Below are positions 1-64,000 of a stretch of DNA of 64,000 nucleotides, in pieces. How positions within the stretch are numbered: position 1 is the first letter of the stretch; every line of letters starts with the position of its first letter. The notes beneath the pieces were generated by a model. That model saw nothing but the letters and a program-made list of their open reading frames with translations. It searched no databases and was not told the DNA's origin. Made by a program: the position numbers and the translations under genes. Origin of the DNA: Pseudomonadota bacterium (GTDB lineage Bacteria; Pseudomonadota; Alphaproteobacteria; Acetobacterales; Acetobacteraceae); assembly GCA_018240405.1 (NCBI GenBank), contig JAFEFW010000639.1, positions 1 through 64,000 of the forward strand. The letters are read 5' to 3'.

Positions 1-671
1 TCCGCCGCATAGGCGGCCTTGATCGCGGCGTCCGGGGTCGCGTGTGCAGCGCCCTTGCCGTCGACCATGGCGTTGTAGGCCTGCGCCACCCGGTCCCAGC
101 GCTTGTCGCGGTCCATGGCAAAGTAGCGGCCGATGACGGTGCCGATCTTAGCCCCTTCAGGCAGCGCCGCCTGCAGGCGCGTCAGGTCGTCGCCGGCGGA
201 TTGTGGCGGCGTGTCGCGCCCGTCGGTGAAGGCGTGAACCACGACCGGAATGCCGGCCTTGGCCAGGAACCCGGCGAGCGCAGCCGCATGGTCCTGGTGC
301 GAGTGCACGCCGCCGGGCGAGACCAGCCCCATCAGGTGACAGGTGCCGCCGGACTGCTTCAGCGCGGCGACAAGCGCCTGAAACGCCGGCGTCTCGGCAA
401 TGCTGCCATCGGCCACCGCATCACCGATCCGCACCAACTCCTGCTTCACCACACGCCCGGCGCCAATATTCAGATGGCCGACCTCGGAATTGCCCATCTG
501 CCCCTCCGGCAGTCCGACATCGCGGCCCGAGGTGTGCAGGAAGGCGTGGGGGGATGACTCCCACAGGCTGGTGAAGCTGGGCGTGCGGGCCTGGCGCACG
601 GCGTTGTCGGCGGAGTCCTCCCGCCAGCCGAAACCGTCGAGGATCACCAGCATCACCGGTCGGGTCGTCAT
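1..671 (-). CDS. gpmI: 2,3-bisphosphoglycerate-independent phosphoglycerate mutase, N-terminal part
   Basis: Glycolytic/gluconeogenic enzyme interconverting 3- and 2-phosphoglycerate in the cytoplasm with two metal ions. Translating the minus strand from the ATG at 671 gives 223 residues before the window ends; the C-terminal half is missing. Visible hallmarks: VILDGFGWRE with metal ligand Asp12, the GNSEVGHLNIGAGR segment carrying the phosphorylated serine Ser62 (same number as in the Geobacillus stearothermophilus enzyme), GGVHSHQDH, TDGRDTPP and GRYFAMDRDKRW. A GGAG lies about ten bases upstream of the ATG. It is transcribed away from the secreted-protein gene at 1221, leaving a shared 549-bp upstream region. 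Family assignment is very secure. Confidence 0.96.
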   Translation of the reverse strand, partial: MTTRPVMLVILDGFGWREDSADNAVRQARTPSFTSLWESSPHAFLHTSGRDVGLPEGQMGNSEVGHLNIGAGRVVKQELVRIGDAVADGSIAETPAFQALVAALKQSGGTCHLMGLVSPGGVHSHQDHAAALAGFLAKAGIPVVVHAFTDGRDTPPQSAGDDLTRLQAALPEGAKIGTVIGRYFAMDRDKRWDRVAQAYNAMVDGKGAAHATPDAAIKAAYAA

Positions 672-1220
672 GCGTTAAGGTCTCCGCTCTGGGCCTGCCG
701 GTGGGTAGCGTCGCCTGCCCAGACAGGCAAGTCGCAAGCGGCTAGGCCATGGCGCTTGCCTGAACGCCGGTGCGGCCAGGGAGCGCGCTGCCATCGCCGC
801 AAATTGTGGTGCGGTCGAGAGGACGGCGTGGCGCGTCACAATGTAACGCGGCAGCCAGAGCAGGCCGCTCACCCGGCTCCATGCACGCAGTTGCGCCCCG
901 GCCGGTGGGGGCCCGGCCGGTGCCCGGCGAATGCGTACAGTGTGAAATGACCGACCGTGCGGCCCCCTTCTCATCGTCATGGGCCGCTTGCGGTGACTCG
1001 GTTGGGCAAGCCGGATGATGACGACCGGGGCGGGGGCCTGCCGGTAAATCGTCTTCACGATGACCCCCCATCAGCGCCTTGCGGCGGCAGGACCACGATG
1101 ACACCGCAGTTCCGGTGTGCGCCGCGGTTAGTGATGCTTGGTCAGGGGCGCCGTCCTATGGCCGCCCCTGTATGGGGAACTGCGGCGGAACACGGATTTG
1201 CTCGTCGCGTTAGGGCGACA
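672..1220. other. 549-bp intergenic region between divergent genes
   Basis: No gene is supported here: reading frames in both strands are arginine/proline-rich and match nothing I recognise. It should hold the promoters of gpmI (minus) and the secreted protein at 1221 (plus). Two structures stand out: an imperfect inverted repeat at about 975-1023 with CGTCAT and ATGACG outer arms, and a perfect 8-bp hairpin at 1143-1170. GGCCGGTG is also directly repeated near 900-922. Confidence 0.6.
1143..1170. other. 8-bp inverted repeat upstream of secreted-protein gene
   Basis: CAGGGGCG at 1143-1150 pairs perfectly with CGCCCCTG at 1163-1170 across a 12-base loop. It lies 50 bp upstream of the ATG at 1221. 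There is no T-tract, so it is not a standard intrinsic terminator. It could be a 5'-leader hairpin or an operator. Confidence 0.35.
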
Positions 1221-2060
1221 ATGAAACTTGTCGCGCTGATCGTGATCGTCGTCTGTAGTGCCAGTGTGGGACTGGAGCGGACTGCCTGCGGGCAAACAAC
1301 AGATCATGCGCCCGAAGACCAATCGATCGCGTTCATTCACCGCTACATGCAACAATGGTCGTCACCCAATTCGGAAGCTCTGGCTTACATGGAAACAGTG
1401 TTTCCCGACAGAATTGTCTATTTCAATGAAATCGTCGGTCATGCTGCGCTGATGCAGCGCAAACGGCGTTTTGCTGAGCGATGGCCCTTGCGCAGCTTTG
1501 TGCTGCGCGGCGACGATATCAGCGTGTCGTGCGATCAGCAGCGCCTCTGCACTGTTTGGGGTCTGATCGACTGGCATTGCCACAGCCCCGAACGACATGC
1601 TGACGCGATCGGAACGTCCGTGTTCGCATTCCAGATACGGGATGGCCGTACGGTGCTGGATGAAGGTGGGTTTGTCATCGCGCGCGGCCGGATCGTGTCC
1701 CATGGTAGGGGTGCCGTGCCGGCCGTGCCCCAGGCCTATTCGAACGGCGACATACCGGAGCTGCGGCGCACATTCTACGACCAGTCCGCCGATCCCAACT
1801 GGATTGATCAATGGCTGCAGGCGCGGCGGCCATTCTCGGGCACAGCCCAATCACTGGGGCAGGCCGGCGCCCGCAGCCTGACCGAGAGCGACGGGTCAGC
1901 CAGGTCCTATGCGGTGTTTCAGTCCCGCCAGGGGCCGATCGCCTGCATAACGGCGGACCGACGCGCCCTGCCGCCGTCGGGCGAAGCGGTACATCTCCAG
2001 GGACATGTGGCACTGTTCATTGGCAGCACGATGTATCTCTCGAACTGCATGGTCGGCTGA
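1221..2060 (+). CDS. secreted protein with SnoaL/NTF2-like N-terminal domain
   Basis: 279-residue protein of unknown function. The ATG at 1221 was chosen because it opens directly on a signal peptide (MKLVALIVIVVCSASVGL, cleavage probably after the Ala/Cys-Gly region near residue 27). The reading frame is open further upstream, but that part is low-complexity and Arg/Pro-rich. Residues about 35-140 look like an NTF2/SnoaL-type fold: an initial helix with YMQQWSSPN, then AYMETVFPDRIVYFN, KRRFAERWPLRS, and beta strands with DISVSCDQQRLCTVWGL and TSVFAFQIRDGR. That pattern resembles periplasmic domains of alphaproteobacterial proteins that I recognise only loosely. The C-terminal third (residues 150-279) is unassigned. 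No enzymatic residues can be named. Confidence 0.72.
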   Translation: MKLVALIVIVVCSASVGLERTACGQTTDHAPEDQSIAFIHRYMQQWSSPNSEALAYMETVFPDRIVYFNEIVGHAALMQRKRRFAERWPLRSFVLRGDDISVSCDQQRLCTVWGLIDWHCHSPERHADAIGTSVFAFQIRDGRTVLDEGGFVIARGRIVSHGRGAVPAVPQAYSNGDIPELRRTFYDQSADPNWIDQWLQARRPFSGTAQSLGQAGARSLTESDGSARSYAVFQSRQGPIACITADRRALPPSGEAVHLQGHVALFIGSTMYLSNCMVG

Positions 2061-2082
2061 GGCGCGTAGCGCCGGCCCTGCC

Positions 2083-3309
2083 TTACCCCGCCAGTTCCAG
2101 CACTGCGTCCAGCAGCACCTGAGCACCGCGCGCAACCTGCTCCGGCGTGGAATATTCCTTCGGATTATGCGTGATCCCGCCAACACTCGGCACGAACAGC
2201 ATGGCACTGGGGAACAGCGGTGCCATCAGCACCGAGTCATGCCCTGCCGCCGCGATCATGTCCCGCGTCGCCAGTTGTCGAGCCTCGGCCTTCTGCCGCA
2301 GCAGCGCGCCCAGGCGGGGATCGAACGCTATGGGGCCGAAGGTGGCGTAGGGATCAACGTCGATACGCACGCCACGACGCTTTTCAATGGCGGCCAGAGC
2401 GGCCCGCAATTCGCCCTCCATGGCGACGGCCGCCGGGGCATCGTTGTGTCGTACGTCGCAGTGCAGGTGCGTCAGGTGGGAGACATTGCCGCGGGCGTTC
2501 GGAATGTTCTCGATCCAGGTCGCCGAGGCGCGTCCGTTCGGTTCCGCGGCCAGCGCGATCTTCTCCACCGCCAGAATTACCTCGGCAGCGGCGGCGAGGC
2601 TGTCGTGGCGGCGGTTCATTTCCGTCGGGCCAACATGGCTTGGCTCGCCGATCACCGAAAGCTGGAAGTAGCGGGCGTGCATGGTGCCGACGACGATGCC
2701 GATATCGGCGCCGGTTGCCTCCATGACCGGGCCCTGCTCGATGTGCAGTTCAAGCCAGGCGCTCCAGTCGCGCGGCGCGGGCGGCAGCGGCCCGGCCTGG
2801 CCGCTTTCGGCGAGCGCCTGCGCCACCGAGACGCCATTGTCGTCAGTGATCGCCAGCGCATCCGCCAGGGAGAATGCGCCTGCGGCGACGCGGCTGCCCA
2901 TCATAGCGGGGCGGAAGCGGCTGCCCTCCTCGTTCATCCAGTTGACCAGTTCCAGCGGCGCTTTCGTGCGGACGCCGGCTTCCGCCAGCGCGCGCAGCAC
3001 CTCCAGGCCGGCCAGCACGCCGATGATTCCGTCGAAGCGGCCGCCGGTCGGCACGGTGTCGAGGTGGCTACCGAATGCCACCGCTTTGGCCGATGGGTCG
3101 GTGCCGGCGCGGCGCAGGTACTGGTTGCCGATCGCGTCCTGCTGGTGCGCCAGGCCGAGGTCGCGGCACCATCCCAGGAATAGCGACCGCGCCGCCGTGT
3201 CCTCCGGTGTCAGCGCCATCCGGCACGACCCATTGCCGGGAATGGCGCCGATCTCCGCAAGGGCCATGATCGACTGCCACAGGCGGTCGCTGTTGATGGT
3301 GGGCGTCAT
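2083..3309 (-). CDS. M20-family Zn-dependent hydrolase (N-carbamoyl-L-amino-acid hydrolase / allantoate amidohydrolase type)
   Basis: Cytoplasmic binuclear-zinc amidohydrolase of 408 residues, the usual length for the HyuC/AllC group, which hydrolyses N-carbamoyl amino acids, ureidoglycine or allantoate. Metal-site motifs are in order: GSHLDTVPTGGRFDG (His and bridging Asp), NEEGSRF (Glu pair), ELHIEQGP (His/Glu), and the C-terminal AGHDSVLM and THNPKEYSTPE (His). The start ATG at 3309 is preceded by AAGGAG seven bases away, so the longer open frame to 3399 is not needed. The gene diverges from the MFS gene at 3384, only 74 bp away, which suggests paired expression and possibly uptake of the substrate. 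The exact substrate cannot be read from the sequence. Confidence 0.88.
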   Translation of the reverse strand: MTPTINSDRLWQSIMALAEIGAIPGNGSCRMALTPEDTAARSLFLGWCRDLGLAHQQDAIGNQYLRRAGTDPSAKAVAFGSHLDTVPTGGRFDGIIGVLAGLEVLRALAEAGVRTKAPLELVNWMNEEGSRFRPAMMGSRVAAGAFSLADALAITDDNGVSVAQALAESGQAGPLPPAPRDWSAWLELHIEQGPVMEATGADIGIVVGTMHARYFQLSVIGEPSHVGPTEMNRRHDSLAAAAEVILAVEKIALAAEPNGRASATWIENIPNARGNVSHLTHLHCDVRHNDAPAAVAMEGELRAALAAIEKRRGVRIDVDPYATFGPIAFDPRLGALLRQKAEARQLATRDMIAAAGHDSVLMAPLFPSAMLFVPSVGGITHNPKEYSTPEQVARGAQVLLDAVLELAG

Positions 3310-3383
3310 GCAGGCTCCTTCGGGCTGGCGCGGCGGCGGGCGCGCCGCCATGGTAGCGCGCGAACCCAGTGCGTCGAGATCGA

Positions 3384-4688
3384 ATGAGCGACTCTCCAAC
3401 CAATCCGAGCAGAGCCCTGAGGCATGCCGCCTATGTCATCGTCGCCGGTGTCCTGGCGACGACGCTGGCACAGACCGAGGTGCTGGCCCGCCTGCCGCTG
3501 CAGAACCTGCTGAAGAATGAACTTCACCTGGACCGCGCGGCGAACGCGGCCTTCTTCTTCTGGGCCGGGCTGGCCTGGTACCTGAAGCCGATCTTCGGCA
3601 TCGTCACCGATGCGTTTCCGCTGTTCGGCGCTCGCCGCAAGGGCTATCTGATCGTCGGGTCCGTGCTGGCCTCGGCGTCCTGGGTGGCAATGATCTTCAC
3701 GCCGCGCGATTTCAGCCACCTGCTGGCGGTGGCGATCGTGCTGAACGTCTTCATGGTGGTCTGCTCGACCGTAATCGGCGGCTACATGGTGGAGACGGCG
3801 CAGGCGGTCTCAGGCTCCGGCCGGCTGACAGCGATCCGGCAGTTCGTGCAGCAATCCTGCTCGATCTTCGTCGGGCCGCTGTCGGGATTCCTGGCCAGCA
3901 TCGCCTTTGCCTGGACGGCGGGCGCGTCGGCCGTGGTCGTGGCCGTGCTGATCCCGGTGACGATCCTGTTCCTGCACGAGCAGAAACTGCGCATCGCGCC
4001 GACCGAGGTGTTCTCCAACGCCCGGACGCAATTGCGCAACATCGCGACGGCGCGGACGATGTGGGGTGCGGCGGGGCTGATGGCGCTGTTCTACATCGCG
4101 CCCGGATTCGGCACGGCGATGTTCTACCGTCAGCAGAACGAACTGGGCATGACCCCGCAGATGCAAGGGTTCCTGGGCCTGATCAGCGGGATCTGCGGCG
4201 TGACCGCAGCGTTGGGCTACGGGCTGCTGTGCCGGAGGCTGAACCTGCGGGTCATGCTGATCCTGTCAATGTCGGCAGGAACGATCGCGAATCTAGGGTA
4301 TCTGTTCTATTCGTCCTACGATCGGGCAATGGTGATCGATGGGCTGAACGGGTTCGGCTATACGCTGGCGGAGCTGGCGCTGATGGATCTGGCCGTGCGC
4401 GCGACGCCTTCCGGCAGCGAGGGACTCGGCTTCGCGTTGATGGTGTCCGTGCGCAACTTTGCACTGTTCGGCACGGACTGGTTCGGGTCCGCCCTGATCG
4501 AGCATTATGGCGTGGCGCTTGAGACACTGATTTGGGCGAATTCGATCACCACCGCGATCACCGTGCCGCTGGTGCTGCTTCTGCCGGCGGCGATCGTCGG
4601 GCGCCGGGATGCAGAGAGCGCGGCCGACGCCGTGGCGGCAACACCGACCACCGGGCTCGCGGAGGCGAAGGAGCGCGCGCCGCTGTAA
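3384..4688 (+). CDS. MFS transporter, BT1 / folate-biopterin-transporter-like
   Basis: 434-residue integral membrane protein with about twelve hydrophobic segments, starting at VIVAGVLATTLAQTEVLARLPL and ending before a charged, Ala/Glu-rich tail. The loop DAFPLFGARRKGYLIVGS after the second/third segment resembles the signature loop of the BT1 family (folate-biopterin transporters and AmpG-like bacterial relatives), so a solute transporter of that branch of the major facilitator superfamily is likely. ATG 3384 is preferred to a GTG five codons upstream; neither has a strong ribosome site. It is divergent from the neighbouring carbamoyl-amino-acid hydrolase-like gene. Substrate unknown. Confidence 0.75.
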   Translation: MSDSPTNPSRALRHAAYVIVAGVLATTLAQTEVLARLPLQNLLKNELHLDRAANAAFFFWAGLAWYLKPIFGIVTDAFPLFGARRKGYLIVGSVLASASWVAMIFTPRDFSHLLAVAIVLNVFMVVCSTVIGGYMVETAQAVSGSGRLTAIRQFVQQSCSIFVGPLSGFLASIAFAWTAGASAVVVAVLIPVTILFLHEQKLRIAPTEVFSNARTQLRNIATARTMWGAAGLMALFYIAPGFGTAMFYRQQNELGMTPQMQGFLGLISGICGVTAALGYGLLCRRLNLRVMLILSMSAGTIANLGYLFYSSYDRAMVIDGLNGFGYTLAELALMDLAVRATPSGSEGLGFALMVSVRNFALFGTDWFGSALIEHYGVALETLIWANSITTAITVPLVLLLPAAIVGRRDAESAADAVAATPTTGLAEAKERAPL

Positions 4689-5043
4689 GACGCACCGGCC
4701 CGCCAACCGGTTCCGCCGTGCAGGGGGCGGTGGGACCAGCCCATCCCATCTCCGTAAATTTTGTGGTTGTTGCTGCCTTTCGTGCATGATCTTGCGCGGC
4801 CGACGCCGGCAGACCCCGCCAATGAAGCACCACGCCGCGGCCGTGCGCGCTCGGGGCAGCAGCAGAAGAAGAGCAGGGCGCCGGGAGTAGCGCGCGGCGG
4901 GTGATCATGCTAACTGCGAATCATATCGATCGCATCCCGACTTGGCCGAAGCGCCGACGCGAAGGCGGGACCTGGCGGCGGCGATGGCGACACCATGAGG
5001 GGGCCGCGGTCTCGGGCGTCGGGCCGGCCGAGAGGAGTGCCTT
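4689..5043. other. 355-bp intergenic region upstream of P450 gene
   Basis: No coding sequence is supported. The left part is more AT-rich around 4757-4795 and could hold the promoter of the P450/thioesterase pair, but no convincing -35/-10 pair was found. A GAGAGGAG ribosome-binding site immediately precedes the P450 ATG. Confidence 0.5.
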
Positions 5044-6468
5044 ATGACGACAAAGGGCGATGGCGGCGCGCGAGCCGACCCGCCCGTCCGGTCGCGACGG
5101 CGTAGCGGCCAAAGCGCCCTCCGGCGCGACGCCGATCTGTGGGCCAAATTCCTCAAAGCCTGGACCCTCGGATCCCTCCGCGTGCAGCCGCCTCTGCCAC
5201 CTGGGCCGCTCGGACCACGGTCTATTTCGCGCTTCGGCGACCACAACTTCTTCCGCCGCCGCTGGCAGCGCTTTGGACCCATCTTCAAGTATATCTTCAG
5301 TCGCAGACTGACGATCGGCGTCGGCGGTTTCCAGCGCGCCCGCCAGTTGTTCCGCGAGCACGGCGAGGCCCTGTCGCCGGCGACGGTCAACATCTCGGCG
5401 TTCGTGCCGCACGGGCATCTGCGCAGCATGACATCGCCCCACCATGAGCACTACAGAAGCCAGTTCAACCTGGCGCTGCACGGGGACGTCATAACCGCAT
5501 GGGACGCGACGCTGCGGGCTATCGCGCTTGACGAACTGACGCGCCTCGCCGACGCGACAGCGCGTGGAACGCCGCCCAAGGAGCTGATGGTCCCGACGCT
5601 CGACCGCATCACGTTGCGCTGGCTGCTGCTGCTGTCCTATGGCCTGCGTCCCGACGATGGAACGTTCCGGTCGCTGGAAGCGGCACACATGAAAATGGGA
5701 CCCAGCGGCTTTGTCTATCCGCTCGGTCCGCCGCAGCATGAAGCGTTTGCCGAACTCCGGTCATTGGTGACGCAAATTGCGGCATCGATCCGTACCGCCG
5801 GCCGGTCCGACGCCGGTGACAGCGCCCTGCGGCGCCTGCCGACAGCCAGCCTTGAACCGGAGGTTGACCCGACGATCGTCGGCAATCTTATTTTCATGGT
5901 CGAAATGGGCCGTTACGACCTGCGCGGGCTGCTGCGCTGGATCCTGAAATATCTCAGCGACCATCCGGCGGTCGTTACCGAATTGCGCCGGCTGCGGGAC
6001 GCCGGTGGTGGCCTGCAAGACTACGCGCGCGCCTGCGTCCAGGAGACGCTGCGCCTCGACCAGGCTTCCGGCCTGCTGCGCAATGTCGTCAAGGACTTCA
6101 CCTTCGAGGGCTATCGCTTCCCGGCCGGCAGCCTGGTCCGCGTACTGACCTGGGAGTCGCACCGCGACGCCACGTCATTCCAGAATCCAGATGAATATCG
6201 CCCTGACCGTTTCGTACAGCCGGCGCATGACCCCGACAACTATGCGCCATTTGGAATTGGCGAACACCGCTGCATCGCGGCGCAGATGGTGGTGCGGCTG
6301 AGCACGCTGTTCGTCGAAGTCCTGATCAACAATTTCACCTGGCGCGTGGTCGGTGACGGCCCGCGCTTCTACGGCAAGTTCCACTGGGAGCCATCGCTCG
6401 ACTTTGCGATCGAACTACACCCGCGAGCCGCCGCCGATCTCCCGGTTGGCGAGGCGCTGCCGTCATGA
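5044..6468 (+). CDS. cytochrome P450 with non-canonical I-helix
   Basis: 474-residue heme-thiolate protein, soluble (no N-terminal anchor). The heme loop FGIGEHRCIAAQM puts the axial cysteine at residue 410. The K-helix ExxR is ETLR (Glu334-Arg337), followed by a PERF-like YRPDRF. The I-helix, where P450 monooxygenases carry A-G-x-(D/E)-T, reads M-G-R-Y-D-L-R at residues 288-294: the acid is replaced by Tyr291 and the oxygen-activating threonine by Asp292. Ordinary O2-dependent monooxygenation is therefore not assured; a peroxygenase, isomerase, dehydratase or carrier-bound-substrate role is possible. The start has a GAGGAG ribosome site. The next gene, 94 bp on and in the same direction, is a thioesterase similar to the TE of the NRPS at 48.5-54.3 kb, which suggests a tailoring role in peptide biosynthesis. 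Confidence 0.9.
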   Translation: MTTKGDGGARADPPVRSRRRSGQSALRRDADLWAKFLKAWTLGSLRVQPPLPPGPLGPRSISRFGDHNFFRRRWQRFGPIFKYIFSRRLTIGVGGFQRARQLFREHGEALSPATVNISAFVPHGHLRSMTSPHHEHYRSQFNLALHGDVITAWDATLRAIALDELTRLADATARGTPPKELMVPTLDRITLRWLLLLSYGLRPDDGTFRSLEAAHMKMGPSGFVYPLGPPQHEAFAELRSLVTQIAASIRTAGRSDAGDSALRRLPTASLEPEVDPTIVGNLIFMVEMGRYDLRGLLRWILKYLSDHPAVVTELRRLRDAGGGLQDYARACVQETLRLDQASGLLRNVVKDFTFEGYRFPAGSLVRVLTWESHRDATSFQNPDEYRPDRFVQPAHDPDNYAPFGIGEHRCIAAQMVVRLSTLFVEVLINNFTWRVVGDGPRFYGKFHWEPSLDFAIELHPRAAADLPVGEALPS

Positions 6469-6562
6469 CAGGGCGTAACCGTTCCGACATCCGGCGCGGT
6501 GGGCAGTCGGCTGTGCCGGACACGAACGGGCGCCCAGGATCCGGCTCGGCATTGCCGCCGCC

Positions 6563-7453
6563 ATGACAACCATAGCCCTGGCCTCGGCCAGCAACGCCGA
6601 CGCTGAAGCGCTCCCGGCGAGCCCGCTGGTGCTGCTGCGTAGCGGCGGCGCACGGCCGCCGTTGTATTTCCCGCCGAGCATCCTGGGCGAGACTTCGGCC
6701 TATGCCGCGCTCATCGAGGCGCTGAGTCCGGAACAGCCGGTTTACGCCATGGTTGGCCGCTACCGGGACAAACCGCCCGCTGACACGATCGAGGCGATCG
6801 CGCAGCAGTTGTGCGCGCGGTTGATGGCGGCGCAGCCGGACGGTCCTGTCTGCCTGGCCGGCTACTCCTTCGCCGGCCTCCTGGCCTATGAGATGGCCCG
6901 CCAATTGACCGAGCAGGGGCGCGATGTGGCGTTTCTGGGCCTGCTTGACGCCGGACCGGACAGCACAGGCCCGCTTTCCATCCGCGACGCGATAATGGGC
7001 CCTTTGTATTTTCTCCGCAACGTACCGTATTGGCTGCTGGACGAGATCAGGCGTCTGCCGGCCGCTGATCGCCTGGCCGAGTGGCGGCGCTCCGCGCGCA
7101 GGCTGCTGCGGCGGGTGGGCGCCGTGGCGTCCGGGCGCAATGGCCAGATCGCGGCAACCGACGTAGTCATTGCGCCGGGTTGGCCCGATACGCTGCGGGC
7201 ACTTGTCCAGGACAATCTGACCGCTGTCGGGTCCTATCGTTTCCCGCCGTACGACGGGGATCTGGTGGTGTTTCGGGCGAGGACGCGTCCGCTGTATCAC
7301 TCGCTACTGCCGGACCTGGGATGGAGCCGCTGCGTTCGCGGCCGCATACGGGTCGTCAACCTGCCGGCCAACCATCAATCGCTGATGCGTCCGCCGGCGA
7401 TCAATCACCTGGCAGTAGCGTTTCGCAGAGCGCTGGACGAGGCGCAGCGCTGA
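6563..7453 (+). CDS. free-standing thioesterase (alpha/beta hydrolase), paralogue of the NRPS TE domain
   Basis: 296-residue alpha/beta-hydrolase thioesterase. The nucleophile elbow GYSFAG puts the catalytic serine at residue 102; the likely histidine is His271 in LPANHQS. Thioesterases of this type hydrolyse or cyclise acyl/peptidyl chains from carrier-protein phosphopantetheine, or proofread mis-charged carriers. Essentially the whole protein aligns without large gaps to the C-terminal TE domain of the NRPS ending at 48503 (shared stretches RPPLYFPP, GYSFAG, AYEMARQL, SYRFPPY/AYRYPPY, LPDLGW), roughly half the positions identical by eye. It follows the P450 on the same strand and is convergent with the methyltransferase-fold gene 23 bp away. 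No strong ribosome site precedes the ATG, so translation may depend on the P450 message. Confidence 0.88.
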   Translation: MTTIALASASNADAEALPASPLVLLRSGGARPPLYFPPSILGETSAYAALIEALSPEQPVYAMVGRYRDKPPADTIEAIAQQLCARLMAAQPDGPVCLAGYSFAGLLAYEMARQLTEQGRDVAFLGLLDAGPDSTGPLSIRDAIMGPLYFLRNVPYWLLDEIRRLPAADRLAEWRRSARRLLRRVGAVASGRNGQIAATDVVIAPGWPDTLRALVQDNLTAVGSYRFPPYDGDLVVFRARTRPLYHSLLPDLGWSRCVRGRIRVVNLPANHQSLMRPPAINHLAVAFRRALDEAQR

Positions 7454-7476
7454 GGCACAACCAAAGCCAAGGCGGT

Positions 7477-8172
7477 TCAACTGATCCTGACGGCCGCCTG
7501 CTGGTGGGTCGGCACGTAGCCAATATAGTCATAGCTGATCGAACGCTGAACTACGAATTCCTGAAAGGCCAGCCATTCATCGGTCCGCCAGGTCGGATGG
7601 TTGAAATACTGGCCGAAGACCACGATTGTGCCGGGCACGATACGGCTCGCCAGTGCCTCCAGAACGGTCTTCGTTGAGGCGTAGAGACAGCAGTCGATAT
7701 GCAGGAACGCGACAGCGTCATCCCGCTGCCGAAGGAAGGCGGGTAGCGTGTCTTCAAACAGACCGACATGCAGTTCAACATTTGCCCGCACCGCCGGAAC
7801 CTGCTGCTGCGCGAATTTTCCTTTGGGAAAACCGGTGCGCCAGTCTTCCGGCAGTCCCTGGAAGCTATCGAAACCGTGCACCGTATGCGGCGTCCTGTCG
7901 GCTATGTAGTTCACCGTGCGCCCTGCCGCGACGCCGAACTCCATGTATAGCCCGTCGAGCGTGACCTGCCGCAGCGTGCCGGAGATCTGGTTCTGCGCCG
8001 AGTAGAATGCCCGCGTGCGGGGAAGATGCCGGATGCAATACTCGGCCGTCTCCATGCCGCACTGCAGTTTCATCAACTCGGCGACGTTGTAGCCATCCAA
8101 GCCGACCACAGGTAGGCCCCGATACACTGCCGCGACGGCCTGCTGCGCACGTTGTTTCAGAAAGAACCGCAT
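7477..8172 (-). CDS. TylF/MycF-type methyltransferase-fold protein with altered metal-site residues
   Basis: 231-residue class I SAM-methyltransferase-fold protein of the macrocin O-methyltransferase-like group. The SAM site is recognisable (MEFGVAAGRTVNYIA, then HGFDSFQGLPEDW). The segments that normally read HIDCDLYSST and VFDEYFNYP in this group here read HIDCCLYAST (Cys162 in place of Asp) and VFGQYFNHP (Gly187 and Gln188 in place of Asp-Glu). Those acids bind the catalytic metal in MycF-like enzymes, so the protein may be inactive, metal-independent or repurposed. ATG 8172 is chosen because GGCGGAGGG precedes it; a longer frame to 8211 lacks a ribosome site. It is convergent with the P450-thioesterase pair, suggesting shared function. 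Confidence 0.85.
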   Translation of the reverse strand: MRFFLKQRAQQAVAAVYRGLPVVGLDGYNVAELMKLQCGMETAEYCIRHLPRTRAFYSAQNQISGTLRQVTLDGLYMEFGVAAGRTVNYIADRTPHTVHGFDSFQGLPEDWRTGFPKGKFAQQQVPAVRANVELHVGLFEDTLPAFLRQRDDAVAFLHIDCCLYASTKTVLEALASRIVPGTIVVFGQYFNHPTWRTDEWLAFQEFVVQRSISYDYIGYVPTHQQAAVRIS

Positions 8173-8268
8173 TATCGCCCTCCGCCTTCTGCCAGGAGCA
8201 GCGTCTATCATGGCGGTCCCGCAACTTTCCAGGCGGCGGGCAACGGCGCTCCGCGGCGACGACCAGCC

Positions 8269-9186
8269 TCACCCGCTCCGCCCGGCGGCGCCACGCCGCA
8301 CCGCCGACCGAAAGCGCGCGACAGCGGCGGTCAGCCCGGCCTGGCGTAGCGCGAGGTGCAATGGCGCCGACAGGCCCGGGCAATCGGTCAGGTCGCGGTA
8401 GGCTACGCCGGCCACGGCAAGCCGTCGCATCGAGGCCGGCACCACCGAGACGCCCAGCCCCGCTGCCACCAGGCTCAGGCTCGCCGGCAGTCGCGGTGCT
8501 TCCTGCGCAACACGGGGACTGAAGCCCGCCGCGCGGCAGGCGGCCAGGATCGCGTCATACAGCCCCGGCCCGCTCGGCCGCCGATACAGAATGAACGCCT
8601 CGGCCGCCAGCGCCGCGAGCGGCAGCGCGCTGGTGCCCTCCCCTGCCGTTGCCAGGCGATGCCCGTCGGGCAGAGCCGCCACCATCGGTTCATCCAATAC
8701 CGGCTCGACCAGCAGTCCGGGCACGCTCCCGACCGGCGAGCGCACAAAGGCCGCGTCCAGCCGGCCGTGCTGCAGCGCGTCCGCAAGCTCCGTTGTGCCG
8801 GCTTCGTCCAGTTCCACACGTAGGCCGGGTGCTTCCTCGCGGAACGCCCGCAATACCGCCGGCACGAACGGGTGCAGCGCGGCCGAAGGCGTGAAGCCCA
8901 CCGCAAGCCGCCCGGTCTCGCCGCGGGCGACGCGGCGCACCGCCTCCTGCAACTCGGCTGCGCGGGCGAGCACGGCCCGCGCCTCCTCCAGCAGGACCTG
9001 CCCGGCCTCGGTCGGCTGCACGCCACGCGGCAGGCGGCGCAGCAGGGGTACGCCCAATTCCTCCTCCAGCCCGCGCAGCAGCCGGGTCAGCGGCGGTTGC
9101 TGCATGCCCAGCCGTTCGGCTGCGCGGGTGACATGGCGCTCCTCGGCAACCGCGACAAAGGCGCGCAAGCGTCTCAGGTCGATCAC
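8269..9186 (-). CDS. LysR-family transcriptional regulator
   Basis: 305-residue DNA-binding regulator: N-terminal winged helix (residues 1-60, with FVAVAEERHVTRAAERLGMQ and PLTRLLRGLEEELG), linker helix to about residue 90, and a type-2 periplasmic-binding-like effector domain (GRLAVGFTPSAALHPFVP onward). The start is a GTG at 9186 preceded by GGGGGAG; longer readings add an unrelated N-terminus. LysR proteins usually act as tetramers responding to a small aromatic or organic acid co-inducer. The neighbours include two amidohydrolases and oxidoreductases, so it may control that block, though none is directly divergent from it except the small gene at 9302. Confidence 0.93.
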   Translation of the reverse strand: MIDLRRLRAFVAVAEERHVTRAAERLGMQQPPLTRLLRGLEEELGVPLLRRLPRGVQPTEAGQVLLEEARAVLARAAELQEAVRRVARGETGRLAVGFTPSAALHPFVPAVLRAFREEAPGLRVELDEAGTTELADALQHGRLDAAFVRSPVGSVPGLLVEPVLDEPMVAALPDGHRLATAGEGTSALPLAALAAEAFILYRRPSGPGLYDAILAACRAAGFSPRVAQEAPRLPASLSLVAAGLGVSVVPASMRRLAVAGVAYRDLTDCPGLSAPLHLALRQAGLTAAVARFRSAVRRGAAGRSG

Positions 9187-9203
9187 GGCTCCCCCGCTAA
9201 TCC

Positions 9204-9218
9204 ATACCCTAAGAGTAT
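9204..9218. promoter_or_regulatory. candidate LysR-type operator (T-N11-A)
   Basis: ATAC at 9204-9207 and GTAT at 9215-9218 form a 15-bp interrupted palindrome containing T-N11-A (T9205, A9217), the generic LysR recognition pattern. It sits 18 bp upstream of the LysR GTG start, where autoregulatory sites are usual, and between the divergent lysR and the small gene at 9302. Confidence 0.35.
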
Positions 9219-9301
9219 CAAAGTCGTATTGAAGGCGCACTAGCTGGCATGGCGCCGCGCGGCCTATTGAAGTGCTGGTGACGCGAAGAAGGAGCGAGGC
9301 A

Positions 9302-9595
9302 GTGCTGCATGAAGCCGACACCGGCGTGAAGGCGGCAGACCCTGCCGCCAGGCTGTTGCTGCAGTTCCTGGCTTGGGTGGCAGCCCGGCCGCGCAGCTAT
9401 GGCGAGACAATGGATGCCTGGCGCACCTCATGCCCCCGGATCTCGGTCTGGGAGGACGCAATCTGGGACGGGCTGGTGCAGCTGGACGGCGACGGTGCCA
9501 GGGCACAGCGTGAGGCCAGGGTCGCGCTGACCGTGGCCGGGCGCGATCACCTGGCCCGGGCCGGCGCCGTGGCCGCGCCGGCGCGGAACGCCTGA
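9302..9595 (+). CDS. small conserved hypothetical, winged-helix-like
   Basis: 97-residue cytoplasmic protein of unknown function. A core LLLQFLAWVAARPRSYGETMDAWRTSCPR is followed by SVWEDAIWDGLVQL and a terminal VALTVAGRDHLARAG. The last element resembles the beta-wing/recognition end of small winged-helix proteins (the usual 'TxxGRxxL' ending). I recall similar short alphaproteobacterial proteins without known role. The start is a GTG at 9302, with AAGGAG eight bases upstream. It diverges from the LysR gene. Confidence 0.62.
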   Translation: MLHEADTGVKAADPAARLLLQFLAWVAARPRSYGETMDAWRTSCPRISVWEDAIWDGLVQLDGDGARAQREARVALTVAGRDHLARAGAVAAPARNA

Positions 9596-9647
9596 TTCGT
9601 ACCGCGGCCGTTTCCATCCGGCTACGAGCCGGCGTCGCTGCCTTTAG

Positions 9648-9731
9648 ATGGGCATCGTGCTGACGGCGGCGCTTTACGTCGTCAAGGTGAGCACGTCGTT
9701 CCTGTCCGGCGTGTTCGGCATGGTGTCTGGT
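9648..9731 (+). pseudogene. possible remnant of a TauE/SafE-like membrane transporter N-terminus
   Basis: Starting at the ATG at 9648 the frame reads MGIVLTAALYVVKVSTSFL followed by SGVFGMVSGGG. The segment SFLSGVFGM(A/V)GG is typical of the first membrane helix of TauE/SafE-family exporters. Similarity ends after about 28 codons and runs into the 3' end of the amidohydrolase gene on the other strand. If real it is a decayed fragment; it could also be chance hydrophobic coding. Confidence 0.35.
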
Positions 9732-9773
9732 GGCGGCCATCGCGCGGCGGCGCAGTGGCGAGAAGGATGCGTG

Positions 9774-11072
9774 TCAGGCGACGGCTTCGCTCAAGGTCAC
9801 GCCGAACTGCGCCGCTGCATTGCCGCCCATCATCCGCGCAATGATGTCCTCGGGTACGTCGGCTCTGGCCAGCATGGCGATGGCGTCATGCGCTGAGGTC
9901 GTGTCATGCTGCGGATAGCGTGAGCCCCACACGACCTTCTCGGCGAAGTCATGCGGCAGCTTCTGGATCAGCCGCTCCTCGGCGTCGAAGCCCAGCATGA
10001 CCTTGCCTTCCTCCCATAGTTCCTCGGTATCGGTCCTGACCGGGTATTTATGCAGCAGCGGGATGACGCGGGAGGACGCCTCCATCTTCTCCAGCACTTC
10101 CTCCATCCACGACGCCTTGCCGTGCGCCATGACCACCTTCATGTCGGGGAAGCGCTGCATGACGGTGAAGCCCAGCAGCACAGAGGCGACGAACATGTGG
10201 TTGTCGAGCCAGCCGGACAGGATCGGCGCCAGCGGGTGGCCAAGCTGCGGGAAGGCCGTAAAGAACGATGTGCTGGGAAGGCCGGCGGTTCCACCCGACA
10301 ACGGACCGCCGCCGCCGGCCGGCAGCGGCGTCTGGCCGAGGCGGCGGCGGACCTTTTCGAAGAACGGACCGTGCGAGGTCCATTCCGGGTTCCACAGACC
10401 GGCGGTGGGATGCACCGCCAGGGTCAGGCCCTGCCGTTCGATCCCGGCCCAGAGCGGGTCGAAGTAGGGGTTGGTGAAGTAGTGGTCCTCCAGGAACATT
10501 GGCCGGATGAAGACGCCGCGGAAGCAGCGAATGCCGGCGATGCGGTGCAGTTCCGCCAGCGCGAGGTCCATGTCCTGCAGCGGTAGCATCGCGGCGGCGA
10601 ACAGCCGGTCCGGGGCGGCCTGGCAGAAATCGGCGATCCAGTCGTTGTAGGCTCGCGCCAGGGCTGCCGCCGTGTCCGGATCGGAGACGAGATGAAAGCC
10701 CTCGGCGAACCAGGTCGGGTAGAGGAACGCCTGGTCAACGCCCATCGCATCCATATCGGCCAGGCGCACGCGCGGGTTCCAGGCGCCTTCATTTGCTTTG
10801 TGGCGCACCGAGGCGTCCAGATTGCCGACATCGTCCCAACTCATGCCCGGACGCCAGATCGCGTGGCGCGGGATGTTCGGGTTCATGCTGTCCCGCACGG
10901 CTTTACCGTTAATCTTCAGATACGAATTTGTTTCGCCGTCGTGCCGCCACAGCGCCTGCTTGCCGAGGACGCGGAAATCCGGATCGAGGTATTTTTCCCA
11001 AAGCTCTGGCGGCTCGACGACATGCTGGTCGGTATCGAAGACGGGCAGGCGGCGTGTGATGGACGTTGTCAT
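9774..11072 (-). CDS. amidohydrolase-family (amidohydrolase_2) TIM-barrel protein
   Basis: 432-residue cytoplasmic TIM-barrel hydrolase/decarboxylase of the ACMSD/amidohydrolase_2 branch. The N-terminal metal motif is changed from DxHxH to FDTDQHVVEPPELW. The barrel continues with RLADMDAMGVDQAFLYPTW, LAVHPTAG (metal His) and MKVVMAHGKASWMEEVLEKM. The C-terminal segment normally GSDYPH here reads WGSRYPQHD, with Arg385 at the usual catalytic Asp. Relatives hydrolyse or decarboxylate aromatic or acyl substrates; the reaction cannot be specified. TAGGAGG precedes the ATG. It is last in a minus-strand run with the paralogous amidohydrolase 10 bp upstream and an aldo/keto reductase. Confidence 0.85.
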   Translation of the reverse strand: MTTSITRRLPVFDTDQHVVEPPELWEKYLDPDFRVLGKQALWRHDGETNSYLKINGKAVRDSMNPNIPRHAIWRPGMSWDDVGNLDASVRHKANEGAWNPRVRLADMDAMGVDQAFLYPTWFAEGFHLVSDPDTAAALARAYNDWIADFCQAAPDRLFAAAMLPLQDMDLALAELHRIAGIRCFRGVFIRPMFLEDHYFTNPYFDPLWAGIERQGLTLAVHPTAGLWNPEWTSHGPFFEKVRRRLGQTPLPAGGGGPLSGGTAGLPSTSFFTAFPQLGHPLAPILSGWLDNHMFVASVLLGFTVMQRFPDMKVVMAHGKASWMEEVLEKMEASSRVIPLLHKYPVRTDTEELWEEGKVMLGFDAEERLIQKLPHDFAEKVVWGSRYPQHDTTSAHDAIAMLARADVPEDIIARMMGGNAAAQFGVTLSEAVA

Positions 11073-11082
11073 GACGCGCCTC

Positions 11083-12471
11083 CTATACGACCGACACGGA
11101 TGCGTCGGCCGCCAATGCGGCCTTCACCTCTTCCTCGGTCGGCCACCAGTTGGGCCGCTCGATCTCGGTGACGCGGTTGCGGATGATCTTCTTCGGCGGA
11201 TCGATCCGGTACAGCCTGCGCGCATTGCCGCCGAGGAACTTCGCCTGGTTCTCGACCGGCAGGTTGTATTTCTGCATCGTCTCCATGGCGCGCCAGGCGT
11301 CGTCGCCATCGTGGTGGTAGACGTCGGACGACCAGATCAGGATGTCGCCATAGAATTCCGGGAAGCGTGGCGGCGGCGCTTCATCGCCCTCGAACCCGGT
11401 CATGCAATGCGCGAAGAACGTTTCGCTTGGCAGGCGCTTTAGCGGCGGCATGGCGCGCTCGTTGCGGTAGAGCCGAGCGTATTTGTCGCATTCGTCGAGC
11501 AGGAAGCTGAGCCATGTCGAGGACGCCTCAAACACCGCCGCCTTCAGCTTAGGATGGCGCTCGAAGAGGCCGGACATCAGCGCCGCGGTGACCCAGAGTG
11601 CTGCTTCCGACTGGAAGTTCTGCACGTTGGTCAGGAAGGAGTGCGGCACGCCCGAGGCCGAGATGGTGCGCCGGATCAGTTCGGCGCCGGAGTATTGCTC
11701 CGAATAGCCGGGCGGCTTCAACGCGCCGCCGGCGGGGAAGGGATGCATGCCGTAGACCATCCCGGTCTCTTCCAGCGCATTCCACACCGGTTCATATTTC
11801 GGCTGCAGCGGATAGTTGCCCATCGCGTCGGTCGGGCGCACCAGCGCGACGCGGCAACCCTGCGCGGCAACGCGATGGATCTCCTGTACAGCGAACTGCG
11901 CGTTCTGCATCGGCAGCAGCGCGGCGAAGTACAGCCGGTCCGGGTCGGCCTTGGTGTATTCGTAGGCCCATTGATTGTAGGCCTTGCAGAAAGCGTAGGC
12001 GCCAACGGCATCCATCAGCCAGGGATAGGTGTCGATGTCGGTCGGGATGATCATCACCTGATCGATCCCCTGCATATCCATGTCGCGCAGCCGCGGCTCA
12101 GGCTCGTAAGAGCCGCCAAAGTCGATGTAGCTGACCTGTTCCTGCGTCAGCGCCGTGCCTGCCTTCAGGTTGCGGACGTTCAGTGCGCGCTGGATATCGT
12201 GCTTCACGCCCGGGCCGGCGTTGGAGATCACCCGCATCGTGCCGGGAATGCCGCCGCGCCGCTGCGAGCCGATACCGACTCCGGCGCGGCCGTTGACGAT
12301 CAGTTGCCGGCTTTCCTCATCCCACCAGATGGTGGTGCGCAGAGCAGCGAGTTCCTCGCGCGTGAGGAACTCAGCGGCACGCTCCCAGATCAGCGGTGGT
12401 TCGGTGACATGGGCATCGCAGTCGAAGGTGGCGAAATCCTTCGACATCGGCGCGAAGCGCTGCACTGGCAT
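11083..12471 (-). CDS. amidohydrolase-family (amidohydrolase_2) TIM-barrel protein
   Basis: 462-residue paralogue of the next gene in the operon. N-terminal metal motif FDCDAHVTEPPLIWER; RLRDMDMQGIDQVMIIPTDIDTY; YGMHPFPAGG with the barrel His; KLKAAVFEASSTWLSFLLDE; C-terminal LIWSSDVYHHDGDD, which keeps the catalytic-type Asp that its neighbour has lost. A good ribosome site (GGGAGGACATAAAA) precedes ATG 12471. Gene order aldo/keto reductase, this gene, second amidohydrolase, with spacings of 33 and 10 bp, suggests one transcript and a multi-step degradation pathway, substrate unknown. The two amidohydrolases could act on successive intermediates or form a heteromer. Confidence 0.87.
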   Translation of the reverse strand: MPVQRFAPMSKDFATFDCDAHVTEPPLIWERAAEFLTREELAALRTTIWWDEESRQLIVNGRAGVGIGSQRRGGIPGTMRVISNAGPGVKHDIQRALNVRNLKAGTALTQEQVSYIDFGGSYEPEPRLRDMDMQGIDQVMIIPTDIDTYPWLMDAVGAYAFCKAYNQWAYEYTKADPDRLYFAALLPMQNAQFAVQEIHRVAAQGCRVALVRPTDAMGNYPLQPKYEPVWNALEETGMVYGMHPFPAGGALKPPGYSEQYSGAELIRRTISASGVPHSFLTNVQNFQSEAALWVTAALMSGLFERHPKLKAAVFEASSTWLSFLLDECDKYARLYRNERAMPPLKRLPSETFFAHCMTGFEGDEAPPPRFPEFYGDILIWSSDVYHHDGDDAWRAMETMQKYNLPVENQAKFLGGNARRLYRIDPPKKIIRNRVTEIERPNWWPTEEEVKAALAADASVSVV

Positions 12472-12504
12472 TTTTATGTCCTCCCTGTGATCGTGCTGTT
12501 CTGG

Positions 12505-13515
12505 TCAGCCTGGCGGCGGATCGTCCTCCAGCCATCCCGGCGGTTCGGTGACCGCGCCGTTGCGGACGAAGATGGCGTCCACCGCCGCCATGTCCTGTGG
12601 TGAAATCTCGAAGCCGAGGGCGCCGAGGTTTTCGCTGACTTCGTTGGGATTGCGAAAGCCGACGAGGCCGGTGCTGATCGCCGGATGCGACAGCGTCCAG
12701 CGCAGCGCGAACTGCGGCAGCGTCTTGCCGTATTTCGCTGCCAGCGGCTTCAGCGCCTCGACCGCCGCGAGGTTGCGTTCGAAATGATCCGGACCGAACA
12801 TGGTGCGGAACAGGTTCAGGCTGCCCAGCGCGCCGCGTTTGGAGCGCCAGTCCGCTTCGTCGAATTCCATGCCGGCGTGGAAGGCCCCGGTCAGCAGGCC
12901 ATAGGCGAGCGAGCCGTAAGCCATGACACCCACGCCGTTGGCGCGGCACCACGGAAAGATCTCGCGCGCCATGCGGCGGTCGAACATGTTCCAGCCGTAT
13001 TGCACCACGTCGATCCGCCGCAGTTTCATCGCCGCTTCGAGTTGCGCCGGGCGGAAGTTCGAGACCCCGATGTAGCGCGCTTTGCCCTGTCGCACGATGT
13101 CGTCCAGCGCCCGAAACGTTTCCTCGAACGGCGTGTTGGGGTCGGGCCAGTGGATCAGGTAGACGTCGACATGATCGGTGCCGAGCGCCCGCAGGCTTGT
13201 TTCGATCGCCGCCATGATCCGCGCGCGGCTGCTGTCACGGCGGTTGGGTGCCTCGGGGTAGCCGACGCCGACCTTGGTCACCAGGCAGACATCGTTACGC
13301 CGACGTCCCAGCGCCTTGCCGAGCGCCTGCTCGGAGATGCCCATGCCGTAGGCCTCGGCGGTGTCGAAACAGGTGACGCCGCCATCAAGGGCGCGGTGCA
13401 CCGCCGCGTCAAACTGCGCGGCGTCGATCGGGCCGTAGGTGCCGCTGATTTCCCAGCAGCCGAAGCCGATTGCCGACACGTTCAGGCCCGTGCGGCCAAA
13501 TGGTCGATATTCCAT
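12505..13515 (-). CDS. aldo/keto reductase
   Basis: 336-residue NADPH-dependent (beta/alpha)8 oxidoreductase. MEYRPFGRTGLNVSAIGFGCW opens the barrel. The catalytic tetrad is visible as CFDTAEAYG (Asp and Tyr), LVTKVG (Lys) and DVYLIHWPD (His), followed by GKARYIGVSNF and FALRWTLSHPAISTGLVGFRN, the cofactor-binding end. Length and order are typical. It is the first gene of the minus-strand amidohydrolase operon and is divergent (162 bp) from the FAD-linked dehydrogenase. GGGGAAA lies about five bases before the ATG. The physiological aldehyde or ketone is unknown. Confidence 0.93.
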   Translation of the reverse strand: MEYRPFGRTGLNVSAIGFGCWEISGTYGPIDAAQFDAAVHRALDGGVTCFDTAEAYGMGISEQALGKALGRRRNDVCLVTKVGVGYPEAPNRRDSSRARIMAAIETSLRALGTDHVDVYLIHWPDPNTPFEETFRALDDIVRQGKARYIGVSNFRPAQLEAAMKLRRIDVVQYGWNMFDRRMAREIFPWCRANGVGVMAYGSLAYGLLTGAFHAGMEFDEADWRSKRGALGSLNLFRTMFGPDHFERNLAAVEALKPLAAKYGKTLPQFALRWTLSHPAISTGLVGFRNPNEVSENLGALGFEISPQDMAAVDAIFVRNGAVTEPPGWLEDDPPPG

Positions 13516-13677
13516 CGAGTTTCCCCATTCTACTCGTGAGTAGCCGACCGGATGGCAGTAGACGAGCGAGGGGTGGGGGAGTCAAGCGTGGGCGAGGACA
13601 CGTTACCCCTGACCTTGCGCCGGTCTCCGGACCGGTCCAATCCTCCGCGCCAGATCTTGAAACACAGGGAACGGCCC

Positions 13678-15054
13678 ATGTCCGTCCAGACCGTCATCGA
13701 AGCCGCTAGGGAATTCCTCGGCGACCGCATCACCACCAACGCCGGCCTGCGGGAGCATCACTCGCACGGCCAGGACACCCAGCCCCCCGTCCTCCCCGAC
13801 GCGGTGGCGTTCATCGAATCGTCCGAGGAAGCCGCCCAACTCCTCGCCCTCTGCCACACTAACCACGTCCCGGTGGTGCCGTGGGGCGCCGGCACCTCGC
13901 TGGAGGGGCACGTCACTCCCGTCCGCGGCGGCATCACGCTCGACCTCTCGCGCATGACGGAAGTGCTGGACGTCAGCCAGGCCGACATGGACTGCCGCGT
14001 GCAGGCCGGCGTCACCCGCGACCAACTGAACCAGCATCTGCGCGATTCCGGCCTGTTCTTCCCGGTCGATCCCGGCACCTCCGCCTGCACCATCGGCGGC
14101 ATGTGCGCCACCCGCGCCTCCGGCACCAATGCGGTGCGCTACGGCACGATGCGGGAGAATGTGCTGGGCCTGACGGTGGCCACCGCCGATGGCCGCGTGA
14201 TTCGCACCGGCGGGCGCGTCCGCAAATCCGCCTCCGGCTACGACCTCACCCGCCTCTTCGTCGGCTCCGAGGGCACGCTCGGCGTCATAACCGAAATCCA
14301 GCTCCGCCTGCACGGCATCCCCGAGGCGGTCTCCTCCGCCGTCTGCCAGTTTCCATCGCTGGCCGATGCGGTCGAGACGGTGATCGCCATCCTGCAGATG
14401 GGCATCCCCGTCGCCCGGATGGAACTGCTGGACGAGGTCCAACTCGGCGCCTGCATCGCCTACTCCAAACTGGAGAACCTCGAGGCGCGGCCGTCAATCT
14501 TCTTCGAGTTCCACGGCACCGAGGCCGGCGTCGCCGAACAGGCGCAGCAGGCGCAGGACATCGCCGGCGGCTACAACAGCTCCGGCTTCCGCTGGGCCAC
14601 CGACCCGGCGGAGCGCAACAAGCTGTGGCAGGCGCGGCATGACGCGCTCTGGGCGGCGCTGGCACTGAAGCCCGGCCACAAGGGGCTGGCGACCGACGCG
14701 ATCGTGCCGATCTCGCGGCTTAACGACGCGATCCTGGGCGCGAAGGAGGACATCGCCGCGTCGGGGCTGACCGCGCCTATCGTTGGCCATGTCGGCGACG
14801 GCAACTTTCACACCGTGATCTTGGTGCCGCCGGAGCCGGACGGCCTGGCCCGCGCCTGGGAGCTGGACAAGAAGATCGTTGCCCGCGCCCTGGCACTCGG
14901 TGGATCATGCAGCGGCGAGCACGGTGTCGGCATCGGCAAGCGCGAGTTTCTGGAGCAGGAACACGGCGCCGAGACGCTGGCGGTGATGCGGTCCGTCAAG
15001 CAGGCGCTGGACCCGCGGGGAATCCTGAACCCTGGAAAAATGTTCCTGAACTGA
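13678..15054 (+). CDS. FAD-linked oxidase, D-lactate/2-hydroxyacid dehydrogenase (GlcD/DLD type)
   Basis: 458-residue flavoprotein oxidising a D-2-hydroxy acid. The FAD-binding PCMH domain occupies residues about 35-215 (VVPWGAGTSLEGHV, DPGTSACTIGGMCATRASG, TGGRVRKSASGYDLTRLFVGSEGTLGVIT). The C-terminal substrate/cap domain carries the metal-binding signatures GHVGDGNFH and SCSGEHGVGIGKREFLEQE, then DPRGILNPGKMF, the canonical family ending. It most resembles FAD-binding D-lactate dehydrogenase (cytochrome) proteins; glycolate oxidase subunit GlcD is the alternative, but no glcE/glcF follows. The start ATG is preceded by CAGGGAA; the open frame begins earlier but lacks family similarity there. 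Confidence 0.93.
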   Translation: MSVQTVIEAAREFLGDRITTNAGLREHHSHGQDTQPPVLPDAVAFIESSEEAAQLLALCHTNHVPVVPWGAGTSLEGHVTPVRGGITLDLSRMTEVLDVSQADMDCRVQAGVTRDQLNQHLRDSGLFFPVDPGTSACTIGGMCATRASGTNAVRYGTMRENVLGLTVATADGRVIRTGGRVRKSASGYDLTRLFVGSEGTLGVITEIQLRLHGIPEAVSSAVCQFPSLADAVETVIAILQMGIPVARMELLDEVQLGACIAYSKLENLEARPSIFFEFHGTEAGVAEQAQQAQDIAGGYNSSGFRWATDPAERNKLWQARHDALWAALALKPGHKGLATDAIVPISRLNDAILGAKEDIAASGLTAPIVGHVGDGNFHTVILVPPEPDGLARAWELDKKIVARALALGGSCSGEHGVGIGKREFLEQEHGAETLAVMRSVKQALDPRGILNPGKMFLN

Positions 15055-15462
15055 CCGCGCGGCGGGCAGTGGCCGTTTCGTTTGGCGAACAGCCAGGCCG
15101 ACGCTGGCGGAATCGCCATAGAGGGCGATACCGAAGGTGAAGGTTCCAGACCGCCGCCGATGCCGGTCAAGACCGCGCCGGGCGTGCAGAGTAGAATGTC
15201 GCGTCGTGCCAGCCAGAGAAACTGACGACTTGGGCGGATCAAGGTCAGCGCTATCAGCACGCCTCGGATACCATGGATGTCCGCCCGCGCCGGTTTCTGC
15301 CCCCGAGGCCAGCTGATCTCCTGCAGACCCGCAGGTATTAAGGCAGCGCCACCCTTGCAGCCGAACCTATCCCAAACCTATACGCCGTTGCACCGCGGTG
15401 CTTGACCGGAATGGAAGCGATCGCCTAACAGTTTCTTCGTATCGTAATGAGAGTAACGTCGC
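15055..15462. other. 408-bp gap with no supported gene
   Basis: The minus strand reads through part of this gap (about 15260 down to 15050) with a hydrophobic stretch containing LWLARRDILLCTPGAVLTGIGG. It could be the decayed end of a membrane protein, but I cannot assign it. The right part becomes less GC-rich and precedes the secreted-protein gene at 15463. Confidence 0.4.
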
Positions 15463-15843
15463 ATGCGACAGGTCTCATATCATTGTTTTGCCGTGGCTTT
15501 TTGCGCAATATTTTCACTCTCTGCCGGCTCCGCGTCAGCGCAGATTAATCCGTTTCCCGGCAATGAGCTTGCGCTTTCGGACAGTGACCTTGCCGTCATT
15601 GAAGAAGTCGCAAGCGGGCTGATCGCCGGCAAGGTTGTTCCGGATGGTACGACAATAGAGTGGTATAATGGTGAAACACACCGTCGTGGGTCGATCCGGG
15701 TGCTGGAATCGAGCCAATTGGACGGCCGGCCGTGCCACAAGTTGCGGTATACACTACCAGTCAGATCGCCCCAGGGGTCCCGGGCCTATGACCTGACCTG
15801 GTGCAAGGCGCCAGACGGCGACTGGAAGATCGTGTCCAAGTAG
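15463..15843 (+). CDS. small secreted protein, surface-antigen-like (RT0821/Lpp0805 type)
   Basis: 126-residue exported protein. Signal peptide residues 1-26 (hydrophobic core CFAVAFCAIFSLSAGSASA, cleavage at ASA-Q). The mature part (about 100 residues) has two cysteines and the pattern W-x-N-G-(E/x)-T-x-x-x-G-S-I-x-V, RPCHKLRYTLPV, LTWCKAPDGDWKIVSK. This matches the general layout of the small RT0821/Lpp0805-like surface-antigen domain: a beta-rich unit with a disulfide between the two cysteines and a closing DG-W motif. No catalytic role is evident. The codon use is less GC-rich than its neighbours. Monocistronic between a convergent HMG-CoA lyase gene and an unassigned gap. Confidence 0.68.
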   Translation: MRQVSYHCFAVAFCAIFSLSAGSASAQINPFPGNELALSDSDLAVIEEVASGLIAGKVVPDGTTIEWYNGETHRRGSIRVLESSQLDGRPCHKLRYTLPVRSPQGSRAYDLTWCKAPDGDWKIVSK

Positions 15844-15969
15844 TTTTCGCGATACAGGCGGGCCTTGCGCCCTCGCGGCGCAGCGGATGTCGCGGGACCG
15901 CCCGGTAGTGGCCGGCGGGCGTGACGACCGCGGTCGAACCTCGCCGCGGCCTCGCCAAGCCCTTCTGCG

Positions 15970-16896
15970 TCAGGCCGCCTTCCGGAACGTCGGCGGAAGC
16001 CCAGCCTTCGGCATCTGCCCATGCATCGGCTCCGCCGGCAGGCCGGCATGCAGCACCGTCCGCGATTCCAGCAGCTTCGGGATATCAATGCCAGTGCGGA
16101 ACCCCATACTTTCCAGCATGAACACCAGGTCCTCGGTCACCACGTTGCCGGAGGCCCCCGGCGCATAGGGGCAGCCGCCCAGACCCGCCAGGCAGGAGTC
16201 GAACGCGCGGACGCCTTCCTCCAGCCCCGCCAGTGCGTTGGCAATGCCCAGGCCGCAGGTGTCGTGCAGGTGCAGGCCATATAGCACCGGCCCGACCGCC
16301 TCGCGCACCGCGCGCACTACTTCCTTCACCTGTGCCGGATGGGCGTAGCCAACCGTATCGGCCAGCATGATGTGCTCGACGCCGGCCTTTGCCAGGCCCT
16401 CGCACATCGCCACCGTTTGCGCCGTGCTCACCACACCGTCGAGCGAGCAACCGAATGCGGTGGAGGCGCCGACAATCACCGGCACATGACGCTCCTGCGC
16501 CTTCATCCAGGCCATCACCTCCTTCATCACCTCGATCGACTGCGCCGGGGTGCGGTTGAGGTTGGCCTTGCTGTGCCCCTCGCTGACCGAGATCGGCATG
16601 GAGATCTTGTGCACGCCGCCATTGTAGGCGTTTTGCGCGCCGCGCAGGTTCGGCGCCAACGCCTGCACCACCAGGCCAGGCACTTCCGCCAGCACACGCG
16701 CGACGATCTCGGCGGTGTCGGCAAGCTGCGGGATGACGCGGGGCGGCACGTAGCTGCCGACCTCGATTTCGGGAATGCCGGCGGCGGCGAGCGACTTGAT
16801 CCAGGCCACCTTGTCGTCAGTGGTCATGCGGGTCTTGGCGATCTGCAGCCCGTCACGCGGACCGACCTCACAAATAGAAACGAATTCGCCGCTCAT
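15970..16896 (-). CDS. hydroxymethylglutaryl-CoA lyase-like protein
   Basis: 308-residue DRE-TIM metallolyase. Motifs: VSICEVGPRDGLQ (catalytic Arg14 and metal Asp15), EVGSYVPPRVIPQLAD (HMG-CoA lyases have SFVSPKWVPQ), LYGLHLHDTCGLG (metal His pair), and GLGGCPYAPGASGNVVTED, which carries the signature cysteine of the HMG-CoA lyase family and the metal Asn. It cleaves HMG-CoA to acetyl-CoA and acetoacetate in leucine catabolism, or acts on a related 3-hydroxy-3-methyl acyl-CoA. No liu/mcc genes adjoin. ATG 16896 is preferred over a GTG four codons upstream, with AGAGGG as the ribosome site. Confidence 0.88.
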   Translation of the reverse strand: MSGEFVSICEVGPRDGLQIAKTRMTTDDKVAWIKSLAAAGIPEIEVGSYVPPRVIPQLADTAEIVARVLAEVPGLVVQALAPNLRGAQNAYNGGVHKISMPISVSEGHSKANLNRTPAQSIEVMKEVMAWMKAQERHVPVIVGASTAFGCSLDGVVSTAQTVAMCEGLAKAGVEHIMLADTVGYAHPAQVKEVVRAVREAVGPVLYGLHLHDTCGLGIANALAGLEEGVRAFDSCLAGLGGCPYAPGASGNVVTEDLVFMLESMGFRTGIDIPKLLESRTVLHAGLPAEPMHGQMPKAGLPPTFRKAA

Positions 16897-16975
16897 GCTG
16901 GGACGCACCCTCTGCTGTCTGGGATTGGCCGGAAGGTGCGGCGGGGACCGGTAAAAGGCAAGGGGCGCGGACCAG

Positions 16976-18205
16976 CTACCGCCGCCGCACCAGGAACGGG
17001 TTGAGCGCGACGGCCAGCGGAATTGTCGCCAGGCAGACCACCGCCACGACCGTGATAGCGGTGCGCGCGCCCGTTGCGTCGCCCACTAAGCCGTAGACCA
17101 CCGGGGCCAGAGCGCCGCTGCCTATTGTGCCCGTGTAGAAGATGCCGAACGCCCTTTCGCGCTGCGCCGAGGTCACCAGCTCCGGCACGCTGCCATACAG
17201 CGCCGAGGACGTGCCGTTCAGCGCCAGACCAATCAGTGGCAGCACCAGAAGGCTGGCGGTCAGTGGCAGGAAATGCAACGCGATGATGCCGGCTGCTGTG
17301 CCGCCCTCGGTCAGCAGCACCGTGGCCAGGACGCCGATACGGGCACTCAATACGCCGCAGGCGAATTTGCCCGCTGCGCCGCCGGCGAAGACTAGGCTCA
17401 GGGCAAGACCAATGGTTTCAAAGCCTGCGCCCTTCTGCTGCAGCACAAATGGCAGGAAGGCAAGAAAGCCCATCCGCGTCGCGGAATCGATCACGCCGAT
17501 CAGCAGCAGCAACATGAACCCGGCGGAGCGCGGGGCTGCCTGCTCCTGATGGGCTGCGCCCTGTGCGGCAACATGCGCCGCATTGCCCAGGCGGGCCGGT
17601 AGCAGGACTGCGATCGCCGCGGCCAGTGCGATGCCGGCCAGTCCGAGGAGGCCAAGCGCGTGGCGCCAGGACAGCACAGCCATCAACGCGGCCAGTGTCG
17701 CCGGTACCGCCATCTTCCCCAGGTCGCCTGCAAAGTTGTACGTGCCTAATGCCGTGCGGGTCGATCCACCCTCGTCATAGGCCCGCGACACCAGAGCCGA
17801 GGCCAGCGGGTGCTGCGTCGCGGAACCCGCCCCGCCCGCCAGGAGTGCGGCGGCCAACAGGACAAAGCCGGCGCCGGTGATGCCGATAACAACATAGGCT
17901 CCCGCTGCGACAACAGTACCCAACGCCAAGACGCTGACAGCGCCGAACCGGCGCGCGGCTGTCGAAGCTGGAATCTGCAGGCTGGCCATGGCGCCGGTGT
18001 AGAGCGCTCGCAGCAGGCCCAGCGCGGCGTAGCCGAGGCCGAACTCGGCCTGCCACACCGGCAGCAGCACGTAGATCAGGTCGGTATATCCATCATGTAG
18101 GGCGTGCGCGGCGCACGCCATGGTCAGGACGCGGCGACGTGGGATGGGCGCGGCAATGGGAAGGGCGACAGCCATCGCAGGATCCGGTCTTGCAGTGTCA
18201 TGCAA
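16976..18205 (-). CDS. MFS transporter, fosmidomycin-resistance (Fsr)-like
   Basis: 409-residue inner-membrane protein with about twelve hydrophobic segments. The N-terminal sequence ACAAHALHDGYTDLIYVLLPVWQ is the conserved first helix of Fsr-like MFS efflux proteins (HxxxDxxxxxxxPLLP-type). A long Ala/Gly-rich central loop separates the two halves. Export of a small molecule is likely but the substrate is unknown. Start uncertain: ATG 18205 gives a short polar leader, and an internal ATG ten codons in is equally plausible. Confidence 0.8.
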   Translation of the reverse strand: MHDTARPDPAMAVALPIAAPIPRRRVLTMACAAHALHDGYTDLIYVLLPVWQAEFGLGYAALGLLRALYTGAMASLQIPASTAARRFGAVSVLALGTVVAAGAYVVIGITGAGFVLLAAALLAGGAGSATQHPLASALVSRAYDEGGSTRTALGTYNFAGDLGKMAVPATLAALMAVLSWRHALGLLGLAGIALAAAIAVLLPARLGNAAHVAAQGAAHQEQAAPRSAGFMLLLLIGVIDSATRMGFLAFLPFVLQQKGAGFETIGLALSLVFAGGAAGKFACGVLSARIGVLATVLLTEGGTAAGIIALHFLPLTASLLVLPLIGLALNGTSSALYGSVPELVTSAQRERAFGIFYTGTIGSGALAPVVYGLVGDATGARTAITVVAVVCLATIPLAVALNPFLVRRR

Positions 18206-18321
18206 CTGTCATCGAAAGCAGAGGCGGCTGGAAGACGGATAGGCGCGCGCACCTGTCTGGTGACCTGGATGCCGCAGCAGGTTGTCGCCTCAGGGGAAGC
18301 GCGTCCTGCGCCAGCAGTGCG

Positions 18322-18768
18322 CTACCGTGGCCCTTCATCCTCGGGCGGTGCCCGGTGGCCGATCCAGGTCGACAGTGAGCGCAGAGCGACGTGCGCGAAG
18401 AACACCACCAGCGTGAGCGCAACCGCGAGACCATAGTTCAGAACGCCAACCGCCGTGCCGATGGCCGCCACCACCCAGAATGTTGCCGCCGTGGACAGCC
18501 CGCGCACGGAGCGCCGCCCCTGGTGGACGATCACGCCGGCACCCAGGAAGCCAACGCCTGTGGCAATGGCGCCGAACGCCGCGGCGGGATTGGAACCGCC
18601 GTTCAGCACCGCGATCCGCGCGAATACAGCCGCGGCGGCCGCAACCAGCGCACAGGAGCGCAAGCCGCCGGGGTGGCGCCGCCACTCGCGCTCCGCCCCA
18701 ATGGCCGCGCCCAGCAGGGCGGCGACCAGCACGGTTATGACGTCATTCAGATCCGTGACTGGGTTCAT
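18322..18768 (-). CDS. MgtC/SapB-family membrane protein
   Basis: 148-residue inner-membrane protein with four hydrophobic segments. The MgtC signatures are present: AALLGAAIGAEREWRRHPGGLRS at residues 17-39 and GVGFLGAGVI with HQGRRSVRGLSTAATFWVVAAIG following. MgtC proteins modulate ATP synthase and survival under low magnesium or acid stress. This copy lacks the C-terminal cytoplasmic ACT-like domain of Salmonella MgtC and so is the short form. It lies upstream of the MFS gene on the same strand with a 116-bp gap, and is divergent from the NIPSNAP gene. Confidence 0.9.
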   Translation of the reverse strand: MNPVTDLNDVITVLVAALLGAAIGAEREWRRHPGGLRSCALVAAAAAVFARIAVLNGGSNPAAAFGAIATGVGFLGAGVIVHQGRRSVRGLSTAATFWVVAAIGTAVGVLNYGLAVALTLVVFFAHVALRSLSTWIGHRAPPEDEGPR

Positions 18769-18895
18769 CGGCTACGCCAATTCACCAGCGGGTTGCGGCT
18801 CTAGCCACGCCGCCGGGGCCGCTGTACATCCGTCTGACTTCGCATCGCCGGCCAGACGGCGCGAGGCATTCCGAAGATACAGGAGGAACCGGTCC

Positions 18896-19222
18896 ATGGC
18901 ACTGTATGAACTGAGAACGTACACACTGTACGTCGGCAAGATGGGCGAAGCGGTCAAGCTGTACCAGGAGCTCGGTTACCCGGCCCTGCAGAAGGGCGGC
19001 CAGGACAAGAAGCTGATCGGCTATTTCCAGAGCGACACGGGGACGATCAACCAGCTTGTGCATCTGTGGAAGTTTGACGACGACGCCGATCGCCGCGCCC
19101 ACTGGGCGGGAGTGTTTTCCAACAAGGACTTCGTCGAGGGTTTCGCTGCAAAATTCCGCCCCCTGGTGATGTCGCAGGAAGTGAAGCTGCTGCACGCCGC
19201 GCCGTGGGGTCCGCATCCCTGA
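18896..19222 (+). CDS. NIPSNAP-family protein
   Basis: 108-residue ferredoxin-like dimeric alpha/beta-barrel protein. The NIPSNAP pattern is complete: MALYELRTYTLYVGKMGEAV, YFQSDTGTINQLVHLWKFDD, ADRRAHW and a closing VKLLHAAPWGP. Bacterial NIPSNAP proteins are of uncertain function and are often found beside catabolic genes. The ATG is set by AGGAGGA seven to eight bases upstream; the open frame extends much further 5' only as a shadow of the opposite MgtC gene. Confidence 0.9.
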   Translation: MALYELRTYTLYVGKMGEAVKLYQELGYPALQKGGQDKKLIGYFQSDTGTINQLVHLWKFDDDADRRAHWAGVFSNKDFVEGFAAKFRPLVMSQEVKLLHAAPWGPHP

Positions 19223-19452
19223 GCACGGCGAGCACTGCCCCGACAGTGCGCGACCATGAAGGCACAGCACGCCCGCGCCAACGCAGGCAACGAAACCAGC
19301 CTACCACGTCCTATCCGGCTACGCGGGCCAGGACGTGGGAGGCATGGCCATGCGCTCGACCCGACGCTCGCGCTGCGGACACCGATCCGCCGTTATGGTG
19401 GAGGGCTGATGCTGTCAGCCGCCGCAAGCATGACGCGACGACGCGCCAGCCC

Positions 19453-19728
19453 TCACACTGATCCCAATCGGTAAAATCCCGTCTCTGCGGGCGGTTCCGC
19501 CAGATCTTCGACGATGCTGCTGACCTCGGCCAGGCGAGGCCCGCGGCGGCACAGGCGGGACAACTCCTCCACCGCTGCCACATCGCCCGCGATCAGCGCT
19601 TCGACCGCCCCGTCTGCTCGGTTGCGGACCCAGCCGGAGACGCCCAGCGCACGCGCTTTCGCCACCATCCAGTCGCGGTAGCCGACGCCCTGCACGCTCC
19701 CGGCGATCACCAGGCGCTTGGCGATCAT
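19453..19728 (-). CDS. acyP: acylphosphatase
   Basis: 91-residue enzyme hydrolysing acyl phosphates such as acetyl- or carbamoyl-phosphate. GSVQGVGYRDWM holds the phosphate-binding loop and catalytic Arg18; GVSGWVRNRADGAVEALIAG carries the catalytic Asn in the usual position. Length is exactly typical. Its ATG overlaps the stop of the ATP12 gene (ATGA), so it is translationally coupled as the last gene of the rluA-like/asmA/ATP12/acyP run. Confidence 0.94.
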   Translation of the reverse strand: MIAKRLVIAGSVQGVGYRDWMVAKARALGVSGWVRNRADGAVEALIAGDVAAVEELSRLCRRGPRLAEVSSIVEDLAEPPAETGFYRLGSV

Positions 19729-20441
19729 CCCAGTCCTCCGCGGCTCAGCGTCATGAACCGGCCTGCCAGGCTGATATCAGCCCTGACATCGGCGCGCCGC
19801 TTCGACGCCTCTGCGTCCTCGCCCCACAGCTCGACCTGGAACAGCTCGTCCAGCGCGCCCAGGTCGGCGGCGGTGCCGGCGTCCAGCGCGCCCTGTGCCA
19901 GCGCCAGGCCCAGCACCAGGCTTCCCAGCGCCGGAACGGCGATGCCCAAGCCGGCCAGCATGTAGATGTCTTGCGCCGCCACGGCACGTTTCAGCGCGTC
20001 GATCGAATCGTGATGCTGCTTGATATAGCCAATGCCGCTGGTCACCCGCAGCGGCGCGCCATGCGTGCGTTCCGCCCAGTCCAGCCAGGGCTGCCAGGCT
20101 ACGCGCTGCCGCTCCACAAGCGCCTCGGGCGCCTCGGCTCTGTAGCACAGCAGGTCGCTTTCGCCGTAGCGGGCGATGGCGTCGACTGTCGGGTCCCGGT
20201 TTGCGGCGATGCGCTCTTGCGCCGTGCCGGCGAGGCGGGTCAGGGGCGTATCGACGAACGACATCTCGCCGCCCTTGGCGCCGCCGGCAGCCTGCCACTC
20301 GGCGGCGATGGCACGCGCCAGAGGCTCCGGCTGAACGATCAGGACCGCTCCGCCTGGCAGCCGCATGGGCCGGCCGTCCAGCCGGACGCTGAACCCTTCG
20401 GCTTCACCCTCGATTGTCGCAATGTTCCAGAAACGCTTCAT
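19725..20441 (-). CDS. ATP12-family F1-ATPase assembly chaperone
   Basis: 238-residue chaperone that binds the F1 alpha subunit before its incorporation into ATP synthase; in alphaproteobacteria the homologue is the ancestor of mitochondrial Atp12. Visible features: RFWNIATIEGEAEGFSVRLDGRPMRLPGG at the N-terminus, AAEWQAAG with FVDTPLTRLAGTAQERI, YGESDLLCYRAEAPEALVERQ, LDWAERTHGAPLRVTSGI and a C-terminal ELWGEDAEASKRR. Length is normal. It overlaps both neighbours by four bases, indicating translational coupling. Confidence 0.94.
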   Translation of the reverse strand: MKRFWNIATIEGEAEGFSVRLDGRPMRLPGGAVLIVQPEPLARAIAAEWQAAGGAKGGEMSFVDTPLTRLAGTAQERIAANRDPTVDAIARYGESDLLCYRAEAPEALVERQRVAWQPWLDWAERTHGAPLRVTSGIGYIKQHHDSIDALKRAVAAQDIYMLAGLGIAVPALGSLVLGLALAQGALDAGTAADLGALDELFQVELWGEDAEASKRRADVRADISLAGRFMTLSRGGLG

Positions 20442-22858
20442 CGGAACAGGTTCCGCAGTGACTTGGTAGGATCCGGCAAATTGGGGACTGGTAGCTTCTG
20501 CACCGCCTCCGGCAGCTTGCCCAGGCCTTGCGCCGGCACGGCGGGCGCGGCCTGCCCGCGCGCAGCGGCCAGCGCCGCCGGACAGATATCGCCGCCGCCG
20601 ATGACCCGGCCGGCTCCGAGCAGGCCACCGATCGCGCCGAGCGGGGTGGCATTGCCGATGACGGCGCCGGCGACGCTGGCGGCGTTGGACTCCAGCGACT
20701 TGATCTCATTCACCCGCGTCGACGGATTGCGGATCGGTCCGCTGACCTGCATCGGTATAACAATGATATTGCCGGCGATGCGTGCTTCAGGCCGCAACGT
20801 CAGGTCCAGCGTCTCGGCGCCGAGGTTCACTGTGCCGGCGCCGGTCACAGTGGCGAGCGATGAACTCAAATCCAGTGTGCGGATGGTCGCGACACCCTGG
20901 TGAGCATCCGCCCGCAGCGCGAAGCAGCGCAACTCGCTGCCGCCGCCGCGGCCGACCAGATCGAGCGCGTTGAACTGGTTCATGACGGAGCCGAGGATGC
21001 TGCCCAGCAACCGGTTGTCGATCGTGCCGCCGGGCACCGCGACGCCAAGCGTGCCGTTCAGCGTCGATGCGATGGCGCGGGGGGAGGCGCCGGCGCCGCT
21101 GAGGTCGGCATAAACTTCCATATTGCCGGATGCGACCGGCGGCTGGCGCAGTGCGGCGAGGACCGCTCGCAGCGCCAGGCCGGGGGCACGCAGACGCAAA
21201 TGCACCGGCGGTTCGGCCTGGCTGGCGTCCACGGTTAACGCGCCCTCCATGCGGCCTTCGGGCAGGTCGCCCTTCAGCGGGTCGACGGTCAGGCGGCCGG
21301 CCAAGAGCGCCACATGGGTCTCGATCCGGCGATAGTCCTGGCCGTAGGCCCGCAGCGTGCCGATTGTAAGAGTCAGGTTGGCATCAGCCTCCTTCAGCAA
21401 AGCGAACGGCAAGGGCGCATCGGGAAAGATTCGGTCGGAACGGGGTCGCCGCTCTGCTGCCGGCGGCGTCGATGCGGTTGGCGGCGTACTGCCGGCCTGC
21501 GCCGCCGCCGCGGCCGCCGGTGGCGGCGTACTCAGACGATTGCCGATGGCCGCCAGGCCGTCTGCGTCAATGTGGCTGGCATTCACGGTCCCGGTCAACG
21601 AGATGCGCGGCACCATGGCCAGATCGACATCGCCGCCGAGGTCCAGCAGCTTGCCGTTCACCGTCATGCCATGCAGGGCTACGCCACTGCCGAAACCGCC
21701 TGGTCCGGCGGCAACATTCCCCTTCACCGCCAACTTCTCGTCGCCGAGCCGCAGCGCCAGGTCAATCGGGATCGGCTGGCGCAACGCCGATCCAACCGAC
21801 CCGGTCGCACCGACCGGCGCGCCATTGACCGATCCGGTGACGTCCAGCTGCACCGGCTGGTCCAGCCCCGTCGTCGTCAGGTCCACCCGGTCCAGGACGA
21901 AGCCGTTGCCGAGGGTGCCACTGCCGGCGCGCAATGTCGCCGCACTGACTTCCGGTTGGCCCTGGCCTCGATCGGCCACTCGAAACCCGAAACTGACGTC
22001 TCGCACCGAGGGGATGCGCGAGCCCGGCAGCAGCGGTGCCAGCGCGGCGGTATCGCCGACGGTGCCTGTTACCGCAAGGTCATAGCCCTGGCCTTGATTA
22101 GGGCGGCTCACGGCGCCCTCGGCCGCAATCCGAGCGGAGGCGGCCTCCAGGATCAGCTTCACCGGCCATGGCGTGGTGTCGGCTGGACGCTGCAATCGCG
22201 CCAGGCTGCCGGTGTCGGCAGTCACTGCAATCGGAACATCGTTATAGGTCGCCGTTCCCTCGACATGCAGAGGCGTTGACGGGGTTGCGGCCGTCATCGT
22301 CAGCGCTGGAATGCCCACACGCGTGACAAAGCCGGAAACCCCATCGCGGTAGGCTGCGGCGCCATTCTCGATGCCCAGGCTCTGCACACCGATGAGCAGT
22401 CCCCGGCGCGGCTCCGACGGCGCGGTGCTGGTGGGGCCACTGGCTGGCGGGGGGATGGCCTGCGCGAACTGCCAGTTCGCCTGCCCGTCTGGCTTACGCT
22501 CCAGCAGGATGTCGGGCTGCACCAGCGTCAGGCTGTCGATCTCCACTTCACGCGACAGCAGCGGCAGCAGCGCCAGCGACAGGCGCATCTGCTTCAGCGT
22601 CGCCATTTGCGGGCGGGAGAAGCCCGGCGGGTTGGACAGGCTGACATCGGCAACCTCGACCGTCGGCCACAGCGACGGACGCAGGCGGATGTCTCCGCCA
22701 ATGGTGAGGTCGCGACCGGTGGCCTTGTGCACCGCCTCGATGATGCGGGGCTTCAGGCTGTTCGGATCAAACGTGGCCACGGCGACGCCGATGCCGGCGG
22801 CCGCGAGCGCGGTGACGCCGGCAATGGCAATCAGGCTGATCCGGACGGTTCGGTGCAT
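20438..22858 (-). CDS. AsmA-family protein (periplasm-facing, membrane anchored)
   Basis: 806-residue protein with one N-terminal transmembrane helix (ISLIAIAGVTALAAAGIGVAVATF), followed by the AsmA start PNSLKPRIIEAVHKATGRDLTIGGDIRLRPSLWPTVEVADVSLSNPPGF. The C-terminal AsmA repeat includes NGTLGVAVPGGTIDNRLLGSI and LRPEARIAGNIIVIPMQVSGPIRNPSTRV. AsmA/TAM-like proteins form long beta-grooves that move or organise phospholipids between inner and outer membrane. A low-complexity Ala/Pro/Thr stretch around residues 445-475 separates the two halves. It starts seven bases after the pseudouridine synthase stop and overlaps ATP12 by four bases. Confidence 0.92.
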   Translation of the reverse strand: MHRTVRISLIAIAGVTALAAAGIGVAVATFDPNSLKPRIIEAVHKATGRDLTIGGDIRLRPSLWPTVEVADVSLSNPPGFSRPQMATLKQMRLSLALLPLLSREVEIDSLTLVQPDILLERKPDGQANWQFAQAIPPPASGPTSTAPSEPRRGLLIGVQSLGIENGAAAYRDGVSGFVTRVGIPALTMTAATPSTPLHVEGTATYNDVPIAVTADTGSLARLQRPADTTPWPVKLILEAASARIAAEGAVSRPNQGQGYDLAVTGTVGDTAALAPLLPGSRIPSVRDVSFGFRVADRGQGQPEVSAATLRAGSGTLGNGFVLDRVDLTTTGLDQPVQLDVTGSVNGAPVGATGSVGSALRQPIPIDLALRLGDEKLAVKGNVAAGPGGFGSGVALHGMTVNGKLLDLGGDVDLAMVPRISLTGTVNASHIDADGLAAIGNRLSTPPPAAAAAAQAGSTPPTASTPPAAERRPRSDRIFPDAPLPFALLKEADANLTLTIGTLRAYGQDYRRIETHVALLAGRLTVDPLKGDLPEGRMEGALTVDASQAEPPVHLRLRAPGLALRAVLAALRQPPVASGNMEVYADLSGAGASPRAIASTLNGTLGVAVPGGTIDNRLLGSILGSVMNQFNALDLVGRGGGSELRCFALRADAHQGVATIRTLDLSSSLATVTGAGTVNLGAETLDLTLRPEARIAGNIIVIPMQVSGPIRNPSTRVNEIKSLESNAASVAGAVIGNATPLGAIGGLLGAGRVIGGGDICPAALAAARGQAAPAVPAQGLGKLPEAVQKLPVPNLPDPTKSLRNLFR

Positions 22859-22865
22859 CGCGATC

Positions 22866-23861
22866 TTAGCGTGTCCTTCGCGGCGGCTGGGCCGGCGGTG
22901 CGTGGAAGCCCAGGGTCTGGAATGTCGCCCTCATGTGGGGAGGCAGGTCCGCTTCCACCACCAGCTTTCCACCTGCCGGATGGGGTAACTCCAGCCGCCG
23001 GGCATGCAAATGCAGGTCGGAGGAGAGGCCCTGGACCAGGGCGGTGAAGGCGTTGTTCTGGTCGGGCTCCTCGTATTTCTCGTCGCCGAGAATGGGTGCC
23101 TTGATCGCCACGCAGTGCACCCGCAACTGGTGCGTGCGGCCGGTCAACGGCTTCAGTTCCAACCAGGCCAGCTTGCGCGCGGCATGGTCGAGCGTGCGGT
23201 AGTCTGTGATGGCGTGCGTGGCCTCGGGATCGTCCCGATCGGCCGGCGCGGTGCGTTCACCGCGGGCGCCGCCGATGCGCTTCAGCTTTAGGTCGATGCG
23301 GCCTTCCACCGGAACGGGTCGACCAGCGACGACGGCCCAGTAGGTCTTGTCGACATCGCGGGTGCGGAACAGCGCCGCCAGCTTGCCGGCAACGCCTGGG
23401 GTGCGGGCGAGCAGCAGTACGCCGGTGGTATCGCGGTCGAGGCGGTGCACCAGGCGCGGCCGGTGCTCCGAACCGAAGCGCAGCGCGTCCAGCATGCCGT
23501 CGAGGTGGCGCTTGATGCCGGGGCCGCCCTGCACCGGCAGGCCGTAAGGCTTGTTCAGCACCAGGATGTGGTCGTCGCGGTAGATGACCAGTTTCTGCAG
23601 GTCGCGCGCCTCGTCCGGATCGATATCGGCTTGCGGCTTCGGTACGGTGGGCGTGCTGTCGGACAGGGGCGGGACCAGCACGGCCTGGCCGGGTGCGAGG
23701 CGCGTCGCGGTGTCGGCGCGCTGGCCGTCAATGCGGATCTTCCCGGTGCGGCAGAGCTTCTGGATCGCGCTTTGCGGCACGCCGGGGAAGTGCCGGCGCA
23801 CCCAACGGTCGAGACGGATATCGGCCTCGTCCTCGGTGACGATGCGGGGTTGTGGGGCCAT
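22866..23861 (-). CDS. RluA-family pseudouridine synthase
   Basis: 331-residue RNA-modifying enzyme. An N-terminal S4 RNA-binding domain (DEADIRLDRWVRRHFPG, IQKLCRTGKIRIDGQRA) precedes the catalytic domain with LVHRLDRDTTGVLLLAR containing the nucleophilic Asp, then KTYWAVVAGRPV and LKPLTGRTHQLRVHC. This RluC/RluA-type layout isomerises uridines of 23S rRNA (RluC-like targets are likely; not provable here). It is the first gene of the operon that runs into asmA, ATP12 and acyP; association of this synthase with ATP12 is common in alphaproteobacteria. Confidence 0.94.
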   Translation of the reverse strand: MAPQPRIVTEDEADIRLDRWVRRHFPGVPQSAIQKLCRTGKIRIDGQRADTATRLAPGQAVLVPPLSDSTPTVPKPQADIDPDEARDLQKLVIYRDDHILVLNKPYGLPVQGGPGIKRHLDGMLDALRFGSEHRPRLVHRLDRDTTGVLLLARTPGVAGKLAALFRTRDVDKTYWAVVAGRPVPVEGRIDLKLKRIGGARGERTAPADRDDPEATHAITDYRTLDHAARKLAWLELKPLTGRTHQLRVHCVAIKAPILGDEKYEEPDQNNAFTALVQGLSSDLHLHARRLELPHPAGGKLVVEADLPPHMRATFQTLGFHAPPAQPPRRTR

Positions 23862-24204
23862 GAGCGCGGTTTGGAGTGGGGACGCCCGGGGGTCAAGGTG
23901 GGTTTGAGGTGATAAGCGGCGGCCGGGAGACCGGCGAACGCCCGGGCGGCTGCGACTGCTTCATGATTATGCGCCGAGGACGCCGAGGGCCACGAAGCAC
24001 GCGGGGTTCCTGGTGTGACGTCATTGAGCGCCTGGGGCAGGATTTATCCGCCTTGTGCTTGCGGCCGCTGTGGTAGTTGGCATCGCTATTTCGATTTGTA
24101 ATCTAAAGGAATTGCACCGGCTACGGCCAGACAACTCAGTAATGAAGGTGAGGTCTTATCGGCAAGATATGGCCGAATCCGCCGCTAAATGTAGTGCCGC
24201 CGGC
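23862..24204. other. 343-bp gap with no supported gene
   Basis: Contains the promoter region for the rluA-like operon, and is where transcription of the prmA operon must end. The segment 23965-24000 (cgccgaggacgccgagggccacgaag pattern, quoted only in part: GCCGAGGACGCCGAGGGCC) resembles a short charged-repeat motif frequent between genes in this group of bacteria. The stretch 24060-24200 is noticeably less GC-rich than the surroundings. No tRNA or coding signal was seen. Confidence 0.4.
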
Positions 24205-25107
24205 TTACGGTGTGTCTCGCACAGTGCTGCCGCGCTTCCGCAGCACGATCGTCGTCCAGTTTCCTTGCGGGACCAGCCGTTCCAGGTACAGCCCCTGCCG
24301 CCGGTGCGCCGCCAGCACCCAGCGTGCCTGTGTCGCCAGCAGGCCTGCCAGAATCGCTGTCCCGCCGGGTGCAAGATTGGCAGCCAGATGCTTCGCCATC
24401 CGGCACAGCGGGCGCGCCAGGATATTGGCGAACACCAGATCGAACGGCCCGCGCACGGCCGGATCAAGCCACCCATTCGCCAGCTTCGCCCGCACCAGGC
24501 GCGCGACACCGTTCGCGGCCGCGTTCTCTCGCGTCACCCGCACCGACCATGGATCGATGTCGGTGGCCAGCACCGGCCGGTGCAGCAGTGCCGCTGCGCC
24601 CATGGCGAGGATGCCCGAGCCGGTGCCCAGGTCCAGGATGCGCCGCGGGCGGCGGCGGGCTACGCTCTCAAACGCCACCAGGCAGCCACGGGTGGAACCA
24701 TGCTCGCCCGAGCCGAAGGCGACGCCGGCATTCAGTGTCAGCGTGATGCGACCGGGCGTTCGGGGTGCGCCACCGAGATGCGTGCCGCGGACGACGAAGC
24801 GCTGACCGATCGGCTGCTCGGGGAAGGACTCGTAGGTGCGGGCGAGCCAGCCATCCGCCTCGGTCGGTTCGCGCTCGACTGGAACGTCCAGGCCGTTGAC
24901 GAGGTTGGCCATCGCGATGGCGGCGACAAGCTCTGCCTCGCGCGTGCCGACTGGGCGGACCCCTTCCAGCCGCCACAGCCCGGTATCCTCATCGAGGAAG
25001 AAGCCCACCGTGTCGCACGCCGTCAGCAGGGCGGCTTCGAAGGCTTCCAGCGCCTCTTCCGGCACGGTGACGGCAACAGTTTCCAACGGCGTGGTGTGGC
25101 GGAGCAT
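24205..25107 (-). CDS. prmA: ribosomal protein L11 methyltransferase
   Basis: 300-residue SAM-dependent enzyme that trimethylates lysines and the N-terminus of ribosomal protein L11. The N-terminal substrate-recruiting domain is followed by the SAM-binding core: VAFGSGEHGSTRGCLVAFE, RRILDLGTGSGILAMGAAALL (motif I), VLATDIDPWSVRVTRENAAANGV and FDLVFANILARPLCRMA (the NIL-A substrate motif). It is part of the minus-strand set trxA, helicase, 70-aa protein, prmA. Length fits the family. Confidence 0.94.
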   Translation of the reverse strand: MLRHTTPLETVAVTVPEEALEAFEAALLTACDTVGFFLDEDTGLWRLEGVRPVGTREAELVAAIAMANLVNGLDVPVEREPTEADGWLARTYESFPEQPIGQRFVVRGTHLGGAPRTPGRITLTLNAGVAFGSGEHGSTRGCLVAFESVARRRPRRILDLGTGSGILAMGAAALLHRPVLATDIDPWSVRVTRENAAANGVARLVRAKLANGWLDPAVRGPFDLVFANILARPLCRMAKHLAANLAPGGTAILAGLLATQARWVLAAHRRQGLYLERLVPQGNWTTIVLRKRGSTVRDTP

Positions 25108-25271
25108 AGGGGCGATCTCGAACTATCGGCAGTCGACGTGGCGCGCCGGTCGACGCAGCCGGGGTATAGGTGACGCCACTCGGACTCGCCACTGCCGCAA
25201 GGACTGGCATCGTGCAGGGTGATCTGGTCCTGGTCCGTCACCTCTATCGGCGGCCCCGGCCCGAGGGGCCG

Positions 25272-25484
25272 TCAGTCGCCTGAAATTGCCGGATCCCTCA
25301 GGCGCTCGGGTCGCGCCCAGACAATGGTATCGCCATCGCGCTTGTTGTTCTGTGCCCAGGTTTCCGCGGCATGGTCACTCTTGAACCCGTGGACAAACGT
25401 CACCCCGGCCTGCTCGCCATAATTGACCTCGACCGAAAAGCTGCCGTCGCCGTTGAACAGGATGGTGTAAGTTCGTTGTCCCAT
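25272..25484 (-). CDS. small conserved hypothetical protein (70 aa)
   Basis: A compact 70-residue protein beginning MGQRTYTILFNGDGSFSVEV. The sequence looks like a small beta-sheet/helix unit: YTILFNGDGSFSVEVNYGEQ (two strands), VHGFKSDHAAETWAQNNK (helix), DTIVWARPERLR. No family name comes to mind. The bias and length are consistent with a genuine gene, and it lies between the helicase and prmA on the same strand. Function unknown. Confidence 0.65.
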   Translation of the reverse strand: MGQRTYTILFNGDGSFSVEVNYGEQAGVTFVHGFKSDHAAETWAQNNKRDGDTIVWARPERLRDPAISGD

Positions 25485-25574
25485 GCCAGGACCCTACCAT
25501 ATCCGAAGGCACGACGACATCGCGAAGACCAGGGTCGCTCCGGGCAACCCAACAATCCTTGCGCGGCCGCCGGG

Positions 25575-27821
25575 TTACGCGCGCTCCACGAACCGGTCCA
25601 GCACCCGCTTCTCGCCGGACTTCTCAAACCGGATATCCAGCTTGTCGTCCTCCGCTCCGGTGACGACGCCGTAGCCGAACTTGCTGTGGAACACCCGGGC
25701 GCCGACGGGGATCTGGTCGGTCCGCGCCGGGCGGCCAGGCTGTTCCCAAGCCTCGATCACGCGTGGGCGGCGCGTCGCCATCAGCGGGAACTGGCTGCCA
25801 AACGACGTAGCAGCGGCAATGCGGGCGTCGCGGGCCATGGCAGCCGATCCGCTGTGCTGCACATGCTCCGCCGGCATTTCTTCCAGGAACCGGCTGGGGA
25901 TGCTGGATTGCCAGTTGGCGTAGATGCGCCGGTTCTGTGCATGGCTGACAATGGCGTTCCGGCGGGCGCGGGTCAGGCCGACATAGGCCAGGCGGCGCTC
26001 CTCCTCCAGCCCGGCATTGCCGCTTTCGTCCATGGCGCGCTGGTTGGGGAAGATGCCTTCCTCCCAGCCCGGCAGGAACACCGTGTCGAACTCCAGCCCC
26101 TTGGCGCCGTGTAGCGTCATCAGCGAGACCTTGTCGTTGTCGTCGCGCTCCTCGTTTTCCATGACCAGCGAGACGTGGTCGAGGAAGCCGGTCAGGTTTT
26201 CGAAGTCAGCCAGCGCGCGGACCAGTTCCTTCAGGTTCTCCAGCCGGCCGGGCGCCTCGGCGGATTTGTCCTGCTTCCACATCTCGGTGTAGCCGGACTC
26301 GTCCAGCATGGTTGCGACAGTGACGACGTGGCCGTCCTTCTCGAGCATGTCCTTCCAGCGGAGGAAGTCGCGCAGCAGCCCGCCGACCGCGTCGCGCACC
26401 TTGCCCTTCAGCCCGCCATTCTGCACCAGCAGCGCCGCCGCGGCAGCCAGGGGAATGCCTTCGCGGCGACTGGTCTCGTGCATCGTGCGCAGCGCAGCGT
26501 CACCGACGCCGCGGCGCGGGACGTTGACGATGCGCTCGAACGCCAGGTCGTCCGCCGGCTGCACCGTCGCGCGCATATAGGCGATGGCGTCGCGAATTTC
26601 GGCGCGCTCGTAAAAGCGCAGGCCGCCAATGACGCGGTAGGGAAGGCCCACCGCGATCAGCCGTTCCTCGAAACTGCGGGTCTGGTAGCCGGCGCGCACC
26701 AGGATGGCGATTTCCGACAGCGGATGGCCGTCACGGCGGTATTGCTCGATGCGGTCGCCGACCATGCGGGCTTCTTCATCGGAGTCCCACAAACCGACGA
26801 CGGTCACCTTCTCCCCGCTCTGTGCGTCCGCCCGACCAGGCCGCAGCGTCTTGCCGAGGCGGCCCTCGTTGTGGGCGATCAGGCCGGATGCCGCCGCCAG
26901 GATCGGCGCAGTGGATCGGTAGTTCGACTCCAGGCGGACGATTTTCGCGCCCTCAAAATCCTTCTCGAAGCGCAGGATGTTTTCCACCTCGGCGCCGCGC
27001 CAGGAGTAGATCGACTGATCATCGTCACCGACGCAGCAGATGTTCCGATGCCCCTGCGCCAGTAGCCGCAGCCAGAGGTACTGAACCAGGTTGGTATCTT
27101 GGTACTCGTCGACCAGGATGTAGCGGAAGCGGCGGTGGTAGTCCGCCAGGATGTCCGGGTGCGCACGCAGGATCTCCGTCACGTGCAGCATCAGGTCGCC
27201 GAAATCGGCGGCGTTCAGGGCGCGCAGGCGGGACTGGTAGGCCGCATAGAGCGCCCGCGCCTTGCCGTTGGCGAAGTCGGTATCCTCGGCCGCGGTGATC
27301 CGCTCCGGCGTCAGGCCCCGGTCCTTCCAACGCTGGATCACGCCCATCAGGGACGGCGGCGTCCAGCGCTTGGTGTCGATGCGCTCCGCCTCCATCACCT
27401 GCTTCAGCAGCCGGATCTGGTCATCGGTATCAAGGATGGTGAAGTTCGAGTTCAGGCCGACATGCTCCGCGTGCCGGCGCAGCATGCGGGCGCACAGCGC
27501 GTGGAAGGTGCCGAGCCAGAGACCTTCGGCGGGTTCGCCAAGGATGGCGGCAACGCGCTCGCGCATTTCGCGGGCTGCCTTGTTGGTAAAAGTGACCGCC
27601 AGGACCTGGGATGGGAAGGCGCGCCGCGTCATCAGAATATGCGCGAAGCGCGTGGTCAGCACGCGGGTCTTGCCGGTGCCGGCGCCGGCCAAGACAAGCA
27701 GCGGGCCGTCGACGGTCTCGACGGCCGCGCGCTGTTCGGGATTGAGGCGGGTCAGGTAGTCGGGGGAGGCGGGACTGGTCACGTGTGCCGATATAGGCCG
27801 ATTCCCGGTTGGCGGGAACAC
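25575..27821 (-). CDS. UvrD/PcrA/Rep-type ATP-dependent DNA helicase
   Basis: 748-residue superfamily 1A 3'-5' DNA helicase used in repair and replication restart. Ordered motifs: Q motif LNPEQRAAVE, Walker A LAGAGTGKT, VTFTNKAAREMRERV (Ia), LVDEYQDTN (Walker B), VGDDDQSIYSWRGA (III), IVRLESNYRST (IV), VSLMTLHGAKGLEFDTVFLPGWEEG (V) and EERRLAYVGLTRAR (VI). The C-terminal Tudor-like tail VFHSKFGYGVVTGAEDDKLDIRFE is the RNA-polymerase-binding end found in UvrD/PcrA. The start is uncertain: GTG 27821 or a GTG at 27782 just before SPASPDYLTRLN. It follows trxA by 27 bp. Confidence 0.95.
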   Translation of the reverse strand: MFPPTGNRPISAHVTSPASPDYLTRLNPEQRAAVETVDGPLLVLAGAGTGKTRVLTTRFAHILMTRRAFPSQVLAVTFTNKAAREMRERVAAILGEPAEGLWLGTFHALCARMLRRHAEHVGLNSNFTILDTDDQIRLLKQVMEAERIDTKRWTPPSLMGVIQRWKDRGLTPERITAAEDTDFANGKARALYAAYQSRLRALNAADFGDLMLHVTEILRAHPDILADYHRRFRYILVDEYQDTNLVQYLWLRLLAQGHRNICCVGDDDQSIYSWRGAEVENILRFEKDFEGAKIVRLESNYRSTAPILAAASGLIAHNEGRLGKTLRPGRADAQSGEKVTVVGLWDSDEEARMVGDRIEQYRRDGHPLSEIAILVRAGYQTRSFEERLIAVGLPYRVIGGLRFYERAEIRDAIAYMRATVQPADDLAFERIVNVPRRGVGDAALRTMHETSRREGIPLAAAAALLVQNGGLKGKVRDAVGGLLRDFLRWKDMLEKDGHVVTVATMLDESGYTEMWKQDKSAEAPGRLENLKELVRALADFENLTGFLDHVSLVMENEERDDNDKVSLMTLHGAKGLEFDTVFLPGWEEGIFPNQRAMDESGNAGLEEERRLAYVGLTRARRNAIVSHAQNRRIYANWQSSIPSRFLEEMPAEHVQHSGSAAMARDARIAAATSFGSQFPLMATRRPRVIEAWEQPGRPARTDQIPVGARVFHSKFGYGVVTGAEDDKLDIRFEKSGEKRVLDRFVERA

Positions 27822-27848
27822 TTCGTGACCATCCGCGAGGACCGGCGG

Positions 27849-28181
27849 TTAGATGTTACCGGCGATCCAGTCCTTCAGCTTGCTCTTCGGCAGCGCGCCA
27901 ACCTGTGTCGCGGCCGGCTTGCCGTCCTTGAACAGGATCAGCGTCGGGATGCCACGCACGGCAAACTGGTTCGGCGACATCGGGTTGTTGTCGATGTCGA
28001 CCTTGGCGACGGTCAACTTGCCAGCAAACTCACCAGCAAGTTCCTCCAGCGCCGGGCCGATCATCTTGCAGGGGCCGCACCACTCGGCCCAGAAATCGAC
28101 CAGGACTGGGCCGTTCTTGCTCGCCTCCACCACATCGGTGGCAAAGCTCTTGTCGGTGACGGCGACGGTGTTTTCGCTCAT
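27849..28181 (-). CDS. trxA: thioredoxin
   Basis: 110-residue cytoplasmic disulfide reductase. Active site WCGPCKM with Cys35 and Cys38, preceded by VLVDFWAEW and followed by cis-Pro segment [21 protein letters not shown]. No signal peptide. First gene of a minus-strand group with the SF1 helicase. Confidence 0.97.
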
Positions 28182-28397
28182 GGCGGGTCCTTACGGGTGC
28201 CTTTAGGATTCGGGATGGTGGAAAGGTGGGGTACCGGCCGGGGTGGGTCAAGCGGAGGGCGCGCGACGTCCGTCTGGCACAAGTGTTGGCCGGTCCAGAT
28301 TCGGCCTATACTGCCGTAATGCCCGGCTTTGTTCCCCGCCTGGATCTATCGACGCCATCCTGATCGACGGCCGCATCGATCTGCCGAATTCGAGGAC

Positions 28398-28550
28398 ATG
28401 CGCGCCTTGCTGACTTGCATCGACGATGACCTCCAGCAGGTGCTGGCGCTTGCACCGCCTGGGATTATCCGCCCCCGCTCCTGGGCGTACTGGCATGCGC
28501 GTCTTGGGCAATACCCGCCGCCACCGATGCCGGCCCGTTGGCTCGGTTAG
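28398..28550 (+). CDS. possible small protein or frameshifted gene remnant
   Basis: A 50-residue frame from ATG 28398 ends LAPPGIIRPRSWAYW followed by HARLGQYPPPPMPARWLG. The RSWAYWH-LG-YP-PPMP pattern is one I associate with short alphaproteobacterial hypothetical proteins. Just upstream, in a different frame, is DAILIDGRIDLP; joining it by one frameshift near 28386-28392 gives a smooth longer protein, so this may be a broken gene. Ribosome site spacing to the ATG is poor. Treat as tentative. Confidence 0.35.
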   Translation: MRALLTCIDDDLQQVLALAPPGIIRPRSWAYWHARLGQYPPPPMPARWLG

Positions 28551-28623
28551 GTCTCCGCCTTCCGCCCTATAGCCACTCCGCCTATCCTTCGCGAAAGCAC
28601 ACCGGCCAGGGAAGAACGCAGCC

Positions 28624-29796
28624 ATGAAGATCACCCGCGTCACCGCCATCCCAATGTCCGCCCCGGTGCCGGAGCAGAACCGCCACCGCACCGACCTCTG
28701 CACCAAGGTGAAAAGCGACGCCACGCTGATCCAGGTCGAGACCGATAGCGGCCTGACCGGCATCGGCGCCGCCCTTGGCTCCCCGCCGATCGTCGAAGCC
28801 ATCGTCGCGCATGAGCTGGCCCCGGAATGCGTCGGCGAGGACCCGATGTTCTCTGAACGCATTTATGAGAAGATGTACAACGGCTCGCGCGCCAAGCCGG
28901 CGCTGGAACGCGGCGTGACGCAGGCGGACGAAAGCCGCCGCCGGGGCGTGATCATGGAAGCCATTTCCGGCGTCGATATCGCCATCTGGGACGTCAAGAC
29001 CCAGGCGCTCGGCGTCCCGCTCTACCAGGCGCTCGGCGCCGTCCGCAGCTCGGTGCGCGGCTACGCCAGCGGCGGCTGGGCGCCGGGCGATGAGGCGGAG
29101 GCGGAACTGGGCGGCTACGCGGCAAAGGGCTTCACGGCGGTGAAGATGCGCGTGGTCGGCCGCGACGGCTTCTCCATCCCCAACTGCGTTCGCCGCGTGC
29201 GGGCGGCGCGGCGCGGCATCGGCCCGAACGTGGAACTGATGATCGACGCGCATGGCTCGCTGGAGGTCGCCACCGCGATCAAGCTGGCCAGGGAACTCGA
29301 ACAATACGACATCGCCTGGTTCGAGGAACCGGTGACGCCCGACGATCACGCAGGGCAGGCGGAGGTGCGGCGGGCGACGACCATCCCCATCGCCTCCGGT
29401 GAGCGGGAGTTCACCCGCTTCGATTTTGTCGACCTGCTGGAGAAGCGCGCCCTCGACGTGGCGCAGCCGGACGTGGCCCGGGCCGGCGGCCTGACGGAAA
29501 TCCGTCGTATCGCCGCGCTGACCAGCGCACACGGTGTGCGGCTGGCGCCGCATGCCTGGGGCAGCGGCGTGCTGTTCGCAGCCAGCATCCATGTCGCGAT
29601 GGCGGCGCCGAACTGCCACATTCTGGAGGTGACGCAAGGCTACATGCCGATGATGTGGGAGTTGTTCGAGGAACCCTTCGATATCCGGCCGGACGGCACG
29701 GTGCATGCACCTGACCGGCCCGGGCTTGGGTTCACGCTGCGGAAGGACGCGCTGGAGAAGTTCCGCTACGTCGACGGGCCGGAATTCGTTTTCTGA
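28624..29796 (+). CDS. mandelate racemase/muconate lactonizing enzyme-family protein (enolase superfamily)
   Basis: 390-residue enolase-superfamily enzyme: N-terminal capping domain (MKITRVTAIPMSAPVPEQNR to about residue 130), then the (beta/alpha)7-beta barrel. Catalytic layout: VKMRV at the end of the second strand (Lys174-x-Arg176 instead of KxK), metal ligands Asp208 (MIDAHG), Glu234 (FEEP) and Glu260 (SGER), and His310 in LAPHAWGSG. K-x-R with a C-terminal His resembles acid-sugar dehydratases/cycloisomerases such as D-galactarolactone cycloisomerase more than muconate cycloisomerase. The substrate is probably a sugar acid; this is inference. It stands alone between the trxA region and the metalloprotease. 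Confidence 0.88.
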   Translation: MKITRVTAIPMSAPVPEQNRHRTDLCTKVKSDATLIQVETDSGLTGIGAALGSPPIVEAIVAHELAPECVGEDPMFSERIYEKMYNGSRAKPALERGVTQADESRRRGVIMEAISGVDIAIWDVKTQALGVPLYQALGAVRSSVRGYASGGWAPGDEAEAELGGYAAKGFTAVKMRVVGRDGFSIPNCVRRVRAARRGIGPNVELMIDAHGSLEVATAIKLARELEQYDIAWFEEPVTPDDHAGQAEVRRATTIPIASGEREFTRFDFVDLLEKRALDVAQPDVARAGGLTEIRRIAALTSAHGVRLAPHAWGSGVLFAASIHVAMAAPNCHILEVTQGYMPMMWELFEEPFDIRPDGTVHAPDRPGLGFTLRKDALEKFRYVDGPEFVF

Positions 29797-29885
29797 CGGC
29801 CTCCGCCCTGCTGCAACGCCCGCCGGTTTTATGACCACCGCATGATGCGTTGACGCGGCCCGTATTCGTCTGCGCTATTACGCGT

Positions 29886-30593
29886 ATGCAGCAGACGCAG
29901 ACCCTGCCGGCCACGCTCGACCTACCCACCGGCACCGCCCGCGTCGAATGGCGACGCAATGTGCGGGCGCGCCGCGTCTCACTGCGTATCCATCCGGCGG
30001 ATGGTTCCGTCATCGTCACCCTGCCGCCACGCGCGTCGCCGAAGGCCGGCATGGCGCTGCTGATGGATCATGTCGATTGGGTTTCCAACCGCCTCGCCGC
30101 GCTGCCACGGCGGGTGATGTTCGAGCCAGGGGCCGACGTGCCGATCAGCGGCGTGCCACACGTGATCCGCCATCGGCCCGAGGCGCGCGGCGGCGCTTGG
30201 ATTGCCGAAGGCGAGTTGCACGTCACCGGCGCGCCTGAGTTCCTCCATCGCCGCGTCCTCGATTTCCTGCGTCAGGAGGCTCGGCGGCGCCTGGGCGCAC
30301 TGGTCGCGCAGAAAGTGGAGATGGTCGGCGTCGCGCCGAGACGGGTGATCCTGAAGGATACCTCCAGCCGCTGGGGGAGCTGTGCGCCGGACAAGACCAT
30401 TGCCCTGTCCTGGCGGCTTGTCCTGGCGCCGGACTACGTCCAGGACTACGTCGTTGCCCATGAAGTTGCGCATCTGCGGCACATGAACCATCACCCGGTG
30501 TTCTGGGCGCTGGTCGAGGAGATCACCCCGTACCGGCGCGCAGCGATGCGCTGGCTGAAGACCGAGGGTACGCGGCTGCTGCGGATTGGATAA
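29886..30593 (+). CDS. YgjP/SprT-like zinc metallopeptidase (DUF45/M48-type)
   Basis: 235-residue cytoplasmic protein. The zinc motif HEVAHLRHMNHHPVFW gives HExxH and a third His further along, in the YgjP arrangement. Upstream elements include RVSLRIHPADGSVIVTLPPRAS and DTSSRWGSCAPDKTIALSWRLVLAP, which is the family's signature SRWGSC block. Protease activity is presumed from the fold; in some bacteria such proteins associate with restriction systems, but none is here. ATG 29886 is preferred because earlier codons are outside family similarity. It ends 40 bp before the PhoD gene. Confidence 0.9.
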   Translation: MQQTQTLPATLDLPTGTARVEWRRNVRARRVSLRIHPADGSVIVTLPPRASPKAGMALLMDHVDWVSNRLAALPRRVMFEPGADVPISGVPHVIRHRPEARGGAWIAEGELHVTGAPEFLHRRVLDFLRQEARRRLGALVAQKVEMVGVAPRRVILKDTSSRWGSCAPDKTIALSWRLVLAPDYVQDYVVAHEVAHLRHMNHHPVFWALVEEITPYRRAAMRWLKTEGTRLLRIG

Positions 30594-30633
30594 TCCTCCG
30601 CGCCGGCCCCAGTACCAGGGATACCAGACACGC

Positions 30634-32403
30634 ATGATCCGCCTGAGTCCGACCACCGCCGGCATCAGCCTTGTGCTTTGCCTGTGGTCCGCGTTAGCCG
30701 GTGCCGAAGTGCGGTTTCACGGTGTGGCCGCCGGCGACATGACCGCCACGGATGTGATCCTATGGACGCGGGCGGAGGATGACGGCGATGCCGCGGGGGT
30801 GACGGCGCAGGTTGCCACAGATCCGTCGTTCGCTTCGCTGGTAGCCTCCGCCTCGGGCGCGACGGTGCCGACCAACAACAATACACTGAAACTCGCAATT
30901 GGTGGGCTGACGACCGGGCAGACCTACTACTACCGCTTTGTCGATGCCGCGGCGCCAGCGACAACCAGCGCCGTCGGCCGGTTCACAACCGCGCCCACGG
31001 CATCGCAGTCGAGGCCGGTTCGCTTCGGCTTCAGCGGCGATGCGGACGGCATGTGGCGGCCATTTCCCTCAATTGCCACGATCGCCGAACGGCGCCTCGA
31101 TTTCTTTATTTTCCTTGGCGACACGATTTATGAAACGAAGAGCGATGGTTCACCGGCGACACCTCGGCTGACGCAGGCGGACAGTGCCGCGGCCTGGCAG
31201 GGCGCGCTGGCGGCGTATAACCGGAAGTATAACGAGAATATCCAGCGCGTCGGCCCCGACGGCACACCCGGTGGGGACGGGCAGGCCGGCATGACGCCGC
31301 TCTTCCTCGCCACTGGACTGTATGTGCTGTTGGACAACCACGAGCTTGGCAATCGTTCGCTGCAGGCCGGCGGGGCGCCGGCAGCACTTGTCGAGTCCGC
31401 GGCGCTGCCCACGCAAAGCCAGTTTGATATCAATCCGACTGGACCGTTCAACAACCAGACGACTGGCTTTCTGACGCTGCTGAAGGCGTTCTACAACAAC
31501 CTGCCGAGCCGGGTGGACATTGTTGGCACGCCCGCGGGCGGCGACCTCGCGGTGACCGGTCCAACGGTCGCCGCGCCGGACGACCCGCGCAGCCACGGTA
31601 CGCCACGGCACTTTTTCGCCCAGCAATGGGGCCCGCACGCGGTTTACATCCAGACTGACAATCGCAGTTACCGCGACGCGCGCCTGTGGCAAAAGCCACT
31701 GGCCGACGATACCGGCCCGCGCGCCGACAACCCGGACCGCACCATGCTGGGCCGCACGCAATTGGCCTGGTTGAAGCAAACCCTGCGCGCCGCTCAGGCG
31801 GCTGGGACGACATGGAAATTCGTTGCTATCTCCTCGCCCATCGACCAATCCGGTGACCGGCAGGACGGCAAGTCGTGGTATGGCGGCTACCGGGCAGAGC
31901 GTAATGATCTGCTACGCTTTATCGCCGAGGAAGGCATTCGCCACGTAGTGTTCCTGGCCACGGACGACCACTACAGCCGAGCGGCCAGGCTGCGCTATGC
32001 CGCGCCGGACGGCACGCTGCGCGACTTGCCCGACTCGTTCCTGCTGGTCACAGGCCCGATCGGCGCCGGCGGCCCTGACCAGGTCACGGATCACGGTTTT
32101 CCGGCCATCCGGCAGATGGCCGCCGAGTGGGACCGGTCCATCACGGCTGTCGGAGGACCGCCCATCGGTCTGGCGGGGATGGCCGGGCTCCGTGACGTGT
32201 TCCGGGAGGGTAGCCCCGATGCCGCAACGAACCCGTCGGCGGTTGATTTCTTCTCGGCGGATACGTTTGCCTATACGGTACTTGAGGTCGCACCGGATGG
32301 CATTCTTACAGTGCAAACCTGGGGGCTGGATTCTTATGCGAGGAACACGTTCCGGAAGCAGCTGCCGGTGAGGGCGCTGATGGGGTTCACGCTTGCACCG
32401 TGA
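30634..32403 (+). CDS. exported PhoD-like alkaline phosphatase/phosphodiesterase
   Basis: 589-residue secreted metallophosphoesterase. Signal peptide MIRLSPTTAGISLVLCLWS to ALAGA near residue 24. A fibronectin-like N-terminal domain (FHGVAAGDMTATDVILWTRAED to VGRFTTAP) is typical of PhoD proteins. The metallo core shows RFGFSGDADG, DFFIFLGDTIYET (metal Asp), LLDNHELGNRS (in place of the usual W-DDHE) and FLATDDHYSRAARLRY near the end. PhoD enzymes release phosphate from phosphodiesters, teichoic acid or phospholipid-like substrates and use Ca/Fe; identity of the metals is not inferable. The start ATG is chosen for the signal peptide. Confidence 0.84.
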   Translation: MIRLSPTTAGISLVLCLWSALAGAEVRFHGVAAGDMTATDVILWTRAEDDGDAAGVTAQVATDPSFASLVASASGATVPTNNNTLKLAIGGLTTGQTYYYRFVDAAAPATTSAVGRFTTAPTASQSRPVRFGFSGDADGMWRPFPSIATIAERRLDFFIFLGDTIYETKSDGSPATPRLTQADSAAAWQGALAAYNRKYNENIQRVGPDGTPGGDGQAGMTPLFLATGLYVLLDNHELGNRSLQAGGAPAALVESAALPTQSQFDINPTGPFNNQTTGFLTLLKAFYNNLPSRVDIVGTPAGGDLAVTGPTVAAPDDPRSHGTPRHFFAQQWGPHAVYIQTDNRSYRDARLWQKPLADDTGPRADNPDRTMLGRTQLAWLKQTLRAAQAAGTTWKFVAISSPIDQSGDRQDGKSWYGGYRAERNDLLRFIAEEGIRHVVFLATDDHYSRAARLRYAAPDGTLRDLPDSFLLVTGPIGAGGPDQVTDHGFPAIRQMAAEWDRSITAVGGPPIGLAGMAGLRDVFREGSPDAATNPSAVDFFSADTFAYTVLEVAPDGILTVQTWGLDSYARNTFRKQLPVRALMGFTLAP

Positions 32404-32441
32404 CGGTGAAAAGGGGACTCGCCATCAACCAATTCGGAACG

Positions 32442-32479
32442 GACCCGTCATGACAGGCCTGCGCCCATTATGACGGGTC
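32442..32479. terminator. 10-bp perfect inverted repeat between convergent genes
   Basis: GACCCGTCAT at 32442-32451 pairs with ATGACGGGTC at 32470-32479 over an 18-base loop that itself contains CAGGCCTG. It lies between the stop codons of the convergent phosphatase and binding-protein genes, where a bidirectional terminator would be expected. No T-tract follows on either side, so rho-independent function is unproven. Confidence 0.45.
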
Positions 32480-32517
32480 TTGAACGTCACTCCACCTGGA
32501 TCATAATGGATCCGGTC

Positions 32518-33258
32518 CTATCTGGCCGGCGGTGCGACGGACAGTCCCTTGACCTTGTGCTGCTCGATGAACTTCGCCACCAGGCCCGAAGCCTTCGCTT
32601 CCTCGACGAACGCACTCAGGAAGTCGGCCGCCTCCTTGTTGGCTTTGCCAGTCCCCACGGCCTGCTGCACGGCGGTGAACTGACCATCCAGGATCACTGA
32701 ACCCGGCAGCTTCGTCACATCCGTGATCAATCGCGGCCGCAGCCCCGCCAGCGCGTCCAGCTTTTCGGCCACGAACTGGTTGAACGCCCCGTCCAGCCCG
32801 TCGGAGCGGATCAATGTCGCATGCTTGATGTTTCGCTCCAGCCACAGGTCGTAGGCGGCGCGCGCGGTCACGGCAATCCGCACACCAGGCTTGTCGACAT
32901 CGGCAATGCTCTTCAGCGGCGAGCCTGCGGGAACCAGATAAGTCGCCTCGATTTCGCAGTACGCGGCGGTGAAGGAGATCTTCTCGGCCCGCGCCGGTTC
33001 GGCGCCGATCAGCCCGATATCCCACACATCGTTGCCAGCCTGGTCCGCCAGTTCACCCGGTTTCGGAAACGGCACGTATTTCACCGGCACGCCCAGGCGG
33101 TCGGCGATTGCGCGCGCCATGCTGGGCGAGACGCCTTCCGGGTCGCCGTTGGCGCTGCGGCCGGTGACCAGCAGGAAGTTGGACATGTTGATACCGGCGC
33201 GCAACATGCCATGCGGCGCGAGTTGGGCAACGATCGTCGGTGTGGCCTGAACGGGCAT
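32518..33258 (-). CDS. family-3 solute-binding-like protein lacking a signal peptide
   Basis: 246-residue periplasmic-binding-protein fold (SBP_bac_3, amino-acid/polar type): LRAGINMSNFLLVTGR, GVSPSMARAIADRLGVPVKYVPF, WDIGLIGAEPARAEKISFTAAYCEIEATYLVPAGSPL and GVRIAVTARAAYDLWLERN match both lobes. A proper ribosome site (AAGGAAA) precedes ATG 33258, and the protein starts directly with MPVQATPTIVAQL, without hydrophobic leader. It should therefore stay in the cytoplasm or act as a cytosolic sensor/decoy, unless exported otherwise. No matching ABC permease or ATPase adjoins. Similar leaderless proteins occur widely in related bacteria; their role is unclear. Confidence 0.82.
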   Translation of the reverse strand: MPVQATPTIVAQLAPHGMLRAGINMSNFLLVTGRSANGDPEGVSPSMARAIADRLGVPVKYVPFPKPGELADQAGNDVWDIGLIGAEPARAEKISFTAAYCEIEATYLVPAGSPLKSIADVDKPGVRIAVTARAAYDLWLERNIKHATLIRSDGLDGAFNQFVAEKLDALAGLRPRLITDVTKLPGSVILDGQFTAVQQAVGTGKANKEAADFLSAFVEEAKASGLVAKFIEQHKVKGLSVAPPAR

Positions 33259-33641
33259 GCGGACGGTTTCCTTCTGACTGGATTATCGAAACCGTAAGCC
33301 GCAGGGCCCGTGGCGGCAAGGTCGCGGCGGCTTTACCGGACGGAGGTGTCCGGATCGCGGCGGGCGCCGGTTGCTTTCACCGGCACCAGCGTTGCCCCCG
33401 TGAAGCCGGCCCGGCGCAGGATACCCGTCAACGTCGCGCCGGCAGAGCTCGCGCTGCCGCCCCTGCAATTCCGGCGCCCCCGGTATGCCATCGGCCATCC
33501 CGAACCAGGCACCGGCGCCTACCCACGACCGCTTGCCGGCCGAGGCGGGCAGTCACCGACCGGACCGTAGCACGCAGCGCAATTGACACGCGCCGTGCCG
33601 CGGCACACTTGCTTCGAGCTCTGCACAGAACGGAGGACATC
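33259..33641. other. 383-bp gap, no supported gene
   Basis: Divergent region between the family-3 binding protein (minus) and the AhpD-like gene (plus), so promoters of both are expected. The minus strand at about 33350-33420 reads GILRRAGFTGATLVPVKAT, faintly like the end of an enzyme domain, but the rest is not coding-like. No RNA gene seen. Confidence 0.4.
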
Positions 33642-34049
33642 ATGGCGACCGTGCGGCTTTGGACGGACGACGAGGCGGAGAAGGACCCGGCGGTCAAGGC
33701 GGTATTTGACGATATCAGGCAGGCCCGTAAATCGACCTTCATCAACAATTTCTGGCGCGCCCTGGCCAACGACCCGCCAACGCTGAAGCGCACCTGGGAA
33801 AGCCTGAAACAGATCATGGGCGGCGACGGGCCGCTCGATCCGCTGACGCGTGAACTGATCTACATTGCTGTTTCGGCGGCGAATGGCTGTTCCTACTGCA
33901 TCCACTCCCATACCGCGGCTGCGAAGCAGAAGGGCATGACAGATGCCCAGCACATGCATCTGCTGGCAATCATAGGCATGGCGGCGGAAACCAATAACCT
34001 GGTCAATACGCTGCAGGTGCCGGTTGATCCGGAATTCCTGGTGGAGTGA
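33642..34049 (+). CDS. carboxymuconolactone decarboxylase/AhpD-like protein
   Basis: 135-residue all-alpha protein of the AhpD/CMD-like family. The redox/relay motif CSYCIHSHT lies in NGCSYCIHSHTAAAKQKGMT at residues about 84-103 (CxxC plus His, as in AhpD-type peroxidase partners). Preceding LDPLTRELIYIAVSAA is the family helix. Proteins of this sort are peroxidase-like or gamma-carboxymuconolactone-decarboxylase-like; the CxxC argues for thiol chemistry. ATG 33642 has GGAGGACATC immediately upstream; the frame is open further 5' but not family-like. It precedes a family-5 binding protein by 143 bp. Confidence 0.88.
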   Translation: MATVRLWTDDEAEKDPAVKAVFDDIRQARKSTFINNFWRALANDPPTLKRTWESLKQIMGGDGPLDPLTRELIYIAVSAANGCSYCIHSHTAAAKQKGMTDAQHMHLLAIIGMAAETNNLVNTLQVPVDPEFLVE

Positions 34050-34192
34050 CCGGCGGCGGCGACATCGCCGAAAAAATTGGGATTGCATCAAGGCGCGGCG
34101 CACCGCTCAATAACGGGATCGCGCCCTCTTGCGACGGATAGGAACGCGCCGGGACAGGTGCGCCGCACGAACAATATACAGGGAGGACAACC

Positions 34193-35773
34193 ATGAGACG
34201 ACGGACCCTGCTGGGTCATGCCGCCGCCGCGGCCGCACTGCCCTCGACATTTGCCATTGCGCAACCTGAGTCGAAGCGTGTCCTGAAATTCGTGCCGCAG
34301 GCCAATCTGACGGTGCTGGACCCGATCTTCACCACGGCGCAGCCCACCGTGAATCACGGCTGGGCGATCTACGACCTGCTGTTTGGCGTGGATGGCAATC
34401 TGCAACCCAAGCCGCAAATGGCAGAGGGCTATACGCTGTCGGATGACGGCCGCACCTACATGATCAAGCTGCGGGACGGGCTGAAATTCCACAACGGCGA
34501 GCCGGTGCGGGCGCAGGATTGCGCACCAAGCCTGCAGCGTTGGGCGCGGCGCGAAACCATTGGGCAGACGATGTTCCAGTACGTGGCCGAGTGCTCTGCC
34601 GCCGACGACCGCACCATCAAGATCGTGCTGAAGCAGCCCATCCCGATCTTTATTGATGCGATCGCGCGTGGTGGCGCTTCGGTGGCGTTCATGATGCCCG
34701 AGCACGTCGCGAAGACGGATCCGTTCAAGCAGATCACCGACACGACGGGTTCGGGTCCATACAAGTTCCTGCCGGACGAATATGTCTCCGGCGCGCATGC
34801 GGCCTACGCCCGCAATCCGGACTATGTGCCGCGGTCGGAACCAGCGACCTGGATGGTGGGCGGCAAGGTCGCGTATTTCGACCGTATCGAATGGCGCGTC
34901 ATCCCCGATTCAAGTACCGCAGCCGCGGCACTCCAGGCTGGCGAGGTCGATTGGTATGAGATGGTGGAACCCGATCTCGTGCCGATGCTGCGCAAGGACC
35001 CCAAGCTGAAAATCGGGCTGCACAATCCCACCGGCTATAATGGGGTGCTGCGCTTCAACCACATGCACCCGCCGTTCAACAACGTTGCAGTGCGCCGCGC
35101 GGTGCTGATGGCGGTTAACCAGGCGGATTACATGGCCTCGGTGACCGGCGGCGATTCCAACGCGTACCAGACCTGCAAGTCGATGTTCCCCTGTGGCAGC
35201 CGGTATGGGCAGGAGGTCGGCGCCGATGCCATGCGCGGCGACATGGCGCTCGCGCAGAAGATGCTGAAGGAGTCAGGCTACAACGGCGAAAAGGCGGTGC
35301 TGCTGAACCCGACCGACCTGACCACGGTCGGACCGCTGGGCAATGTGACCTACGACCTGATGCGCAAGGTCGGCATCAATGTCGAAATGGTCGCAACCGA
35401 CTGGGGCACGGTTGTGCAGCGGCGGGTGTCGCGTGAACCGGTCGAGAAGGGCGGTTGGTCGGTGATCCACACCTGGGCGCCATCGACCATCCGCTATACG
35501 CCGGTGGAGCACAGCCAGATCCGCGGCCTGGGCCCGACCGCCTGGTTCGGTTGGTACAAGGACGATACAATGGAGGCGCTGACTCGCCAGTTCGTCGAGG
35601 CGCCGACACAGGATCAGCGCGACGCGGTGGTGCTGCAAATCCACCAGCGTGCCTTCGAGATGGTGCCGTGCATCCCGCTCGGCACGTTCCAGATCCGCTC
35701 TGCCTATCGCAACAACCTGACCGGTGTGATCGAGGCGACGGGTCCGTATTTCTGGAACGTCCGGCGCGCGTAG
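34193..35773 (+). CDS. family-5 (peptide/opine/nickel) ABC solute-binding protein, orphan
   Basis: 526-residue exported binding protein. Leader MRRRTLLGHAAAAAALPST begins with three arginines, suggesting Tat or Sec export. The mature protein has the SBP_bac_5 pattern: LTVLDPIFTTAQPTVNHGWAIYDLLF, AEGYTLSDDGRTYMIKLRDGLKFHNGEPV, TTGSGPYKF, VRRAVLMAVNQADYM and a C-terminal AFEMVPCIPLGTFQI. Such proteins deliver oligopeptides, opines, heme or dipeptides to Dpp/Opp-type permeases. No permease genes adjoin; it could feed one of the two complete transporters at 36.7-48.4 kb. GGGAGGACAACC is the ribosome site. Confidence 0.92.
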   Translation: MRRRTLLGHAAAAAALPSTFAIAQPESKRVLKFVPQANLTVLDPIFTTAQPTVNHGWAIYDLLFGVDGNLQPKPQMAEGYTLSDDGRTYMIKLRDGLKFHNGEPVRAQDCAPSLQRWARRETIGQTMFQYVAECSAADDRTIKIVLKQPIPIFIDAIARGGASVAFMMPEHVAKTDPFKQITDTTGSGPYKFLPDEYVSGAHAAYARNPDYVPRSEPATWMVGGKVAYFDRIEWRVIPDSSTAAAALQAGEVDWYEMVEPDLVPMLRKDPKLKIGLHNPTGYNGVLRFNHMHPPFNNVAVRRAVLMAVNQADYMASVTGGDSNAYQTCKSMFPCGSRYGQEVGADAMRGDMALAQKMLKESGYNGEKAVLLNPTDLTTVGPLGNVTYDLMRKVGINVEMVATDWGTVVQRRVSREPVEKGGWSVIHTWAPSTIRYTPVEHSQIRGLGPTAWFGWYKDDTMEALTRQFVEAPTQDQRDAVVLQIHQRAFEMVPCIPLGTFQIRSAYRNNLTGVIEATGPYFWNVRRA

Positions 35774-35812
35774 CACCTGAGAAACGGCGTGCGCGCTGCG
35801 ACGGAGCTGTGT

Positions 35813-35865
35813 ATGACCTGTGTTGTTACTGACATTCATCAATGAAGAAGAACGGCACAGGTCAT
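35813..35865 (+). promoter_or_regulatory. inverted repeat spanning the fmdB-like start codon
   Basis: ATGACCTGTG at 35813-35822 is perfectly complementary to CACAGGTCAT at 35856-35865, whose last two bases are the first two of the start codon (ATG at 35864-35866); the CACAGG part covers the likely ribosome site. In the mRNA the two arms could form a 10-bp stem across a 33-base loop and hide the start. A protein-binding dyad is the alternative. Confidence 0.42.
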
Positions 35866-36070
35866 GCCCTTTTTCAGCTATCACTGCCCAGCCCGCGACC
35901 GCACGTTTGAGACGCTGGTGATCGGCAGCGAGCAGCCGGCCTGCCCCGACTGCGGCGGCACCGATCTGGAGAAGCTGCTGTCCCTTGTTACACGCGAACC
36001 GCGCATCGCGGAGCCGGCCGGCGCCTGCGCGGCCTGTCCAACCTACGGCGGCGGCTGCATGGGGGGATAG
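35864..36070 (+). CDS. FmdB-family zinc-ribbon protein
   Basis: 68-residue putative regulatory protein. MPFFSYHCPARDRTFETLV carries the first Cys region, CPDCGGTDLEKLLS the CxxC zinc ribbon, and the Gly-rich tail CAACPTYGGGCMGG is typical of FmdB-like proteins from alphaproteobacteria. FmdB was named as a putative regulator of the formamide/acetamide operon; most homologues have no proven role. Its initiation region lies within a 10-bp inverted repeat. The next gene begins one base after its stop, so they are likely co-translated. Confidence 0.9.
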   Translation: MPFFSYHCPARDRTFETLVIGSEQPACPDCGGTDLEKLLSLVTREPRIAEPAGACAACPTYGGGCMGG

Positions 36071-36071
36071 C

Positions 36072-36500
36072 GTGCCGCCGGTTGTGGTTGCCGTGCCCGG
36101 TCGGCTGCCGGCAGGAGCTCAATTCGCTGCGTCTGCCGCTGACGTGCCGGACACGGTTGGCGCCTACCTGCTGGTGATCACGTTGCCGACGCCGTTGTGC
36201 GTTTCGTTGCCCGGTCGTACCCGCAGCGTGTTGCTGTCCGGACGCTACCTCTATGCCGGATCAGCGCGTGGGCCGGGAGGTCTGCGCGCGCGGGTCGCGC
36301 GGCATCTGCGGACTGAAAAGCGGACGCACTGGCACGTCGACTTGCTGACAGCACGCGGAGCGGTCGAAGGGGCTTGGATCGTGCGAGACGGGACGGAGTG
36401 CGACTTTATCGTGAGTTTGTCGCACCTGCCGGTACCGCTGCCGGGGTTTGGCAGCAGCGACTGCCGGACGTGCCGTAGTCATCTGCTGAGGTGGCAGTGA
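36072..36500 (+). CDS. DUF123 GIY-YIG-like nuclease-fold protein
   Basis: 142-residue protein of the DUF123 family (GIY-YIG superfamily). Core: GAYLLVITLPTPLCV (the GIY equivalent), SGRYLYAGSARGPGGLRARVARHLR (YIG equivalent with conserved Arg), HWHVDLLTARGAVE, ECDFIVSL and a C-terminal GFGSSDCRTCRSHLLRW, all diagnostic. DNA endonuclease activity is assumed from the fold only; archaeal homologues fuse to endonuclease III. The start is a GTG at 36072, one base after the fmdB stop. Confidence 0.9.
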   Translation: MPPVVVAVPGRLPAGAQFAASAADVPDTVGAYLLVITLPTPLCVSLPGRTRSVLLSGRYLYAGSARGPGGLRARVARHLRTEKRTHWHVDLLTARGAVEGAWIVRDGTECDFIVSLSHLPVPLPGFGSSDCRTCRSHLLRWQ

Positions 36501-36621
36501 AATGACAGAATTACTCTATCAGCGCGGCATCCCGTTACTGCCGCGGCCGGCAAAGGGCCAATCGTAACGGTAGGATGCAAGCTATCGCTGGTCTGACGCC
36601 AATGCCGGCATGCCCGGGCCT

Positions 36622-36645
36622 CCGGGAGCAACAGGCTGCTCCCGG
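36622..36645. terminator. 9-bp perfect hairpin between convergent genes
   Basis: CCGGGAGCA at 36622-36630 and TGCTCCCGG at 36637-36645 with a six-base loop. It lies in the 241-bp space between the convergent DUF123 gene (ends 36500) and the binding-protein gene (ends 36742). The position suits a bidirectional terminator, though a T-tract is absent. Confidence 0.5.
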
Positions 36646-36741
36646 TGGCTGCATTTCGGTGGCTATGGCGGGCGCATAACGACTGCACGTTGTCGCCGCC
36701 CATCCTTGCCTTCCTCCGTGCGAGGCGCCGTTCGTTGGGCC

Positions 36742-38424
36742 CTACGTCTTGTCCATCCAGAACGTGTCAAAGCGCACAACGTCGTAGATACCGAAGTATT
36801 CCTTCGGATTATGCCCCTTCACGTAGGTATAGTAAATGTCGTTGATGTTCTCCCATGCCACCGGCAGCACGGGCGGATCCTGCTCCATGATCGCCTCACA
36901 CTGCCGGATCAGCGCCAGGCGCTTCTTCGCATCCACCTCGACATCAATCTGGTCGACCAGCGTGTCGAACTTCGGGTTCGACCAGCTTGAGTAGTTCTGC
37001 GGTCCGCCGGTCCGGTACCACGCGTTGAAATAGTCCGACGGATCCAGCAGCGTCGACACGACAGCGCCGATCGCCAGGTCGAAGTTGCCCGACTTGACGT
37101 CGTCAAACCACACCGACTCGACCACCGTGCGTAGCTTGCACTCGACATTGAGTGTCTCCTGCAACATCGCCTGGATCGCTTGCGCCCACACGCGGAAGCT
37201 GGCGACGTCGCGCACCAGGAAGTCAACGCCCTTGATGCCGTTGCCATAACCGGCCGCCTGCATCAGCGATTTTGCCTCCTTGATTGCGGGTGTCGGATCG
37301 TCGGAGTAACTGGGCATCTTGCGAAGCTGGTCGATCGGCGTGGCGAATTCGGAGAACGGATACACAAATCCGCCCACCATCATCGGCGTGATGTCCTTCA
37401 CCACGTCCACCAGCGTCGGTTTGTCGAACGCCAGGTGCAGCGCGCGGCGGACCCGCGGGTCCTTGAACTGCGGCTTCTTGGTGTTGACCCACACGCCTTG
37501 GATCACGCTCTGATAGAATTGCGCCGCCGTCAGGCCTTGCATCGTCTTAGCCTTCCGCGCCGACACCGGATCGCAGATGCGCGCATAGTCCACGCGGCCA
37601 GAGAGAACGGCCGATCCAAGCTCCGGCGAGAATGGAATCAGGTTGTAGAACTCAATGCCGTCGAGCAACGGCAGGCCCTTGTTCCAGTAGTTCTTGTTGG
37701 CCTCCATCACCCAGACTTCATTCTCAACACGGCGCACGGACTTGAACGGGCCGGTGCCGGGAATGTTGGCGACCTTGCGCAAGTTGTAGTTGTTCTCCTC
37801 CAGCGTCTGCTTGCGAACGATGGTGTTCCAGCCACTGGCGATCGAGGACATGATGAAGTTCACCGGCCGCGGCTGCGCCAGAACGAACTGCACCGTGTAT
37901 TTATCGGGCGTTTTGATCTCCTCCACCGCCGAGAACAGGATGCTACGTGGAATGCTGACTCCGGTCGGCGGCTTGCGGATGCGGTCGAATGTGGCCTTGA
38001 CGTCGTCCGACGTCAGTTCGGCGCCGTCGTGGAACTGCACGCCCTGGCGAAGGAAGAACGTATAGGTCTTGCCGTCCGGCGCAATGTCCCAGCTATGCGC
38101 CAGGTCCGGAACGATCGTCTTCCCGGAGTCGCGCGGATCACGCCGTACCAGGTTGTCGAACATGCATCCTTGCGCACCCAGGCTGTTGATCGTGCCCGAC
38201 TGGTGCATGTCGAAATGCGGCAGGCGGTTGGTAATGCCGTAGCGCAGCACGCCACCCTTCTTCGGGTTCGGTTCCGGCGGCGCCATCTGGAACTTGGAAC
38301 CATCGTTCTGCAACGGAATGTCTGCGTTTGCCCACTCCGGATGGAACCCGTACGCAGCGGCGATGGCCGCGGCGCTGCCTTTCAAAACGCCACGGCGAGA
38401 GAACATCCGCTTGGATTGACTCAT
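36742..38424 (-). CDS. family-5 ABC peptide-type solute-binding protein (importer 1)
   Basis: 560-residue periplasmic binding protein. A Tat-type leader [20 protein letters not shown] contains SRRGVLKG. The mature part shows the SBP_bac_5 hallmarks: [77 protein letters not shown] and a C-terminal [16 protein letters not shown] 38424 has AGGGAGCG upstream. It is divergent (142 bp) from the ATPase genes and presumably partners them and the permeases at 40.8-42.7 kb. Peptide or related organic ligand; specificity unknown. Confidence 0.93.
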
Positions 38425-38566
38425 GGTTTCGTTCGCTCCCTGTTCGGCCCTCTGTGCGTATTTGCCACTGACCATACGGCAGACGCTGTGCTACACGTCG
38501 TGGTCGCCGGCTTCGCTCTTGAGGCGTGGGCGGTTAATAACACAATGTATTACGGGGAGTCACGGC

Positions 38567-39583
38567 TTGGGAGACAACAATCTGTTGCTGGAGGTCGATA
38601 ACCTTCAAACCCATTTCTTTACCCCAAACGGGGTGATCCGCGCCGTTGACGGTGTCTCCTACCAGTTGCGGCCGGGCGAGACGCTGGGCGTGGTGGGCGA
38701 GTCCGGCTGCGGCAAGAGCGTGACTGCATTGTCCATCCTGCGTCTCGTCGCCAGCCCGCCCGGCCGCATCGTTGGCGGCGCCATCCGGTTCGAAGGCCGT
38801 AATTTGCTGGAGCTTTCGGAAGCCGAGATGGAAGACGTGCGCGGCAACCATATCTCGATGATTTTCCAGGAGCCGATGACGTCATTGAATCCGATCTACA
38901 CGGTCGGACGCCAGATCGCCGAAGCCATTGCGCTGCACCAGGGCGTTTCGCGACAGGAAGCCATGAACAAGGCAATCGACATGCTGCGCCGCGTGTCGAT
39001 ACCCGAACCCGAGCGGCGTGCGCACGCCTACCCGCACCAGATGTCTGGTGGGATGCGGCAACGCGTGATGATTGCCATGGCGCTGTCCTGCAACCCAAAG
39101 GTGCTAATCGCCGATGAGCCGACCACCGCGCTGGATGTCACTATCCAGGCACAGATCCTCGACCTGATCCGCGACTTGCGTGAGCGGCTCGGCACCGCCG
39201 TCGTGCTGATCACGCATGATCTGGGCGTCGTCGCGGAGAATGCAGACCGCGTCATCGTCATGTACGCCGGCCGCAAAGTTGAAGAAGCGCCGGTCGATGA
39301 ACTGTTTGACAACCCACTGCATCCCTACACGCGCGGTCTCCTCGGCTCCGTGCCGCAACTCGATCGCGCCGCGCTGGAAACGTCCGGCCATCTGCGCCTG
39401 ACAGAAATCAAGGGGATGGTGCCGTCGCTGTTGGCAATGCCGCCCGGCTGCGCCTTCGCACCACGCTGCGTCTATGCAACGGACAAATGCCGGACCGGAC
39501 CGCCACCGCCATTCGACATGCACCGGCCGGAGCATTACGCCGCCTGCTGGCATGCCGATCGTCTGGGTGGAGCCGTGTCATGA
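38567..39583 (+). CDS. Dpp/Opp-type ABC transporter ATP-binding protein (DppD-like, importer 1)
   Basis: 338-residue ATPase of the peptide/nickel importer family. Walker [10 protein letters not shown]-loop [12 protein letters not shown], signature [15 protein letters not shown], Walker [14 protein letters not shown]-loop LITHDLGVV, and the C-terminal oligopeptide-transporter extension with a four-cysteine cluster ([14 protein letters not shown] plus later Cys) that may bind Fe-S. The start is most likely TTG 38567 ([14 protein letters not shown]), because GGGGAG is eight bases upstream; no ATG fits. It overlaps dppF-like by four bases. Confidence 0.92.
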
Positions 39584-40605
39584 CGCCGCTGGTCGAAGTC
39601 ACGGATCTGCGGAAGTCGTTTCCGATCCATCGTGGCTTTCTGTCACGCGTCACCGGGCACGTACAGGCCGTGGACGGCGTTTCGTTCAAGATCGGGCGCG
39701 CGGAGACGCTGGGTCTGGTCGGCGAAAGCGGTTGCGGCAAGACGACCGCCGGCCGCACGTTGCTCAAATTGCTGGAACCGACCGGCGGGACGATCAAGGT
39801 CGATGGCCAGGACATCACCGACCTGGACCGGGAAGCGATGCTGCCATTCCGCAAGCGGATGCAGATGATCCATCAGGATCCCTACGCCTCCCTTAATCCA
39901 CGCATGTCCGCAGGCGACATCGTTGCTGAACCGCTGATTATCCACGGTGAAGCTTCGACACGCGCGGAGCGGCGGGAGAAAGTCGCGGCGCTATTCCAGC
40001 GCGTCGGCCTCCGGTCGCGGCTGATGGATTCGTACCCGCACGAATTCTCCGGCGGCCAGCGTCAGCGCATCGGCATCGCGCGGGCGCTGGCTCTTGGCCC
40101 CAGCCTGATTGTTGGTGACGAACCGGTGTCGGCGCTGGACGTGTCGATACGCGCGCAGATCATCAACCTGATGATGGACCTGCAGGACGAGTTTCACCTG
40201 TCCTACCTGTTCGTCTCTCACGACCTCGCGGTGGTCGAGCATATCAGCCACCGCGTTGCCGTGATGTACCTTGGCCGCATTGTTGAAATGACCGACAAGC
40301 GCACGTTGTTCGAGGCGCCGCTGCATCCCTACACGGAAGCGCTGTTGTCGGCCGCACCGGTGGCTCGATCGCGGGCCCGACAGCGCGAGCGAATCATCCT
40401 GACAGGCGACGTGCCCAGCCCGATCAATCCGCCACCTGGCTGTCATTTCCATACGCGGTGCCGCTACGCGTTCAACCGCTGCAACACGGAAGCGCCGCCG
40501 TTGCGGGAAGTGGCACCTGGGCATCTCGCGGCGTGCCACCTGCACGATGCGGGTGTGAAGGTACCATTGGCGCGGCCGGCGGGGGTTGCGGCACTGGCTG
40601 GATGA
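39580..40605 (+). CDS. Dpp/Opp-type ABC transporter ATP-binding protein (DppF-like, importer 1)
   Basis: 341-residue second ATPase of importer 1. [20 protein letters not shown], Walker [33 protein letters not shown], signature [15 protein letters not shown], Walker [14 protein letters not shown]-loop [12 protein letters not shown], and C-terminal cysteine cluster [15 protein letters not shown]. The ATG overlaps the upstream stop as ATGA, giving coupled translation with the DppD-like partner. The two form the heterodimer that drives import through the permeases encoded convergently downstream. Confidence 0.94.
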
Positions 40606-40687
40606 GCATGCGGCCGTAATGGTTTCGCGTTGCCGGCCAACCGTCCGTCACCAGCGTAATGGCCGGACGCGCTGCCGGTCCTCTCTC

Positions 40688-40764
40688 GTCACGGCCCGCC
40701 GGAGTGCGGGCCACCGGGAGCTACGTGCCGCTTCCGGTGGCCCAGACAAGCCGGGCCATGACGG
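40688..40764. repeat. inverted pair of REP-like palindromic units
   Basis: Two copies of a palindromic intergenic unit lie head to head: the first (about 40688-40720) has GGCCCGC at 40693-40699 pairing with GCGGGCC at 40706-40712; the second (about 40732-40764) has GGCCC at 40739-40743 pairing with GGGCC at 40753-40757. The reverse complement of the second matches the first at most positions (CGTCAxGGCCCG and GGGCCACCGG shared). The pair lies between the convergent dppF-like and dppC-like genes and could also act as a terminator. The GTCATGGCCCG/GGGCCACC type is a common intergenic repeat of alphaproteobacteria. Confidence 0.6.
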
Positions 40765-40806
40765 CGAAAAAACGGTCCGCGCCAGGAGCGAGGCACGCAT
40801 CGTACG

Positions 40807-41715
40807 TTACGCCGTCCCACGCAGCCTTGGATCCAGTGCGTCGCGGATGCCATCGCCCAGCAGGTTGAATGCCAGCACCGTCAACGTAATGGCTCCGCCG
40901 GGAAACAGCACCAGCCACCACGGCGGAATCAATCCGGCGTTCAGCGAGTCCGCCAGCATGTTGCCCCAGGTCGGCTGCGGCGGCGGAATGCCGACGCCAA
41001 GGAACCCCAGCGACGCCTCAATGATGATCGCCACCCCCAGATGCGTCGTCGCTAGCACCAGGTACGGCGCGATGCATTGCGGGAGGATGTGCCGCAACAT
41101 CATCCTAGTATGGGAGGCACCAAGCCCTCGGGCAGCCTCGACAAAGGCCCGTTCTTTCAACGACAGAACGACACTCCGGATGACTCGACCGCCGAACGGA
41201 ATGCGCGTGATCGCGATGGCGACGATCACGGTGCCGAAGCCCGCGCCGAGCGCCATCGCGATAGCCATTGCGAGGATAAGGTCCGGAAAAGACTGCAGGA
41301 ATTCCATTATCCGTTGGCTAACAAGATCGAACCGGCCGCCGAAATAGCCGCTTGCGAGACCCCAGAACGCGCCCAGCGTCGTGCCCAGCACGACGGCAGA
41401 CACCGCTACCGTCAGTGAGGCACGGCTGCCGTAGATAACGCGGCTCAACGTATCGCGCCCGATCTGATCTGTTCCGAACCAATGCCGCTCCGTCGGTGCC
41501 TTGGTCATCGCTCGGAAATCCGACTTCAGCGGTGGATACGGCGCCAGCACTGGCGCGATGATTGCCATCACGATGATCAGCGCGGCGATCACGCCCCAGA
41601 ACGCCGACATGGGGGAGCGTCGCACGAAGGTCCGCAAACCGCCGCCCATCCGTCGCAGCAGGCTGTGATGGACAACCGCTTCATCCTGGACCTGTTGAAC
41701 GGTAGCGTCGCTCAT
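40807..41715 (-). CDS. Dpp/Opp-type ABC transporter permease (DppC-like, importer 1)
   Basis: 302-residue inner-membrane permease. A cytoplasmic N-terminus precedes the first helix (SAFWGVIAALIIVMAIIAPVLAPY); then the OppC-type N-terminal element HWFGTDQIGRDTLSRVIYGSR and the core with the EAA-like loop FVEAARGLGASHTRMMLRHILPQ. The C-terminus LNLLGDGIRDALDPRLRG is diagnostic for DppC/OppC. The ATG overlaps the dppB-like stop by four bases. Transcribed convergently to its ATPase partners. Confidence 0.94.
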   Translation of the reverse strand: MSDATVQQVQDEAVVHHSLLRRMGGGLRTFVRRSPMSAFWGVIAALIIVMAIIAPVLAPYPPLKSDFRAMTKAPTERHWFGTDQIGRDTLSRVIYGSRASLTVAVSAVVLGTTLGAFWGLASGYFGGRFDLVSQRIMEFLQSFPDLILAMAIAMALGAGFGTVIVAIAITRIPFGGRVIRSVVLSLKERAFVEAARGLGASHTRMMLRHILPQCIAPYLVLATTHLGVAIIIEASLGFLGVGIPPPQPTWGNMLADSLNAGLIPPWWLVLFPGGAITLTVLAFNLLGDGIRDALDPRLRGTA

Positions 41716-42668
41716 TGCAGCCGAATCCTTGGGTCAAGCCAGGCGGTTGTCAGGTCGATCAGGATGTTCAGCACGACGAACACGGACGCATAGAGGAACA
41801 CCAGGTTCTGCACGACGAAAATGTCGCGTTCGTTTACCGCAATGAACATGGCGTAGCCCAGGCCGGGCGTGGCAAACGCACGCTCCACGGGTACGGATCC
41901 GGCGAGGACAAAGCCCATCAGGATGCCGGACAGCGTAATGACCGGGAGCATGGCGTTGGGCAGTGCGTGTAGCCCGACCACGAGGCGCCCGCTCAGTCCC
42001 TTGGCGCGCGCGGTGCGGACATAGTCCTCCCGGATCACCTCCAGCAGGCTTGATCGCGCCATGCGAGCGATATAGGCGGCCTGGCCAAGCCCCAACACGA
42101 TCGCCGGCGGCAGCACGATCTGCAGGTTAGACCACGGATCTTCCCAGAACGGGATATTGGTCAGCGGCGGGCGGTAACCGAACCAGAACAGCATCGCCAG
42201 GATGATCAGCATGCCGACCCAGAAGCCCGGCACGGCCAGGAACAGGATGGACAGGAAGCGGGCAATGGTGTCGCCGAAGCTGTTTGGTCGCAGCACGGAG
42301 ATCAATGCGACCGGAATGCCGACGATCCAGGACAGCACGACAGAGAACAGCGCGATCTCGGCGGTCAAAGGCCCACGGCGCACGATCATGTCTGCGACGC
42401 TCTCCGACCGGAAGAACGAAGTGCCGAAGGTGCCGCTGGCGACGTCGCGCATCCAGCGCAGGTACTGCACGATCAGCGGGTCGCTCAGCCCCAGGTCCGC
42501 CATGTATTTCGCCCGGTCGGCGTCGCTGAGTTTCTGCAGTCCCTCGGGGCCGAGGACAGCCAGCAGCGGGTCGCCGGGCAGGACGCGCATGACGACAAAG
42601 ATGACGATGGAGACGCCGATGACGGTCAGCAGACCGAAGACGATGCGTCGGGCAATATAGGCATACAT
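41712..42668 (-). CDS. Dpp/Opp-type ABC transporter permease (DppB-like, importer 1)
   Basis: 318-residue permease starting MYAYIARRIVFGLLTVIGVS, the DppB-type first helix, followed by FVVMRVLPGDPLLA, MADLGLSDPLIVQYLRWM, and the EAA-type loop YVRTARAKGLSGRLVVGLHALPNAMLPVITL. Ends YASVFVVLNILIDLTTAWLDPRI as usual. First gene of the permease pair; the 210 bp upstream must carry its promoter. It would pair with the DppC-like subunit, and with the ATPases on the opposite strand. Confidence 0.94.
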   Translation of the reverse strand: MYAYIARRIVFGLLTVIGVSIVIFVVMRVLPGDPLLAVLGPEGLQKLSDADRAKYMADLGLSDPLIVQYLRWMRDVASGTFGTSFFRSESVADMIVRRGPLTAEIALFSVVLSWIVGIPVALISVLRPNSFGDTIARFLSILFLAVPGFWVGMLIILAMLFWFGYRPPLTNIPFWEDPWSNLQIVLPPAIVLGLGQAAYIARMARSSLLEVIREDYVRTARAKGLSGRLVVGLHALPNAMLPVITLSGILMGFVLAGSVPVERAFATPGLGYAMFIAVNERDIFVVQNLVFLYASVFVVLNILIDLTTAWLDPRIRLQ

Positions 42669-42878
42669 TCGGTATGGACTTCGCCGCTATCGGCTGCCCG
42701 CGCCATGCGCGGTGCCGGACGGTCGTAGTACACGATGAAACACTGGCGCCGGTGTCGCGGCGTCGCCCATAAATTCCTCCCTGCGCTTCTTGGTACGCTG
42801 TCGGACAATGTTAGCCTTAACAGCAGCCCCGGCACAACGGGCGGATTTATCAATCGGCGCCTGGCGACGATCGCAAGA

Positions 42879-43865
42879 CTAATCGTGTAGATGGCACGCC
42901 ACCGCCCGCTCTCCTGGCGTCCCCATCAGCACCGGATCCTCCTGCGCGCAGCGCGGCATCGCCGCCGGGCATCGCCGATGGAACGCGCACCCAACGCGCG
43001 GACCTGTCGCGCTGGGCGGCTCGCCCTGCACGATCTGCCGCGGCCGAGTCGCCTCCAGTTCCGGGTCGGGAATCGGGATCGCCGCCATCAGCGCCTTGGT
43101 GTAGGGGTGCAGCGGGTCGCGGTAGAGGTCATCGCGCCGCGCGATCTCGACGATCCGGCCCAGATACATCACCGCGATGCGGTGGCTGATATGCCGCACC
43201 ACCGCCAGGTCGTGGGCGATGAAGATATAGCTCAGGCCGAGACGGTCCCGCAGGTCGACGAACAGGTTGACGATCTGCGCCTGGATCGACACGTCCAGCG
43301 CCGACACCGGCTCATCGCAGATCACCAGGGAGGGTTCCAGCACCAGTGCCCTGGCAATGCCGATCCGCTGGCGCTGACCGCCCGAGAACTCGTGCGGGTA
43401 GCGGTCCGCCATCGCGGGCGCCAGGCCGGTCATTGCCATGGAGGCTGCAATGCGCTCCTTCAGCGCCGCCCGGCCGCCGGCGATGCCGTGCACCTCCAGC
43501 GGTTCGGCGATGATGTCGCGCACCTTCATCCGTGGGTTCAGGGACCCGTACGGGTCCTGATAGACCATCTGCATCCGGCGCCGGAGCGGGCGCATGTGGT
43601 CCTGGTCAAAGTCGGTGATGTCCACGCCCTCAAACGCAATGCGCCCGGCGGTCGGTGTCACCATCCGAGCAATGGCCAGGCCAGTGGTTGATTTGCCGCA
43701 GCCGCTCTCGCCGACAACGCCCAGCGTTTCGCCGCGCGCCAGGGTGAAAGTGACGCCATCGACCGCGCGCACCGCCCCGGCCTGGCGTCGGAACACGGCA
43801 CCGCGCGTGATCGGGAAATGCACCTTCAGGTCCTCGACCCGCAGGATATCGTCGGCGTCAGGCAT
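42879..43865 (-). CDS. Dpp/Opp-type ABC transporter ATP-binding protein (DppF-like, importer 2)
   Basis: 328-residue ATPase. ILRVEDLKVHFPITRGAVF, Walker [38 protein letters not shown], signature [17 protein letters not shown], Walker [14 protein letters not shown]-loop FIAHDLAVVRHI and the C-terminal GCAFHRRCPAAMPRC. It is the last gene of importer 2; ATG 43865 overlaps the upstream coding end by eight bases (an in-frame ATG 21 bases further upstream is the alternative). Confidence 0.93.
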   Translation of the reverse strand: MPDADDILRVEDLKVHFPITRGAVFRRQAGAVRAVDGVTFTLARGETLGVVGESGCGKSTTGLAIARMVTPTAGRIAFEGVDITDFDQDHMRPLRRRMQMVYQDPYGSLNPRMKVRDIIAEPLEVHGIAGGRAALKERIAASMAMTGLAPAMADRYPHEFSGGQRQRIGIARALVLEPSLVICDEPVSALDVSIQAQIVNLFVDLRDRLGLSYIFIAHDLAVVRHISHRIAVMYLGRIVEIARRDDLYRDPLHPYTKALMAAIPIPDPELEATRPRQIVQGEPPSATGPRVGCAFHRRCPAAMPRCAQEDPVLMGTPGERAVACHLHD

Positions 43866-44826
43866 GGTGGAAGCAGGCGGCTGCATGGTTGTCCGCGATC
43901 TGGGCCAGGACGGGGCGTTCGGTGCGGCAGCGTGGCATCACAACACGGCAGCGCGGCGCGAAGGCACAGCCCTGCGGCAGGCGACCGAGGTCGGGTGGCT
44001 GGCCTTCGATCGGCACCAGCCGCTCCGCCGTGTCGCTGTCCAACCGTGGGACGGATTGCATCAAGCCGCGCGTGTAGGGGTGCTGCGGCGTGCGGTACAG
44101 GCGGCGCGCCGGCGCGATCTCGACGATGCGGCCGGCATACATCACCGCCACGCGGCTGGCGTAGCGCGCAACCACGCCCAGGTCGTGGGTGATCAGCACC
44201 AAAGCCGATCCGGTCTCCTCGCTGCGGGTCTTCAGCAGGTCCAGGATCTGCGCCTGCACCGTCACATCGAGCGCCGTGGTTGGCTCATCGGCAATGGTCA
44301 GCGTCGGCTCGCAGGCCTGCGCCATGGCGATCATCACCCGCTGGCGCATGCCGCCCGAGAACTGATGCGGGTAGGCGGCCAGGCGCTGCGCGGCGTCGGG
44401 GATGCGCACGCGATCCAGCAAGCCACGTGCCCGCGTCAGTGCATCGCGCCAGGTGGCGCCGCGATGCTCGACGATCGGTTCGGCCACCTGCAGGCCAATG
44501 GTCAGCGCCGGGTTCAGCGACGACATCGGCTCCTGAAAGATCATGCCGATGCGGGAGCCGCGGATGGCCCGGATGCCGGCATCGTCCAGCGTCAGCAGGT
44601 CCTGCCCTTCAAACAGCACCTGCCCGGCCTCGATGCGGCCGGGCGGCGTCGGGATCAGGCGCAGGATGGACAGCGCGGTGACACTCTTGCCGGAGCCGGA
44701 TTCGCCGACGATTGCCAGGGTCTCGCCCTGCGCCACGTCGAAGGAAACGTCATCGACCGCCGTCACGGTCCCGCCGGACGACCGGAAGCGGGTCGTCAGG
44801 CCGCGGACCTCAAGAAGAGCGGGCAT
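43858..44826 (-). CDS. Dpp/Opp-type ABC transporter ATP-binding protein (DppD-like, importer 2)
   Basis: 322-residue ATPase: [21 protein letters not shown], Walker [41 protein letters not shown], signature [15 protein letters not shown], Walker [14 protein letters not shown]-loop [14 protein letters not shown]-terminal cysteine cluster [15 protein letters not shown]. The ATG overlaps the binding-protein stop (TGATG), so translation is coupled. Partner of the DppF-like gene. Confidence 0.94.
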
Positions 44827-46511
44827 CAATAGCCCATCTTCTTCTTCATCTCCTGGTCGATCCAGATCTGCGCATAGATCGGCCAAGGCCTAACCGCGCC
44901 GGCGCGCAGTTCGCCGTTGTAGTTCTGTACCCAGGGCCACCACGCGGTGTAGAGGTAGGGGATCGGCAGCCAGATATATGGCGCCTGGGCCAGGATCTCA
45001 CGCGTCATGTCGCGCAGCATGGCCTGGCGCTTGGTTTCATCCGGTTCGGCGTAGACGGCATCCATGCGCTTGTCATAGGCAGGATCGGACCAGCCGGACG
45101 GATTCCATTGCTGGTTGCTGGTGAAGCTCTTGCGGATCGTCGTCGTCGGGTTGGTGTGACCATTATTCATGAAATAGCCGGGCGTCATGGTTCGTTTCAT
45201 CATCGAGCCCAGGAACGCACCGTATTCCATCGGCTGGATCTCGATCTTCACGCCCACCTGCTCCAGATACGCGGCGACCAGTGGCAGCAGGTCCATATGG
45301 TCCGGATTGCAGGCGCAGACCTGCACCTTGAAGCTGAACCCGTTGGGATAGCCGGCCTCGGCCAGCAGCTTCTTCGCCTTCTGCGGATTGTAGGTGTACA
45401 GCTCCTTGACCTCGTCGGGCATCTTGTCCAGCGGTTCGAAATACGGCCCGTATTCCGGGTGTTGCGGATAGGCGAACAGCTCGGCGTTGCCATTGTAGTA
45501 GGCCGAAACGATTTCCTGCTTGTTGACCGCCATGTTCAGGGCACGCCGGACGCGGATATCCTTGAACGGTCCATCGACGTCGACACGCATGGCCAGGAAC
45601 GTGCCAGACTGCCCCAGCCAGCGGTGCCATTTCAACGCCGGCGCGCTCTTCTTCAGGCTGTCGACGTTCTGCCAGCGGATGTTTTCCAGAATATCCAGCT
45701 TGCCGGTACGCAGCGCGGCCACCCAGGTCGCCTCATCCTTGATCGTGTGGTAGACGACCTTGTCTACGAACGGCAGCTTGTATTCGGTGCCTCCGATCGT
45801 CTCCTTACGCCAGTAACTGGCATTCTTCACGTAGGTCGCTGAATTACCCTGCACGTAGTCCGTCAGCGTAAACGGGCCGCTGCCTGTGGCGTTCTTCCAG
45901 TCGCCGATGCCCTTGTCCGACAGCTCCTTCGGGTAGATGCCGGAGTAGTAGCCCCAGCCGAACCGGTAGTCCCATTCGGCAAAGTAGTTCTTGAAGACGA
46001 AAACCACCGTGTGGTCGTCCGGCGCCTCCACCTTCGCGACGTGATCGAAATAGCCGACCTGAGTCTTTGGACTGTCGTGCAGCCGCTGATAGGCGTTCAG
46101 CACGTCGCTCGCCACCAGCTCGCGCGGCTCCATTACCCCCGGCTTGCCGGGGAACATCACGCCGCGGCGTAGTTTGATTTCCACGCGCGGCGGGTTCTGC
46201 TTCCATTCCCAGCTTTCGGCCAGCTCGCCCTTGATTGCGTCCTTCGGCAGATAGGCTTCCAGCACAAAGGAGTAGGGTCCGCCGTTGCGTTCCGCCTTCG
46301 ACAGGTCTGCGGCGAACAACTGCTCATACATGCCGCCGGTGTCGTGGTTGGACTTCCAGGTAAAGTCCGCCGGGTCCCACGACAGTGCCGACAGCGTGAT
46401 ATACACCGAACCAATATCGAGCGTGCCGCCATAGCGCGGCGCCTCGGCAGCCGAAACGGCGGAGGCTGCCAGCATGGCCGTCGCCGCTGCCAGTTTACCA
46501 ATCAGTTTCAT
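44826..46511 (-). CDS. family-5 ABC peptide-type solute-binding protein (importer 2)
   Basis: 561-residue periplasmic receptor. Sec signal peptide MKLIGKLAAATAMLAASAVSA, cleaved near AVSAAEA. The mature protein has GGTLDIGSVYITLSALSWDP, AESWEWKQNPPRVEIKLRRGVMFPG, ATGSGPFTLTDYVQGNSATY, DIRVRRALNMAVNKQEIVSAYY and YLEQVGVKIEIQPMEYGAFL, as in SBP_bac_5. GGGAGGGAAAC precedes ATG 46511. It sits inside the operon between the permeases and ATPases. Because the operon follows an NRPS, its ligand could be the NRPS product or a related peptide; this is inference. Confidence 0.93.
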   Translation of the reverse strand: MKLIGKLAAATAMLAASAVSAAEAPRYGGTLDIGSVYITLSALSWDPADFTWKSNHDTGGMYEQLFAADLSKAERNGGPYSFVLEAYLPKDAIKGELAESWEWKQNPPRVEIKLRRGVMFPGKPGVMEPRELVASDVLNAYQRLHDSPKTQVGYFDHVAKVEAPDDHTVVFVFKNYFAEWDYRFGWGYYSGIYPKELSDKGIGDWKNATGSGPFTLTDYVQGNSATYVKNASYWRKETIGGTEYKLPFVDKVVYHTIKDEATWVAALRTGKLDILENIRWQNVDSLKKSAPALKWHRWLGQSGTFLAMRVDVDGPFKDIRVRRALNMAVNKQEIVSAYYNGNAELFAYPQHPEYGPYFEPLDKMPDEVKELYTYNPQKAKKLLAEAGYPNGFSFKVQVCACNPDHMDLLPLVAAYLEQVGVKIEIQPMEYGAFLGSMMKRTMTPGYFMNNGHTNPTTTIRKSFTSNQQWNPSGWSDPAYDKRMDAVYAEPDETKRQAMLRDMTREILAQAPYIWLPIPYLYTAWWPWVQNYNGELRAGAVRPWPIYAQIWIDQEMKKKMGY

Positions 46512-46545
46512 GTTTCCCTCCCGTTTGTTTCTTGTCCTGCGCCTG

Positions 46546-47427
46546 TCAGCGGGACCCTCGCATCCGTGGGTCCAGCAAATCGCGCAGCGCGTCGCCGAAC
46601 ATCGATATGGCGAACACCACAATCGTCAGGCACAGGCCCGGCGCCAGCGCGAGCCATGGGCCCTGATACATGTAGGCCCGCCCTGATCCGGACAGCATCG
46701 CGCCCCAGGTCGGCGCTGGCGGCGGTACGCCAAAGCCCAGGAAGGACAGGCCCGATTCCGCCAGGATCGCCGTGCCGACGCGGTTGGTGAACAGCACGAT
46801 CACCGGCGCCATCACGTTCGGCAGCAGGTGCCGCCAGACGATCCGCCGCGACTTGGCACCGATCGACTGCGCCGCATGCACATACATCGTCTGCCGCACC
46901 GACAGCACCGCGCCACGGATAATGCGCGATCCGGCGATGCCCAGCGCCAGGCCCAGCACGACGATGATCTGGCCCATACCGGGACCCAGCACGGAGACGA
47001 CGACAATCAGCACGATCAGTTCCGGAAAGCTCATCCAGGCGTCGACGAAGCGCTGCACCAGCATGTCGAACCAGCCGCCGAGCCAGGCGCACAGTACCCC
47101 AATGGTGACCGAAACGGCGGTGGCAAGGGCCGCCGCGCTGAAGCCGATGATCACCGACATGCGCGCGCCGTAGATGCAGCGCGACAGCATGTCCCGTCCC
47201 AGATTGTCGGTGCCGAACGGGAATGCCCAGCTTGGCGGTTTCAGCCGGTTGAGCGGGCTGATCTGGTTGAAGCCATACGGCGCCAGTACGTCGGCAAACA
47301 CGCCGCACAGCAGGAACAGCACGCACACCACGCCGCAGATCGCGCCCAGCGGCTTGTCGCGTACCAGCCTCGTCAGAAACTCCCACGAGGGCGCACGCGC
47401 CGGAGGGGCCAGGGCGATATCGCTCAT
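46546..47427 (-). CDS. Dpp/Opp-type ABC transporter permease (DppC-like, importer 2)
   Basis: 293-residue permease. The first helix region DKPLGAICGVVCVLFLLCGVFADVLAPYG is followed by FPFGTDNLGRDMLSRCIYGARMS, the EAA loop YVHAAQSIGAKSRRIVWRHLLPN, LSFLGFGVPPPAPTWGAML and terminal ISMFGDALRDLLDPRMRG. ATG 47427 overlaps the dppB-like stop (ATGA). The frame is open for another 150 codons upstream, but that is an out-of-frame reading of the preceding permease. Confidence 0.94.
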   Translation of the reverse strand: MSDIALAPPARAPSWEFLTRLVRDKPLGAICGVVCVLFLLCGVFADVLAPYGFNQISPLNRLKPPSWAFPFGTDNLGRDMLSRCIYGARMSVIIGFSAAALATAVSVTIGVLCAWLGGWFDMLVQRFVDAWMSFPELIVLIVVVSVLGPGMGQIIVVLGLALGIAGSRIIRGAVLSVRQTMYVHAAQSIGAKSRRIVWRHLLPNVMAPVIVLFTNRVGTAILAESGLSFLGFGVPPPAPTWGAMLSGSGRAYMYQGPWLALAPGLCLTIVVFAISMFGDALRDLLDPRMRGSR

Positions 47428-48380
47428 TGATGGCGGACCTTCGGGTCGAGCAGGCCGTAACTCAGGTCGACCAGCAGGTTGATGGCAACGACAGCGACGC
47501 CGACGACGAGGAAGACGCCGGTAATAACGGGATAGTCGCGGCTGTTCACCGCCTCCAGCAGCAGCAGGCCCATGCCGGGGATGACAAAGATCTGCTCCAT
47601 GATCACCGCGCCGCCGATCAGCACCGGTGCCTGCAGGCCGATCAGTGTCACCACCGGTATCAGCGCGTTGCGCAGCGCGTGGCGGACGATCACGGTGCGG
47701 CGGGCGAGGCCCTTGGCATAGGCGGTGCGGACATAATCCTGCCGCAGCACTTCCAGCATCATCGTGCGCGTCATGCGCATGGTGATCGCCGACAGGCCGA
47801 AGCCCAGGATCACCGCCGGGATGATCATCTGCGCCAGGTTGCGGCCGGGATGTTCCAGGAACGGCGTGTACTTGATCTCCGGCGACCAGCCCCACCAGAT
47901 CGACGGAAAAACAATCACCAGCGTGCCGAGCCAGAAACCGGGAATCGCCAGCATCAGGATCGAGAAGGAGCGGGTGATGTAGTCCACGGCGGTGTCCTGC
48001 CGCATCGCCGATCCGACGCCGATCGGGATCGCCAGCGTCAGTGCGACCGCCATCGCCAGTAGGCCAAGTTCAAACGTGACCGGCAGCCGCTGGAGTATCT
48101 GCTCTGACACCGGGGTGCGCTGCCACAGCGAGGTGCCGAGGTCGCCGTGGAACAGGATCCCGCCGATCCATTGCAAATATTGCACGTAGACCGGCCGGTC
48201 GAACCCCAGCGCTGCCTCCAGCGACTGGCGGCTGACCTTGGCGGCGCCGCTTTCGTTCTGACTCAGCATCAGGTCGATGACGCTGCCGGGGATCAGCCGC
48301 ACGGTGACAAAGACGATCGCGCTGGCAAACAGCAGCGTGGGAATCAGCGTCAGGATGCGCCGGATGACATAGCGTTGCAT
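47424..48380 (-). CDS. Dpp/Opp-type ABC transporter permease (DppB-like, importer 2)
   Basis: 318-residue permease. MQRYVIRRILTLIPTLLFAS begins the first helix; FVTVRLIPGSVIDLML, LGFDRPVYVQYLQWI, and the EAA loop YVRTAYAKGLARRTVIVRHALRNALIPVVTL follow. It ends with the family's INLLVDLSYGLLDPKVR. First gene of importer 2, beginning 123 bp after the NRPS stop in the same direction. ATG 48380 has AGGGAGGTG upstream; an in-frame ATG at 48425 (MLEKKPAEI) is a weaker alternative and would overlap the proposed promoter. Confidence 0.93.
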   Translation of the reverse strand: MQRYVIRRILTLIPTLLFASAIVFVTVRLIPGSVIDLMLSQNESGAAKVSRQSLEAALGFDRPVYVQYLQWIGGILFHGDLGTSLWQRTPVSEQILQRLPVTFELGLLAMAVALTLAIPIGVGSAMRQDTAVDYITRSFSILMLAIPGFWLGTLVIVFPSIWWGWSPEIKYTPFLEHPGRNLAQMIIPAVILGFGLSAITMRMTRTMMLEVLRQDYVRTAYAKGLARRTVIVRHALRNALIPVVTLIGLQAPVLIGGAVIMEQIFVIPGMGLLLLEAVNSRDYPVITGVFLVVGVAVVAINLLVDLSYGLLDPKVRHQ

Positions 48381-48420
48381 GGACGGCCGCACCTCCCTGA
48401 TTTCGGCCGGTTTTTTTTCC

Positions 48421-48448
48421 AGCATAGTGGGGCCGGCGAGTCGGTCAA
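48421..48448 (-). promoter_or_regulatory. candidate sigma70-type promoter for the importer 2 operon
   Basis: On the minus strand TTGACC (48448-48443) and TATGCT (48426-48421) are separated by 16 bases, a good match to -35/-10 boxes. It lies between the NRPS stop and the dppB-like ATG at 48380, so transcription would start near 48414. If active, the importer can be expressed apart from the NRPS; read-through from the NRPS remains possible. Confidence 0.5.
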
Positions 48449-48502
48449 TCGATTGCAGCGGGCAATGTGTGGCGTGTCCAACCGCTGCACCAGTGCGCTG
48501 CC

Positions 48503-51500
48503 TCAGCCCTCTGCCCGGTCCAGTGCGGCGCAAAATTCAGCCGCGAGCTGCCGGACGATCGGCGGCCGGGTCACCGTCTGGTGGTTGCCCGGCAGGTCGA
48601 CGACGGTCACGCCGCCCTCCACACAGCCGCGCCAGCCCAGGTCCGGCAGGTGCGAGTGCAGCAGCGGACGGGTCACGGCCCTGAACAGCACCAGGCGTCC
48701 ATTGTAGGGCGGATACCGGTAGGCTGACAGGATGCGCAGGTTGTTGGCCACCTGCGCTCGCAGGGCCGGGGACCAGTCAGACGTGTCGAACAGGTCCGCG
48801 GCTTCGTGCCGCGGTCCGCGCCGCATCGCTCCCTCCGCAAGGCGCCGGAGCAGCGTTCGCGCCGACCGCGCCAACGCCAGCCAATGCGCCACGGCCGGGC
48901 CTCGCCCGATCTCATCCCGGACCCAGCGAGGCAGGTTGCGCAGCAAATGGAGGCCGTCACGCAACAGCGCGGCCGCCGTTCGTGGTCCGACACTGTCCGG
49001 GCCGGTATCGATGATGCCCAGGAAACGAGTTTCGCGTCCTGTCTCCGCCAGCTGACGCGCCATTTCGTAGGCGACGATGCCAGCGAACGAATAGCCGGCC
49101 AGGCAGATCGGTCCGTCCGGCTGGAGCTGGCACAGGGTGCGGCAGTACTGCGCGGCGAGTGCCTCAATCGAGGCTGGCAGCGGCCCATCTGGTGGCCCCG
49201 GCAACAGGGCTCGGACCGGCCGCCCGGGCTCCAGCGCCCCGAGAAGGTCTGGATAGACAGCGCTCTCGCCCATGACGCCTGGTGGGAAATACAGCGGCGG
49301 TCGCGTCCCTCCGGCGCGGATTTCCAGCACAGTGTCAGCGGTGCCCGGTTCAGCGGCTGCGTCTTGCGCACCGGCGAGCCCGGCGAGCGTGGGATGGCGA
49401 TGGAACGCTGGCAGTCCGGGATGTCGACCGAATACGGCCTCCATCCGCGCCAGCATCCGCATCGCCAGCAGGGATGTGCCGCCAAGGTCGAAGAAATTGT
49501 CCTCGGCGGATGGTTCGGCCACGTCCAGCACCTCCGACCAGATGCGCGCCAAAGCGGTTTCGGTCGGTGAGGCAGGCGGGCTGCTGCCGGACCGGCTCGT
49601 CTGCCGGCCCGCCCCGCCAGGAGGCGGCAGTGCGGGAAGGTCCAGCTTGCCGTTTGGCGATAGCGGCAGCCGCTCGAGCGGAATGATAGCGTGCGGAACC
49701 ATGTAGTCGGGCAATGTCCGCTGCAATGCGCGCCGCAGTGCAGCCGCATCGATCGACGCGCCCTGGTTCGGAACCACATACGCGACCAGACGATCGACCT
49801 CCCCATTCTGCGCCAGGATCACGGCCGACTGGCGCACGCCCGCCAAGGCATCCAGCGCCGCTTCGATTTCGCCCGGCTCGATGCGGTGACCGCGTAGTTT
49901 CACCTGGCGATCGACCCGGCCCAGGAACTGGAGCGTTCCGTCCGGCAGCCAGCGCCCGCGGTCGCCTGTTCTGTACAGCAACGTGCCGGGTGCAAACGGA
50001 TTGTCCGGGAAGCGGTCATGGCGCAGCCCCGTGCCGTCCAGGTAGCCCAATGCAACACCGGCGCCGCCCACGCAGATTTCGCCGATCGCGCCGGGCGGCA
50101 GCAGCGCACCGTGACGATCCAGAACGTAGCAGGTCGAACCAGCGACCGGTCGGCCGATCGGGATGCTGTCGCCGGCGGCGTTCTGCGGCGTTATCTCCAG
50201 CCAGGTGGAGAATGTGGTGTTCTCCGTCGGCCCGTAGACATGCAGCAGCCGCTTGGGTGGCCGGGAAGCGAGCACCGCGCGCACGCGCCGCGGATCGAGC
50301 CGTTCGCCGCCGACCAGCAGGCAGCCCAGCGCCGCGAAACTGTCCGGCGCGGCGTCGGCGACTTCATGGAACAGCGCCGTGGTCAGGAACACGATGGTGA
50401 TGCCGTCGGTTCGGATCGCCGCCGCCAGTGCTGAAGGCGACAGCAACGTCGCCTGATCCAGTCCGACGAGGCAGGCGCCGTTCAGCAGCGCCCCCCATAT
50501 TTCGAACGTTGCCGCGTCAAAGCCGGTGTTGGATGCGAAGCCGATGCGGTCGCTGGCGTCGATGCGGATGTAGTTGGTATCCCGCACCAGCCGGACGATC
50601 GCCCGGTGCGGCACCAGCACGCCCTTGGGCACGCCGGTCGAGCCCGACGTGTACATCGCATAGGCTGAATCGCCGCCTGCCAGGGCGACCATCGCACCAT
50701 CCACGGGCGGGTCGTCGTCATCCAGGTACAGCACATGCGGCACCGCGGTCAGAAGTTCCGCGGGAGGATCGGCACAGGCGACCAGAGCGGCGCACGCGGC
50801 ATCTTGCATCATGAACCGGAGCCGGTCCGGCGGGTGCCCGGGGTCCAGGGGCACATAGGCGGCGCCGGCTCGGACAATCCCCAGCGTGGCGATCACAGTC
50901 GCAACGCACCGGCGGCCGAACAGTCCAACCCGGTCGCCGCGTCGGACGCCCTGTCGCCGCAGCCGGTGTGCCAGACGTGCCGACGCTCTCTCCAGGTCGC
51001 GATACTCGATGCGCTCCGATCCGAAGACGACGGCGGGCGCTGCCGGGGTCAGAGCCGCCTGCGCTGCAAAGCCGTCGGCCACAGAACCGTAGTCACGGGT
51101 CGTGGCGGCGATCCCGCTCCACTCCTCCAGCAGCGTCCGGCGCTCCGCCGCGTCCAGCGCCTCCACCCGGCTGAGCGGCGCGTCCGGTTCGGCGGCAACG
51201 GCGCGCAGCAGCGTCGCGTACTGGGCCGTCAGGCGCTGCATCGATACCGCGTCATACAACTCTGCGCTGTAGGTCAGCGTGCCGCGCAGCGCCGGCCCGT
51301 CGCGCCGCATGTCCAGCTCGAGCTCGAAGCGCACGCGCTCGCTGGCGACCGGCAAGGGCGTGACGTCGAGGCCGTCGAGCGCCAGCGCGTCATCGTCCAG
51401 CAGCACAAGCTGGAAGATCGCCTGTGCTAGTGAATTGCGGGCGGAGCCGCGGCCGGGGCGCAGCAACGCGACGACCTGCTCAAACGGCAGGTCCTGATGG

Positions 51501-54325
51501 TCGTAGGCGCCGACCGACGCCGCCGCCACCCGCCGCACTACGTCGCAAAAGCTTGGGTTTCCGCTGAAATCCGCGGGTATCAGCAGCGTGTTCACGAACA
51601 GGCCGATCAGCATCTCCAGGTCGGCCTCGTTTCGGCCCGCCGTCGCTGTGGCGACGGCGAAGCGCTGCTGCCCGCTGGTACGGGACAGCAGCACCTGGAA
51701 GCCTGCCAGCAGGACCATCTGCAGTGTTGCCTCCGAACGCCGTGCCAGGTGTTCCAATTGCGCGACCAGCGGCGCCTCCAGGTGGAAGCCGATGCGGCCG
51801 GCAGCATGGTCCGGCACCGGCGGCCGGGCGCGATCCCGTGGCAGTTCCAGCGGCTCCAGTCCGCTCAAAGCTCGCCGCCACCAGGCTTGCAGTTCCGCCG
51901 TCCGCGCCGGGGTCAGCGCCTGGCGCTCCCGCCGCGCGTGGGACGCGTAGTCCAGCGGTAGTGGCGGCAGCGAGGCCGGCGCGCCGCATCGGGCCGCTTG
52001 GTAGAGCACCGCCAGTTCCTGGTTGAACAGGCGCAGTGACCATGCGTCGGAGACGATGTGGTGCATCGTCACCAGCAGCACGTGGTCTTCGGCGTCGAGC
52101 CGCAGCAGGCGGACGCGCAATGGCAGATCGTGCGCCAGATCAAACGGCCGATCCGCCTCGGCCCGAGCAAGCCGCAGAGCCTCGGCCTTGCGCTCTGCCG
52201 CCGGCAGGTGGGCCAGGTCCTGCTGGTGAAGCACAATGGGAATCGGCGGTTCAATGCATTGGACGGGGCTGCCGTCCGCCAGACCGAAGCGGGTGCGCAG
52301 CGGCGCGTGGCGCGCAACCATGTTATCCAGTGCGTGGCACAGCGCCGCGCGATCCAGCTTGCCGTGCAGGCGCCACGCCTGCGGCAGCAGGAACAGGCTG
52401 ATGCCGGGGGTCAGCGCCTCCTGAAACCAGACGCCACGCTGCGCGAATGACATGGGCGTGCTGGCAACGTTGATCGCGGGCTGCGGCAGGGACGGTGGCA
52501 GCGGAGCGGCGTCACGCACCAGGCCAGCAATGCCGGCGAGGGTCGGCGCGGCAAAGATCTGACTTGGCCGCAGCCGGACCCTGTGGCGTGCCTGTATCAA
52601 GGCGGCTAACCGGGCCGCCAGCAGCGAATGGCCGCCGACGTCGAAGAAATTGTCGTGGCGCCCGACGCTGTCGAGACCCAGAAGGTCTCGCCAGATGGCC
52701 GCGAGTTCGGCTTCCAGCGCATTCGCGGGCGGGCAGGCGGAACCGCCGGCGCTGTTCCTGCCAGGCGCTGGTAAGGCGGCTCTGTCAAGCTTGCCGTTGG
52801 TGGTCAGCGGCAGGGCTGGCAGTACGACGAAGGCGGCCGGCACCATGTACTCCGGCAAACGCGTCCGCAGGTGCCGACGCAACTCCCGGCCATCAATGCC
52901 GCCCCCGGGCCGTGGCACAACATAAGCGATGAGGCGCGCATCCCCGTCATCGCGCCGCGCCACCACCGCCGCCTGCGCGACGCCGTCGATGGCAGCCAGT
53001 GTGGCTTCGATCTCCCCCGGCTCGATCCGGAAGCCGCGAATCTTCACCTGCGCATCGGCGCGGCCAAGGAAGGCAATGCCACCCTCCGGCAACGCCCGGC
53101 CGAGATCGCCGCTGCGATACAGCCGCGCCCCGGCATCAGGGGAGAAAGGATTGGCGATGAACCGTTCCGCTGTCAGCTCAGGGCGGTTCAGATAGCAGCG
53201 GGCGAGGCCAGAGCCGCCGACAAAGATCTCGCCGGTTTCGCCAGGAGGCACCGGCGCCAGGGCCGCATCCAGCAGATAGAGCTGGACTCCGGGGATGGGA
53301 CCGCCGATCGGGCTGCCGCCGGCATCGACATCGGCCGCCGTAATGTGCCGATGCGTAACGTGCACGGTCGTTTCGGTAATGCCGTACATGTTCACCAGCT
53401 TTGGTCGCGTATCGCCATGGCTCGCGACCCAGCGCCGCAGCATCCGCGGATCGAGCGCCTCGCCACCAAAGATAACATATCGCAACGATGACAGCCTGGT
53501 TTCATTGCCGCGGTTCGTTGCGGGGCCGATCAGTGCGCCGAACGCGGACGGCGTCTGATTCAGGACCGTGACCTGATGCCGCAACAGCAGGGTATAGAAC
53601 TCGTCCGGCGAGCGGGCCGTATCGCGCGGCACCACGACAAGGCAGCCGCCGTGGAACAGCGCGCCCCAGATCTCCCAGACCGAAAAATCAAAGGCAATTG
53701 AATGGAACAAGGTCCAGACATCGTCCGACTGGAAGCCGAACAGCATCTGTGTCGATTGCATCAGGCTGACGACCGAACGGTGCTCGATGGCCACGCCCTT
53801 GGGCTGGCCGGTCGATCCCGATGTGTAGATCACATAGGCCAGTTGATCCGGCCTGGTATCGGTTTGCGGATTGCTGGCGGGCTGCGCTGCAAAGGTCGGA
53901 TCCGCTGGATCGTAGGCCAGCACGGCGACGTCGCCGGGCAAGGAATCGATCAGGTTCGAATTCGTAACTACCAGGCAAGCCGCCGCATCGCGCAACATGA
54001 ACGCCAGCCGTTCCCGCGGCGCATCCATGTCTAGCGGAAGGTAGGCGCCACCCGCCTTCAGGATGCCCAACACGCCGACCACGAGGTCGACCGACCGGTC
54101 GAGCAGCAGGCCGACCAGCCGCTCGGCGTGGACACCGCGCGCCCGCAATACGTGTGCCAGCCCATTGGCTCGATCATTGAGCTCACGGTACGAAAGCGAT
54201 TCGCGGCCGTCGGTTACCGCGAGCCGGTCGGGCGCCGCCGCGACCTGCGCTTCGAAGATCGTGTGCAGGCAGGCTTCAGCGGCACACATGGAGGCACGGG
54301 CTGAGGCAGCGCCGCAGGTCGTCAT
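48503..54325 (-). CDS. dimodular non-ribosomal peptide synthetase, A-T-C-A-T-TE
   Basis: 1940-residue NRPS. Module 1, without a condensation domain (starter): A1 residues about 20-510 with YTSGSTG from Tyr167, YGITET, YRSGDLGR and NGKLD; T1 with GGHSL, phosphopantetheine Ser567. Module 2: C about 625-1055 with HHIVSDAWS (His755, His756, Asp760; Ala replaces the usual Gly), A2 about 1075-1560 with YTSGSTG from Tyr1225, T2 LGGTSL with Ser1618, and TE about 1660-1938 with GYSFAG Ser1746 and likely His1915. Specificity pockets read by alignment to GrsA/EntF: A1 D-F-W-N-I-G-M-V-H-K, the canonical threonine code; A2 D-A-F-F-L-G-V-T-F-K, Ile/Val-like. Predicted product: Thr-(Ile/Val), linear or cyclised. 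No MbtH or PPTase gene is in the window. The ATG at 54325 abuts GGGAG with almost no spacer; ATG 54289 is an alternative. Divergent from the PAP2 gene. Confidence 0.95.
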   Translation of the reverse strand: MTTCGAASARASMCAAEACLHTIFEAQVAAAPDRLAVTDGRESLSYRELNDRANGLAHVLRARGVHAERLVGLLLDRSVDLVVGVLGILKAGGAYLPLDMDAPRERLAFMLRDAAACLVVTNSNLIDSLPGDVAVLAYDPADPTFAAQPASNPQTDTRPDQLAYVIYTSGSTGQPKGVAIEHRSVVSLMQSTQMLFGFQSDDVWTLFHSIAFDFSVWEIWGALFHGGCLVVVPRDTARSPDEFYTLLLRHQVTVLNQTPSAFGALIGPATNRGNETRLSSLRYVIFGGEALDPRMLRRWVASHGDTRPKLVNMYGITETTVHVTHRHITAADVDAGGSPIGGPIPGVQLYLLDAALAPVPPGETGEIFVGGSGLARCYLNRPELTAERFIANPFSPDAGARLYRSGDLGRALPEGGIAFLGRADAQVKIRGFRIEPGEIEATLAAIDGVAQAAVVARRDDGDARLIAYVVPRPGGGIDGRELRRHLRTRLPEYMVPAAFVVLPALPLTTNGKLDRAALPAPGRNSAGGSACPPANALEAELAAIWRDLLGLDSVGRHDNFFDVGGHSLLAARLAALIQARHRVRLRPSQIFAAPTLAGIAGLVRDAAPLPPSLPQPAINVASTPMSFAQRGVWFQEALTPGISLFLLPQAWRLHGKLDRAALCHALDNMVARHAPLRTRFGLADGSPVQCIEPPIPIVLHQQDLAHLPAAERKAEALRLARAEADRPFDLAHDLPLRVRLLRLDAEDHVLLVTMHHIVSDAWSLRLFNQELAVLYQAARCGAPASLPPLPLDYASHARRERQALTPARTAELQAWWRRALSGLEPLELPRDRARPPVPDHAAGRIGFHLEAPLVAQLEHLARRSEATLQMVLLAGFQVLLSRTSGQQRFAVATATAGRNEADLEMLIGLFVNTLLIPADFSGNPSFCDVVRRVAAASVGAYDHQDLPFEQVVALLRPGRGSARNSLAQAIFQLVLLDDDALALDGLDVTPLPVASERVRFELELDMRRDGPALRGTLTYSAELYDAVSMQRLTAQYATLLRAVAAEPDAPLSRVEALDAAERRTLLEEWSGIAATTRDYGSVADGFAAQAALTPAAPAVVFGSERIEYRDLERASARLAHRLRRQGVRRGDRVGLFGRRCVATVIATLGIVRAGAAYVPLDPGHPPDRLRFMMQDAACAALVACADPPAELLTAVPHVLYLDDDDPPVDGAMVALAGGDSAYAMYTSGSTGVPKGVLVPHRAIVRLVRDTNYIRIDASDRIGFASNTGFDAATFEIWGALLNGACLVGLDQATLLSPSALAAAIRTDGITIVFLTTALFHEVADAAPDSFAALGCLLVGGERLDPRRVRAVLASRPPKRLLHVYGPTENTTFSTWLEITPQNAAGDSIPIGRPVAGSTCYVLDRHGALLPPGAIGEICVGGAGVALGYLDGTGLRHDRFPDNPFAPGTLLYRTGDRGRWLPDGTLQFLGRVDRQVKLRGHRIEPGEIEAALDALAGVRQSAVILAQNGEVDRLVAYVVPNQGASIDAAALRRALQRTLPDYMVPHAIIPLERLPLSPNGKLDLPALPPPGGAGRQTSRSGSSPPASPTETALARIWSEVLDVAEPSAEDNFFDLGGTSLLAMRMLARMEAVFGRHPGLPAFHRHPTLAGLAGAQDAAAEPGTADTVLEIRAGGTRPPLYFPPGVMGESAVYPDLLGALEPGRPVRALLPGPPDGPLPASIEALAAQYCRTLCQLQPDGPICLAGYSFAGIVAYEMARQLAETGRETRFLGIIDTGPDSVGPRTAAALLRDGLHLLRNLPRWVRDEIGRGPAVAHWLALARSARTLLRRLAEGAMRRGPRHEAADLFDTSDWSPALRAQVANNLRILSAYRYPPYNGRLVLFRAVTRPLLHSHLPDLGWRGCVEGGVTVVDLPGNHQTVTRPPIVRQLAAEFCAALDRAEG

Positions 54326-54560
54326 CTCCCGTCACATGCCGCAGAGAGCACAAGACGCGATGTCGATGCCAAAGATCGGGCCGTCTCGCTACCACCGGCG
54401 TACTCGCACCACATCGACAATGGTAACATGATCGTAGCGTGGCCATTCGGCGTTGCAAGACGCGACAAGGCGCCGTCTGCTGTGGGGCGAGATCTGTCAG
54501 TGGCACGCCAGACGGGTCGGCCGTATCACACCGATCCATCGCAGCCAGAACGGAGACAAG

Positions 54561-55301
54561 GTGCCGCAGGAGTCCAATTCCACGTCCCGGGTTGATCGCG
54601 CGCTGCCGCGAAGGTGGCCTGAATTACCCGTTGTGCTGGCCTTCATCGCCCTCGCCGGGGCTCTGTGGGCCTTTGGATGGATTGCCAACGAGGTGGTCCA
54701 AGGCGGCGGTCACGGCGTTGATCTGCGCATCATGCTGCTGCTGCGGAACCCGGACGACCGGATGGACCCGATCGGACCGCGCTGGTTTGAGGAAATGGCG
54801 CGGGACCTGACGGCGCTGGGCAGCGTCGGCGTGCTGGTGCTGATCACCGCGCTGGTGGCTGGGTTCCTGCTGCTGGCCCGCCGGCGCGCCGCCGCTTTAC
54901 TGGTGACTTCGTGCCTCGGCGGCGGCTGGCTGCTGACCATGGCGCTGAAGCGCGGCTTCGACCGGCCGCGGCCCGACCTGCTGCCGCATGGCACCACGGT
55001 CTTCACCGCGAGCTTTCCAAGCGGCCATGCCGCTATGTCAGCCATTGTCTACCTGACGCTCGGCGCCATGCTGGCTCGGCTGCAGCCGACCCGGGCGCTA
55101 CGCGTCTATATCATGTCGGCGGCGGTCAGCCTGACGCTTCTGATCGGCACCAGCCGCGTCTATCTCGCCGTGCATTGGCCGAGCGATGTTGTGGCCGGAT
55201 GGACGATCGGCGCCGCCTGGGCGCTGGCGTGCTGGCTGGTGATGCGCACACTGCAACGGCGCGGGCAGGTGGAGACCGTGGCGTCGGAGGACAAACGCTG
55301 A
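54561..55301 (+). CDS. PAP2-family membrane phosphatase
   Basis: 246-residue inner-membrane phosphatase. About five to six hydrophobic segments. The three phosphatase motifs are KRGFDRPRP (KxxxxxxRP), FPSGHAAMSA (PSGH) and SRVYLAVHWPSDVVAGW (SRxxxxxHxxxD). Family members dephosphorylate undecaprenyl pyrophosphate, phosphatidic acid or lipid A. The start is a GTG at 54561 with GGAG seven bases upstream; earlier codons lack ribosome sites. Divergent from the NRPS (235 bp between starts). Confidence 0.9.
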   Translation: MPQESNSTSRVDRALPRRWPELPVVLAFIALAGALWAFGWIANEVVQGGGHGVDLRIMLLLRNPDDRMDPIGPRWFEEMARDLTALGSVGVLVLITALVAGFLLLARRRAAALLVTSCLGGGWLLTMALKRGFDRPRPDLLPHGTTVFTASFPSGHAAMSAIVYLTLGAMLARLQPTRALRVYIMSAAVSLTLLIGTSRVYLAVHWPSDVVAGWTIGAAWALACWLVMRTLQRRGQVETVASEDKR

Positions 55302-55337
55302 CGATCTCGCCCCTGCCGCTGTGCCGCGACTGTCACA

Positions 55338-55514
55338 TCATGCCCGCAATGGCTCCGGCGGAACCGGCGGCGGGACTGGGATGGGCTGTGGCGGCTCCTC
55401 GATCGGTACCGGTGCATCCGGATCCGCCGGCACGGGCGGTTCGCCCGGCGGCACTGGCGGATCGGACAGCACCAAGCTTTGCACGCGCATCAGTCGCATG
55501 TCGGCTGCATTCAT
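55338..55514 (-). CDS. possible small proline-rich protein
   Basis: A 58-residue minus-strand frame from ATG 55514: MNAADMRLMRVQSLVLSDPP, then a Pro-rich tail of repeated D/E-PP-V-P units (PVPPGEPPVPADPDAPVPIEE, broken here, then PPQPIPVPPPVPPEP). The opposite strand reads Gly-rich, so one of the two strands may be low-complexity by composition only. I have seen similar acidic Pro-rich short proteins in related genomes, but cannot assign a family. Tentative. Confidence 0.35.
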   Translation of the reverse strand: MNAADMRLMRVQSLVLSDPPVPPGEPPVPADPDAPVPIEEPPQPIPVPPPVPPEPLRA

Positions 55515-55578
55515 GAACTTAATGCTGGTGGAACCAAGCCGCCAGCCAATGCGTTGACGGAATGGATCGGTGTTTCTG

Positions 55579-57825
55579 TCAGGCAAGTGACCGCTCCGTT
55601 TCCAGCCCGGCCTCCGGCACCGCCATCGGGATCGGCCGCTCCGCAACTTGCCGATAGCCCTCAATCGCCCGCCGCAGCGCAACCGAGTGGCGGTGTTCCG
55701 GCTCCAGTGCGAACAGCACCAGCGACCGGCCGGTGATCTCATAAGTTTCACCCGTTTCCAGCGTATGGAGCTTGTTGTCGTCGGGGATGTTCGTATCCAG
55801 CAGGCAACGCCATGTGCGGCCGCCGACAACGTCGGGCAGTGAAAAGTTTACCACGTCGTGGAATGCATTCAGCACCAGCAGCACGGTGGCATCCATCGCC
55901 GGACGCTTGATGCCACTCGCCTGTGCCCGACCGTCGAGCAGCATGCCGAAGCAGCGCGCGTGCGATTCATTCCACTGTTCGTCCGCGAGATCGTCGCCCG
56001 CCGGCGTCAGCCAGCGCACGTCGCTCACATCCAGATCCGGATTATATTCGCCCGTCAGGAACCGCGCGCGGCGCAGAATCGGGAATGACTGGCGCAGGAC
56101 AATGAGCTTGCGGACAAACTCGGCAAGTTCCACTTCGCGCTCACCGAAATTCCAGTCGACCCAGGAGATTTCATTGTCCTGGCAGTAGGCGTTGTTGTTG
56201 CCTTGCTGCGTGCGGCCAAACTCGTCGCCGGCCAGCAGCATCGGCGTGCCCTGCGATAACAGCAGAGTCGCCAGCATGTTGCGCTTCTGGCGCTCACGCA
56301 AAGACAGGATCTCGGGATCGTCCGTGGAACCTTCGGCGCCGTGGTTCCAGGAGTGGTTGTTGTCGTGACCGTCCCGGTTGTCCTCGCCGTTCGCTTCGTT
56401 GTGCTTCTCGTTGTAGGAGACAAGATCCTGCAGCGTGAAACCGTCATGGGCGGTGATGAAATTGACGCTGGCCCACGCCTTGCGACCACGGCGGGCGAAG
56501 CAATCGGCCGAGGCCGACAGGCGTGTTGCCATTTCAGCAACCTGGCCTTCGTCGCCCTTCCAGTAAGAGCGGACCGTATCGCGGAACTTGTCGTTCCACT
56601 CAGCCCAGCCTGGTGGAAAGCCGCCGACCTGATAGCCGCCAGGTCCGATATCCCAAGGTTCGGCAATCAGCTTGCAGTGGGACAGCACCGGGTCCTGCAG
56701 GCAGCTCTGCAGGAAGCCGTGGGCTTCGTTGAAGCCATCCGCCTCGCGCGCCAGGATTGTCCCGAGATCGAAGCGGAAGCCGTCCACGTGCATGTCCTGC
56801 GCCCAGTAGCGCAGGCTGTCAGTCACCATCTGCACGACTCGCGCATGGCTCATGTTCAGCGTGTTGCCGGTGCCGGTGTCGTTGATGTAATAGCGCGGCT
56901 GGTCCGGCATCAGGCGGTAGTACGACGCATTGTCAATACCGCGGAACGACAGTGTCGGCCCACGCTCGTTGCCTTCGGCGGTGTGATTATAAACAACATC
57001 GAGGATCACCTCGAGACCGGCATCGTGCAGGCGCGCCACCATTTCTCGGAACTCGGAGAAAACGAAGGCCGGCACGGCAGAGTAGCGGGGATCCGGGGCG
57101 AAGAAGCCGATGCTGTTGTAGCCCCAGTAGTTCGTCAGCCCCTTATCGAGCAGATAGGAGTCATTGACGAATGCGTGTATCGGCAGCAGTTCCACCGAGG
57201 TGACGCCCAACGCGCGAATATAGTCGATGACCTCCTTGCGTGCGAGGCCAGAGAAGGTGCCGCGCATGCGTTCCGGCACGGCCGGGTGCTGCATCGTGTA
57301 GCCGCGCAGATGCATCTCATAGACGATCGTGCGCTCCCACGGTACCGATGGCGGCCGTTCGCGGCCCCAGGTGAAGGCAGGGTCGATGACGCGCGATTTC
57401 GGCATGAATTTCGCGCTGTCGCGGGTGTCGAAGGTCAGGTCCTCGCCTTCGGCGCCGATGGTGTAACCGAAGCAGGCGTGATCCCACTTGAGCGAACCGA
57501 CATGCGCCTTGGCGTAAGGGTCCAGCACCAGCTTGTTGGGATTGAAACGATGGCCGGCCTCCGGCTCATACGGGCCGTGCACGCGATAGCCGTAGACAGT
57601 GCCCGGCCGGGCGTCCGGCAGGTAGCCGTGCCAGACTTCGTTGCTGTATTCAGGCAGCTCGATCCGTTCCAGCTCCGTCTGCCCTTCATCGTCGAACAGA
57701 CAAAGTTCGACTTTCGTCGCATGCGCCGAAAACAGAGCGAAATTGACTCCCAATCCGTCCCAGGTCGCGCCACAGGGGTTGGGTGACCCCTCCATGACGC
57801 GGGAACGCAAGATGGCTGGCGGCAT
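55579..57825 (-). CDS. glgX: glycogen debranching enzyme
   Basis: 748-residue GH13 isoamylase-type enzyme that removes short alpha-1,6 branches from glycogen or maltodextrin limit dextrins. N-terminal CBM48 region ([47 protein letters not shown]), then the catalytic barrel: [25 protein letters not shown] (nucleophile Asp), [16 protein letters not shown] (acid Glu), [26 protein letters not shown] (broken up; transition-state Asp) and [22 protein letters not shown] 57825 is preceded by AAGGAG. No glg operon adjoins; length is normal for GlgX. Confidence 0.95.
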
Positions 57826-57945
57826 GGGACTCCTTGGGCATCGATTGCATCGCGAAACGGGAAGGGGGGCATACACCCCCCTTCAGTCAAACAGACAGCC
57901 GCCGCGTTTGACCGGTCGGCGGAGCCTGCTTGGTTAAATGGCGCG

Positions 57946-58176
57946 TTACGACGTCAAACGGCCGAGCACGTAGCCGACGCCAAGGGCGACGAGGGCAGAG
58001 ACGAGCGGCTGTGCTTTGATCATGTCGCTGAGCTGGCCGGCGGTTTGCTGTGCCTGGCCACTGGCCTGGTTGTACAAGCCTTGTGCCTGGGTCTTGGCGT
58101 CGCCGGTGAGATTGCCGACAGTCTCCTGCACACGGCCGCCAAATTCACGCGCAGTGCCTTGAACGCGGTCGCTCAT
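57946..58176 (-). CDS. CsbD-like stress-response protein
   Basis: 76-residue protein. The CsbD motif is MSDRVQGTAREFGGRVQETV followed by GNLTGDAKTQAQGLYNQASG; a C-terminal hydrophobic segment LVSALVALGVGYVLGRL with a glycine-zipper spacing probably anchors it in the membrane, as in DUF883-like proteins. CsbD proteins are induced by general stress; mechanism unknown. GGAGGAC is the ribosome site; a longer frame to 58269 is not needed. Confidence 0.85.
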   Translation of the reverse strand: MSDRVQGTAREFGGRVQETVGNLTGDAKTQAQGLYNQASGQAQQTAGQLSDMIKAQPLVSALVALGVGYVLGRLTS

Positions 58177-58353
58177 CGAATAGTCCTCCAGTTGCCAGAG
58201 TAGACCCGAACGCAGCCGGCGGCCGAGGGTTGCGTAACGGTTTGCTGAAGCCGACGCGCTGGCATGCATGGACGATCAGTCACATGTTCGTGACGCAGCC
58301 GGGCCAAAAGTGCGGTGTGCTGGAACTGCGCGCGATGCAAGGGGTCGCGGAGG

Positions 58354-58378
58354 ACGGGCTGCCTGCTAGGCAGCCCGT
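58354..58378 (-). terminator. hairpin terminator-like element after SMP-30-like gene
   Basis: A perfect 10-bp stem (ACGGGCTGCC 58354-58363, GGCAGCCCGT 58369-58378) with loop TGCTA lies 12 bp beyond the stop of the lactonase-like gene. It is a strong hairpin in the right place for termination, but without a clear T-tract. Confidence 0.6.
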
Positions 58379-58389
58379 ATATTCGATGA

Positions 58390-59298
58390 TCAGTAGTTAA
58401 GCTTCAGGCCCGGTGTCGGCCACTGCATCACGCCCAGCCGTCCCGTGTCGGACAACGTGATGTATGCGGTGCGCATGTCGTCGCCACCGAAGCAGATATT
58501 GGTGGGATACGTGTCCGGCATCTTCACGGCGCGCACGATCTCGCCGGCCGGCGAGATCTCCGTGATATAGCCGGTGTTGAGCGTCGCTACCGCGATGTTG
58601 CCATTGGCCATCACGGCCAGGCTGTCGAAACGAGCGTTGCTCGGCAGGCCGCAGATGATGCGCCCGCTGTGGTGCACGTACGGCGGCGGCTTGCGCAGCA
58701 CGCCTGGCGACTCGATGTCGAACGCCCACAGGCGCGCGCCCTCGGTATCCGCGACGTAGATGGTCTTCTCATCGGGCGACAGGCCGCAGCCGTTCGGGCT
58801 GAGAATCGGGTGGGCGATTTCGACGACCTTTGAGCCGTCCGGCAGCGCGTAGTACAACCCGCCATGGTCGCGGTGACGCTCATACCGCTTGCCGAGGTCG
58901 GTGAAATAGAAGCCGCCCTGCTTGTCGAAAACAAGATCGTTCGGCGCGGACAGGTTGCGGCCGTTTACCTGCTGATACAGCGTCTTGAACTCGCCGGTCT
59001 TCGGATCGACGCGCTGCACGTAGCCGAACTTGTAGTCGGGATGCGGGGCGATGCCCATCGAGTAGCCCTCGACGTAGCGGCTGCCGCCATTGTTGCACAG
59101 ATAGAGCGCCCCGTCCGGTCCAATGGCGAGTCCGTTCGGCCCGCCGCCGCAACGGGAGAACACGCTGGTCTTGCCGTCCGGTGTCACTTTGGACAGCTGC
59201 TGGTTGCGGATTTCGGTCACAATGATGCTGCCGTCCGGGCACACGATCGGGCCTTCGGGAAAGCCCAAGCCCGTGGCCAGGATTGTTACGTCGTTCAT
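58390..59298 (-). CDS. SMP-30/gluconolactonase-family beta-propeller protein
   Basis: 302-residue six-bladed beta-propeller lactonase-like protein. Signatures: LGFPEGPIVCPDGSIIVTEI (metal Glu), GGGPNGLAIGPDGALYLCNN, APNDLVFDKQGGFYFTDLG (metal Asn), NGCGLSPDEKTIYVADT (metal Asp/Asn) and DSLAVMANGNIAVATL. Family members hydrolyse sugar lactones or related esters with Ca or Zn. Start ATG 59298 follows AAGGGGGAA; the open frame upstream lacks similarity. No leader peptide, so cytoplasmic. Substrate undetermined. Confidence 0.91.
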   Translation of the reverse strand: MNDVTILATGLGFPEGPIVCPDGSIIVTEIRNQQLSKVTPDGKTSVFSRCGGGPNGLAIGPDGALYLCNNGGSRYVEGYSMGIAPHPDYKFGYVQRVDPKTGEFKTLYQQVNGRNLSAPNDLVFDKQGGFYFTDLGKRYERHRDHGGLYYALPDGSKVVEIAHPILSPNGCGLSPDEKTIYVADTEGARLWAFDIESPGVLRKPPPYVHHSGRIICGLPSNARFDSLAVMANGNIAVATLNTGYITEISPAGEIVRAVKMPDTYPTNICFGGDDMRTAYITLSDTGRLGVMQWPTPGLKLNY

Positions 59299-59536
59299 GG
59301 TGGTGTTTCCCCCTTCCTGGTGTAATGGCGGGCAGTGTGGCCGGAACGCGTGCTGCGTCAAGCGAGGCGGGGAGGTCGCGTCATGGGCGCTTGCCCCAAC
59401 CGTCGCGGCGAAAACGGGCGTCGTGCGTGCGGGTCGCGCTGCAAACTTGCGGCATTGCCGAACCCGCGATGCCCCGCCAGCGTCGATATACGCTATCCGA
59501 CTGGTTCCAGTTGTTCGAGGCAGACGCTGATCCCCC

Positions 59537-60361
59537 ATGCGACACATCGCCCATATTTCCGACCTGCACTTCGGTCGCACGGATGCTGCCATCGTCGAGG
59601 CGCTTGTCACGGAACTGAATGACAATCCGCCGGACCTTGTCGCGGTAAGCGGTGATCTGACGATGCGGGCCCGCTCACGCGAATACCGTGCAGCCCGTGC
59701 CTTCCTAAATCGCCTGACCGCGCCGGTGCTCGCTGTACCAGGCAACCACGACATCACCGCTTACTGGCTGCGCGAGCGCTTTTTCGATCCGCTGGGCCGC
59801 TGGCGCCGCTTTATCGCGACAGAGCCGGAACCGGTGTGGATGGATGACGAAATCGCGGTGGTGGGGGTGAACACGGCTTCGCGAGCTGGCGACTTCCTTG
59901 ACTGGTCGCAGGGCCGGGTCAGCCATGGCAGGCTGCAGCGTGCGGTAAGGCGGTTGCAGGCCGTGCCTGATCATCTGTTCCGGATTGTCGTTGCCCATCA
60001 CCCGTTCCTGCCACCGGAGACCGCGCCGGAGACGCGGATGGTTGGCCGGGCCGAGGCCGCACTGAGTGCCTTCGCGCAGCAGCGCGTACGCCTGATCCTG
60101 TCAGGCCACTTGCACCTTGGCTACATGCGTGCTCGCGGTGCTGCAAAAGGCGCTGAAACGGCTGGCGGGGCGGCGGGGGCCGGCGAGGGCGACCTGCTCG
60201 TGGTTCAGGCTGCGACAACCACGTCCACAAGGCTGCGTGGTGAACCGAATGCATATAATCGGATTCGTATTGATCGCGGTCGTGCAAGCGTCGAGGTTCG
60301 AATATGGGACGGACAAGGGTGGAGCGCCAACACGGCCAGTAAAGCGGCGAGTGCGCTATAG
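59537..60361 (+). CDS. calcineurin-like metallophosphoesterase
   Basis: 274-residue binuclear metallophosphoesterase of the CpdA/Icc-like group. Metal motifs: HISDLHFG (Asp/His), AVSGDLTMRA (GDL), PVLAVPGNHDIT (GNHD), AHHPFLPP (His) and LSGHLHLGY (GHxH). The order is canonical. CpdA hydrolyses cyclic AMP; this branch also includes DNA or pyrophosphate phosphodiesterases, so substrate is uncertain. A Gly/Ala-rich loop follows GHLHL. The ATG has no strong ribosome site. Confidence 0.92.
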   Translation: MRHIAHISDLHFGRTDAAIVEALVTELNDNPPDLVAVSGDLTMRARSREYRAARAFLNRLTAPVLAVPGNHDITAYWLRERFFDPLGRWRRFIATEPEPVWMDDEIAVVGVNTASRAGDFLDWSQGRVSHGRLQRAVRRLQAVPDHLFRIVVAHHPFLPPETAPETRMVGRAEAALSAFAQQRVRLILSGHLHLGYMRARGAAKGAETAGGAAGAGEGDLLVVQAATTTSTRLRGEPNAYNRIRIDRGRASVEVRIWDGQGWSANTASKAASAL

Positions 60362-60437
60362 GCACCTAGCCCTCGATCGAAGCCCACCGTGATGCCGCCG
60401 CTCAAACAGCAGGCCACCTCTTGGGTACCGGACGTGG

Positions 60438-61676
60438 TCACTTTCGACGCTGGATCGCGCCTGCCTGCTGCAAGATCCTGAATGTGCCGCTGATGACCTG
60501 TTGGCCAAACTTGTCTTCACCTTCGGGCGGCTGGCTATTGGTGAAGGCTGTGATCACCAGGTCGTATTGTGGCCAGAAGACGAAGAACGCCCTGAACCCG
60601 AGCGTTTCGCCCTCATAGAACCAGAACGCTTCGCCGGTAGCCGGGTCGTACAGCCGGCCGAGGTCCAGGCCGAAGCCTGCGGGATCGTCCGCGCTGACGT
60701 CGCCGATCGGCTTGCCGGTCTTGCGCGAGACCAGCGTCTGCATTTCATCAAGCTGTTTCTGCGGCAGCACCTTGCCGCTGAACAGCGCGCGTATCCACCG
60801 TTCGAGGTCACCCGGCGAGGCAATAATCGCACCAGCGGGGCCGGCCCAGGACAGGTTCTCCCGGCTCACATCCTTGCCGATCAGCGGGCCGAGCGTCGGC
60901 TTGCTGCAAGGCTTCGGCTGGTATTCCAGGCAGGCCTGGTTCTGATACAGGCCGCGCGGTACGCGTGCCAGCACCGCCTCGGGATAGGCGCCGCGGGCGT
61001 AGTACGTGTCCTGCAGGTTCAGCGGGCGCAGCAGTTTCGCCTGCAGCACGTCCTGGAAGGGTTGCTGCGTCGCGGCCTCGATGATCATTGCCGCGAGGAT
61101 GTTGTTGGTGTTGGAATAGAACCAGCCGGTGGGAAGCGGGAATTTCTGGCCGTTGCCGGGGTCGACCGCCGCGACGAGGTCGGACAGCGCGAATTGGTGG
61201 TTCAGCTCGGTTGCGACGATCGTGCCGATCGAGACCGTTTCAGAATAGGTTGGAATTGGTGCGGTCATGTTCAGCAGGGAGCGGATCGTCACGTTACTCC
61301 ACGCGGTGTATTGCGGCAGCCACTGTCCGAGTGTCTGGTCGATGTTGAGGATGCCGTCCGCCTCGAGACGCAGGATCAGCGCGGCGGTAAAATGTTTCGT
61401 GTTGCTGCCGATCTGAAACAGCGTCCGCGGCCCGATTGGGCGGGACGGCTGCCGTCCATCGGTCCCGCTGAACAGCGCCATGACTGGCTTGCCGCTGCCG
61501 CGGTCGACGCGCAGCGCGATACCCGAGATGCCCTCGATCGCGGTGCGCTCTTTCACGTAGGTGTCGATCAGGCGCTGCAATTGTGCGGTCACGGCCTTGT
61601 CGTCCGCCCGCGCCGGTGCTGGTAGCACAGCGATGGCGCACCAGGCTGCAAGCACCATCCAAACCAGATATCGCAC
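60438..61676 (-). CDS. exported serine hydrolase, class C beta-lactamase/DD-peptidase-like
   Basis: 412-residue periplasmic penicillin-binding-fold hydrolase. Signal peptide VRYLVWMVLAAWCAIAVL then PAPARA, cleaved near ARA-D. Catalytic SxxK is SNTK (Ser91-Lys94) in LFQIGSNTKHFTA, the YxN motif is YSNTN, and EGETLGFRAFF may hold the third-motif equivalent (H/K-x-G is unclear). Members act as beta-lactamases, D-aminopeptidases or esterases. GTG 61676 chosen with AAGGA upstream; the frame extends to an ATG at 61721, but then the leader is too long. Confidence 0.88.
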   Translation of the reverse strand: MRYLVWMVLAAWCAIAVLPAPARADDKAVTAQLQRLIDTYVKERTAIEGISGIALRVDRGSGKPVMALFSGTDGRQPSRPIGPRTLFQIGSNTKHFTAALILRLEADGILNIDQTLGQWLPQYTAWSNVTIRSLLNMTAPIPTYSETVSIGTIVATELNHQFALSDLVAAVDPGNGQKFPLPTGWFYSNTNNILAAMIIEAATQQPFQDVLQAKLLRPLNLQDTYYARGAYPEAVLARVPRGLYQNQACLEYQPKPCSKPTLGPLIGKDVSRENLSWAGPAGAIIASPGDLERWIRALFSGKVLPQKQLDEMQTLVSRKTGKPIGDVSADDPAGFGLDLGRLYDPATGEAFWFYEGETLGFRAFFVFWPQYDLVITAFTNSQPPEGEDKFGQQVISGTFRILQQAGAIQRRK

Positions 61677-61744
61677 CGAGGATTCCTTCAGGCTGCCGCT
61701 CCGCTTGTATCGGGTACCCAAGGGAGCGGCAAACGCCTTCCGGT

Positions 61745-63040
61745 TCAGGCCGGAACGGAACTGTTCTTCCCGCCGTAGCGCCGCACCCGCAGATCGGCCT
61801 GTTCCTTGTGGCCGGCAAAGTTTTCAATGGCGCACAGGCGGGAACAGTATTCGCCGATCATCGCCGTCGCCTCGGGGCTGACCTCCTGATACGTCACCGT
61901 CTTCAGGAATTTTCCCACCCACAGCCCGCCGGTGTAGCGGGCGGCGCGCTTGGTCGGCAGCGTGTGGTTGGTGCCGATCACCTTGTCGCCGTAGGCAACG
62001 TTCGTTTCCTTGCCGAGGAACAGCGCGCCGTAATTGGTCATGCGGTCGAGGAACCAGCGCGGGTTCTTCGTCAGCACCTGCACATGTTCGCTGGCGATGC
62101 GGTCGGCTTCCGACAGCAGTTCCTCATCGGTATCGCAGAGGATCACCTGGCCGTAATCGCGCCACGCCACGCCGGCGATGTCCGCGGTCGGCAGCACCTT
62201 GAGTTGCCGGTCGATTTCCGCCTGGATGCCTTCTGCGATCCGTTTCGAGGTCGTCAGCAGCACGGCCGGTGACGTCGGCCCGTGCTCCGCCTGGCCCAGC
62301 AGGTCGGTGGCGCACATCTCTACGTCGGAGGTGTCGTCGGCGATATTCAGCGTCTCGGTCGGGCCGGCGAGGAGGTCGATGCCGACACGGCCAAACAGTT
62401 GCCTTTTCGCCTCCGCGACATAGGCGTTGCCGGGTCCGACCAGCATGTCCACCCCGGCGATCGTTTCGGTGCCGAGACCCATCGCCGCCACGGCCTGGAT
62501 GCCGCCCAGCAGATAGATCTCATCGGCGCCGCCCATGTGCATGGCGGCGACGGTGGCAGCCGGCGGCACGCCGTTCAGCGGCGGCGTGCAGGCGATCACG
62601 CGCTTCACACCCGCGACCTTCGCCGTCAGCACCGACATATGCGCGCTGGCCACCATGGGATAGCGCCCACCGGGCACATAGCAGCCGACGCTGTTGACCG
62701 GGATGTTCTTGTGGCCGAGGCGGATGCCCGGCAGCGTTTCGACTTCGATATCCTGCAGCGCGGCTTTCTGCGCCTCGGCGAAGCGGCGGATCTGCGCCTG
62801 CGCGAAGGCGATGTCGTCGATCACCTGTTGCGGCAAGGAGTCGATCAGCGCCTTGATCTCGTCCGCGCGGAGCCGGAACGATTCCGGCTCCCATTTGTCG
62901 AATTTCGCCGAAAGCTCCCGGACAGCGGCGTCGCCGCGCGCAGCGATGTCTTCCAGGATCGACTCCACCGTCTGGCGGACCTTGCGGTCGGCTTCGGTCT
63001 TCTCGGCTTCGGTGGCGCCTGCCTTCAGGACCTGGATCAT
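61745..63040 (-). CDS. histidinol-dehydrogenase-family protein (HisD-like; possibly sulfopropanediol dehydrogenase type)
   Basis: 431-residue NAD-dependent alcohol dehydrogenase of the HisD family. [63 protein letters not shown], the substrate segment [29 protein letters not shown] (broken here), [19 protein letters not shown] and [17 protein letters not shown]. True HisD has GPSE; here it is GPTE, and there are no his genes nearby, so a catabolic relative such as HpsN ((R)-2,3-dihydroxypropane-1-sulfonate dehydrogenase) is more likely. A flavin-reductase-like gene is next upstream. Confidence 0.85.
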
Positions 63041-63094
63041 CGCCTGTTCCTCTGTTTGATGCCCGTGCGCGATCCTGCCGTCCGGCTGCTGGCC

Positions 63095-63751
63095 TCAGGC
63101 GACCGCTTGCGTGGGGCGATAGGCGGCCTCCGGGATTTGCGCAAGTTCGGAGCCGTGCACCTTGCCGGCGCGCAGGCCGTAGTAGTGCTGGAAGCTCATG
63201 ATCAGAGGGCGCCACTTGTCAGGGTCGATGCGGTCCGCTTCCCCATCCATCAGGATGTCGGTGGCGGCATGCACCTTCCGCACCGCGACGTGCAGCGCCA
63301 GGCTGCGGCCGCGCCAGAGTGGATCGCGCTCGCCGATCGGGTGCACCTCCTCCAGCGTCGCCTCCATCTGCACGGGGCACTCCAGTGCGCGCGGGGCGGC
63401 GACGGTCAGCGATGGCACCGGCGTCAGGCCGGCGGTGCCGAACTTGTCGGCGAGGTGGCGGTAGCCGCGGACGCGCTTGCCCTCCGGCACCGGATCGCTG
63501 CCGGTGGTGCGCGCGATGCGGTCGACCTGCGCCGCCATGCTGTCGTCCGGCAGGTTCAGCACGCATTCACCGGAGCGCAGCAGATTCTGCGTCGTCTTCG
63601 ACGCGGCGGCGAGGCCCAGCACGCAGCGCTGGCCGAGCCACCAGGCCGAGGACATGGGGGCGAGGTTTGGCGTGCCGTCGTGGTTGACGGTGCTGATCAG
63701 CACGACCGGTGTGCCGAAATACAGGATGGCGGGTTGAACGACCTGATGCAT
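63095..63751 (-). CDS. flavin-reductase-like FMN-binding protein
   Basis: 218-residue FMN-binding split-barrel protein. PAILYFGTPVVLISTVNHDG then TPNLAPMSSAWWLGQRCVLG match the flavin reductase-like domain, with TTQNLLRSGECVLNLPDDSMA following. Members reduce FMN or bind FMN as chaperones/oxidoreductases. It is upstream of the HisD-like gene on the same strand with a 54-bp gap and may be co-transcribed. Confidence 0.9.
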   Translation of the reverse strand: MHQVVQPAILYFGTPVVLISTVNHDGTPNLAPMSSAWWLGQRCVLGLAAASKTTQNLLRSGECVLNLPDDSMAAQVDRIARTTGSDPVPEGKRVRGYRHLADKFGTAGLTPVPSLTVAAPRALECPVQMEATLEEVHPIGERDPLWRGRSLALHVAVRKVHAATDILMDGEADRIDPDKWRPLIMSFQHYYGLRAGKVHGSELAQIPEAAYRPTQAVA

Positions 63752-63824
63752 GTGCGTGTCTCCTGATTGACACGCCGGCAGATAGGGCAGGGCGGCTGGG
63801 GGCGCCTTCCGCTCTGTGCGTTGG

Positions 63825-64000
63825 CTATTCGGCGGCGACGGCCTCTGCCTTGGCCGGTGTCACCGGAGCGGCCTTGCCGGCACGCAGCGCGAAGAAGGCG
63901 CCGGACAGCATCAGCGCCATGCCGACACCGTTCTCCCATTCCAGCTTTTCGCCGAACAGGAAGCTGCCTGTGACCACGGCGATGATCGGGGAGATAAAGG
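63825..64000 (-). CDS. EamA/DMT-family transporter, C-terminal end
   Basis: The window ends inside this gene; 57 C-terminal codons are seen before the TAG at 63825. The last helices read FISPIIAVVTGSFLFGEKLE and WENGVGMALMLSGAFFALRA, the usual end of EamA-type drug/metabolite transporters, followed by a short Ala/Lys tail. Same strand as the flavin-reductase-like gene. Confidence 0.8.
   Translation of the reverse strand, partial: FISPIIAVVTGSFLFGEKLEWENGVGMALMLSGAFFALRAGKAAPVTPAKAEAVAAE

Follow-up and report, generated by a model that had tools for sequence, protein, structure and literature searches.

A dimodular peptide synthetase of an Acetobacteraceae bacterium, predicted to make a Thr-(Ile/Val) dipeptide, and a free-standing sister of its thioesterase

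The window, a stretch of 64,000 nucleotides from the genome of an Acetobacteraceae bacterium, carries a 5.8-kb minus-strand gene encoding a dimodular non-ribosomal peptide synthetase (NRPS), which probably makes L-Thr-L-Ile (or L-Thr-L-Val) and releases it through its own thioesterase (TE) domain. Judged from its sequence, the gene is that of an intact, well-formed dimodular NRPS with a type I TE, an enzyme of an ordinary kind. The domain order, the catalytic residues, both adenylation codes and a fragment of the phosphopantetheinyl transferase (PPTase) family in the same genome could be read directly.

Domain organization of the synthetase

The synthetase is encoded by a single open frame, and its domains were located as follows:

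48503..54325, minus strand: dimodular NRPS, A-T-C-A-T-TE, 1940 aa (single open frame and Pfam)
52790..54256, minus strand: A1 with AMP-binding_C (Pfam, residues 24-379 and 438-512), code DFWNIGMVHK, a published Thr code
52520..52708, minus strand: T1 carrier domain (Pfam, residues 540-602), serine in the motif GGHSLL
51128..52459, minus strand: C domain (Pfam), motif HHIVSDA
49616..51082 (approximate limits), minus strand: A2 (second AMP-binding stretch), code DAFFLGVTFK, a published Ile/Val code
49376..49570 (approximate limits), minus strand: T2 carrier domain (second PP-binding stretch), serine in the motif GGTSLL
48509..49390, minus strand: C-terminal type I TE (Pfam), residues Ser1746-Asp1773-His1915 in the triad columns; range matched by the free-standing TE

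The plus strand at the same coordinates was interrupted by stops. Pfam detected two AMP-binding, two AMP-binding_C and two PP-binding matches in the frame, one Condensation match (residues 623-1066, 8.6e-89) and one C-terminal Thioesterase match (3.1e-18), confirming the order A-T-C-A-T-TE, with a terminal TE and no C domain before module 1, that an earlier note on this DNA had described without naming the strand. Pfam found no C domain in the frame ahead of A1, whose match begins at residue 24, and next to the NRPS on its upstream side lies a divergent gene of the PAP2 family (54453-55301); module 1 was therefore read as an initiation module. The NRPS thus consists of an initiation module without C, followed by one elongation C domain with an HHxxxD motif.

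The core motifs were present in both A domains, the carrier serines lie in GGHSLL (residues 564-569, T1) and GGTSLL (residues 1615-1620, T2), and Ser1746, Asp1773 and His1915 occupy the triad columns of a 46-row alignment of TEs. The A motifs, the T serines, the C motif and the TE triad gave no indication that any of the domains is defective.

The C motif, HHIVSDA (residues 755-761), had been pointed out in the earlier note as HHxxxDA instead of HHxxxDG. The motif is as described, but its weight as a signal did not hold: HHxxxDA or HRxxxDA occurred in 14 of 291 other C-domain stretches and a DG ending in 246, in a set biased towards similar loci with a few genes counted twice. The DA ending is a minor variant and was dropped as a special signal. 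The 14 best other C domains were found between T and A (10) or at the protein start before A (4), as elongation domains are, and these positions support the reading as an NRPS.

Predicted substrates and product

Both codes were re-derived, with motifs of A1 as anchors for the ten positions and A2 aligned to them, which gave DFWNIGMVHK and DAFFLGVTFK. This independent extraction returned the strings reported before. The first is identical to a published Thr code, as had been stated; the second, described as close to Ile/Val codes, is in fact identical to a published one. Because both codes match published codes exactly, the Thr-(Ile/Val) prediction is stronger than was claimed.

PMC2533009 gives DFWNIGMVHK as the code of the Thr-incorporating domain OciA-A2 and DAFFLGVTFK as that of OciB-A5 and OciC-A7, both of which incorporate Ile or Val. 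The Planktothrix cyanopeptolin synthetase OciA/OciB/OciC to which these domains belong differs from the window NRPS in being a seven-module line with its Thr and Ile/Val modules non-adjacent. For suomilide-type inhibitors, PMC13122637 connects DAFFLGVTFK with L-Ile, or with D-allo-Ile where an epimerase is present. In PMC12283262 DFWNIGMVHK stands among the Thr/Dhb codes and is also tied to N-methyl and N,O-dimethyl-Thr. The latter is a point against plain Thr, although Pfam found no methyltransferase domain in the NRPS frame.

Among 408 A-domain stretches of the compared loci, 56 bear the Thr string and five the Ile string; copies of the window NRPS were excluded, some other genes are present twice, and the loci were mostly picked by similarity to the query, so that these counts do not represent frequencies in nature. 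A2 shares only 43-47% identity with the ten comparison domains that match it best, and its code may therefore mislead. The specificity of either A domain is a prediction from ten residues.

On this prediction A1 would adenylate L-Thr and load it onto T1, A2 would load L-Ile (or L-Val) onto T2, and the C domain would join Thr to the T2-bound residue. The C-terminal TE would then release the dipeptide, most likely as linear L-Thr-L-Ile and possibly as a diketopiperazine. Substrates, stereochemistry (Pfam found no epimerase domain in the frame) and release mode are all predictions of this scheme. A point against a Thr-Ile product is that no conserved neighbourhood backs a function.

Relatives of the synthetase and genomic background

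A pattern-based scan of public genomes, which catches close relatives only and possibly omits the window's own genome, revealed no NRPS orthologue among the best 80 of at least 587 relatives (at least 589 matching stretches); the best segment identity among these 80 was 44%, and the first-listed match, from Rhizonema, showed 43%. The 80 loci compared were chosen by likeness to the query, which biases the counts of codes and motifs, and some genes occur double in them (for example L003/L110). No orthologue was present in 33 other members of the genus, where the best match (41%) fell in the interior of a frame of 7909 residues (G007). A marker search with the free-standing TE described below as query, in place of the NRPS, gave no orthologue in 298 other genomes of the family or 384 other genomes of the class. 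At the threshold of 1e-35, which the NRPS TE passed at 1.1e-86, the own genome was the sole responder; it is included in both samples (299 and 385 genomes), which partly overlap.

The A-T-C-A-T-TE order is not unique to the window NRPS. By a four-profile scan it was also assigned to proteins of a Verrucomicrobia MAG (L010), Streptomyces lateritius (L023) and a Cyanothece MAG (L047), the first two uncut and the third cut at the contig start. All three have a Thr-like first code; they differ from the window NRPS in their second codes and in the branches of their TEs, and L010 also differs in having Cys at the TE nucleophile. The same replacement of Ser by Cys was seen in L006, and in both L006 and L010 the first A domain has a Thr code. 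One protein among the 408 A-domain stretches, from Rhizonema sp. NSF051 (L004), has both window codes in adjacent modules and in the same order, Thr before Ile. It differs in its architecture, C-A-T-C-A-T-C, seemingly an internal part of a longer line, and no TE was found in the protein.

The aureusimine synthetase of Staphylococcus aureus, AusA, is dimodular, A-T-C-A-T, and ends in a reductase domain. The window NRPS matched the NCBIfam AusA model partially, at 987 bits against a cut-off of 2500. A dipeptide aldehyde/pyrazinone synthetase of the AusA type was rejected, as a thioesterase stands in place of the terminal reductase. For the earlier note's remark that no characterised alphaproteobacterial two-residue NRPS of this kind came to light, a few word searches of open-access papers provide weak evidence; in two of the papers found, the architecture string was part of a longer architecture. 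According to PMC8776678, a survey of Acetobacteraceae clusters, 6 of 28 NRPS genes of the acidophilic group are bimodular.

The assembly consists of 681 contigs, with an estimated completeness of 97.57% and contamination of 0.74%, and a search of it for 16S found none. A PF01648 (PPTase-family) match of 64 bits was found in a frame of 188 residues that is truncated where contig C675 ends; the long stretch preceding the match in this frame suggests an Sfp-type enzyme. No MbtH-like protein was matched in the assembly, in a search whose control was positive in E. coli and B. subtilis, two of 14 control genomes. The NRPS gene has a GC content of 0.683 against 0.657 for the window, and its codon distance of 0.056 was the lowest of 31 genes compared (the gene's length favours a low value, and the reference excluded the NRPS, the free TE and the P450). 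Since GC content and codon use match those of the neighbours, a recent foreign origin by composition was rejected.

These data bear on the possibility that, despite its intact sequence, the locus has no activity or is silent in this genome, for instance through lack of MbtH or of expression. The missing MbtH match and the lack of an orthologue in the relatives searched are in its favour; if the A domains depend on MbtH, its absence would leave them without function, a point that also counts against the Thr-(Ile/Val) reading. On the other hand, all the catalytic motifs checked are intact, codon use resembles that of neighbouring genes, and many A domains are active without MbtH. We consider a silent locus quite unlikely.

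Further C-domain genes of the genome lie on contigs C133 and C630, where loci L109 and L110 hold NRPS-type genes, the one for a protein of 4318 residues and the other for an A-T-C protein of 1081 residues with atypical codes. Elsewhere in the window, the product of 60438-61721 (minus strand) has a weak similarity to the class C beta-lactamase family (best score 55 bits against a cut-off of 415); with so weak a score, a serine hydrolase is more probable than the product of a resistance gene.

Free-standing thioesterase, P450 and adjoining importer

Two further genes of the window were set beside the NRPS as proposed partners:

6563..7453, plus strand: free-standing TE, sister of the NRPS TE, proposed partner (identity, tree, PF00975)
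5044..6468, plus strand: cytochrome P450 (Pfam p450, 1.4e-26), proposed partner, directly upstream of the free TE with a gap of 94 nt

The free TE and the NRPS TE are 48-50% identical and are mutual closest relatives in the set compared, the next long alignments reaching at most 36% and short stretches up to 43%. The ten best-ranked records of a plasmid collection were 29-32% identical to the free TE. In a maximum-likelihood tree the two are sisters (100/100). They share a clade supported at 96/96 with two TE proteins from the genus and fall outside a 17-row set (98/90) that includes the DhbF-like TEs; the tree comprises 46 rows, of which 43 are different and some have very long branches, with neither EntF nor type II TEs among them. 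The TE proteins nearest to the branch of the pair are L105 (9243-10358, plus strand, G028) and L106 (7639-8808, plus strand, G024), the latter T-TE by profile scan; both lie near putative NtrX/NtrY-type regulator genes. PF00975 gave 10 matches over the own genome, and only the NRPS TE and the free TE exceeded 28 bits (75 and 70 bits). These two are separated by 41 kb and share a single contig of 71,952 bases in a genome of 7.37 Mb, which simple arithmetic would expect in about 1% of random placements.

We take the free TE to be a type I TE that became free-standing through duplication, and an identity of 50% indicates that this duplication was not recent. Type II TEs are discrete proteins of 25-29 kDa according to PMC4147253. 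The free TE, with 296 aa and an estimated 32 kDa, is larger, is the sister of a type I TE in a tree without type II TEs, and has the same Asp-His spacing as the NRPS TE (142); a canonical type II thioesterase was thus rejected. The presence of the sister TE and of the P450 on the same contig makes it doubtful that the NRPS is self-contained, as the earlier note had held. A TylF/Methyltransf_24-like methyltransferase gene of lower GC content (0.597) adjoins the free TE on the opposite strand (7477-8211, minus strand).

The tree also bears on the release step. The NRPS TE might act iteratively, as in EntF/DhbF, building a cyclic oligoester from two or three Thr-Ile units linked via the hydroxyl of Thr: it is a type I TE with an intact triad, Thr supplies the hydroxyl, and C-A-T-C-A-T-TE proteins taken as DhbF-like share the later domain order. 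Its position in a clade of its own outside the DhbF-like set (EntF being absent from the tree) and the lack of an N-terminal C domain for an aryl acid make this very unlikely, and on the same points an EntF/DhbF-type iterative siderophore synthetase was rejected. The obafluorin TE has a Cys nucleophile. Beta-lactone release of the obafluorin kind was rejected because the nucleophile of the NRPS TE is Ser; Cys was found in 5 of the 46 rows of the TE set. Release of a single Thr-Ile (or Thr-Val) dipeptide is the reading we retain.

The P450 has kept ETLR and the heme motif (FGIGEHRC, at residue 403), and its I-helix reads MGRYD at residue 288. In an alignment with CYP51 MGRYDL faces AGHHTS, which puts Asp at the position of the usual threonine. 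No match was found at 1e-15 or below in the 33 other genus members. Its best-ranked plasmid relative, a Mesorhizobium P450 (L122:13842-15143; 31.8% identity over 82%), has RYD in common (FARYD). A TE partner for the Mesorhizobium P450 was sought in two records, and the next gene was a glycosyltransferase instead. The RYD shared by the two P450s suggests that they belong to a subfamily whose oxygen-activation site is non-canonical, and the MGRYD I-helix may indicate chemistry other than standard hydroxylation.

In the nikkomycin and balhimycin pathways hydroxylation is carried out by the P450 partners NikQ and OxyD. A discrete TE, NikP2 or Bhp (written Bph in PMC4147253), frees the beta-hydroxy amino acid from its carrier there, according to that paper, and the window free TE was likened to these enzymes. 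The setting differs: no adenylation domain was found near the window P450 and free TE among the frames given to Pfam, and the free TE of the window is close to a type I TE. By analogy, it is a tentative possibility that the P450 and the free TE (5044-7453) act on carrier-bound intermediates or on the product of the NRPS. Against such a partnership, 41 kb with unrelated genes lie between, and the analogy with NikP2/Bhp is loose. In total, 38 of the 225 window frames of at least 100 aa, chosen by hand, were given to Pfam or NCBIfam, a coverage at which a small tailoring gene could be missed.

A split pathway with duplicated release, which seems unlikely, would go further. The NRPS would keep its TE in cis while the free duplicate is paired with the non-canonical P450; the P450 would oxidise a carrier-bound residue, which the free TE would divert, and two products would result, Thr-Ile and an oxidised form.

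On the 3' side of the NRPS and on the same strand lies a Dpp/Opp-type importer in the order permease-permease-binding protein-ATPase-ATPase. Its region (40807-48380, minus strand) comprises these five genes and then a second permease pair (40807-42668); two further ATPases are encoded at 38423-40605 (plus strand). It is highly improbable that the NRPS and the importer form one unit by which a dipeptide serving as signal or metal ligand would be produced and taken up again. In favour of such a unit are the shared strand, the gene order, a distance of 122 nt from the stop codon of the NRPS to the likely start of DppB, and the lack of a terminator-like site in this gap. Against it, the gap contains one promoter-like site (both by consensus matches only), and DNA similarity of genus members to the window starts at about the DppB start. 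Strong matches to the binding protein (68-70% identity) came from 2 of the 33 other genus members, and both carry the five genes in the same order with no NRPS match in the stretches examined. In Cupriavidus metallidurans CH34 the binding protein has a counterpart of 68% identity, beside which a DppB-like frame and two ATPase frames were recognized by eye (a second permease was not identified), and a domain scan found no NRPS in the surrounding 25.6 kb. A conserved NRPS-importer unit was rejected on these occurrences. Since two genus members carry it without the NRPS, the importer is, on comparison of sequences, a unit of its own and no dedicated partner of the NRPS; that it adjoins a dipeptide synthetase is suggestive, not evidence.

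A gene of 5.8 kb with a firm two-residue prediction is small enough for outright testing. The case would be minor if the product were linear Thr-Ile alone. The duplicate of the TE beside a P450 offers a natural case in which to ask whether a TE acting in trans competes with the cis TE for the same carrier.
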